Assembly: GCA_019116585.1 (NCBI GenBank)
Contig: DXBJ01000004.1
Location: 1-34,554 of the forward strand
Direction of reading: 5' to 3'
Length of the DNA stretch: 34,554 bases
Source of the DNA: Candidatus Faecalibacterium gallistercoris
Lineage (GTDB): Bacteria > Bacillota > Clostridia > Oscillospirales > Ruminococcaceae
Below, one piece after another: positions 1-34,554 of this stretch. The notes below the pieces were generated by a model. That model did not search any database. It was not told the origin of the DNA and saw only the letters and a program-made list of their open reading frames with translations. Each line of letters begins with the position of its first letter. The stretch's first letter is position 1. Position numbers and translations under genes: made by a program.

Positions 1-225
1 CATCTGCTGCGTTGCATTCGCTTGCATTCCACAAAAGCAGCCGCGCCGAGCGCGTCCTGCGGACGAAGCAGCGAAGGCACGGCTGGCGCAGCGCTCCGGT
101 TTTCGCAAGCGGGCATCGTCCCGCGCCGCGAAAATCGGCTAAGCGCAAGAGTTTCAGCGCTCATGCGCCTTGCATCTGGCGCTTTTTGGCGAATATCTCA
201 GCATGTTTGAATTCTCAGATACACC
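1..225. repeat. Gene-free edge with inverted copy of a dispersed palindromic repeat
   Basis: I see no supportable gene here. The stretch is rich in short palindromes. The 17-mer at 51-67 (CGCGTCCTGCGGACGAA, itself a small hairpin) occurs as its exact reverse complement at 34505-34521. The flanking sequence, for example the CGCAAGCGGGC-like block near 107-117, also resembles the reverse complement of the right edge. The short ORFs across it have no recognisable domain. It is probably an intergenic repeat cluster downstream of the minus-strand sensor kinase gene. Confidence 0.6.
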
Positions 226-1491
226 CTAGCCGGCCTCCGGCACGCTGCCCGTAAAACAGAACCACCGGTTGCGGCAGGAGAGGACGTACTCCCCGCCGTA
301 GCGCTCCAGCACGCTCTGGACGTTGGCCAGGCCCATGCCGTGGCCGGGCTCGGCCTTGGTGGAGGCCGGCAGCTCCCCCGCCGTCAGGGGGATGTCCCGG
401 GCCACCCGGTTGCGCACCGAGATCACGAACGCCCCGTCCAGCTTTTTGATGCGGAGGGTGACCTGGGGCGGGTCCGCTTCGGCGGCGCCCCGGATGGCGT
501 TGTCCAGCAGGTTGCAGAACAGGGTCACCAGCTCGGCGTTCTGGAGCGGGAAGCGGGCCAGGTCGCACAGGTCAAAGTTCAGCAGCACCCCGCTGCGGGC
601 GGCCTGCCGGTACTCCTTGCTCAGGACGGCGTCCAGCAGGGGGTTGTGGGTGTCCACCACCGCGGTGCCGGCGGCCACCGCCTTAGACACGCTGGCCAGG
701 TAGGCCCTGGCCCCCTCGACGTCCCCCTGCTCCAGATAAAAGCCCACCGCCCCCATGTGGTTGGTGAACTCATGGGTCAGGCGGCGCTGGCTCTGGTAGG
801 ACTCCATCAGGGCGTCGGCCCGCTCCTGCTCGATCTTCATCCGGGCCTCGGTCTGGCTGGCCTGGGTGGACCGGACGCTGAGCATGGTGAACAGGGCAAA
901 ATACACCAGCGTGGCCAGGATCAGCAAAATGCAGATCAGGACCATATAGCTGTACTGGTTGGTGTCCTGGCCGAAGTTGGTCAGGATCACGTTCAGCAGG
1001 GCGATCAGGCAGATGTAGACCGTCCCCACCATCTTCTGGACGGGGTCGATGGCCCCGATCCAGCGCCGGAGCAGCCGTATCCCCAGGTACAGCAGGGCGT
1101 TCAGCACCACGCCGTACAGCAGGATGCTCTGGGGCAGCCGCCAGATCTCGGACATGGGCATCTTGTTCAGCCCTGCCGCCAGCGCCCCCACCGTGTTGCC
1201 GTAGCCCAGGATCACCACCCCGCAGACCACCACCGAAAAGGCCTTCTGGAGCAGGCCGCCCCCAAAAAAGAAGGCGGCCGCCAGCATCCGCAGGGCGTTG
1301 AAGGTCAGCGCCCAGGGCGAGTAAGGGACGTACGTCCCCCACAGCACCTGCGAGCCCACCCACAGCAGGCAGAGCAGCAGCGCCGCCGCCCAGCGGGGCA
1401 GGCGGCCCCGGCCCAGGATGGCGGCTTCGATCTGGAGCGCGGCGACGAACTCGCCCCCGCAGGACAATGCCACCAGCAGCCTTTCATTCAT
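226..1491 (-). CDS. AgrC-like sensor histidine kinase (GHKL ATPase)
   Basis: This is a membrane sensor kinase of the AgrC/ComD class, which detects extracellular peptides and phosphorylates a LytTR regulator. About 420 residues. The first ~205 residues form about six hydrophobic segments, followed by a coiled linker. The dimerisation box contains HEFTNH, with the likely phospho-His near residue 240. A GHKL ATPase domain follows, with the N box NLLDNAIRGA and the G box GHGMGLANV near the C-terminus. Its ATG overlaps the end of the upstream regulator gene by 8 bases (ATGAATGA, 1484-1491), so the two are translationally coupled. No agrB or agrD is visible in the window, so the signal is unknown. 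The class is clear; the ligand is not. Confidence 0.88.
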   Translation of the reverse strand: MNERLLVALSCGGEFVAALQIEAAILGRGRLPRWAAALLLCLLWVGSQVLWGTYVPYSPWALTFNALRMLAAAFFFGGGLLQKAFSVVVCGVVILGYGNTVGALAAGLNKMPMSEIWRLPQSILLYGVVLNALLYLGIRLLRRWIGAIDPVQKMVGTVYICLIALLNVILTNFGQDTNQYSYMVLICILLILATLVYFALFTMLSVRSTQASQTEARMKIEQERADALMESYQSQRRLTHEFTNHMGAVGFYLEQGDVEGARAYLASVSKAVAAGTAVVDTHNPLLDAVLSKEYRQAARSGVLLNFDLCDLARFPLQNAELVTLFCNLLDNAIRGAAEADPPQVTLRIKKLDGAFVISVRNRVARDIPLTAGELPASTKAEPGHGMGLANVQSVLERYGGEYVLSCRNRWFCFTGSVPEAG

Positions 1492-2206
1492 CCCCGAAGC
1501 GCCCCTTCCATTCCAGATACAGCCTGCGCACCCCGGCGTAGCCGGTGCGGCTGACGCTGAGCTCGGCGCCGTTGCGCATCCACACCTTGTAGCCGACGAT
1601 GCGGCTGATATACTTCATGTTGACCACCGCGCTGCGCCCGATGCGGACAAAGCCGTTTTCAAACAGGTCTCCCGGCAGCTCGGACAGCTTGCCGTAATAG
1701 ACGCACAGGGGCTTGCGGGGCTCCTCCCCCATGACCAGCACCCGCCGGCCCTCGCTCTCCAGCGAGTAGATGTCGTCGTAGGGGATCTGCCTTGCCTCCC
1801 GGTTGAACTCCACCGGCAGGGCGCGCCGGACGCCGAACAGCTCCTGATACACATCCTCCAGGCAGGGCGGCAGCATCCGCCGGATGTCCCCTTTCAGGAT
1901 ATACCGGAACGCGCTCACCGTGTACCCCTGGGGCGCAAACTCCAGATACGCCGAGATGTACACCAGCAGGATCCGGGGGTTTTTCTGCTTCAGGGTCCGC
2001 CCCAGCTCGATGCCGCTGGCCGTGACCAGGTCCACGTCCAGAAAAGCCAGCTGGATGTTCTCCAGCCCGGGCAGGGCCTGGGCTTCCTCCGCGCTGGCGC
2101 ACACCATACACTGCACCGGCACATAGTTGGCCTCAAAAAACGGGACGGCCGCACTTTTGACCTTTTCCGCAAAGACCACGTCGTCGTCGCAAATCAAACA
2201 ATTCAT
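1484..2206 (-). CDS. LytTR-family response regulator (AgrA-like)
   Basis: A 240-residue two-domain response regulator. The receiver begins with the acidic pocket CDDD (residues 5-8), and the phosphoacceptor Asp lies in LAFLDVD near residue 58. The C-terminal ~100 residues are a LytTR DNA-binding domain (GDLFENGFVRIGRSAVVNM, then the VNMKYI region). This architecture matches AgrA/ComE-type regulators, which bind pairs of imperfect direct repeats. It is the first gene of a two-gene minus-strand operon with the AgrC-like kinase and is preceded by an AGAGGGA ribosome site. Its targets cannot be read from the window. Confidence 0.88.
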   Translation of the reverse strand: MNCLICDDDVVFAEKVKSAAVPFFEANYVPVQCMVCASAEEAQALPGLENIQLAFLDVDLVTASGIELGRTLKQKNPRILLVYISAYLEFAPQGYTVSAFRYILKGDIRRMLPPCLEDVYQELFGVRRALPVEFNREARQIPYDDIYSLESEGRRVLVMGEEPRKPLCVYYGKLSELPGDLFENGFVRIGRSAVVNMKYISRIVGYKVWMRNGAELSVSRTGYAGVRRLYLEWKGRFGDE

Positions 2207-2287
2207 ACACCAAATCCCTCTGTTGTTACCGCACCAAAATCACGCCGAAAGCGGCCGGGCCGCCCGGCGTTCGCACTCATTTTTCTT

Positions 2288-2316
2288 AAAATACACAATA
2301 TCCGCACCCTTGTCAA
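2288..2316 (-). promoter_or_regulatory. Promoter of the LytTR/AgrC operon
   Basis: On the minus strand, TTGACA (2311-2316) and TATTTT (2288-2293) are separated by 17 bases, upstream of the regulator start at 2206. The local drop in GC supports it. Confidence 0.6.
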
Positions 2317-2341
2317 GGTGTCAGGGCCAACGCGCCGGCCC

Positions 2342-2370
2342 TTGTCCGCCGGGCGGGGGCGTGCTACAAT
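2342..2370 (+). promoter_or_regulatory. Promoter of the DUF5131 gene
   Basis: TTGTCC (2342-2347) and TACAAT (2365-2370) with a 17-base spacer, about 40 bases before the predicted start. It lies divergent from the LytTR/AgrC promoter. Confidence 0.6.
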
Positions 2371-2409
2371 AAAATCAGAGATATGTTCCACAGCGAGGAG
2401 GTGAAGCCT

Positions 2410-3192
2410 GTGCCCATCTGGAACCCCTGGCACGGCTGCCATAAGATCAGCCCCGGATGCCTGAACTGCTATGTCTACCGCCGGGACGAGGCGGTGGGCC
2501 GGGACGCCTCGGCCGTGGCCCGGACCGCCGACTTCGACCTGCCCGTCCGGCGGGACCGGCACTGGGCCTACAAGCTGCAGCCGGAGGGCCGCACCGTCTT
2601 TACCTGCATGACCTCCGACTTTTTCCTGGAGGAGGCCGACCCCTGGCGCCCCGCCTGCTGGGCGATGATGCGCCAGCGCGCCGACCTGCACTTTGCCATC
2701 ATCACCAAGCGCATCCACCGCTTTGCCGCCTGCATCCCGCCCGACTGGGGCCAGGGCTACCCCAACGTGTCGGTCTACTGCACGGTGGAAAACCAGGACA
2801 TGGCCGACCGCCGCCTGCCCCTCTACCTGACGCTGCCCATCCGGCACAAGCACATCTGCCACGAGCCCATGCTGGGCCCCATCTGCATCGAGCCCTACCT
2901 TGCCTCGGGCCAGATCGAATACGTCCTCTGCGGGGGCGAGTCGGGGCCCCGCGCCCGGCCCTGCCGCTACGAGTGGGTACTGGACACCCGGGCCCAGTGC
3001 ATCCGGCAGGGGGTGGCCTTCCATTTCAAGCAGACCGGCGCGGTCTTTGTCAAGGACGGCCGGACCTACCGCATCCCCCGCCGGCTGCAGCAGAGCCAGG
3101 CGGCCCTGGCCGGCATCGACTACGACCCCCGCCCCGCCGCCGGCCTGCCCCCCGCCCCGCCCCAGCAGCTGCGCTGGGACGACAGGGCCTGA
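2410..3192 (+). CDS. DUF5131 (phage Gp37/Gp68-like) cysteine-cluster protein
   Basis: About 260 residues. The N-terminus WNPWHGCHKISPGCLNCY carries the diagnostic Cys cluster of DUF5131/Gp37-Gp68 proteins, a family found in phages and bacteria and considered related to radical SAM enzymes. Its biochemical activity is not established as far as I know. Other family-like segments are FTCMTSDFF, IITKRI, HICHEPML and the GGESG motif near residue 180. I chose the GTG at 2410 because an AGGAGGTGA ribosome site (2396-2404) sits just before it; an ATG at 2383 is in frame but would bury that site. It stands alone between its own promoter and the glycerol operon, with no phage genes nearby. Confidence 0.82.
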   Translation: MPIWNPWHGCHKISPGCLNCYVYRRDEAVGRDASAVARTADFDLPVRRDRHWAYKLQPEGRTVFTCMTSDFFLEEADPWRPACWAMMRQRADLHFAIITKRIHRFAACIPPDWGQGYPNVSVYCTVENQDMADRRLPLYLTLPIRHKHICHEPMLGPICIEPYLASGQIEYVLCGGESGPRARPCRYEWVLDTRAQCIRQGVAFHFKQTGAVFVKDGRTYRIPRRLQQSQAALAGIDYDPRPAAGLPPAPPQQLRWDDRA

Positions 3193-3224
3193 ACCCCCTT
3201 TTTGCCCCGATGCTGCGGTTTCTC

Positions 3225-4834
<1,610 letters not shown>

Positions 4835-4859
4835 GCCAAACAAAAGGAGAACGTTCTTT

Positions 4860-6293
4860 ATGATCGACGTCATCATCATCGGGGCGGGGGTGTCCGGCTG
4901 CGCCATCGCCCGGGAGCTGGCCCGCTATCAGGCCGGCATCCTGGTCCTGGACAAGGAAGAGGATGTCTGCTGCGGCACCAGCAAAGCCAACAGCGCCATC
5001 GTCCACGCGGGGTTCGACGCAGCCCACGGCACCCTGATGGCCAAGCTGAACGTGGAGGGCAGCAGGCGGATGCCCGCCCTGGCCAAAGAGCTGGACTTTG
5101 CCTACGACCCCTGCGGCAGCCTGGTGGTCTGCCTGTCCGAGGCGGACCGGCCCCGGCTGCAGGCTTTGTACGAGAACGGCGCGGCCAACGGGGTCGAGGG
5201 GCTGCGGATCATCGGGCGGGACGAGCTCCTCGCCATGGAGCCCCACATCGCGGACGAGGCCGTCGCCGCCCTCTGGGCCCCCACGGGGGCCATCGTCTGC
5301 CCCTTTGGGCTGACCTACGCCCTGGCCGAAAACGCCGCCCACAACGGCGTCCGCTTCCAGTTCGACACCGCCGTCCGGGCGGTCCGGCCCATCGAGGGCG
5401 GCTGGCGGGTGGAGACCGCCCGGGGCAGCCTGGACGCCCGGCTGGTGGTCAACGCCGCCGGCGTCCACGCCGACGAGCTGCACAACATGGCCGCCCCCGG
5501 CGACCCCATGCAGATCATCCCTCGGCGCGGGGACTACTTCCTGCTGGACCACACCGCCGGGGACCACGTCCGCCACACCATCTTCCAGCTGCCGGGGCCT
5601 GCCGGCAAGGGGGTCCTGGTCACCCCCACCGTCCACGGCAACCTGCTGGTGGGGCCCACCAGCATCGACATCCAGGACAAAGAGTCCACCGCCACCACCG
5701 CCGCCGGCCTGGAGGAGATCCGCGCCAAGGCCGGGCTGGCGGTCAAGGACCTGCCCCTGCGGCAGACCATCACCAGCTTTGCGGGCCTGCGGGCCCACGA
5801 GCCCCGGCACGACTTCTTCATCGGGGAGGCGGCCCCCGGCTTTGTGGACTGCGCCGCCATCGAGTCCCCCGGCCTGTCCAGCGCGCCGGCCATCGGGGCC
5901 ATGGTGGCCGGCATCGCGGCCGGCCGCCTGCACCTGGAAGCGAAACCCGACTTCGATCCCGTCCGCAAGGGCATCCTGGACCCCAAGACCCTCCCGCTGG
6001 AAGAGCGGGCCGCCCTGATCCGGCAAAACCCCGCCTACGGGCAGATCATCTGCCGGTGCGAGAGCGTCACCGAGGGCGAGATCCTCGACGCCATCCACCG
6101 GGTGCCCGGGGCCCGCAGCCTGGACGGGGTCAAACGGCGGACCCGCGCCGGGATGGGCCGCTGCCAGGCGGGTTTCTGCAGCCCGCGGGTCATGGAGATC
6201 CTGGCACGGGAGCTGGAGGTCCCCCTGTCCCAGGTGACCAAATCGGGCGGGGCGTCCAGGATCATCCTGGGCGTCAACAAAGACGCACTGTGA
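4860..6293 (+). CDS. FAD-dependent glycerol-3-phosphate dehydrogenase-like protein (GlpA type)
   Basis: A 477-residue FAD oxidoreductase of the DAO superfamily. The dinucleotide fold GAGVSGCAIARELARY starts at about residue 8. The substrate-binding DAO core is followed by a BFD-like [2Fe-2S] domain: CRC near residues 398-400 and GRCQAGFC near 434-440. Together with the next two genes this is the clostridial anaerobic G3P-oxidation set, presumed to oxidise sn-glycerol 3-phosphate to dihydroxyacetone phosphate. It starts 25 bases after glpK with its own AAAGGAG-type site. An L-2-hydroxyacid oxidase role is possible from sequence alone, but the operon favours G3P. Confidence 0.88.
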   Translation: MIDVIIIGAGVSGCAIARELARYQAGILVLDKEEDVCCGTSKANSAIVHAGFDAAHGTLMAKLNVEGSRRMPALAKELDFAYDPCGSLVVCLSEADRPRLQALYENGAANGVEGLRIIGRDELLAMEPHIADEAVAALWAPTGAIVCPFGLTYALAENAAHNGVRFQFDTAVRAVRPIEGGWRVETARGSLDARLVVNAAGVHADELHNMAAPGDPMQIIPRRGDYFLLDHTAGDHVRHTIFQLPGPAGKGVLVTPTVHGNLLVGPTSIDIQDKESTATTAAGLEEIRAKAGLAVKDLPLRQTITSFAGLRAHEPRHDFFIGEAAPGFVDCAAIESPGLSSAPAIGAMVAGIAAGRLHLEAKPDFDPVRKGILDPKTLPLEERAALIRQNPAYGQIICRCESVTEGEILDAIHRVPGARSLDGVKRRTRAGMGRCQAGFCSPRVMEILARELEVPLSQVTKSGGASRIILGVNKDAL

Positions 6294-6306
6294 GGGGGGA
6301 ACCACG

Positions 6307-7569
6307 ATGAAAAACGTAGACCTTGTCATCATCGGCGGCGGGCCCGCCGGCCTGGCCGCCGCCATCGAAGCGCGCCGGCACGGGGTGGAGGACCTGCTGA
6401 TCCTGGAGCGGGACAGCGAACTGGGCGGCATCCTGAACCAGTGCATCCACAACGGCTTTGGCCTGCACACCTTCCGGGAGGAGCTGACCGGCCCCGAGTA
6501 CGCCGCCCGCTACATCGCCCAGGCCCGGGAGCTGGGCATCCCCTATAAGCTCGACACCATGGTGCTGGACCTGGCCGCCGACAAGACCGTCACCGCCATG
6601 AACCGCACCGACGGCCTGTTCCAGCTGCACCCCAAAGCCGTGGTGCTGGCCATGGGCTGCCGGGAGCGCCCCCGCGGCGCTTTGAACATCCCGGGCTGCC
6701 GGCCCGCCGGCATCTTCACCGCGGGCACCGCCCAGCGGCTGGTGAACATGGAGGGCTACCTGCCCGGCCGCAAGGTGGTCATCCTGGGCTCGGGGGACAT
6801 CGGCCTCATCATGGCCCGCCGCATGACCCTGGAAGGGGCGCAGGTGCAGGTGGTGGCCGAGCTGATGCCCTACTCCGGCGGGCTGAAGCGGAACATCGTC
6901 CAGTGCCTGGACGACTACGGCATCCCCCTCAAGCTCAGCCACACGGTGGTGGACATCCAGGGCAAAGAGCGGGTCGAGGGCGTCACCCTGGCCCGGGTGG
7001 AAAACGGCCGGCCCGTCCCCGGCACCGAGGAGCACTACGACTGCGACACCCTGCTGCTGTCCTGCGGGCTGCTGCCCGAAAACGAGCTCAGCCGGGCCGC
7101 CGGGGTCCAGCTCAGCCCGGTGACCGGCGGCCCCGCCGTCAACGAAAGCCTGGAGACCAGCATCCCCGGCGTGTTTGCCGCCGGCAACGTGCTCCACGTC
7201 CACGACCTGGTGGACTACGTCTCGGAGGAGGCCGGCGCCGCCGGGGCCCATGCCGCCGCCTTCATCCGGCAGGGGGGCCAGGGGCCGGACGCCCCCGCCC
7301 TCCCCGTCCGGTGCGCCAACGGCGTCCGCTACACGGTGCCCAGCACCGTCCGGCCCGCCTGCGCGGGGGACAAGCTGACCCTCCGGTTCCGGGTGGGCAA
7401 CGTCTACCGGAACAAAAAGATCGCCGTCTATCTGGGCGATACCTGCATTTTCACCCGCCGCCGCCCGGTACTGGCCCCCGGCGAGATGGAGACCATCCAG
7501 CTGAAAGGGGACCTGCTGCGGCAGGACCCCGCCGCCGGCAGCATCACCGTCACATTGGAGGAGGCGTGA
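6307..7569 (+). CDS. FAD/NAD-dependent oxidoreductase (GlpB-like partner)
   Basis: A 420-residue pyridine-nucleotide-disulphide-oxidoreductase-type flavoprotein. The FAD loop GGGPAGLAAAIEA lies near residue 10 and a second nucleotide-binding loop, GSGDIGLIMARRM, near residue 160. A FAD-closing motif near IPGVFAAGNVLHVHDLVD (about residue 290) is followed by a ~100-residue C-terminal extension. In clostridial glycerol operons this protein follows the GlpA-like subunit and is thought to pass electrons from G3P oxidation. The 13-base gap and the GGGGGAAC-like ribosome site support co-expression. Its electron acceptor is not evident. Confidence 0.86.
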   Translation: MKNVDLVIIGGGPAGLAAAIEARRHGVEDLLILERDSELGGILNQCIHNGFGLHTFREELTGPEYAARYIAQARELGIPYKLDTMVLDLAADKTVTAMNRTDGLFQLHPKAVVLAMGCRERPRGALNIPGCRPAGIFTAGTAQRLVNMEGYLPGRKVVILGSGDIGLIMARRMTLEGAQVQVVAELMPYSGGLKRNIVQCLDDYGIPLKLSHTVVDIQGKERVEGVTLARVENGRPVPGTEEHYDCDTLLLSCGLLPENELSRAAGVQLSPVTGGPAVNESLETSIPGVFAAGNVLHVHDLVDYVSEEAGAAGAHAAAFIRQGGQGPDAPALPVRCANGVRYTVPSTVRPACAGDKLTLRFRVGNVYRNKKIAVYLGDTCIFTRRRPVLAPGEMETIQLKGDLLRQDPAAGSITVTLEEA

Positions 7570-7572
7570 GCG

Positions 7573-7941
7573 ATGGAAACAAGACAACTGATCTGCATCG
7601 GCTGCCCCATGGGCTGCCCCCTGACGGTGGAGCTGGAGGGCGGCGCCGTCATCCGGGTGACCGGCAACACCTGCCCCCGGGGCGACGCCTACGGCCGCAA
7701 GGAGGTCACCGACCCCACCCGCATCGTCACCACCACCGTCCGGGTCCGGGGCGGCGTCCTGCCGGCGGTCTCCTGCAAGACCCGCAGCGACGTGCCCAAG
7801 GGCCGGATCTTTGACGTGGTCCGGGCCCTGAAGGACCTGGAGGTCCCCGCGCCGGTGGCCATCGGCCAGGTCCTTCTGGAGGACGCCGCCGGCACCGGGG
7901 TGGCCGTCGTCGCCACCAAAAACGTGGCCGCCCAACCGTAA
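7573..7941 (+). CDS. DUF1667 protein, third subunit of the clostridial G3P oxidation set
   Basis: A 122-residue small protein. The N-terminal Cys cluster CIGCPMGCPL (residues 9-18) and a further Cys in GNTCPRGD suggest metal or Fe-S binding. It is the usual third member of the FAD oxidoreductase/FAD oxidoreductase/DUF1667 trio after glycerol kinase. It begins 3 bases after the preceding stop, so it is translationally linked. A role as a small electron-transfer subunit is inferred from context; no activity is known to me. Confidence 0.88.
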   Translation: METRQLICIGCPMGCPLTVELEGGAVIRVTGNTCPRGDAYGRKEVTDPTRIVTTTVRVRGGVLPAVSCKTRSDVPKGRIFDVVRALKDLEVPAPVAIGQVLLEDAAGTGVAVVATKNVAAQP

Positions 7942-7948
7942 CCGCAGC

Positions 7949-7992
7949 AACGCGCCCCTCCCCTCTGCACAGGCAGCGGGGAAGGGCGCGTT
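7949..7992 (+). terminator. Hairpin directly after the glycerol operon
   Basis: AACGCGCCC(c)TCCCC pairs with GGGGaAGGGCGCGTT across a 14-base loop, starting 8 bases after the DUF1667 stop. There is no following T-tract, so it may act as a 3' stabiliser; the T-tailed hairpin at 8162-8202 is the likelier end of the transcript. Confidence 0.5.
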
Positions 7993-7994
7993 CC

Positions 7995-8148
7995 AGCGTG
8001 TCGCAAAAGCGCCACGCTCCAGGGGGAACCCATTTCTGCGCGCAGTCGCGCGACAGAAATTCTTTCCCCCTGGTATCCCCCTGGGGACAAAATTTAGCGC
8101 CGAACCATGCACTCGCCGCAAGGCGGCTCGCACACTCTCGGCGCCAAA
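7995..8148. repeat. Dispersed palindromic repeat, copy 1
   Basis: Three stacked inverted repeats. (1) AGCGTG/CACGCT at 7995-8018. (2) A long imperfect hairpin in which CCAGGGGGAA (8019-8028) pairs with TTCCCCCTGG (8064-8073), with inner ATTTCTG/CAGAAAT. (3) AAATTTAGCGCCGA-type arms around 8090-8148. Arms 1 and 2 and the 17-mer CCCTGGGGACAAAATTT (8079-8095) recur at 34344-34553. A 15-mer of arm 1 recurs inverted at 16619-16633. No coding content is seen. Confidence 0.75.
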
Positions 8149-8161
8149 TTTCCCTGTATGT

Positions 8162-8202
8162 GTCCCGTCCATCCGCACATGTCGGCTGGACGGGACTTTT
8201 TT
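8162..8202 (+). terminator. Intrinsic terminator, copy of a conserved hairpin cassette
   Basis: GTCCCGTCCA (8162-8171) pairs with TGGACGGGAC (8187-8196), followed by six T. It ends plus-strand transcription from the glycerol operon. A near-copy, including much of the loop, lies inverted at 22319-22357. Confidence 0.8.
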
Positions 8203-8224
8203 GACAGCCCGGATCTGTATGCTT

Positions 8225-9238
8225 TTACCGGTAATCCTCGTTGAGGAACAGGGCCTTGACGGCCACCACCTCGTCGTACTCCTGCTGGTCCACCTCGACC
8301 TCCGCGTTCAGGGCCTTCAGGTCCTGCTTGACCGTTTCCAGCGCGTCGGGGATGCGGGCCGCCCGGCCCTCCTCGATCACCCGCTGCATCCGCCGGAGGA
8401 CGATGGGGTGGGCGTAGCGGGCCGGCAGGGGGAACTCGCCCCGGTAGCCCTTCAGATAGCCGGCCATGTCCTGCTGGGCCTTTTCGTTCCGGGCCATGAT
8501 GGCGTTCTTGTTGTTGCGGGCGGTGGGCAGGACGCTGACCCCCGAGAACATGAAGATGGCGGCCAGCCCAAATAGGGCGAAGTAGACCCCAAAACTGCCG
8601 GTGCCCTGCAGGATGGTGGCGACGCCGAACAGCAGCGACACCAGCCCCAGCACCGTGATGGCCAGCGCCACCCAGCGGTAGCTGGGCTTGCTGCAGAGGT
8701 AGGCCCGCTTGCGGCGGGCGGCCTTGCTCAGCTCCTGGGCCAGCTCGGGCTTTTGGTCCAGATAGACGGCGGCGTCCTCCAGGGCGCGGAGGGAGCGCTG
8801 GGCCTCGTGGGTCAGCTCGGGCTTTTTGCGGGCGGCCCGCTCCTGCTCCCGCCGGGCCAGGCGGGCCTCGGCGGCGGCGCTGACCAGCTTGATCTCCGGG
8901 TGGGCCCGGCCGATGCAGTCCAGCATCTGGTCCACCTGCTCTTCGTATTTGAAGTTGCACTGTTTCTGCCGGCCGCCGTCGTACTCCACCACCAGGTAGG
9001 GGATGGAGGCAAAGATCCCTTTTTGGGAAAAGCCGCCCTGGCTCATGGCCACCCGCTTGAACACCCGGGTGACGGCAGGATAGGTGATGTAATAGCGCCG
9101 GTCGATGTAAAAGCTGTTGAGATACAGCGCCTTTTCTCCGACGCCGCAGGGGCCGAATTTTTTGCAGTTTTTCTTGTCGGCGGCCAGGGCGTCGGGGTCC
9201 AGGGCCGCGCCGCCCAGGCGGGCAGGTTTGAATAACAT
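8225..9238 (-). CDS. Hypothetical membrane protein with two central TM segments
   Basis: About 337 residues; I do not recognise the family. The N-terminal ~110 residues are soluble, with a Cys-containing stretch (KKNCKKFGPCGVGEKA) and a mixed strand/helix pattern. A charged Ala/Arg/Glu-rich, probably coiled-coil region follows at ~125-190. Two hydrophobic helices lie near 200-220 and 230-255 (WVALAITVLGLVSLLFG and GVYFALFGLAAIFMF), then a ~80-residue charged tail. The ATG at 9238 was chosen for the AAAGAGG site just upstream; the reading frame extends further without support. It is downstream of cstA on the same strand, separated by a large hairpin. Confidence 0.7.
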   Translation of the reverse strand: MLFKPARLGGAALDPDALAADKKNCKKFGPCGVGEKALYLNSFYIDRRYYITYPAVTRVFKRVAMSQGGFSQKGIFASIPYLVVEYDGGRQKQCNFKYEEQVDQMLDCIGRAHPEIKLVSAAAEARLARREQERAARKKPELTHEAQRSLRALEDAAVYLDQKPELAQELSKAARRKRAYLCSKPSYRWVALAITVLGLVSLLFGVATILQGTGSFGVYFALFGLAAIFMFSGVSVLPTARNNKNAIMARNEKAQQDMAGYLKGYRGEFPLPARYAHPIVLRRMQRVIEEGRAARIPDALETVKQDLKALNAEVEVDQQEYDEVVAVKALFLNEDYR

Positions 9239-9282
9239 AGGCTGCAACCTCTTTCCAAAAAAAGATACGCGGGGAATGCAAG

Positions 9283-9322
9283 GGCCCGCCAACCGCTGTT
9301 GCTGGGCAGCGGCTGGCGGGCC
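9283..9322 (-). terminator. Large hairpin between cstA and the hypothetical gene
   Basis: GGCCCGCCAACCGCTG (9283-9298) pairs with CAGCGGCTGGCGGGCC (9307-9322) with one mismatch. It lies 40 bases after the cstA stop on the minus strand. There is no strong T-tract on either side, so termination may be partial. Confidence 0.5.
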
Positions 9323-9361
9323 GTTGTGGTTCACACGGGGCCGGGCCGGCCGGTGTGGAAG

Positions 9362-10849
9362 TTACTTTTTATTGCTCGCGGGCTGTTTGCGGGTGGCGTA
9401 GATAAAGATGCCCAGCAGCAGCACGGCAAAGAGGATGCCCACAGGGTAAGCCACCGCCGTATTGTAGATGGTCGCGCCGGAGGCGTCCTTGCTGTTGATG
9501 AGCTGGCCCAGGCACTCGTCGCCCAGCAGGAAGTAAGTAGCCGAAACGGCGCTCATGAAGGTGGCGGGCACCGCGGTGATCCAGTAGTTCTTCTTCTGCT
9601 GGTAGAGGTACATGCTGGCGGTCCACAGGACGATCATGGCCAGGGTCTGGTTGGTCCAGCTGAAGTAACGCCAGACGATGGAGTAATCCAGATGCCCGAC
9701 GAAGGCGCCCACCAGAAGCAGGGGCACGCAGAGGGCCAGGCGCTTCTTGAAGTCCTCCTGGTCGATCTTGAACCAGTCGGCCAGGGTCAGGCGGGCAGAG
9801 CGGAAGGCGGTGTCGCCCGAGGTGATGGGGCAGGCGATGACGCCCAGCATGGCCAGGGCAACGCCCACGCCGCCCATGGTCTTGGAGCAGACGTCGTAAA
9901 TGGCGGCGGACTGGCCGTTGGCCAGGACTGCCTGCAGGCCGGTGTTCAGGCCGTTGGTCACTTCATAGATCGAGCAGCCGGCGGCGGCCCAGATCAGGGC
10001 GATGACGCCCTCGCAGACCATGGCGCCGTAGAACACCATGTGGCCCTGGCGCTCGGACTTCATGCAGCGGGCCATCAGGGGCGACTGGGTGGCGTGGAAG
10101 CCCGAGATCGCGCCGCAGGCCACGGTGATGAACATGAAGCTCCAGACCGGCTTGCCGGTGGGCTCCATGTTATAGAAGTGGGTCCACAGCTCGGGGATCT
10201 CGTAGGCGGGGTTGGTCATGATGCCAAAACCCACACCCACGGCCATGATGATGAGGCAGATGCCAAAGACGGGGTAGATCTTGCCGATGATCTTGTCGAT
10301 GGACAGGAAGGTGGCGATGAAGTAGTAGGCCAGGACGATCCACAGCCAGAATTCGGTGTTGGTGACGATGCCGCTGAAGCCGCCGTTCTGGAACAGGGTG
10401 ACGATCAGGCCGGCGGGGCCGACGGCAAAGACGGTGCCCACCATGACCAGCAGCACCACGCTGAACACGCGCATGACGTTCTTCATGCCGTTGCCAAGGT
10501 AGATGCCGCACACCTCCGAGATGGAAGCGCCGTCATTGCGCTCAGACAGCATGCCGGAGAAATAGTCGTGCACACCGCCGGCAAAGATGGTGCCGAAGGT
10601 GATCCACAGGAACACCACAGGCCCCCACAGCGCGCCCTGCATGGCGCCGAAGATGGGGCCCAGGCCTGCAATGTTCAGCAGCTGGACCAGGAACAGTTTC
10701 CACTGAGGCATCACGACGTAGTCGACACCGTCGTTGATGCGGATCGCGGGCGTTTCCCGGTCATCCGGCCCGAAGGTGTTGTCGACCACTTTACCATAGG
10801 TGAGGTAGCCAATAACAAGGAGAGCCAGGCAGATCAGAAAACTAATCAT
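9362..10849 (-). CDS. cstA: Carbon starvation protein CstA-type transporter
   Basis: Polytopic inner-membrane protein of 495 residues, a short CstA as found in Clostridia, without the extended C-terminal region of E. coli CstA. Hydrophobic segments run throughout. Recognisable CstA segments include the N-terminal YGKVVDNTFGPDD region, the loop FAGGVHDYFSGMLSERNDG (near residue 90), ACGAISGFHATQSPL (near 235) and CPITSGDTAFRSARL (near 345). CstA-family proteins import peptides or pyruvate when carbon is limiting; which applies here is unknown. The start has a strong GGAGGAGG site. It is a monocistronic-looking gene with its own AT-rich promoter region. Confidence 0.93.
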   Translation of the reverse strand: MISFLICLALLVIGYLTYGKVVDNTFGPDDRETPAIRINDGVDYVVMPQWKLFLVQLLNIAGLGPIFGAMQGALWGPVVFLWITFGTIFAGGVHDYFSGMLSERNDGASISEVCGIYLGNGMKNVMRVFSVVLLVMVGTVFAVGPAGLIVTLFQNGGFSGIVTNTEFWLWIVLAYYFIATFLSIDKIIGKIYPVFGICLIIMAVGVGFGIMTNPAYEIPELWTHFYNMEPTGKPVWSFMFITVACGAISGFHATQSPLMARCMKSERQGHMVFYGAMVCEGVIALIWAAAGCSIYEVTNGLNTGLQAVLANGQSAAIYDVCSKTMGGVGVALAMLGVIACPITSGDTAFRSARLTLADWFKIDQEDFKKRLALCVPLLLVGAFVGHLDYSIVWRYFSWTNQTLAMIVLWTASMYLYQQKKNYWITAVPATFMSAVSATYFLLGDECLGQLINSKDASGATIYNTAVAYPVGILFAVLLLGIFIYATRKQPASNKK

Positions 10850-10917
10850 AAAATAACCTCCTCCAAGTATTTTTCCCGGCCGGGCTATAGGTTACCGCTG
10901 TCCGGCCGTCCACCTCT

Positions 10918-10945
10918 ATTTTAGTACGTTTTTGCAAAAATGCAA
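10918..10945 (-). promoter_or_regulatory. cstA promoter with overlapping inverted repeat
   Basis: On the minus strand, TTGCAT (10940-10945) and TAAAAT (10918-10923) with a 16-base spacer, about 70 bases before cstA. TTTTTGCAAAAATGCA spans the -35 and forms a small inverted repeat that could be an operator. The surrounding 10918-11035 is the AT-rich gap between cstA and the VWA gene; I see no other gene in it. Confidence 0.55.
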
Positions 10946-11035
10946 GGGTTTTTCTTGAAATTTTTCATTTACTATTCATAATTCAGACATATAAATCACG
11001 CGGATTTGCATAGCAGGGACGTTTTATCGAGGTTT

Positions 11036-12781
11036 TCAGTCCAAAAGCTCCTGGATCTCGCTGCGGATCAGCCGGCCCGCCGCGCCGGCCAGCTGGTCCA
11101 TGCTGCGGATGCGGGCACAGCTGCGCCCGTAGATCTCCCCGGCGTCCCCGGCGGTGCAGTCCTCCCCGGTGAACACCGCCGCCACCCGCACCTGGCTGTG
11201 CCGCAAAGCCCGCACCTCCCGGGCGGCGTCCTCCACGGCGGGGCGGCCGGCGTAGTCCCGCCCCAGGGGATACGCGCCGCCGGGCGGGATGCGGTGGCTG
11301 TCGTTGGGGGAGGCATCGGTCAGCAGCAGCACCAGGTGCCGGCTCAGCGGCGCGGAGCGGAGCAGCTCCCCCATGGCCCGCAGGGCCAGGCCGTCCCGGT
11401 TCCACCCCGAGGCGAAATAGCCGAAGATCTTCCGGTCCCCGTTCCGGTCCTCAAAGCCCTTGAGCACCCGCAGGACGGTGTAGCCCCGCAGGCTGCAAAA
11501 GCTGGTGACCCGCACCGGCACCCCGCACCGGTTCAGGCTCTCGGCCAGGATGTAGCCCTGGGCCGCGATCACCTCCTGGCAGTGCATCCGGGAGGAGGAG
11601 GCGTCCAGCAGCAGGTCCACCGAAAAGCCGGGCCGGTGGACGTCCGCGTCCCGCAGAAAGACCCGGCCGTCCTCCACCACTGCCGCCCGCCAGACCCGGG
11701 GGCTGTCCAGCCGGCCGCTGCGGGCGGTCTCGGTCTCCCGCTGGCTGTGGACCTGGATGCAGTTGCGGATCTGCTCGGTCAGGCGGAGGATGGCGTTCCG
11801 GTACAGGCTGCTGTCTTTGGCGTAGGCCGCGCGGTTGCGCTCCGCCTGCAGGGCGGCCTCCCCGGTCAGGCGCTGGCTGTCGCCGCTGCGGGCCCGGGCG
11901 GGGTCGGGCGCCCCCGCCGTGAACCACAGATGGCACCCGGCGTGGACCCCGGTGCACAGCTGCCCTTCGATGGCGGCCAGCTCCCGGGGCGGGTAAAGAG
12001 ACCGGCCAAAGCAGCTTTCGATGTACTGGCGGTCGGTCTCGGCGTTCTCGTTCAGTTTCAGGCGGGCCCGGCGCAGGTCCAGCTTCTGCCCTGCCCCGCC
12101 GCCGCTGGCATGATGGCCCGCGGTCAGCACGTCGGTGTGGACGATCTCGGTGGGCATGAATTTGGTCATGGCCGAAGCCCACTTGCCGTCGAAGTGGAGG
12201 CGGAGAGGGGCCCGGGCGCGGGCCGTCCCGTCGAACAGCATCGCCCCGGCCAGGGCAGCCCGGACGGCTTCGGCCAGGGCTTCGGCGTCCAGGCTGCCGC
12301 TGCACGCCAGGGCGGCGGACAGCTTTTTCTCGTAGGGGGTCAGGACCGGCGGCCGCCGCCCCAGGACCTGCCGCCAGCGGGCGGCCTGCATGGTGTACAC
12401 CAGCTGGTTTTTGGCCATCCACTCCTGGCGGGAGAGCTTGTATTCCTGGGCAAAAAAGTCCCGGGCGTGGGCCTGGCGCAAACCGGCCAGGGCCGGCCGC
12501 ACCGGCAGCTCCCGCTCAAAGGCGGCGTTTTCCAGGGCCAGCCAGGCCAGGTCGTCCAGCATGGGCTGGCGGCGGTCCTCCGCCCAGGCCCCGAACAGCC
12601 GGCGGGGCATCTCCGCCCCGTACCACCGGCGGACGCAGCCCACGATGGTGTTCATGTACAGGTCGGGCGCGCCGTCGCTGCGCAGGGCCAGGAACAGCGG
12701 GTCGAAGCCGTATTCCCCCGCCGCGTTCCAGATCTGGTTCAGGGCGCGGCGCTGCTGGGCGCTGTAATGCTGGGTCAGCAT
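11036..12781 (-). CDS. VWA-domain protein partnered with MoxR ATPase
   Basis: About 581 residues. The C-terminal ~200 residues form a von Willebrand factor A domain: the MIDAS motif LLLDASSSR (near residue 378, DxSxS form) and a second acidic motif, LLTDASPND. The N-terminal ~370 residues are mostly helical with no family I can name, as in ViaA/CobT-like partners of MoxR ATPases. The preferred ATG (12781) sits 8 bases after a GAGGGG site that overlaps the end of the MoxR gene; a GTG at 12790 would give a 4-base overlap. Such pairs act as metal-insertion or protein-remodelling chaperones; no client is evident here. Confidence 0.82.
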   Translation of the reverse strand: MLTQHYSAQQRRALNQIWNAAGEYGFDPLFLALRSDGAPDLYMNTIVGCVRRWYGAEMPRRLFGAWAEDRRQPMLDDLAWLALENAAFERELPVRPALAGLRQAHARDFFAQEYKLSRQEWMAKNQLVYTMQAARWRQVLGRRPPVLTPYEKKLSAALACSGSLDAEALAEAVRAALAGAMLFDGTARARAPLRLHFDGKWASAMTKFMPTEIVHTDVLTAGHHASGGGAGQKLDLRRARLKLNENAETDRQYIESCFGRSLYPPRELAAIEGQLCTGVHAGCHLWFTAGAPDPARARSGDSQRLTGEAALQAERNRAAYAKDSSLYRNAILRLTEQIRNCIQVHSQRETETARSGRLDSPRVWRAAVVEDGRVFLRDADVHRPGFSVDLLLDASSSRMHCQEVIAAQGYILAESLNRCGVPVRVTSFCSLRGYTVLRVLKGFEDRNGDRKIFGYFASGWNRDGLALRAMGELLRSAPLSRHLVLLLTDASPNDSHRIPPGGAYPLGRDYAGRPAVEDAAREVRALRHSQVRVAAVFTGEDCTAGDAGEIYGRSCARIRSMDQLAGAAGRLIRSEIQELLD

Positions 12782-12786
12782 CGCCG

Positions 12787-13704
12787 TCACCCCTCAAACA
12801 GGCTGGCGCCGTCCAGCCGGGCCGGGATGCGGGCCGCCACCACGTCCCGGATCAGGCCCTGTTCGTACCCGTCGAAGGCCTTGTTGGTGATGCCCATATC
12901 CAGGGCCGCCCCCACCGGCACCCCCTTGCGCATCAGGTCCAGCGCGTCCAGCAGGCCCCGCAGATCCAGGGCCTTGGTGGAGATCTCGGCGCTCTCGCAC
13001 TTTTTTTGCAGCTCGAAAAAGAGCTGGGCGAACTGGCTGCGGTATTTCTTTTTCAGCCCGGGGAACTGGCGCGCCAGCAGCCGGTCCAGATTTTCGGGGG
13101 AGATGGTAGGCATCTGGATCACCGCAAAGCGGGAGGCCAGGGCCTCGTTCAGCTCCCGCGTGCCGGCATAGCCGTAGTTCATGGTGGCGATGAAGCGGGT
13201 AGGCTCCGCCATGTCGATCCGCTCGTAGCCGGGCACGTCGATGGCCCGCCGGAAGTCCAGGGCCGAATGCAGCACGGCCAGGGCCTCGTTTTTGGCCATG
13301 TTGATCTCGTCCAGGATGCCGAACCCGCCGCAGCGGGCGCACTGATAGACCGGCCCCGGGCGGAACCGCACCTCCCCGCCCTCGAAGGTGTCCATCCCGA
13401 TCAGGCTGGCCGCGTCCATGCTGACATGGAACGACACATTCCAGGCGGGGCGGCCGAAGGCGGCGGCCAGGTTTTCGGCCAGGACGTTTTTGCCGGTGGC
13501 CTTGCCGCCGGTCAGCAGCAGGTTTTTGCCGCAGAGCAGGGCCGCAATGGCCTGCTCCCAGATCTCCCGGCCGTAGTAGTGGTAACGCGGCCTGGGGATG
13601 CGCGGGCGCAGCGCATCCGCAAGAGGGTTGGCCTCCCGGTACGCCCGCAGCTCCCGCAGCAAGGCGGGGCTGACGGCTTCTTCTTTTTCCAAAAAATCAA
13701 GCAT
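12787..13704 (-). CDS. MoxR-family AAA+ ATPase
   Basis: About 305 residues. The Walker A variant LLTGGKATGKN lies near residue 72, Walker B GILDEINMAK near 140 and sensor 1 ATMNYGY near 183, with a C-terminal lid. The MoxR/RavA group works with a VWA protein encoded next to it, which is exactly the arrangement here. Between Walker A and B the segment CARCGG may bind metal. The start at 13704 follows an AGGGAG site; the upstream frame crosses a strong hairpin and is not coding. It is first in the two-gene operon. Confidence 0.88.
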   Translation of the reverse strand: MLDFLEKEEAVSPALLRELRAYREANPLADALRPRIPRPRYHYYGREIWEQAIAALLCGKNLLLTGGKATGKNVLAENLAAAFGRPAWNVSFHVSMDAASLIGMDTFEGGEVRFRPGPVYQCARCGGFGILDEINMAKNEALAVLHSALDFRRAIDVPGYERIDMAEPTRFIATMNYGYAGTRELNEALASRFAVIQMPTISPENLDRLLARQFPGLKKKYRSQFAQLFFELQKKCESAEISTKALDLRGLLDALDLMRKGVPVGAALDMGITNKAFDGYEQGLIRDVVAARIPARLDGASLFEG

Positions 13705-13732
13705 AGTCTCACTCCCTGTTCCAGCAAACGAA

Positions 13733-13772
13733 AAGGGCGGGAAGGACGCGCCGCTGCATCCTTCCCGCCCTT
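13733..13772 (-). terminator. Hairpin in the leader of the MoxR operon
   Basis: AAGGGCGGGAAGGA (13733-13746) pairs perfectly with TCCTTCCCGCCCTT (13759-13772). On the minus strand the run CCCTTTT follows it. It may terminate transcription from the upstream aldo-keto reductase gene, or attenuate the MoxR operon, because a possible -10 (TATACT, 13792-13797) lies upstream of it. Confidence 0.6.
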
Positions 13773-13862
13773 CGGCGCTCTCCTGCCGCCAGTATAGCAC
13801 AATCGCTCAAAAATGGAAAGCATTTTCCAAAATATTTGACGCCCGTTACAATCCCGCGCCGG

Positions 13863-14969
13863 TCACTCCAGGATGTCCGCGCACTTGCGCAGCCACTCGA
13901 TCACCGGCAGGTGCTGCGGGCAGGCGGCCTCACACTGGCCGCAGCCGATGCAGTCCGACGCCCTGCCCCGGCCGTCGATGGCACGGGCATAGGCCTCTTT
14001 GGCCCCTGCGGGGTCGTCCTGGGCCAGCTGCTTGTTGGCGGCCGCAAACACCTTGGGGATGAAGATCTGCCGGGGGCAGCCCTCGACGCAGTAGCCACAG
14101 CCGGTGCAGGGGATGGCCGCCGAGCGGGCCAGGATCTGCTGGGCCTGGGCGATGACGGCCCGGTCCCCCTGGTCCATGGGGGCAAAGTGCGCAAAGGTGG
14201 CCAGGTTGTCCTGCATCTGGGCGGTGTCGGACATGCCAGACAGCACCGCCAGCACCCCGTCCAGGCTGGCGGCAAACCGCAGCGCCCAGGACGCGCAGGA
14301 CGCACCGGGCCGGGCGGCTTCGAACAGCTCCCGGACCTGCGGGGGCGGGGCAGCCAGGGCCCCGCCCTTGACCGGCTCCATGATGACCACCGGCTTGCCG
14401 TGCCGGCGGGCGATCTCGTAGTTGGCGCCGGAGGTCACCTCGGGGTTGTCCCAGTCGGCATAGTTGATCTGAAGCTGGACGAAGTCCACGTCGGGGTGCT
14501 CGGTCAGCAGGCGGTCCAGCAGGGCCGGGGTGCCGTGGAACGAAAATCCATACCGGCGGATGCGGCCGGCCGCCTTCTGCTCCCGGACAAAGTCCCACAG
14601 GCCCCACGCATCGTACTGCCGGACGTTGGAGTCCTGCAGGGCGTGGAGCAGGTAATAGTCAAAGTACCCGGCGCCGGTGCGGGCCAGGCTCTGTTCCAGC
14701 TGGCTGCGGGCGTCCTGGGCGTCCCGGGCCACGCGGGCATTCAGCTTGGTGGCCAGGGTGTAGCGGTCCCGGGGATGGCGCTCGACCAGGGCCCTGCGGG
14801 CGGCGTCCTCGCTGCCGTTGTAGACGTAGGCGGTGTCAAAGTAGGTAAAGCCCGCCTCCAAAAAGGCGTCCACCATCCGGCTGGTCTGCTCGATGTCGAT
14901 CTGCTCCCCCGCCTGCGGCAGGCGCATCAGGCCAAAGCCCAGGGGGGCGTGCTGTACGGCTGTGCTCAT
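13863..14969 (-). CDS. Aldo-keto reductase with C-terminal ferredoxin-like 4Fe-4S motifs
   Basis: About 368 residues. An AKR barrel occupies ~1-270: the start region GFGLMRLP, the catalytic Asp/Tyr region FDTAYVYNGSE near residue 50, Lys in LATKLN, and His in YYLLHALQD. The C-terminal ~100 residues carry two cluster motifs, CTGCGYCVEGCP and CIGCGQCEAACP, typical of the ferredoxin-tailed AKRs of anaerobes, whose substrates are mostly unknown. The ATG at 14969 was chosen because the AAAGGA site lies 9-10 bases upstream; the ATG 12 bases before it is too close to that site. It is divergent from mscL. Confidence 0.9.
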   Translation of the reverse strand: MSTAVQHAPLGFGLMRLPQAGEQIDIEQTSRMVDAFLEAGFTYFDTAYVYNGSEDAARRALVERHPRDRYTLATKLNARVARDAQDARSQLEQSLARTGAGYFDYYLLHALQDSNVRQYDAWGLWDFVREQKAAGRIRRYGFSFHGTPALLDRLLTEHPDVDFVQLQINYADWDNPEVTSGANYEIARRHGKPVVIMEPVKGGALAAPPPQVRELFEAARPGASCASWALRFAASLDGVLAVLSGMSDTAQMQDNLATFAHFAPMDQGDRAVIAQAQQILARSAAIPCTGCGYCVEGCPRQIFIPKVFAAANKQLAQDDPAGAKEAYARAIDGRGRASDCIGCGQCEAACPQHLPVIEWLRKCADILE

Positions 14970-15078
14970 GTTTCTCATCCTTTCTGGTCGTGCATTCGTC
15001 TGTGCCGGGCGGCGCCGGCACGGGGCGTTTGGTTCCAGTATAGCACCCCTGCCCGCAAAAAGCCAGAGGGCCGGGCGC

Positions 15079-15107
15079 TTGTGTCCGGGAACGTTTTTTG
15101 CTATGAT
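15079..15107 (+). promoter_or_regulatory. mscL promoter
   Basis: TTGTGT (15079-15084), 17 bases, TATGAT (15102-15107), 26 bases before the start. On the other strand a TATACT -10 for the aldo-keto reductase lies at 15037-15042 with a poor -35, so the two genes have divergent promoters. Confidence 0.6.
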
Positions 15108-15133
15108 GGTAAAAAACACAAAGGAGAACCCCT

Positions 15134-15556
15134 ATGAAAAAATTCATCCAGGAATTCAAAGCCTTCGCCCTGCGGGGCAACGTGATGGACATGGCGGTGG
15201 GCGTCATGATCGGCAGCGCCTTTTCGGGCATCGTCACTTCCCTCACCGACAATTTCATCACACCGGTCATCAGCCTGCTGACCGGCGCAGCCCGGTACAG
15301 CCTGCAGGACGCGGCAGCCTTCGGCGCCAGCTTTGCGTCCTCCGTCGTCAATTTCCTGATCCAGGCCCTGATCCTCTTTTGTATGATGAAGGCGGTCAAC
15401 AAGCTGCTGGCCCTGGGCCGCAAGCCCGCCGCGCCCCAGGCCCCCACCACCAAAAAGTGCCCCTACTGCCTCAGCGACATTCCCCTTGCCGCCACCCGCT
15501 GCCCCCACTGCACCTCCCTGCTGGAAAACGCCGCGGCCGCGCCGTCCAACTCCTGA
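15134..15556 (+). CDS. mscL: Large-conductance mechanosensitive channel with C-terminal zinc ribbon
   Basis: A 140-residue MscL. The amphipathic N-terminus [15 protein letters not shown] leads into TM1 ([19 protein letters not shown]) with the pore-lining glycines. A periplasmic loop and TM2 ([16 protein letters not shown]) follow. Beyond the usual cytoplasmic helix the protein has CPYC (near residue 115) and CPHC (near 128), a four-Cys zinc ribbon in place of the usual C-terminal bundle end. It is a pressure-release channel against hypo-osmotic shock. AAAGGAG precedes the start. It is a single gene. Confidence 0.94.
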
Positions 15557-15646
15557 CCCGCCGATAGCGGCCTGCTTGCTATGTGCAGTTTTGGCCGCGC
15601 CGCCCGGCCGTTTGTGCCGCCCAAACGACCGCCTGTCGCAAAACGA

Positions 15647-15675
15647 TTGCGCACACCGGGCCTTTCCTCTATACT
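15647..15675 (+). promoter_or_regulatory. Promoter of the LytTR-DUF3021 pair
   Basis: TTGCGC (15647-15652), 17 bases, TATACT (15670-15675), close to the AAAGGAGG site at about 15683-15690, so the leader is very short. Confidence 0.6.
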
Positions 15676-15697
15676 GGGGATGAAAGGAGGAAACGCC

Positions 15698-16138
15698 ATG
15701 CAGATCGAAATCAAACTCGACCCGTCCTGCACCGAGCCCAAAGTCACCGTGACAGCGGCGTCCATGGACGAAACGGTCCGGCAGATCGTCGACCGGCTGC
15801 AGGAGGCCCCGCCGCAGGTCCTGACCGGCCTCCGGGAGGACAAGTGGCAGGTGCTGGCCCCGGAGGACCTGATCCGCCTGTATGCGGCCGCCGGCAAGGT
15901 GTACGCCGTCACCGCGCAGGGCGAATACAGCCTGCGGCTGCGCCTGTACGAGCTGGAGGAGCGGCTGGATCCCCGCCGGTTTGTCCGCATCTCCCATTCG
16001 GAGATCGTCAACCTGGACAAGGTCCGCTGCTTTGACCTCAACCTGGCCGGCACCATCTGCGTTGCCCTGGCCGACGGCTCCGTCACCTATGTTTCCCGCC
16101 GCTATGTTGCCAAGATCAAAAAGATACTGGGGGTATGA
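15698..16138 (+). CDS. LytTR-domain DNA-binding regulator without receiver
   Basis: A 146-residue protein. A short N-terminal ~45 residues precede a LytTR domain covering most of the rest (EDLIRLYAAAGKVYAVTAQG, then RFVRISHSEIVNLDKV, ending SRRYVAKIKKILGV). There is no phosphorylation domain. This type is normally co-transcribed with a DUF3021 membrane protein that modulates it, as here: the next gene starts 4 bases after its stop. These pairs often autoregulate. The start is set by AAAGGAGG. Confidence 0.9.
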   Translation: MQIEIKLDPSCTEPKVTVTAASMDETVRQIVDRLQEAPPQVLTGLREDKWQVLAPEDLIRLYAAAGKVYAVTAQGEYSLRLRLYELEERLDPRRFVRISHSEIVNLDKVRCFDLNLAGTICVALADGSVTYVSRRYVAKIKKILGV

Positions 16139-16142
16139 CACC

Positions 16143-16616
16143 ATGAAAAAGAAACTGCTTTCCCGCGCTGCGGCCGGCGCCCTCGCCGGGCTGGCCATCA
16201 GCTACGCGATCACCATCCTGCTCTCCCTGGGCTGGGGCGGCGGCAGCTATCTGCCCTGCAGGCCCGAGCTGGCCGCCCTGGCCGGCAGCGAGAGCCGGGC
16301 TGTGGCCCTGCAGGCCCTGTTTGCCCTGCTGGTGGGGGCAGGCTTCGGCGCCTGCTCCCTGATCTGGCAGATCGACCGCTGGAGCCTCGCCCGGCAGACC
16401 GGCGTGTACTTTTTCCTGATCTCCCTCGTCATGCTGCCCGCCGCCTACGGTATGTACTGGATGGAGCACAGCCTGGCCGGCTTTGCGCAGTACTTCGGGC
16501 TTTTCGCCCTGTTCTTCCTCCTGTTCTGGGGGGCGGGCGTGCTGGCCGGACGCCGCAGCGTCCATAAGCTCAACGACGCCCTCGCCGCCGCCCAGCGCCG
16601 CCCCCCCGAAGGCTGA
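16143..16616 (+). CDS. DUF3021 family membrane protein
   Basis: A 157-residue polytopic protein with four hydrophobic segments near residues 8-30, 57-78, 88-108 and 117-140. Size, topology and position after a stand-alone LytTR gene match DUF3021, the membrane partner of LytTR regulators. It probably holds the regulator at the membrane or senses a membrane state; the signal is unknown. A bidirectional terminator follows. Confidence 0.82.
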   Translation: MKKKLLSRAAAGALAGLAISYAITILLSLGWGGGSYLPCRPELAALAGSESRAVALQALFALLVGAGFGACSLIWQIDRWSLARQTGVYFFLISLVMLPAAYGMYWMEHSLAGFAQYFGLFALFFLLFWGAGVLAGRRSVHKLNDALAAAQRRPPEG

Positions 16617-16618
16617 AC

Positions 16619-16633
16619 GCTTTTGCGACACGC
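16619..16633 (-). repeat. Partial inverted copy of the dispersed repeat
   Basis: The reverse complement, GCGTGTCGCAAAAGC, is identical to 7996-8010 in repeat copy 1. It sits between the DUF3021 stop and the terminator. Confidence 0.6.
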
Positions 16634-16635
16634 CA

Positions 16636-16668
16636 AAACGCCCCTCTCCCGCTGGGAAAGGGGCGTTT
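16636..16668. terminator. Bidirectional terminator between convergent genes
   Basis: AAACGCCCC (16636-16644) pairs with GGGGCGTTT (16660-16668), extended inside by CTCCC/GGGAA pairing, with T-rich sequence after it on the plus strand. It separates DUF3021 (+) from the P1 peptidase gene (-) and can serve both. Confidence 0.8.
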
Positions 16669-16686
16669 CTTTGTGCGTTTGGGGAT

Positions 16687-17655
16687 TCAGTCCCGGGCCC
16701 AGGGCAGGTCCCGCCGGGCAGGCAGGCCGTAGCTGCCTGCGGCGCTGTCCACCGCCCGCAGGATGGCCTCGGACACCACCTGCGCCGCCAGCGTGCCCAC
16801 CATGTCCAGGTCGGCCTCCACCTCGCCCACCGACAAAGCGTACAGGCTGTCGCCGTCGGCGGTGGTGTTCACCGGGCGGATGGCCCGCACCATGCCGTTC
16901 TGGGCCATGGCGGCGATCTTGTTCATCTCGGTCTTGCTGAAGCAGGCATTGGTGATCACGGCGCCGATGGTGGTGTTGCCCACGAACTTGTTTTTGACCA
17001 CCTTGCTGCTGCGGAACATCTCCTCCTCGGTGGAGAGGAAGCCGCTGCGGTCCTCCGCCAGCAGACCCGCCCGCTGGCGGCCGGTGCGCCAGTCAAAGAC
17101 GTCGCCCAGGGCGTTCACCGCTACGACGGCCCCCACTTCCAGCGCGCCAAGGCGGACCGCATAGCTGCCGATGCCGGTTTTCATGGCCTGCCCCATCCCG
17201 CGGAACTTTCCCACCGAAGCGCCGGCGCCCGCGCCGAAGCAGCCGTCCTGATAGTTGCCGGCGTTTTCGCAGGCTTCGTAGCCCATAGCGGGGCCGGGGC
17301 GGACCGTGCTTGCGCCCACCGTCAGGTCGTACAGGCAGGAGGCGCAGACCAGGGGGACCTTGGCCACCCCGGTGTCAAAGCCGATGTCGTGTTCCGCCAG
17401 CCAGCGCATGACGCCGCCGGCCGCATCCAGGCCAAAGGCGCTGCCTCCGCTGAGCAGCACCGCGTGGATCTTGTCTGCCGCGGCCACCGGGCGCAGCAGC
17501 TCCGACTCCCGGGAGGCGGGGCCGCCGCCCCGGACATCGAGCCCCGCGGCGGCGCCCGCCGGGCAGAGGATGACGGTGCAGCCGGTCGCGGCCGCAGCGT
17601 CCTGGGCCTGGCCGATCTGGATGTTGGGGATGGAAGTGACTGGGATCTGAAGCAT
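16687..17655 (-). CDS. P1/S58 family (DmpA-like) self-processing peptidase
   Basis: A 322-residue member of the DmpA/BapA Ntn-hydrolase-like family. The N-terminal region includes the LLSGGSAFGLDAAGGVM block near residue 68. The predicted autocleavage site lies before a Thr in GNTTIGAVITNACF near residue 229, which would give alpha and beta chains with an N-terminal Thr nucleophile. Known relatives are D-aminopeptidases or beta-peptidyl aminopeptidases; the substrate here is unknown. AGGAGG precedes the ATG at 17655. It is on the same strand as the cupin and TRAP genes, 76 bases downstream of the cupin. Confidence 0.88.
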   Translation of the reverse strand: MLQIPVTSIPNIQIGQAQDAAAATGCTVILCPAGAAAGLDVRGGGPASRESELLRPVAAADKIHAVLLSGGSAFGLDAAGGVMRWLAEHDIGFDTGVAKVPLVCASCLYDLTVGASTVRPGPAMGYEACENAGNYQDGCFGAGAGASVGKFRGMGQAMKTGIGSYAVRLGALEVGAVVAVNALGDVFDWRTGRQRAGLLAEDRSGFLSTEEEMFRSSKVVKNKFVGNTTIGAVITNACFSKTEMNKIAAMAQNGMVRAIRPVNTTADGDSLYALSVGEVEADLDMVGTLAAQVVSEAILRAVDSAAGSYGLPARRDLPWARD

Positions 17656-17731
17656 AAGCGCCTCCTGTTCTTACACAAAAGTCAGCGGGCCGCCGGACGG
17701 GGCGGCGGCGCATCGGGCAGACGCGCCGGCG

Positions 17732-18085
17732 TCACGGCGCGGTCACAAAGTCCTCCCGCATGGGGGTGAAGATGTCCAGCAGGACCCCCGCCTCCAGGCA
17801 GGTGCAGCCGTGGACCACGCCGTCCTCCTTCAGCATGGTGTCGCCCGCCCGGACGGTCCGGGTCTCGTCCCCGATGGTGAAGGCGAACGCTCCCGACACC
17901 ACATAGGTGATCTGGGTATGGGGGTGGCTGTGCAGGGCCCCCACCGCTCCTTGTTCAAAGGTATTTTCCACGCACATCAGGCCGTCGGTGTAGGCCAGGA
18001 TGCGCCGGGTGACGCCGGGGCCGCCGCTCTGGGGCAGGGTCTCCTGGTGGGGGACCCAGCGCTGTTTCTTTTCGGTCTGTTTCAT
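17732..18085 (-). CDS. KdgF-like cupin domain protein
   Basis: A 117-residue single cupin. The metal-binding motif HSHPHTQITYVVSG (near residue 50-63) is followed by a second motif with His in GVVHG and the tail LLDIFTPMREDF. This ending and the HSHPHxQ motif resemble KdgF, which linearises unsaturated uronates in pectin or alginate breakdown. The ATG at 18085 was chosen for AAAGGAG; the longer frame has no ribosome site. The neighbouring TRAP transporter could import a uronate, but no other uronate genes are present, so the role is a guess from family and context. Confidence 0.78.
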   Translation of the reverse strand: MKQTEKKQRWVPHQETLPQSGGPGVTRRILAYTDGLMCVENTFEQGAVGALHSHPHTQITYVVSGAFAFTIGDETRTVRAGDTMLKEDGVVHGCTCLEAGVLLDIFTPMREDFVTAP

Positions 18086-18148
18086 GGGTCGCGCTCCTTT
18101 CCCGGGCAGCGCGGAACGCCTTGGCCGGCTCCCGCTCTGCCCCAAAAG

Positions 18149-18174
18149 GGCGCGGACGGTGGCCCGTCCGCGCC
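18149..18174 (-). terminator. Terminator of the TRAP operon
   Basis: GGCGCGGACGG (18149-18159) pairs perfectly with CCGTCCGCGCC (18164-18174) around a 4-base loop. On the minus strand CTTTTGGGG follows. It lies 40 bases after the dctM stop. Confidence 0.75.
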
Positions 18175-18213
18175 TGAAGTACAGAGTGATTCAACTGCAG
18201 GGGCTGGCTGCGA

Positions 18214-19539
18214 TCAGCCAAACCATGCCGGGGTGACCTGCGGGACATAGCCAAAGAGCTTGGGGATGAACAGGCTGATGTCGGGGATGAAGGTGATGAG
18301 CAGCAGGGCTGCCACCATGCACAGATAGAAGGGCATGGTCGACTTGACGATGGAGCCCATGGGCCGCTTGGCCACGGCTGCGCCGATGAACAGGACCGAG
18401 CCGACCGGCGGCGTCAGCAGGCCGATGCCGCAGTTCAGCATGACGATGATGCCAAACTGGATGGGGTCGATGCCGATCGAGGTGGCAATGGGCAGCAGGA
18501 TGGGGGTGGCGATCAGGATGATGGGCGCCATATCCATGATGCAGCCCAGGAACAGCAGGATCAGGTTGATGAGCAGGGCCAGCAGGATCGGGTTGTCGGT
18601 CACGCTGGTGATGGCGTTGGCCGCCAGATCCGGCACGTGCAGGGCGGTCATGCAGTAGCCGAACACGTTGGAGGTGGCGATCAGGATCAAGACGATGGAC
18701 AGGGTGTGGACCGCGCTGTCCAGCTCTTTCCATACGCCCTTCAGGTCCAGGCCCTTGTAGACGAACAGGGCGACGAACAGGGAGTAGAACACGGCGATGG
18801 CGGCGGACTCGGTGGCGGTGAACCAGCCGGCGGCCACGCCCACCACAACGATGATGATCGCGCCGGCCGCCCAGATGGACTGGCCCAGCTGGTGGATCAG
18901 GTTCTTGATGCTGAACTTATCGCCGCGGGGGTAGTTGTTTTTGACGGACAGGATGTAGACGCCCACCATCAGGCTGACGGCCAGGACGCCGCCGGGGAGG
19001 TAGCCAGCCAGGAACAGGCTGCCCACCGAGATGCCGCCGGCGGTGGTGGCGTAGATGACCATGTTGTGGCTGGGAGGCACCAGGATGCCCTCCACCGAAG
19101 AGGTGATGGTGATGGCGGTGGAAAAGTCGGCGTCGTAGCCCTGGTCCACCATCATGGGGATCAGGATGGCGCCCAGGGAGGCGGTGTCGGCCGCCGCCGA
19201 GCCCGAGATGCCGCCAAAGAAGTACGAGTCAAGGACGTTGACCATGCCCAGGCCGCCGCGCATCCAGCCGACGCAGGCATTGGCCAGCGCCACCAGCTTG
19301 TCGGACAGGCCGCCCGAGCCCATCAGCATGCCCATGGTGATGAAGAAGGGCACCGCCATCAGGCTGTACGAGCTGATGCCCTTGACCATCTGCTGGCAGA
19401 CGGTGGCCAGGCTCAGCCCCTGGTACATCAGGCAGAAGATCGAGGACAGCGCCACCGAATAGGCGATCGGGAAGCGCAGCAGGATCATGACCAGGAACGA
19501 GACCAAAAGGATCGCAATAGCGGGTACGTTGACTGCCAT
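18214..19539 (-). CDS. dctM: TRAP transporter large permease subunit (DctM)
   Basis: A 441-residue, about 12-segment membrane protein of the DctM/SiaM large subunit family, which drives Na+-coupled import. Recognisable parts are the N-terminal FPIAYSVALSS, PFFITMGMLMG, the FFGGISGSAAADTASLGAI motif (near residue 108), the SSVEGILVPPSHNMVIYA motif (near 148), and GLLTPPVGSVLFIGAAV near 365. Its start is 1 base from the DctQ stop, so the two are translationally linked. Substrate specificity resides in the binding protein. Confidence 0.94.
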   Translation of the reverse strand: MAVNVPAIAILLVSFLVMILLRFPIAYSVALSSIFCLMYQGLSLATVCQQMVKGISSYSLMAVPFFITMGMLMGSGGLSDKLVALANACVGWMRGGLGMVNVLDSYFFGGISGSAAADTASLGAILIPMMVDQGYDADFSTAITITSSVEGILVPPSHNMVIYATTAGGISVGSLFLAGYLPGGVLAVSLMVGVYILSVKNNYPRGDKFSIKNLIHQLGQSIWAAGAIIIVVVGVAAGWFTATESAAIAVFYSLFVALFVYKGLDLKGVWKELDSAVHTLSIVLILIATSNVFGYCMTALHVPDLAANAITSVTDNPILLALLINLILLFLGCIMDMAPIILIATPILLPIATSIGIDPIQFGIIVMLNCGIGLLTPPVGSVLFIGAAVAKRPMGSIVKSTMPFYLCMVAALLLITFIPDISLFIPKLFGYVPQVTPAWFG

Positions 19540-19540
19540 A

Positions 19541-20062
19541 TCACACTTCCTCCTTCAAGCAGATGCCGCGGATCTCCTCGTAGATGCACTCCAGCTCAAA
19601 GACGATCATCGCAATGCCGGCCAGCGGCACCGGGAAGTACATCCAGAAACGGGATACGTTGGGCATCGAAACATAGGTGCCCCGGGCGCCGATGGTGGTG
19701 GCGTACTGCAGGCCGATCACCAGCATCACCACGCCCAGCGCCAGGACGGCCACGTCGGACAGGATGTTCAGGAAGTGGAGCATCGGCTTGGGGATGTAGC
19801 GGTCGAACGCATCCATCCGGATGTGCTCCTTGTGGCGGATGGCGATGGCCGCCGACAAAACGGCCATGTAGCTCATCAGGGTCAGGACGACCTCCTCGGT
19901 CCAGGAGGGCGAGGTGATGAACGGGATATAGCGGCCCAGCACCGAATAGCCAGTGATGCAGATATCCGCGATCAGCAGCAGCTTGCAGATGGTCATGACG
20001 ATCTTGTCCGTCATGTCATAAATGGGGCGGAGCTTGTCCATTGCCGCGAAGAATTGTTTCAT
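19541..20062 (-). CDS. dctQ: TRAP transporter small permease subunit (DctQ)
   Basis: About 173 residues with four hydrophobic segments, of the DctQ family. The characteristic region WTEEVVLTLMSYMAVLSAAIAI is split here around residue 63, followed by KEHIRMDAF, a conserved DctQ motif. I chose the ATG at 20062, which has a GGGGGA site 7 bases upstream; a start 21 bases earlier lacks one. It works with DctM and DctP. Confidence 0.9.
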   Translation of the reverse strand: MKQFFAAMDKLRPIYDMTDKIVMTICKLLLIADICITGYSVLGRYIPFITSPSWTEEVVLTLMSYMAVLSAAIAIRHKEHIRMDAFDRYIPKPMLHFLNILSDVAVLALGVVMLVIGLQYATTIGARGTYVSMPNVSRFWMYFPVPLAGIAMIVFELECIYEEIRGICLKEEV

Positions 20063-20090
20063 CAGGATTCCCCCTTCTATCAAAATATGC

Positions 20091-20114
20091 GGGGCGGCAT
20101 GTTCGGGCCGCCCC
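20091..20114 (-). terminator. Stem-loop between dctP and dctQ
   Basis: GGGGCGGC (20091-20098) and GCCGCCCC (20107-20114) form a stem in the 80-base gap between dctP and dctQ, followed by ATATTTTG on the minus strand. It probably gives partial termination or protects the dctP message, making binding protein in excess over permease. Confidence 0.6.
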
Positions 20115-20142
20115 GCCCACGTTATTTTGATGCAGGCTCCTG

Positions 20143-21219
20143 TCAGGCCATGTCAACCAGCTGCTGATACAGGTCCTCCAGGCCGGCGGTGTTGTCGGTG
20201 ATGACCTGGGCGCAGGCGGCCTGCCACTCGCTCTTGTCGGGCACGTCCACCACGTTGCAGCCCTCGGCCTTCAGCTCTTCCAGCACGCGGTTCTCCTCGT
20301 CCTCCGACAGGCTGGCGTTGAACTCCTGGGACAGGCGGCCGGCTTCCATCACGGCCTCCTGCTGGCTGGCGGTCAGCTTGCCCCAGGCGTTGTTGGTGAT
20401 GACCACCTGGATCGCGCCCAGGGTGTGGCCGTCCAGGATCAGGTTGTTGGCCACTTCGGGGAAGGCGTTGGACGCATAGTTGGCGATGGGCTGCTCGGCG
20501 CCGTCCACCACGCCGGTCTGCAGCGCGGAGTACAGCTCGTTGAAGGAGACGACGGTGGGGATGGCGCCCAGGCCCTCGACCAGGCCGTTCATGACGGGGT
20601 CGTTGGACACGCGCAGCTTCATGCCCGCCAGGTCGCCGATGCCCGAGACGGGGTCGACGGTGAAGAAGTGGCGGAAGCCCTCCTCGCCGTAGAAGATGCC
20701 GCGGACAGGCAGGCCCAGCTCCTGGGGCTCGTTCAGGAAATCGGGGGCCAGGTCGCTGTTGGCAAAGTTCCACCAGTGCTCACGGCTGACGAAGGTGTAG
20801 GGCAGGCTGAGCAGCATGGACTTCTGGCAGCCGTAGCTGGTCAGGGCAAAGGCCGAGATGCGGGACAGGTCGATGGTGTCGCCGCCGGCCAGGATGTTGT
20901 CCAGGACATCGTTCTCCGAGCCCAGCACGCCCGAGGCCTGCAGGTCGATGGTGATGGAGCCGCCGGACAGGGACTCTACCTGCTCTTTGAAGTAGGAAGC
21001 GGTCTGGCCGACGATGGTGTCCAGAGGGTTGACCTCCGCATAGACCAGGGTCACGGCGGGGTCGGCCGAAGCGTCGCCGGAAGCGGCGCCGCCGGCCGCG
21101 CTGGAGGCGGTGCCGGCTGCGGTGCTGCTGCTGGAGCCGCCGCCGCAGGCGGTCAGGACGCCGGCTGCGCCAAGCGCTGCGGATGCTGCCAGAAACGAAC
21201 GACGGGAAATCATCTTCAT
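20143..21219 (-). CDS. dctP: TRAP transporter substrate-binding lipoprotein (DctP)
   Basis: A 358-residue extracytoplasmic solute receptor. The signal peptide MKMISRRSFLAASAALGAAG has both a twin-Arg-like RR and a lipobox ending LTAC (Cys near residue 25). A Gly/Ser/Ala-rich linker follows to ~50, then the DctP fold. The conserved Arg that binds the substrate carboxylate is probably in GMKLRVSND near residue 195. AAGGAGG precedes the start. It is first in the dctPQM operon. The substrate is an organic acid; a sugar acid is suggested only by the nearby KdgF-like cupin. Confidence 0.93.
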   Translation of the reverse strand: MKMISRRSFLAASAALGAAGVLTACGGGSSSSTAAGTASSAAGGAASGDASADPAVTLVYAEVNPLDTIVGQTASYFKEQVESLSGGSITIDLQASGVLGSENDVLDNILAGGDTIDLSRISAFALTSYGCQKSMLLSLPYTFVSREHWWNFANSDLAPDFLNEPQELGLPVRGIFYGEEGFRHFFTVDPVSGIGDLAGMKLRVSNDPVMNGLVEGLGAIPTVVSFNELYSALQTGVVDGAEQPIANYASNAFPEVANNLILDGHTLGAIQVVITNNAWGKLTASQQEAVMEAGRLSQEFNASLSEDEENRVLEELKAEGCNVVDVPDKSEWQAACAQVITDNTAGLEDLYQQLVDMA

Positions 21220-21308
21220 AAGTAGTGTCCTCCTTAACGTTTTCCTCTTTCTTGCACGGGCGGCCGCGGTGCCGCCGCTGGTTCCTGTTTAGTAATATAT
21301 CACATTTC

Positions 21309-21340
21309 GTTGTGCAAAACTATTGGTTTTTTCACACAAC
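21309..21340. promoter_or_regulatory. Inverted repeat in the TRAP operon promoter region
   Basis: GTTGTG (21309-21314) and CACAAC (21335-21340) flank AAAAC/GTTTT inner arms, in an AT-rich stretch 90-120 bases before dctP. A TATATT-like -10 for dctP is near 21296. It is a plausible operator for a transporter regulator; no candidate regulator is adjacent. Confidence 0.4.
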
Positions 21341-21386
21341 TTTGCCTCAATTTTTTGTATACATAACCAATAACCACCGCCAGAGC

Positions 21387-21415
21387 TTGCAAAAAATTGC
21401 ATTTTGCCATATAGT
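21387..21415 (+). promoter_or_regulatory. Promoter of the YcxB-like gene
   Basis: TTGCAA (21387-21392), 17 bases, TATAGT (21410-21415), about 60 bases before the start at 21479. Confidence 0.6.
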
Positions 21416-21478
21416 TGAGGAAAGATATTTTTGCCGCCTGTCCCGGCCTGCCGGGCCGCGGCCCCAAGGAGCAGGACC

Positions 21479-22021
21479 ATGAAACAGCTTTCCATCTACG
21501 TGCCCGTCCAGATCCGGGCGGCCGACTTCCGCAGCTTTGCCCTTTTCGACACCTTCCGGCACAAGGGGCTGTGGCGGCGGCCGGCCCTTTTCCTCGCCAT
21601 CATGGGGGTGTCGGCCATCCTGTGCTACTCCCGCTACCCCCAGGAAGGCGCCCTGCTGCTGGGCACCATCCTGGCGGTGCTGGGGCTGGCCCTGCCCCTG
21701 ATCTGGTACCTGAGCTACGAGCACAGCATCCGCACCCAGTCCAAAAAGATGGGCCTGCTGAAGGGCCCCCGCCGGGCCTACACCCTCATCTTCCAGGACG
21801 ACGGCATCCAGGTCAGCCCCGACCAGGGCAAGACCTTCACCCCCCTGAGCTGGGACCAGGTGACCGGCGTCTACCGGCGCAGCGGCATCACTTACCTCTA
21901 TGTGGGGGACCATGCCTACCTGCTGCCCCACAGCCAGGCCCGGGAAGGGGCCGGCCCCCTCTGGGACATGATGAAACGCTGCCTGCCGGCCGGCAAACTG
22001 CACGACCTGAACCCATCGTAA
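21479..22021 (+). CDS. YcxB-like membrane protein
   Basis: A 180-residue protein. Two adjacent hydrophobic segments near residues 38-55 and 58-78 are followed by a cytosolic beta-rich C-terminal domain with the pattern YTLIFQDDGIQVSP and LSWDQVTGVYRRSG, resembling the YcxB-like/YcxB C-terminal domain of small Firmicute proteins of unknown function. An AAGGAG site sets the start. It is probably co-transcribed with the small gene 39 bases downstream. Confidence 0.72.
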   Translation: MKQLSIYVPVQIRAADFRSFALFDTFRHKGLWRRPALFLAIMGVSAILCYSRYPQEGALLLGTILAVLGLALPLIWYLSYEHSIRTQSKKMGLLKGPRRAYTLIFQDDGIQVSPDQGKTFTPLSWDQVTGVYRRSGITYLYVGDHAYLLPHSQAREGAGPLWDMMKRCLPAGKLHDLNPS

Positions 22022-22060
22022 CCACCGCGCCCCATCCGGCGCCCGAAAGGAGTGTCCGCT

Positions 22061-22291
22061 ATGCTGCCCATGTTCCGCAAGTCCTTCTGGGTCCCCTACC
22101 CGGAGGGCGACGTCTACCCCACCGTGTCCAAAGCCCGGGAGGCCATCTCCCGCTACTGCGAGCAGAACGGCTGGTCCTGCTCCTTCCCCGGGGAGGACGA
22201 AGCCCTGATCGACGGCGCGCTCTATGAAGTCTACCGCGGCTACGAGACCGGGAGCCGCGGGAACTACGGCGTCAAGTGCCGGGCCAAGTAA
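22061..22291 (+). CDS. Small protein, possibly DUF4318
   Basis: A 76-residue soluble protein: MFRKSFWVPYPEGDVYP, a helix (AREAISRYCEQNGW), then a strand pair ending YEVYRGYETGSRG and GVKCRAK. The layout recalls DUF4318, short Firmicute proteins of unknown role, but I am not certain. It has a good AAAGGAG site 7 bases before the ATG, which supports it as a real gene. It is the last gene before a terminator shared with the opposite strand. Confidence 0.65.
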   Translation: MLPMFRKSFWVPYPEGDVYPTVSKAREAISRYCEQNGWSCSFPGEDEALIDGALYEVYRGYETGSRGNYGVKCRAK

Positions 22292-22318
22292 GCCGCCCTC
22301 GCCGGCCAGGCAGGGTGT

Positions 22319-22357
22319 AAAAAAGTCCCGTCCAACCGACATGCGGGTGGACGGGAC
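22319..22357 (-). terminator. Intrinsic terminator, second copy of the conserved hairpin cassette
   Basis: On the minus strand GTCCCGTCCA (22348-22357) pairs with TGGACGGGAC (22325-22334), followed by six T (22319-22324). It terminates the mutase gene. Stem, T-run and much of the loop match 8162-8202. Confidence 0.8.
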
Positions 22358-22451
22358 TTGTATGTTTTACGGATGGTTCACGCCCCGGGGGCCTCGCGGC
22401 GCATGGCCTGCAGGCCGATCCAATTTGATCCGATCGCGGCAGGCCGTTTGT

Positions 22452-23380
22452 TTATGCGTGCATCATTTCAGCGGCGGCCTGGGCCATGCGCTCGTTTACC
22501 GCATCCGCCTCGGCCTCGCTCTTGCCCACGGCCGAGAGGTACACCTTGATCTTGGGCTCGGTGCCGGAGGGGCGCACCATGAACTTGGCGCCGCCTGCCA
22601 GGCGGTATTCCAGCACATCCGCGGCGGGCAGGCCGGTGCCGCCGGCGCTGTAGTCCACCACCGACTCCACCGCCAGCCCGGCGATGGAGGCCGGGGGCGC
22701 CTTGCGCAGGCCGGCCATCAGGGACTGCATCACCGTCATGCCGGCAGCCCCCTCAAAGGAGAAGCTGCACAGGGCGTTGCGGTACCAGCCGTATTCGTCG
22801 TACAGGGCGTTGATGGCGTCCAGCAGGCTCATACCCTTGCCGGCGTAATAGGCGGCGGCCTCGCAGGCCAGCATCACGGCGTTGACCGCGTCCTTGTCCC
22901 GGACGTGGGCGCCGGACAGGTAGCCGTAGCTCTCCTCAAAGCCAAAGATGTAGCGGTCCTTCTGGCCGGCGGCCTCCAGCAGGCCGATCTGCTCGCCGAT
23001 GAACTTGAAGCCGGTCAGGGTGCGCCGCAGCTCCACGCCGTACTTCGCGCACACGGGGGTGGCCATGTCGGTGGAGACGATGGTGGTCACCGCCACGGGG
23101 TCCTTGGGCATATCCCCCGTTTGCAGGCGGGTGCGGCAGATGTAGTCCAGCAGCAGCACGCCCATCTCGTTGCCGGTGATCAGGCGGTGTACAGGTTCAT
23201 CCGGTTGGTGCCGGCGCCGATGACGCCCCGCAGGCCCCCGGTGCCAAAGGCCAGGTCACGGTAAAAGCGGTCGGTCACCGCATCCGGGTCGCTGCGGACT
23301 GCCTCCAGCTCGGCGGCAAGGTCGGGGTCCTCCACCGCGCGGGCCAGCCAGAGGTCGAGAGTGGACTGATACTGCATCAT
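22452..23380 (-). pseudogene. Phosphoglucomutase/phosphomannomutase with internal deletion
   Basis: The N-terminal ~66 residues (23180-23380) have the family start (FYRDLAFGTGGLRGVIGAGTNRMN). They then stop at TGA where the frame changes. The C-terminal ~240 residues resume directly as ITGNEMGVLLLDYICR and include the sugar loop GFEESYG and the phosphate loop RPSGTEPK. The whole catalytic middle (phosphoserine loop and DxDxDR metal site, roughly 260 residues of the usual ~570) is missing. It would have interconverted mannose 1-phosphate or glucose 1-phosphate with the 6-phosphate, linking GH130 products to glycolysis. It starts 34 bases after the CE2-like esterase, in the same minus-strand operon. 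The product should be inactive. Confidence 0.85.
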
Positions 23381-23414
23381 GGTAGCTCATTTCAAAATGC
23401 CAGATTTTATACCA

Positions 23415-24533
23415 TTATAAGGGAAAACGCTGTTCCCCGGTCGACAGGATGCTGCGCAGCCGTTCGGTCAGGACCTGGGCGGCCTGACGGTGGCAGGCTG
23501 CGCCGGGATGCTGGCGCGCGCCCATGGTGTCCGGCGTGGCGGCGGGCAGGGCGAGGTAGCACATCCGGCTGTCCCCGCACTCGGCGGCGGCGCGGGCCAC
23601 GGCGGCCCGCAGCACTGCGCCCATCCGCCCTTCGCCCAGCATCCCGAAGGCCCACACGATCCAGGCATCCGGGTTGCGGGCCCGCACCTTTTTCAGCACG
23701 TCCACCGCGGTCTGCTCCAGTTCGGCCAGGTGTTCGGGCGTGGGGCGCTGGGCGTAGGTTTTGCCGGTGGCGGGGTCGGTCCAGGGCGGGTTGCCCATGG
23801 CGCCGTCGTCGTTGGTGCCCAGGTTCAGGATCACGGCGTCGGCCTTCCAGCTGTCAAAGCGGTAGGGCTGCTGCGCGCCCAGGGCCTCGTTATGGGGCCC
23901 GGCGGCCAGGCCGCAGACGGTGTCGTAGTAATCCATCACCCGGCGGCGGGGGTCGTTGTCCCAGCTGGACAGCAGGCCCCAGCCGCTCTGGCTCACGATC
24001 CGCCATTCGGCGTGGAGGGCGTCGGCGGTCATCCGGGCATAGTGGTTGACCGCGCTGAAGAACGGGGCGATCCAGTCCTCTTCACACACTGCGCCGAGGG
24101 CCCCCTCCCCGCTGGTGATGCTGTTGCCCACGAACTCCAGACGGCAGGCCGGCTCCGGCAGGGGCAGAAAATCGCCCCCCTCAAAGGCCAGCGCCTCGAT
24201 CAGCAAAAAGTGGTCCGGGTCGTCGTGCATGGCCTGCACGTCCTTCAGCACCCGGACGTGCTTGGGCACCCCGGAGGTCATGCCCCGGAACAGGGTGACC
24301 CGGCTCCGCCCCGGCTGCACCGGGAAGCGGGCGATCCACGCGCCGTTCAGCTCGACGCTGATCCACGGCTCGTATAAGGTAAAGCCTGCCTCCAGGCAGA
24401 GGGCCAGCTCGCTGCCGGTGAACAGGCACTCGATCCCGGAAGCGGTGTAAAAACATGGGACGGGGCCCTGGCTCACCGGCTGGCGGCCCAGCAGCCGCAC
24501 GGCGGGCAGGGAACGGATCGGCGCAGTCGTCAT
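23415..24533 (-). CDS. CE2-like SGNH acetylesterase (acetyl-mannan esterase candidate)
   Basis: A 372-residue protein. The N-terminal beta-sandwich (~1-125) precedes an SGNH hydrolase domain, the CE2 arrangement. Block I GNSITSGEG carries the nucleophile Ser near residue 137, block III is LNLGTNDDG near 239, and the Asp/His region is near the C-terminus with His in RQHPGAACH. There is no signal peptide, so it acts on imported acetylated oligosaccharides. CE2 esterases of gut Clostridia act with partner esterases in mannan loci. It is divergent from the LacI gene across an AT-rich gap with repeated TAGCTTA motifs, and first in an operon with the broken mutase. It looks intact. Confidence 0.84.
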   Translation of the reverse strand: MTTAPIRSLPAVRLLGRQPVSQGPVPCFYTASGIECLFTGSELALCLEAGFTLYEPWISVELNGAWIARFPVQPGRSRVTLFRGMTSGVPKHVRVLKDVQAMHDDPDHFLLIEALAFEGGDFLPLPEPACRLEFVGNSITSGEGALGAVCEEDWIAPFFSAVNHYARMTADALHAEWRIVSQSGWGLLSSWDNDPRRRVMDYYDTVCGLAAGPHNEALGAQQPYRFDSWKADAVILNLGTNDDGAMGNPPWTDPATGKTYAQRPTPEHLAELEQTAVDVLKKVRARNPDAWIVWAFGMLGEGRMGAVLRAAVARAAAECGDSRMCYLALPAATPDTMGARQHPGAACHRQAAQVLTERLRSILSTGEQRFPL

Positions 24534-24579
24534 AAGAAGCCTCCCTATTTACCTAAAAAATCATAAAATTTACTTTGTG

Positions 24580-24605
24580 ATTATAGCTTATCATATTTAG
24601 CTTAG
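24580..24605. promoter_or_regulatory. Tandem candidate LacI operators in the CE2/LacI divergent region
   Basis: TTATAGCTTA (24581-24590) and TTTAGCTTAG (24596-24605) are tandem copies of a TTAGCTTA-like motif. A minus-strand TATAAT (24580-24585) for the esterase operon overlaps the first copy. A further related copy (TAACTAAGCT, 24697-24706) follows the LacI promoter. The same motif recurs at 25920-25951. Confidence 0.5.
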
Positions 24606-24661
24606 CGTTGCAATAGTTTTTTCCTAAATTCAAATCAAAACGCAAACAAATTTAACAGCCA

Positions 24662-24690
24662 TTGACGTTGCTGCCCAGTGCTGTTATACT
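24662..24690 (+). promoter_or_regulatory. LacI regulator promoter
   Basis: TTGACG (24662-24667), 17 bases, TATACT (24685-24690); near-consensus. TAACTAAGCT just downstream may allow autoregulation. Confidence 0.75.
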
Positions 24691-24790
24691 TTACTTTAAC
24701 TAAGCTCCGTGCGATGTTGCCTGAAAGTCCGCTGAGGCTTTGGCGTCAACCGTCTATTTTCAGGTGCAAACGACAGAAAAGAGGAATCTT

Positions 24791-25786
24791 ATGGCAAAGC
24801 GAGTGCGCATGGCGGATATTGCAGAGAAGTTGGGGATCAGCATCGTATCCGTCAGCAAAGGGCTGGCCGGCAAAGACGGCGTCAGCGAGGAAATGCGCGA
24901 AAAGATCCTGGAGACGGCCAAGGAAATGGGCTATCTCCCGCCGTCCAAATCCTCGGCGGCGCAGCGCAGCATAAACATCGGCATCCTGGTGGCCGACCGC
25001 CATTTTGGGGACAACACCTTCTACGCCAATCTCTACCGGTCGCTGGTCAGCCACTGCAACCGGCTGAAATACCAGTGCATGCTGGAGATCGTCATGCCCC
25101 ACGCGGAGGACGGCTGCGTCCTGCCGCTGATCCTGGCGGGGGGCAGCGTGGACGCGCTGGTGTTCATGGGCGAGTTCCACCGCAGCTACCTCGCCGCCAT
25201 GCTGAAAAACAACCTTCCCTTCGTCTTTTTGGATTTTTACGACGACGTCATCGCCGGGGACAGCGTCCAGAGCGACAACGTCAGCGGCAGCTTCCAGATC
25301 ACCGAGCACCTGCTGCAGACGGGCTGCCGCAAGATCGCCTTTGTGGGCAGCGTGCGGGCCACCAGCTCGATCATGGACCGGTACCTGGGCTACTGCCGGG
25401 CCCTGCTGCAGGCCGGCATCGAGCCCCGGGCCGACTGGCGGCTGGAGGACCGCGATGCCGACGGCAGCTGGATCCCCCTGTCCCTGCCCCGGGAGATGCC
25501 GGACGGCTTTGTGTGCAACTGCGACGAGGTAGCCTTCAACCTGGTGGAAAAGCTGAAAAAAGCCGGCTATCGCATCCCCCAGGACATCGCCGTGACCGGC
25601 TACGACGACCATCGTTTTTCCACCATCTGCACCCCCCAGCTGACCAGCTACCGGGTGGACGTGGACGGCATGGCCAACGCCGCCGTGAACCTGCTGGCCC
25701 GCAAACTGAACGGCAAGGCCGTGCCCGCGCCCATCACCCTGGTGCCCGGCACCATCGTCTACCGGGAATCCACGCGGGTTAAATAA
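24791..25786 (+). CDS. LacI-family transcriptional regulator of the mannan locus
   Basis: About 331 residues. The N-terminal helix-turn-helix reads MADIAEKLGISIVSVSKGLAG (split near residues 7-27), followed by the hinge helix and a periplasmic-binding-type effector domain from ~60 (NIGILVADRHFG) with the usual LacI motif VTGYDDHRFS near 270. The ATG at 24791 follows AAAGAGGAA; the longer frame upstream is non-coding. It sits between the divergent arms of the locus, with its own promoter and terminator, so it probably represses both arms and is released by a manno-oligosaccharide or sugar phosphate. The effector is inferred. Confidence 0.9.
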   Translation: MAKRVRMADIAEKLGISIVSVSKGLAGKDGVSEEMREKILETAKEMGYLPPSKSSAAQRSINIGILVADRHFGDNTFYANLYRSLVSHCNRLKYQCMLEIVMPHAEDGCVLPLILAGGSVDALVFMGEFHRSYLAAMLKNNLPFVFLDFYDDVIAGDSVQSDNVSGSFQITEHLLQTGCRKIAFVGSVRATSSIMDRYLGYCRALLQAGIEPRADWRLEDRDADGSWIPLSLPREMPDGFVCNCDEVAFNLVEKLKKAGYRIPQDIAVTGYDDHRFSTICTPQLTSYRVDVDGMANAAVNLLARKLNGKAVPAPITLVPGTIVYRESTRVK

Positions 25787-25813
25787 AATAAATAAAGTAA
25801 CTTTTCTTCGCTG

Positions 25814-25846
25814 AAATGCAGGCAAACCTTGGTTTTGCCTGCATTT
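25814..25846 (+). terminator. Terminator of the LacI gene
   Basis: AAATGCAGGCAAA (25814-25826) pairs perfectly with TTTGCCTGCATTT (25834-25846) and is followed by TTTG. It insulates the regulator from the catabolic operon. Confidence 0.9.
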
Positions 25847-25916
25847 TTTGTGCACACCGCATCCGAATGTTGCAGGATAACCAAAAATCAGGCTAAAGTA
25901 TAGGTAATTGCGCCAA

Positions 25917-25961
25917 ATTATTAGCTTATATATTGACTTTTAATTAGCTAAATACTATACC
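25917..25961 (+). promoter_or_regulatory. Promoter and operators of the mannan catabolic operon
   Basis: TTGACT (25933-25938), 17 bases, TATACC (25956-25961). ATTAGCTAAA lies inside the spacer (about 25943-25952) and TTAGCTTA just upstream (25921-25928), both matching the motif in the CE2/LacI gap. This is the classic repressor arrangement. The stretch 25851-25979 holds only this regulatory region. Confidence 0.65.
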
Positions 25962-25979
25962 AAACACGCAGACAGATCG

Positions 25980-26334
25980 GTGCGGGCAGCTGGCGTCACC
26001 TCCATCCCCAAGACGCCCACCGAGTTCCTGGACGCTTTGCAGAAGGTGCGCGACTACGATCCCAGCATCGCCCCCCTGTACACCAACTACGCCGCCGGCT
26101 GGACCATGAGCGCCTGGGACACCTACATCGGCGGCGGCGCCACCGGCGACCCCGACTGGATGGGCATCGTCATGCCCCAGACCATGGACCCCTTCTCCCC
26201 CGGCGTGCCCACCGGCGACCCCGAGAGCGGCCCCTACGCCGTCTACAACATCCTGTACGAGGCTGTCAAGCGCGGCCTGACCGAGGCTGATCCCACCACC
26301 ACCGACTGGGAGGGCAGCAAGACCCGCATGAACA
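25980..26334 (+). pseudogene. Fragment of ABC sugar-binding protein
   Basis: About 118 residues from the middle of an extracellular solute-binding protein. Family-typical pieces are AAGVTSIPKTPTEFLDAL, LYTNYAAGWTM, YAVYNILYEAV and TTTDWEGSKTRMNNG. The N-terminus (signal peptide, ~150 residues) and the C-terminal ~150 residues are absent. The frame begins abruptly about 18 bases after the promoter -10, so the leader, ribosome site and first third of the gene are gone. At ~26334 it runs into a permease fragment in another frame. It originally bound manno-oligosaccharides, by context. Confidence 0.8.
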
Positions 26335-26730
26335 ATGGGCACCGACGTCATCACCATCTACATCTTCCTGCAGTTCTTCGAGAACCTGTCCCCCACCCTG
26401 GACGAAAGCGCCATCCTGGACGGCTGCACCTACTTCGGCGTCTTTTTCAAGATCCTGCTGCCTCTGCTCAAGCCGGCCATCGTCACCAGCGCCATCCTCA
26501 AGGGCGTGGGCACCTACAACGAATACTACATGGCCAACCTCTACCTGCAGGATAAGACCCGCTACCAGGTGGTGTCCACCTCGCTGTACGTGTTCTCCGG
26601 GCCTATGGGCAGCCAGTACAACTACATCTGCGCAGGCGTCATCATCACCATCATCCCCGCCCTGATCATCTTCCTGCTGTGCCAGGACCAGATCTACAGC
26701 GGCATGGCCGCCGGTGCGGTCAAGGGCTGA
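26335..26730 (+). pseudogene. C-terminal fragment of ABC sugar permease (MalG type)
   Basis: About 131 residues: the C-terminal half of a carbohydrate ABC transporter permease. The EAA-loop region is SAILDGCTYFGVFFKILLP, followed by transmembrane segments ending IITIIPALIIFLLCQ and the typical C-terminal IYSGMAAGAVKG. The N-terminal ~150 residues and any preceding first permease gene are missing. The reading frame opens with an ATG (26335), but the preceding sequence is the binding-protein fragment. A functional importer cannot be made from this copy. GH130_2 follows after 105 bases. Confidence 0.85.
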
Positions 26731-26835
26731 TCCTTCGTCATTCCCCATCTTCTTCATCTCCTTCATCATGGCCCGGCCCTCTGCTTTCGACCGGCGGGGG
26801 GCCGGGGCTGGGAGGGAGCTCTCTCAGGAGGTTTT

Positions 26836-27568
26836 ATGAGCAAGACCATTCTTTACTGCGACGCTTTGCCGGGCATCCCCTGGCAGGACAAGCCCGACGG
26901 GGCCGAGCTGCCGCTGTGGCGCTACACCGAAAACCCCGTCATCCGCCGCAACCCCCTGCCCGGCGTGGCCCGCATCTTCAACAGCGCGGTGGTCCCCTTT
27001 GAGGGCGGCTACATCGGCGTGTTCCGCGGCGAGCAGACCAACGGCATCCCCTTTATCTACCTGGGCCGCAGCGCCGACGGCATCCACTGGGATTTTGACC
27101 GTGACAAGATCCCCTTTGTGAACGAGCAGGGCGAGCCCTTCATGCCCCCCTACGCCTACGACCCCCGCCTGGTCAAGGTGGAGGACACCTACTACATCAT
27201 CTGGTGCCAGGACTTCTACGGCGCTTCCATCGGCATCGCCAAGACCCGGGACTTCCAGACCTTTACCCGGGTGGAGAACCCCTTTGTCCCCTTCAACCGC
27301 AACGCGGTGCTCTTCCCCCGCAAGATCAACGGGATGTTCACCCTGCTCAGCCGCCCCTCCGACTCGGGCCACACCCCCTTCGGCGACATCTTCCTCAGCC
27401 AGAGCCCGGACATGGAGTTCTGGGGCCGCCACCGGGCGCATCGCCCTCTACTACGGCTGCGCCGACAGCTATGTAGGTTTGGCTTTCACGACGGCCGACG
27501 AAGTGGTAGACTATATCAAAGCCCACGATCAGACCAGCGACGCAGACCGCGAACTGGGCCTGCGCTGA
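26836..27568 (+). pseudogene. GH130_2 beta-1,4-mannooligosaccharide phosphorylase, deleted and frameshifted
   Basis: The N-terminal ~200 residues are GH130_2-like, with the catalytic-region motif YAYDPRLVKVEDTYYIIW near residue 108 and FNRNAVLFPRK near 155. After SPDMEFWGRHR the frame breaks. The next frame resumes at ATGRIALYYGCADSYVG and gives a normal C-terminus (~47 residues). Roughly 80 residues of the five-bladed propeller are missing. The two frames meet at GCCACCGG (27428-27435), which reads sensibly both ways. The intact enzyme would release mannose 1-phosphate from manno-oligosaccharides. The GGAGG site before the ATG is intact. Confidence 0.85.
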
Positions 27569-27639
27569 ATCCGACGCCCCGGCGCCCGCTCCAGCCCCTG
27601 CTGGGGCAGGCGCCTGTGTGAAAAAAGGAGGCTTTTCCC

Positions 27640-28821
27640 ATGCCACGCATCAAACAGGCGGCACAGGAGATGCTGAACAACGTCATCCTGCCCTTCTGGA
27701 TGTCCCTCAAAGACGAAACGCACGGCGGCTACTACGGCCTGGTGGACTTTGACCTCCAGGTGGACCGGCAGGCCGAAAAGGGCTGCATCCTCAACAGCCG
27801 CATCCTCTGGTTCTTTTCCGAGGCGGCCATGCTCACCGGCCGGGCGGACGCCGCCGCCTGCGCCCGCCATGCCTACGAGTGGTTCGAGGACCACTGCTTT
27901 GACCGGGAAAACGGCGGCGTCTACTGGAGCTGCGACGCTCTGGGCCGCCCGCTGGACACCACCAAGCACACCTACAACCAGGCTTTTGCCATCTACGCCC
28001 TGTCCGCCTACTACCGGCTGACCGGGCAGCAGGCCGCCCTGGACCGGGCGCTGGAGCTGTTCCGCCTCATCGAGAACCGCTGCACCGACGCGGAAGGCTA
28101 CCTCGAAGCCTTTACGGTGGACTGGCAGCCCGAGAGCAACGAAAAGCTCTCGGAAAACGGCGTCATGGCCGAAAAGACCATGAATACCCTGCTGCACGTC
28201 TTTGAGGGCTACGCCGGCCTCTACCAGGCCAGCCGCGACCCCTCGGTGGGGCAGGCCATGCGCCGCATCCTGGAGATCTACGCGGACAAGATCTATTCCC
28301 CGGAGCTGCACCGGCAGCTGGTCTTTTTTGACCGGCACTACCAGTCCATCATCGACCTGTACAGCTACGGCCACGACATCGAGTCCAGCTGGCTGATCGA
28401 CTGGGGCTGCGCCCTGCTGGGCGATACCGCCCTGACCGCGAAGATCACCGCCATCAACTCCGACCTTGCCCGCAGCGTCTACGCCCACGCTTACCGGGAC
28501 CACTCCCTGCTCAACGAGTGCGAGCGCGGGGTGGACAACACCACCCGGGTCTGGTGGGTCCAGGCCGAGGCGGTGCTGGGCTTTGTGAACGAATACGAGA
28601 AATCCGGCGGCGAAGCCTACGCTGCCGCCGCCGCGGACATCTGGCATTACATCACCGACAAGCTGGTGGACAAGCGCCCCGGCGGCGAGTGGTTCTGGTC
28701 GGTGGACGCCAGCGGCGTGCCGGCCAGCCGCCAGCCCATTGTGGAGCCGTGGAAATGCCCCTACCACAACGGGCGCATGTGTATGGAACTGATCAGGAGG
28801 GACCCCGATGTCACAGTCTAA
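27640..28821 (+). CDS. Cellobiose 2-epimerase (AGE family)
   Basis: A 393-residue (alpha/alpha)6-barrel enzyme that epimerises the reducing-end sugar of beta-1,4 disaccharides, here mannobiose to mannosylglucose, the substrate of the following GH130_1. Family residues visible are KHTYNQ (near 110), MNTLLHVFE with its His near 187, [10 protein letters not shown] with a catalytic His near 246, WWVQAEA near 305, and [11 protein letters not shown] with the last catalytic His near 377. Length is normal for cellobiose 2-epimerase and the neighbours exclude an N-acetylglucosamine role. AAAGGAGG precedes the start. It overlaps the next gene by 14 bases. It looks intact. Confidence 0.9.
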
Positions 28822-29995
28822 ACTGCACCCCGAATACCTGCGCCAGAAGGCCCTGCAGGAGGCCCTGCTGGCCCGCAAGAACCATAAGTCCGACTGGTAC
28901 AACGGCATCTACGACCGGTGGGACTACCCCGTCCTCACCCGCGAGCACATCCCCCTGGAGTGGCGGTTCGACCTTGACCCCGCCTCCAACCCCTACTTTA
29001 TGGAGCGGCTGGGGGTGAACGCGGTGTTCAACGCCGGCGCCATCGAGCTGGACGGCAAGTTCTACCTGGTGGCCCGGGTGGAGGGCAACGACCGCAAGAG
29101 CTTTTTTGCGGTGGCCGAGAGCGACAGCCCGGTGGACGGCTTCCGCTTCTGGGACAAGCCCGTCCAGCTGCCCGACACCTGCCCCGAGGAGACCAACGTC
29201 TACGATATGCGGCTGACCAAGCACGAGGACGGCTGGATCTACGGCGTGTTCTGCTCCGAGAGCAAGGATAAGTCGAACCCCGCCCTGTCCGCCGCCGTGG
29301 CCGCCGCCGGCATCGTCCGCACCCGGGACCTCAAAACCTGGGAGCGGCTGCCCAACCTGGTCACCCTGCGCAGCCCCCAGCAGCGCAACGTGGACCTGCT
29401 GCCCAGCGTTGTCAACGGCAAGTACGCCTTCTACACCCGCCCCATGGACGACTTCATCGACACCGGCTCGGGCGGCGGCGTAGGCTTTGGCCTGTGCGAG
29501 GACATCACCCACCCCGTCATCGACGAGGAGATCATCACCAGCCCCCGCCGCTACCACACCATCACCGAGGCCAAGAACGGCGAGGGCGCCACCCCCATCA
29601 AGACCGAAAAAGGCTGGCTGCACATCGCCCACGGCGTGCGCAACACCGCCGCCGGGCTGCGGTATGTGATCTATGTGTTCGTCACCGATCTGGCCGAGCC
29701 CTGGAAGGTCATCGCCGAGCCCGCGGGCTTCCTGATCGCGCCCCGCGGCTGGGAGCGGATAGGGGACGTGTCCAACGTGGTGTTCACCAACGGGGCCATC
29801 GCCCGGGACAACGGCGAGCTGTACATCTACTACGCCGCCAGCGACACCCGGCTGCACGTGGCCAGCACCACCGTGGACCGGATGCTGGACTTCGCCTTCC
29901 ACACCCCGGCAGACCCCCTGCGCGGCCGTGACTGCGTCGCCCAGCGGTGCGCCCTGATCGACCGGAACCGCGCCTTCCTGGCAAGCCTGAAATAA
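28808..29995 (+). CDS. GH130_1 4-O-beta-mannosylglucose phosphorylase
   Basis: A 395-residue enzyme converting mannosyl-beta-1,4-glucose and phosphate to mannose 1-phosphate and glucose in the cytosol. It matches the GH130_1 subgroup closely: [18 protein letters not shown] near residue 28, [17 protein letters not shown] near 60, [13 protein letters not shown] with the catalytic Asp near 130, [14 protein letters not shown] near 195, [16 protein letters not shown] near 215 and [14 protein letters not shown] near 350. The length is full. It is translationally coupled to the epimerase (14-base overlap), the conserved order in gut Firmicutes mannan loci. It is intact, unlike GH130_2. Confidence 0.94.
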
Positions 29996-30067
29996 TCACA
30001 CCCGGAGAGCGGCCGGCCCCCTTTGTTGGCGGCCGGCCTGCCCGCTCCCACGGAAGAGGATGCTGCT

Positions 30068-31621
30068 ATGATCGTCCATACCGATACATGCTTTACCCTG
30101 CACACCGCCCACACCAGCTACCAAATGGCCGTGGGCCCCGGCGGCGCGCTGCTGCACACCTACTACGGCCCCCGCCTGCCCGACCGCGCCCCCGACCTGA
30201 CCGACGGCCGGCGCCCCCACGACGACCCCGGCTGCTGGACCGACCTGCTGCCCAAAGAGTGGTCGGCCCCCGGCGCAGCCGACCACCGCACGCCCCCCTG
30301 CATCCCCGCCTTTGCCGACGGCTCCGAGACCGCCGAGCTGACCTTTGTGCAGGCGGAGGCGGCCGCAGGCAAACCGGCCCTGCCGGGGCTGCCCGCCTTC
30401 CGGGACGGAGACGGGGTCGAGACCCTGACCCTCACCCTGCGGGACGTCTTTGGGCTGGAAGTGCAGCTGCGGTACACGGTCTACGAGGCCGAGGACCTGA
30501 TCACCCGGACCGCGGTCTACACCAACACCTCTTCCCTCCCGCTGACGCTGCACAAGGCGGCCTCCCTCTGCCTGGACTTTGCCCCGGGCCCCATGGACCT
30601 GATCACCCTGAACGGCACCTGGGCGGCCGAGCGCACCCCCGAGCGCGCGCCCCTGCGCTGGGGCATCCAGAGCATCGGCAGCACCCGGGGCATCCCCGGC
30701 CACGCCCACAATCCCGCCGCCATCCTCTGCACCCCCGACTGCACCGAGACGGCGGGCTCCTGCTGGGGCTTTGCCCTGGTGTACAGCGGCAACTTCCTGA
30801 TCGAGGCCCAGCGCGCCGACGCCGGCCAGCGGCTGGTGATGGGCATCCATCCCTACCACTTCCACTGGCAGCTGGAGCCCGGGGCCAGCTTTGCCGCCCC
30901 CGAGGCCGCCATGGTCTATTCGGACCAGGGCCTGGGCGAGATGAGCCGCCGCTTCCACAACGCCATCCGCACCCGTCTGCTGCCGCCCCGCTGGCAGGAC
31001 ATGAAAGCGCCGCGCCCGGTGCTGCTCAACAGCTGGGAGGCCTGCTACTTCGACTTTGACGAAGCAAAGCTGCTGGCCCTGGCCGGCGCGGCCCGGCAGG
31101 CGGACATCGACCTGTTCGTGCTGGACGACGGCTGGTTCAAAGGGCGCAACGGCACCGCCTCCAGCCTGGGCGACTGGACTGCGGACCGGACCAAGCTGCC
31201 CGACGGCCTGCCCGGCCTGTGCGCCAAACTCAACGCCATGGACCTGGGCCTGGGCCTTTGGGTCGAGCCGGAGGCGGTCAGCCCCGACAGCGATCTGTAC
31301 CGCGCCCATCCGGACTGGGCCTTTGCGGTGCCGGGCCGCCAGCCCTGCCAGATCCGTTACCAGTACAACCTGGACCTAAGCCGCCCGGAGGTGGTGGACG
31401 GCGTCTGGCAGCAGCTGGAGCAGGTGCTGCGCAGCTGCCCCATCCAGTATCTGAAATGGGACATGAACCGGGCCCTGGCCGACGTCTACAGCCCGGCCCT
31501 GCCCGCCGCCCCGGAGGGCGGCAGCTGGTATCTGGCCCGCCGCATCACCGAAGGGGCCGAGGGCAAGCCCGCCCTGGACCGGGGCGACCGGCTCTGGGCG
31601 CGGCTGACCGCCCCTGACTGA
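30068..31621 (+). pseudogene. Truncated GH36 alpha-galactosidase lacking the acid/base half
   Basis: 517 residues against the usual ~730. The N-terminal beta-supersandwich (1-~310) and the first half of the barrel are present: LNSWEACYFDFDE, LFVLDDGWFKGRN, GLWVEPEAVSPDSD and the nucleophile motif IQYLKWDMNRAL near residue 472. Soon after SPALPAAPEGG the family sequence ends and a ~30-residue unrecognised tail runs to the stop. The CSGGGGRFD acid/base motif, the rest of the barrel and the C-terminal domain are absent, so hydrolysis is not expected. The intact enzyme would strip alpha-1,6-galactose from galactomannan oligosaccharides. The start at 30068 follows GAAGAGG. Confidence 0.8.
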
Positions 31622-31638
31622 GAGGAGTGTTGTACGAT

Positions 31639-33138
31639 ATGACGCTGAGACCTGCCGCTGTTTTTTCGGACCACATGGTGCTGCAGCGGGAGCGGCCCAT
31701 CCCCCTCTGGGGCACGGCCGCCCCCGGCGCCCAGGTAGCCTGCCGGCTCGAGCCCGCCGTTGCCGCCGCCAGCGGCCAGGCGGACGGCGCGGGCAGCTGG
31801 CGCATCACCCTGCCGGCCCTGCCGGCCGGCGGACCCTACACCCTGACCATCACCGCCGGCAGCCAGACTGTCTGTTTGGATGACGTGTGGCTGGGCGAAG
31901 TATGGCTGGCCGGCGGGCAGAGCAACATGGAGCTGCCCCTGGCCAACAGCCGCGACGGCCAGGCCGTCCTGGCCCGCTGCGCCGACCCCCGCCTCCACTT
32001 TTACGAGACCCCCAAGGTCACCACCCCCGAGGCCGCCCAGGCCGCCCCCTCCGGCTGGCAGAAGGTCACGCCGGACACCGCGGCCAACCTCTCGGCCGTG
32101 GCCTACTACGCGGCGGCGGCCCTGGCCCGGGCGCTGGATGTCCATGTAGGCATCCTGGAATGTTTCTGGGGCGGCACCTACGCCCACTGCTGGATGCCCC
32201 GCCGGCTGCTGGAGACTTTCCCCGAAGGGCAGGCCCGCATCCGCTGGTACGACGCCCGGGTGGGCGATAAGACCGACGCCCAGTTCGAGGCCGAGTGCGC
32301 CGCCTACCAGGCCAGCGTGGACGACTGGAACCGGCGGATCGCCGCCCGCCGCGCCGCCGACCCGGATGTGAGCTGGACGGTGCTGAACGCCGACTGCGGC
32401 CTGTATCCCTGGCCGCCGCCGGCGGGGCGCACCGGCTTCCAGCGGCCGGGCAACCTGTTCGACAGCATGCTGCGCCGCATCTGCCCCTACGGCATCCGCG
32501 GCTTCTGGTACTACCAGGGCGAGCAGGACGAGGAATGGCCCCGGGACTACCAGGCCGAACTGACCCAGCTGGTCCGCTGCTGGGACGATGCGGCGGGCAG
32601 CCTGCCCTTCCTGCTGGTGCAGCTGCCCATGTACGCCACCGGCGCAGGGCCGGACAGCTGGCCCCTGCTGCGCCAGGCCCAGGCCCGCGTGGCCGCCGCC
32701 GAGCCCAACGCCGGACTGGTGGTGCTGGCCGACTGCGGCGAGGCGGACAACATCCACCCCGTCGACAAGGAGCCGGCGGGCCGGCGGCTTGCCCTGCTGG
32801 CGCTGGAAACCGTCTACGGCCAGCCGGTGGCGGGCCGCTCGCCCCAGCTGCTGGAGGCCCGGCGGGGCCCCGGCCCGGGGCAGGTCCTGCTCCGCTTTGC
32901 CCACCACGCCGGCGGGATGCAGGTGCGGGGCGGCGGCGTGCAGCTGGCGGGGGCGGACGGCGTCTTTCGGGACGCCCAGGCCGCCCCGGCCGGCCCCGAC
33001 CGGATCCTGGCCTGCTGCGGCGCCCTCCGGGACCCCTGCGCCGTACGCTACGCCTGGTACAACTACGGCCCCGCCGGCCTGTACGGCGGCACGGGCCTGC
33101 CCGCAGCGCCCTTTGGGCCCCGCACGCTCAACGATTGA
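31639..33138 (+). CDS. SASA-domain acetylesterase (sialate O-acetylesterase family)
   Basis: About 499 residues, apparently complete. The typical start is LRPAAVFSDHMVLQR; a beta-sandwich runs to ~95; the nucleophile motif is GEVWLAGGQSNMELPL (Ser near residue 98). Further on are WYYQGEQDEEW near 297 and the catalytic DNIHPVDK His near 375. Family members remove O-acetyl groups; in mannan loci such SGNH esterases pair with CE2 to deacetylate mannosyl residues, which is more likely here than sialate. No signal peptide is seen. The ATG at 31639 was chosen (AGAGGAG 11 bases upstream); a GTG at 31627 is in frame. It follows the truncated GH36 by 17 bases. Confidence 0.85.
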   Translation: MTLRPAAVFSDHMVLQRERPIPLWGTAAPGAQVACRLEPAVAAASGQADGAGSWRITLPALPAGGPYTLTITAGSQTVCLDDVWLGEVWLAGGQSNMELPLANSRDGQAVLARCADPRLHFYETPKVTTPEAAQAAPSGWQKVTPDTAANLSAVAYYAAAALARALDVHVGILECFWGGTYAHCWMPRRLLETFPEGQARIRWYDARVGDKTDAQFEAECAAYQASVDDWNRRIAARRAADPDVSWTVLNADCGLYPWPPPAGRTGFQRPGNLFDSMLRRICPYGIRGFWYYQGEQDEEWPRDYQAELTQLVRCWDDAAGSLPFLLVQLPMYATGAGPDSWPLLRQAQARVAAAEPNAGLVVLADCGEADNIHPVDKEPAGRRLALLALETVYGQPVAGRSPQLLEARRGPGPGQVLLRFAHHAGGMQVRGGGVQLAGADGVFRDAQAAPAGPDRILACCGALRDPCAVRYAWYNYGPAGLYGGTGLPAAPFGPRTLND

Positions 33139-33182
33139 CCCCGGGACGCACCTGAAGTCGCCCCCGGCCGGGAGGTATTGCC

Positions 33183-33815
33183 ATGAAGAACCGACACCTG
33201 AACGATTCCCCTTTCTTCCGCTACATGAGCTTTGCCGGAGACGTGTTCCTGCTGCATCTATGCTGGCTGCTGGGCTGTGTCCTTGCGGTCACGGCCAGGG
33301 CGTCCACGACGGCGGCGTTCTCCGTGGCAGGCAAAATGGCCGCCAAGCAGGAACACCGTGTCTTTCACGATTACGGGCGGGCCTTCCGGCGGGACTTCGC
33401 CCAGGCCACCCGGGTGTGGGTGCTGTTCATCCTGCTGGGGCTTTTGATCCTGGCCGATTATCAGCTGGGCCTGGCCAACAGCGGCGCTTTGGGCGGCGTG
33501 CTGATCGCGGTGGCCGCGGCGGCAGCCCTGCTGTGGCTGTGCGCGGTGGGCGGCAGCTTTGCCCTGTTGGGCCGCTTTGTGTACGCCCGCAGCCGCGACC
33601 TGCTCAAGGACAGCCTGCGCATCAGCCTGGCCCGGCCCAAGGCCGCCCTGATCTGGGTGGTGGGCATGGCGCTGCTACCCCTGCTGTACGGCCCCGTGCC
33701 CAACCTGTTTTGGTATCTCTTCCCCCTGTAGCTGCTGATCGGCGGCGGCCTGACCATCACGGCGGCCGCCTTTGCCCTGCGGCCCGCCTTTGCCCAACTG
33801 GAACAACAGCATTGA
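33183..33815 (+). pseudogene. YesL/DUF624 membrane protein with in-frame amber stop
   Basis: YesL-like DUF624 protein, a four-to-five-TM family commonly encoded beside sugar ABC transporters, of unknown function. The start MKNRHLNDSPFFRYMSFAGD is typical. After FWYLFPL a TAG (33729-33731) interrupts the frame. Reading through restores LLIGGGLTITAAAFALRPAF and ends at TGA 33813-33815, giving the normal ~210-residue length. A single CAG-to-TAG change would explain it. Translation to the TAG would yield 182 residues without the last membrane segment. GGGAGG precedes the start. Confidence 0.75.
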
Positions 33816-33835
33816 ACGCTGGAGGATCTTGATCT

Positions 33836-34194
33836 ATGCAGCAAATCCACGCCATCAATTTCGCGCCCTTTGCCCCCGGGGGGCCTTTGCCGGCCCCGAA
33901 GCCGCCGGCGAACTGTGCCGGATGCAGGAGCTGACCGGCGCCGACGCCGGCTGCATGCAGATCGCGGGCTCTGCGGCCGTCCCCAACAACTGGGGGCTGC
34001 AGGGCGCGCCGGACCCGGAAGAACAGGCCCGCTGGTACAACGCCCTTTTGACGGCCTGCCAGGCCAGACCCTGGTTTGGCGGCACCGCCTTTTGGGACTG
34101 GCCGCTGCCGGCCCATGCGGCAGCAGACCGGTACGCCTTTATCCAGGGGCCTGCGCTGGATCGGATCCGCGCATTCTATTGTGCAGGGAAATGA
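33836..34194 (+). pseudogene. GH113-like beta-mannanase remnant
   Basis: Both ends of a GH113-type protein joined with the core missing. The N-terminal MQQIHAINFAPFAP is followed by a frameshift at CCCCCGGGGGG (about 33868-33878; one C short of the frame giving APRGAFAGPEA). The other frame continues ELCRMQELTGAD, then jumps to AGCMQIAGSAAVPNNWG and the C-terminus QARWYNALL, PWFGGTAFWDW and ALDRIRAFYCAGK. About 190 residues, including both catalytic Glu regions, are absent. GGAGG lies before the ATG. GH113 enzymes cleave beta-mannan oligosaccharides. The family call rests on the INFAPF and PWF...FWDW motifs. Confidence 0.68.
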
Positions 34195-34296
34195 AGGTAA
34201 CGTGAAACCGCGGCCGACCTGCGCAGCGCCCCCCGCGCCGGCCGGGGACCATGCCCCCCTCCAGACACGCGCTCCCCGCCGGGCGCCATAAAACCG

Positions 34297-34340
34297 GAAC
34301 GGCCGTCCGCCGCACATTGCAGTGCGGCGGGCGGCCGTTC
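34297..34340 (+). terminator. Strong hairpin after the mannan locus
   Basis: GAACGGCCGTCCGCCGCAC (34297-34315) pairs with GTGCGGCGGGCGGCCGTTC (34322-34340) with one G-T pair; only GTTCTTC follows. It is the likely 3' end of the operon. 34195-34296 holds no recognisable gene. Confidence 0.6.
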
Positions 34341-34343
34341 TTC

Positions 34344-34554
34344 AGCGTGTCGAAAAACGACACGCTCCAAGGGGAACCCATTTCTGCCCGCATACGCGGG
34401 ACAGAAATTCCTTCCCCCTGGTAGTTGCGGTTCCCTGCTTTTGCTGCGCCCGTCGCAGCGGGCTTGCAAAAGGCAGACCGCTGCCCCTGCTCCGCTTCGG
34501 CTGTTTCGTCCGCAGGACGCGCCTCAGCTTCGCAGTCCCTGGGGACAAAATTTG
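34344..34554. repeat. Dispersed palindromic repeat, copy 2, with insert, cut by the window edge
   Basis: AGCGTGTCG/CGACACGCT forms a perfect hairpin at 34344-34366. A long hairpin from CCAAGGGGAA (34367) to TTCCCCCTGG (34412-34421) follows, matching 7995-8073. A ~110-base segment (about 34425-34536) absent from copy 1 comes next and contains the 17-mer inverted at 51-67. The sequence then rejoins copy 1 at CCCTGGGGACAAAATTT (34537-34553). The element probably continues past the window. Confidence 0.75.

Follow-up and report, generated by a model that had tools for sequence, protein, structure and literature searches.

We have examined a cluster of sugar-utilization genes in Candidatus Faecalibacterium gallistercoris in which gene after gene appears to be broken. 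Is this the genuine decay of a pathway, and if so, how and when did it come about? The window analyzed is the entire contig C69 (34,554 nucleotides) of a draft genome (G000) of 2.34 Mb, in 81 contigs and 93% complete. A first-pass annotation had proposed a complete beta-mannan locus with seven of about twelve genes damaged, arising either by recent, deletion-driven loss or by the collapse of strain variants during assembly.

Pfam assignments of the genes identify positions 22452-34194 as a Faecalibacterium beta-mannooligosaccharide locus of the FpMULL type, with phosphomutase, CE2, LacI, binding protein, permease, GH130_2, epimerase, GH130_1, GH36, CE17, DUF624 and GH113 genes. Their integrity was assessed by tblastn with 13 reference proteins, 12 taken from the Gemmiger locus L019 and the mutase from locus L015 of Faecalibacterium sp. 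I4-1-79 (G029), and the proposed mannan locus with its clustered damage was confirmed on both counts. The features are as follows.

22452..23188, minus strand: phosphomutase C-terminal fragment, residues 317-561 of 561 (Pfam and tblastn)
23189..23380, minus strand: phosphomutase N-terminal fragment, residues 10-65 of 561, in a different frame from the C-terminal part
23415..24533, minus strand: CE2-type acetyl esterase, full length; the copy in the sister genome G001 is also intact
24791..25786, plus strand: LacI-family regulator, full length; the G001 copy is also intact
25787..25980, plus strand: intergenic region 5' of the binding-protein gene, a probable promoter/operator from alignment conservation
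25986..26339, plus strand: middle fragment of the solute-binding protein (SBP), residues 179-295 of 465, its start removed by a deletion of ~570 bp
26335..26730, plus strand: C-terminal fragment of ABC permease 2 (perm2), residues 155-285 of 285
26836..27568, plus strand: fragments of the GH130_2 phosphorylase, residues 1-200 and 293-339 of 339
27640..28821, plus strand: mannobiose 2-epimerase (GlcNAc_2-epim family), full length
28808..29995, plus strand: GH130_1 phosphorylase, full length
30068..31519, plus strand: GH36 alpha-galactosidase, residues 2-493 of 726
31520..31621, plus strand: C-terminal end of an unrelated protein, joined in frame to GH36 (homologue at L012:3169-3852)
31639..33138, plus strand: CE17-type acetyl esterase, full length
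33183..33731, plus strand: DUF624 membrane protein, with an early TAG stop at 33729-33731; homology runs on to 33809
33836..34194, plus strand: GH113 remnant, an N-terminal stub with a 1-bp frameshift followed by residues 222-307 of 313, with ~555 bp missing
34344..34554, no strand: dispersed repeat, at which the contig terminates

By tblastn, eight of the 13 genes of the ancestral locus are shortened or missing, namely the phosphomutase, binding protein, perm1, perm2, GH130_2, GH36, DUF624 and GH113. The earlier count of seven was thus one short, because perm1 has been deleted entirely. The remaining five (CE2, LacI, epimerase, GH130_1 and CE17) have their full length, with coverage of 98-100%, as had been claimed for the regulator, epimerase, GH130_1 and both esterases. 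The damage comprises six large deletions, a single 1-bp frameshift (in GH113) and a single nonsense codon (in DUF624). The deletions remove ~754 bp of the mutase gene relative to G004 and G017, the start of the SBP gene, ~2.0 kb between the SBP gene and the perm2 fragment, including the whole of perm1, 287 bp of GH130_2, out of frame, at ~27430, the 3' part of GH36, and part of GH113, whose N-terminal stub was detected through a DNA match to G001. The junctions placed in the first-pass annotation at about 23180, 25978, 26334, 27430, 31530, 33729 and 33873-33935 were correct to within ~20 bases. Two of the genes listed there as broken are indeed so, but DUF624 by a late nonsense codon, which is the weakest of the eight lesions, and GH36 with in-frame fusion to a foreign tail. 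The intact homologue of that tail in G004 is a protein of 227 amino acids with no Pfam match, whose gene adjoins that of a phosphomannose isomerase.

GH130_1, GH130_2 and the epimerase are found in one cluster, GH130_2 in fragments, and CE2, CE17, GH36, GH113 and phosphomutase genes accompany them, the GH36, GH113 and mutase genes being broken. The ABC importer and its binding protein are not in working form, with SBP and perm2 reduced to fragments and perm1 absent. Judged on its gene content, the locus is a member of the FpMULL type by descent and not a working one. Several genes carry disabling lesions and have full-length orthologues in relatives, which is the mark of a pseudogenized locus.

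The same locus is broken in a sister species, represented by an assembly (G001) of ~60 contigs that is 99% complete. There it lies on a 148-kb contig, with ~90% nucleotide identity to the G000 locus. By tblastn 11 of the 13 genes are broken, and CE2 and LacI alone remain whole. We find ~10 deletions, affecting the mutase, SBP/perm1, perm1/perm2, GH130_2, epimerase, GH130_1/GH36, GH36/CE17, CE17, DUF624 and GH113; SBP and CE17 also carry nonsense codons. The two genomes have no lesion in common, and genes that are broken in both differ in their breakpoints. The locus was therefore probably intact in the common ancestor and broken twice, independently.

How widely is the locus preserved elsewhere? 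An epimerase match was found in 7 of 31 genomes of the genus, G000 included. Those genes that were detected in G010, G017 and G029 have nearly their full length. G004 yielded neither SBP nor perm1, and its LacI is without the N-terminus; G011 has a cut epimerase, with no match upstream of it. Within the stretches examined, CE17 was not found in any of these five genomes, nor GH113 in G004, G010 and G011, nor GH36 in G017 and G029. The clade that contains G000 and G001 includes at least one species named for the chicken gut, Cand. F. intestinigallinarum (G010; host from the name). Four Gemmiger loci, L019 (Cand. G. faecigallinarum), L021, L023 and L070 (G. formicilis An723), carry the same genes as G000, full length where they are on the contig, except that the mutase was not found in L021, L023 and L070; GH36 follows DUF624 in the Gemmiger loci, whereas it precedes CE17 in G000. 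A survey of 80 named loci from other genomes covered 10 of the 13 genes, applied minimum identities and excluded short genes at the edges of contigs; it gave 12 flagged rows in 373 gene observations, seven of them short genes and five with internal stops only. This survey misses some cases, as the broken CE2 and perm2 of L024 came up only in other comparisons. L024, from a metagenome-assembled genome (MAG), has several deletions (CE2, SBP-perm2 and perm2); L022 and L055 have one clear deletion each.

Decay had been described as confined to this locus. The flank at 2400-22300 aligns with relatives in long unbroken runs, up to 6.9 kb with G004 and 4.6 kb with G001. For a wider view, 41 stretches of G000 (683 kb of its 2.34 Mb, with the window among them) were aligned with 21 stretches of G001 (419 kb), dropping pieces shorter than 100 bp or below 72% identity and pairs with fewer than 1,500 aligned bases. 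Between aligned pieces there were 9 breaks in 6.9 kb of the locus, compared with 11 in 65.9 kb of background, some of the latter being large, with one side measuring ~0.9 to 4 kb. Within the aligned pieces we counted 27 gaps of 10-32 bp in the background, as against none in the locus, a contrast that weighs against the reading as loss. Among 47 reciprocal-best gene pairs the length ratio fell below 0.85 in six: two at the ends of stretches, three mildly short (0.81-0.83) and one clearly short (271 versus 113 amino acids). Genome-wide decay is seen neither in the break counts nor in the 47 gene pairs of the sampled stretches. The comparison supports decay concentrated at the mannan locus; the stronger word "confined" holds for contig C69 and the limited sample of the genome.

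When did the damage occur? Between G000 and G001, dN/dS is 0.094 (bootstrap 0.061-0.134) for CE2 and LacI, which are intact in both, 0.151 (0.098-0.223) for fragments of genes broken in both, and 0.194 (0.133-0.266) for genes broken in G001 only; pooled over 47 background pairs it is 0.20. Since the fragments have low values and still resemble genes under selection, the lesions would have arisen late in both lineages, and the decay is recent. The fragments lie slightly above the intact genes, a shift of the sign expected from some time under relaxed selection. The dS of the locus, 0.25-0.29, lies below the background median of 0.45, which also counts against the loss reading; on this basis an exchange of the locus between the lineages may have followed the species split.

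Across the two genomes there are 16 large deletions. Eight junctions were aligned against both flanks of a relative. Exact homology was 10 bp at the G001 epimerase, ~8 bp at the G001 DUF624 gene and 5-7 bp at the G000 GH130_2 gene. It was smaller at the G000 mutase, SBP start and SBP-perm2 junctions, and these we count against an explanation by short homology. At the G001 GH130_1/GH36 junction the match is imperfect, and 24 bases of filler, whose origin was not found in the seven other sequences searched, lie at the G001 CE17 junction. Among 200,000 random pairs of breakpoints drawn from the locus, homology of at least 8 bp occurred in 0.02% and of at least 7 bp in 0.1%. For the other eight junctions we took the overlap of alignment ends, an upper bound in which mismatches are allowed and the largest value over several relatives is used. 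It was 10, 11, 12, 13, 13 and 16 bp at six junctions, nil at the G001 mutase, and 19-23 bp, mismatches included, at the G000 GH36 junction.

These junctions bear directly on whether the deletions are real. Strain variants or chimeric reads might have been collapsed into false deletions, the actual strain having intact genes. G000 is after all an incomplete draft in many pieces, and the multiply broken copies found (G000, G001 and L024) all come from draft assemblies. In the single-contig genomes with the locus (G017 and G029) no gene is in fragments; GH36 and CE17 are among those not found in the stretches examined there. One lesion in G000 is a 1-bp homopolymer indel, and one of the 16 junctions, that of the G000 GH36 gene, has an end overlap of 19-23 bp, mismatches included. 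The usual k-mer is at least 21, and merging happens at exact repeats of that length. Eight of the 16 junctions have exact homology of 10 bp or less and six more have at most 10-16 bp; none was found to lie at an exact repeat of 21 bp or more. Since nearly all the homologies are shorter than the usual k-mer, collapse is disfavored. Collapsed variants might also have left the missing segments on other contigs, and those searched for (G001-retained segments, the mutase middle, SBP-perm1-perm2, the GH36 3' part, GH130_2 and GH113) are on no other contig of G000. The mutase middle matched only a paralogue of 54% identity, and the whole assembly has no other GH130 match and no other GH113 match above the cut-off. 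A second intact mannan locus, one of the checks proposed at the outset, was likewise sought with GH130, GH113, the SBP-permease region and GH36, and none turned up. In the background sample, gene pairs are mostly of equal length, and the assemblies of two species have different breakpoints at the same locus. We consider an assembly artefact unlikely.

Might the surviving genes instead form a working remnant? On such a remodeling, the intact LacI, CE2, CE17, epimerase and GH130_1 would constitute a reduced pathway, using oligosaccharides delivered by another transporter. In addition to these five genes, G000 keeps the region upstream of the binding-protein gene (25787..25980), whose conservation extends to G001 and, for part of it, to three Gemmiger loci, a TTGACT and an A+T-rich block included. 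Upstream of the SBP remnant a scan for consensus promoters gave no call, so that the survival of promoters, part of the original proposal, is supported by conservation of the region and not by the scan. Contig C38 also has an intact general phosphomutase paralogue, which shares 54% identity with the locus-type reference mutase. Yet the epimerase, GH130_1 and CE17 are broken in G001, and G000 itself is without the importer and GH130_2. A remodeled pathway is thus highly improbable, more so than an artefact of assembly. With five full-length genes that include the regulator, a residual role for the survivors is one that they may nevertheless have.

The reading that we prefer, and hold with considerable confidence, is of a pseudogenized FpMULL-type locus, the use of mannan having been lost recently and in parallel by deletion in the G000 and G001 lineages. 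The direct observations behind it are the broken genes and their breakpoints, the lack of shared lesions, the low dN/dS and the full-length orthologues in relatives. Recent, deletion-driven loss with the expression machinery kept, the first alternative of the first-pass annotation, is borne out by the fragment dN/dS, the intact LacI and the conserved SBP upstream region, and further by the absence of any second GH130 match or intact GH113 elsewhere in the assembly and by the different breakage in G001. In an intact relative, the LacI regulator would control the ABC importer; GH113, GH36, CE2 and CE17 would trim the imported oligosaccharides; and the epimerase, the two GH130 phosphorylases and the phosphomutase would feed mannose into glycolysis. 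In a lineage that no longer needed the pathway, separate deletions between short matching stretches would have cut the importer, GH130_2, GH36, GH113 and the mutase, and the sister species behind G001 would have lost the same locus independently, with other breakpoints. With these components cut, the cell is most likely unable to import or use mannooligosaccharides. From this we infer a loss of growth on mannan, under selection relaxed by host or diet.

By what route were the deletions made? The mostly short homology at the junctions agrees with deletion by slippage or by alternative end joining across short matches, and we infer that they arose in this way. A Ku gene was found in none of the 31 genomes of the genus, G000 included, with a positive control in B. 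subtilis, which rules against Ku-dependent end joining. Insertion of a mobile element was rejected as the cause, as no transposase family appeared in the Pfam scans made. So was CRISPR self-targeting: no spacer-like short near-exact match occurs among the own-genome matches listed for the locus, and for the G001 copy all 17 of 17 own-genome matches were checked with the same outcome.

G000, G001 and the MAG locus L024 each have several independent internal deletions, with nearby genes whole. This raises the tentative, and on balance doubtful, suggestion that in gut Oscillospiraceae clustered deletions strike the mannan locus repeatedly, either because its loss is repeatedly favored or because a preferential deletion process outpaces point mutation. 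Two sister species with recent, independent loss of one locus make diet-linked gene loss testable by host or feed. The ~16 large deletions in fresh pseudogenes also provide a compact set from which deletion spectra could be measured, in a genus whose 31 searched genomes yielded no Ku gene.

How does this compare with known systems? FpMULL reportedly has GH36 and permeases, in addition to the genes listed below. The FpMULL of F. prausnitzii SL3/3 and the G000 locus both have GH113, epimerase, GH130_1, GH130_2, phosphomutase, CE2, CE17 and binding-protein genes, according to passages of the published account (PMC8262883). These passages also name a GH1 isomerase (PMC8262883), a domain that does not appear in our Pfam scans of the G000 locus, and describe Faecalibacterium mannan loci as highly conserved in human strains, with no mention there of broken copies (PMC8262883). 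The G000 locus differs in that eight of its 13 genes are broken. Deletion-biased decay of pseudogenes is familiar in bacteria, where unused genes are removed by deletion once selection relaxes. Compared with this general process, the present case has ~16 large deletions at one locus in two genomes, with few small indels or stops, and has occurred twice independently. In the literature searched, judged by titles and the opening parts of abstracts, there is no report of mannan-locus decay in Faecalibacterium. The type of locus and decay by deletion are both already known; the unusual part is the parallel, crowded and unshared deletions in two sister species.

The surroundings of the beta-mannooligosaccharide locus (window 22452-34194) were compared with those of the same locus in the sister genome G001. 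Part of the left flank, window 17744-21985, matches G001 contig C23. The mannan locus of G001 lies on a separate contig, C45, and thus the surroundings of the locus differ between the two species.

A third broken copy of the locus is present in a metagenome-assembled genome (L024:6280-8900). It is broken differently, with deletions in the genes for the acetyl esterase CE2, the solute-binding protein and ABC permease 2, and its LacI, mutase, GH130_2 and epimerase genes are full length. In G001, the ends of the deletion in the CE17 esterase gene are joined through a 24-base filler (L016:10825-10848).

Two further features of the window have matches in other genomes of the genus:

Window 2383-3192, DUF5131 gene
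Window 7994-8207 and 34344-34554, dispersed repeat of about 210 bp

Over 684 bases the DUF5131 gene is 99% identical to contig C45 of another Faecalibacterium genome, G004, and it also matches contig C1 of that genome, at 88%. The presence of both matches suggests a recent transfer of the gene. Elsewhere in the window, a segment of about 1.1 kb containing a LytTR-domain gene (15531-16628) is missing at the corresponding position of Candidatus F. intestinigallinarum (G010).

None of the matches listed for the repeat fell in G011, G017 or Faecalibacterium sp. I4-1-79 (G029). Many matches lie in G001, G004 and G010, and there are at least 40 matches in G000, the genome of the window, its own copy counted, many of them spanning just an 80-bp part. 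The repeat forms the start or end of several contigs.
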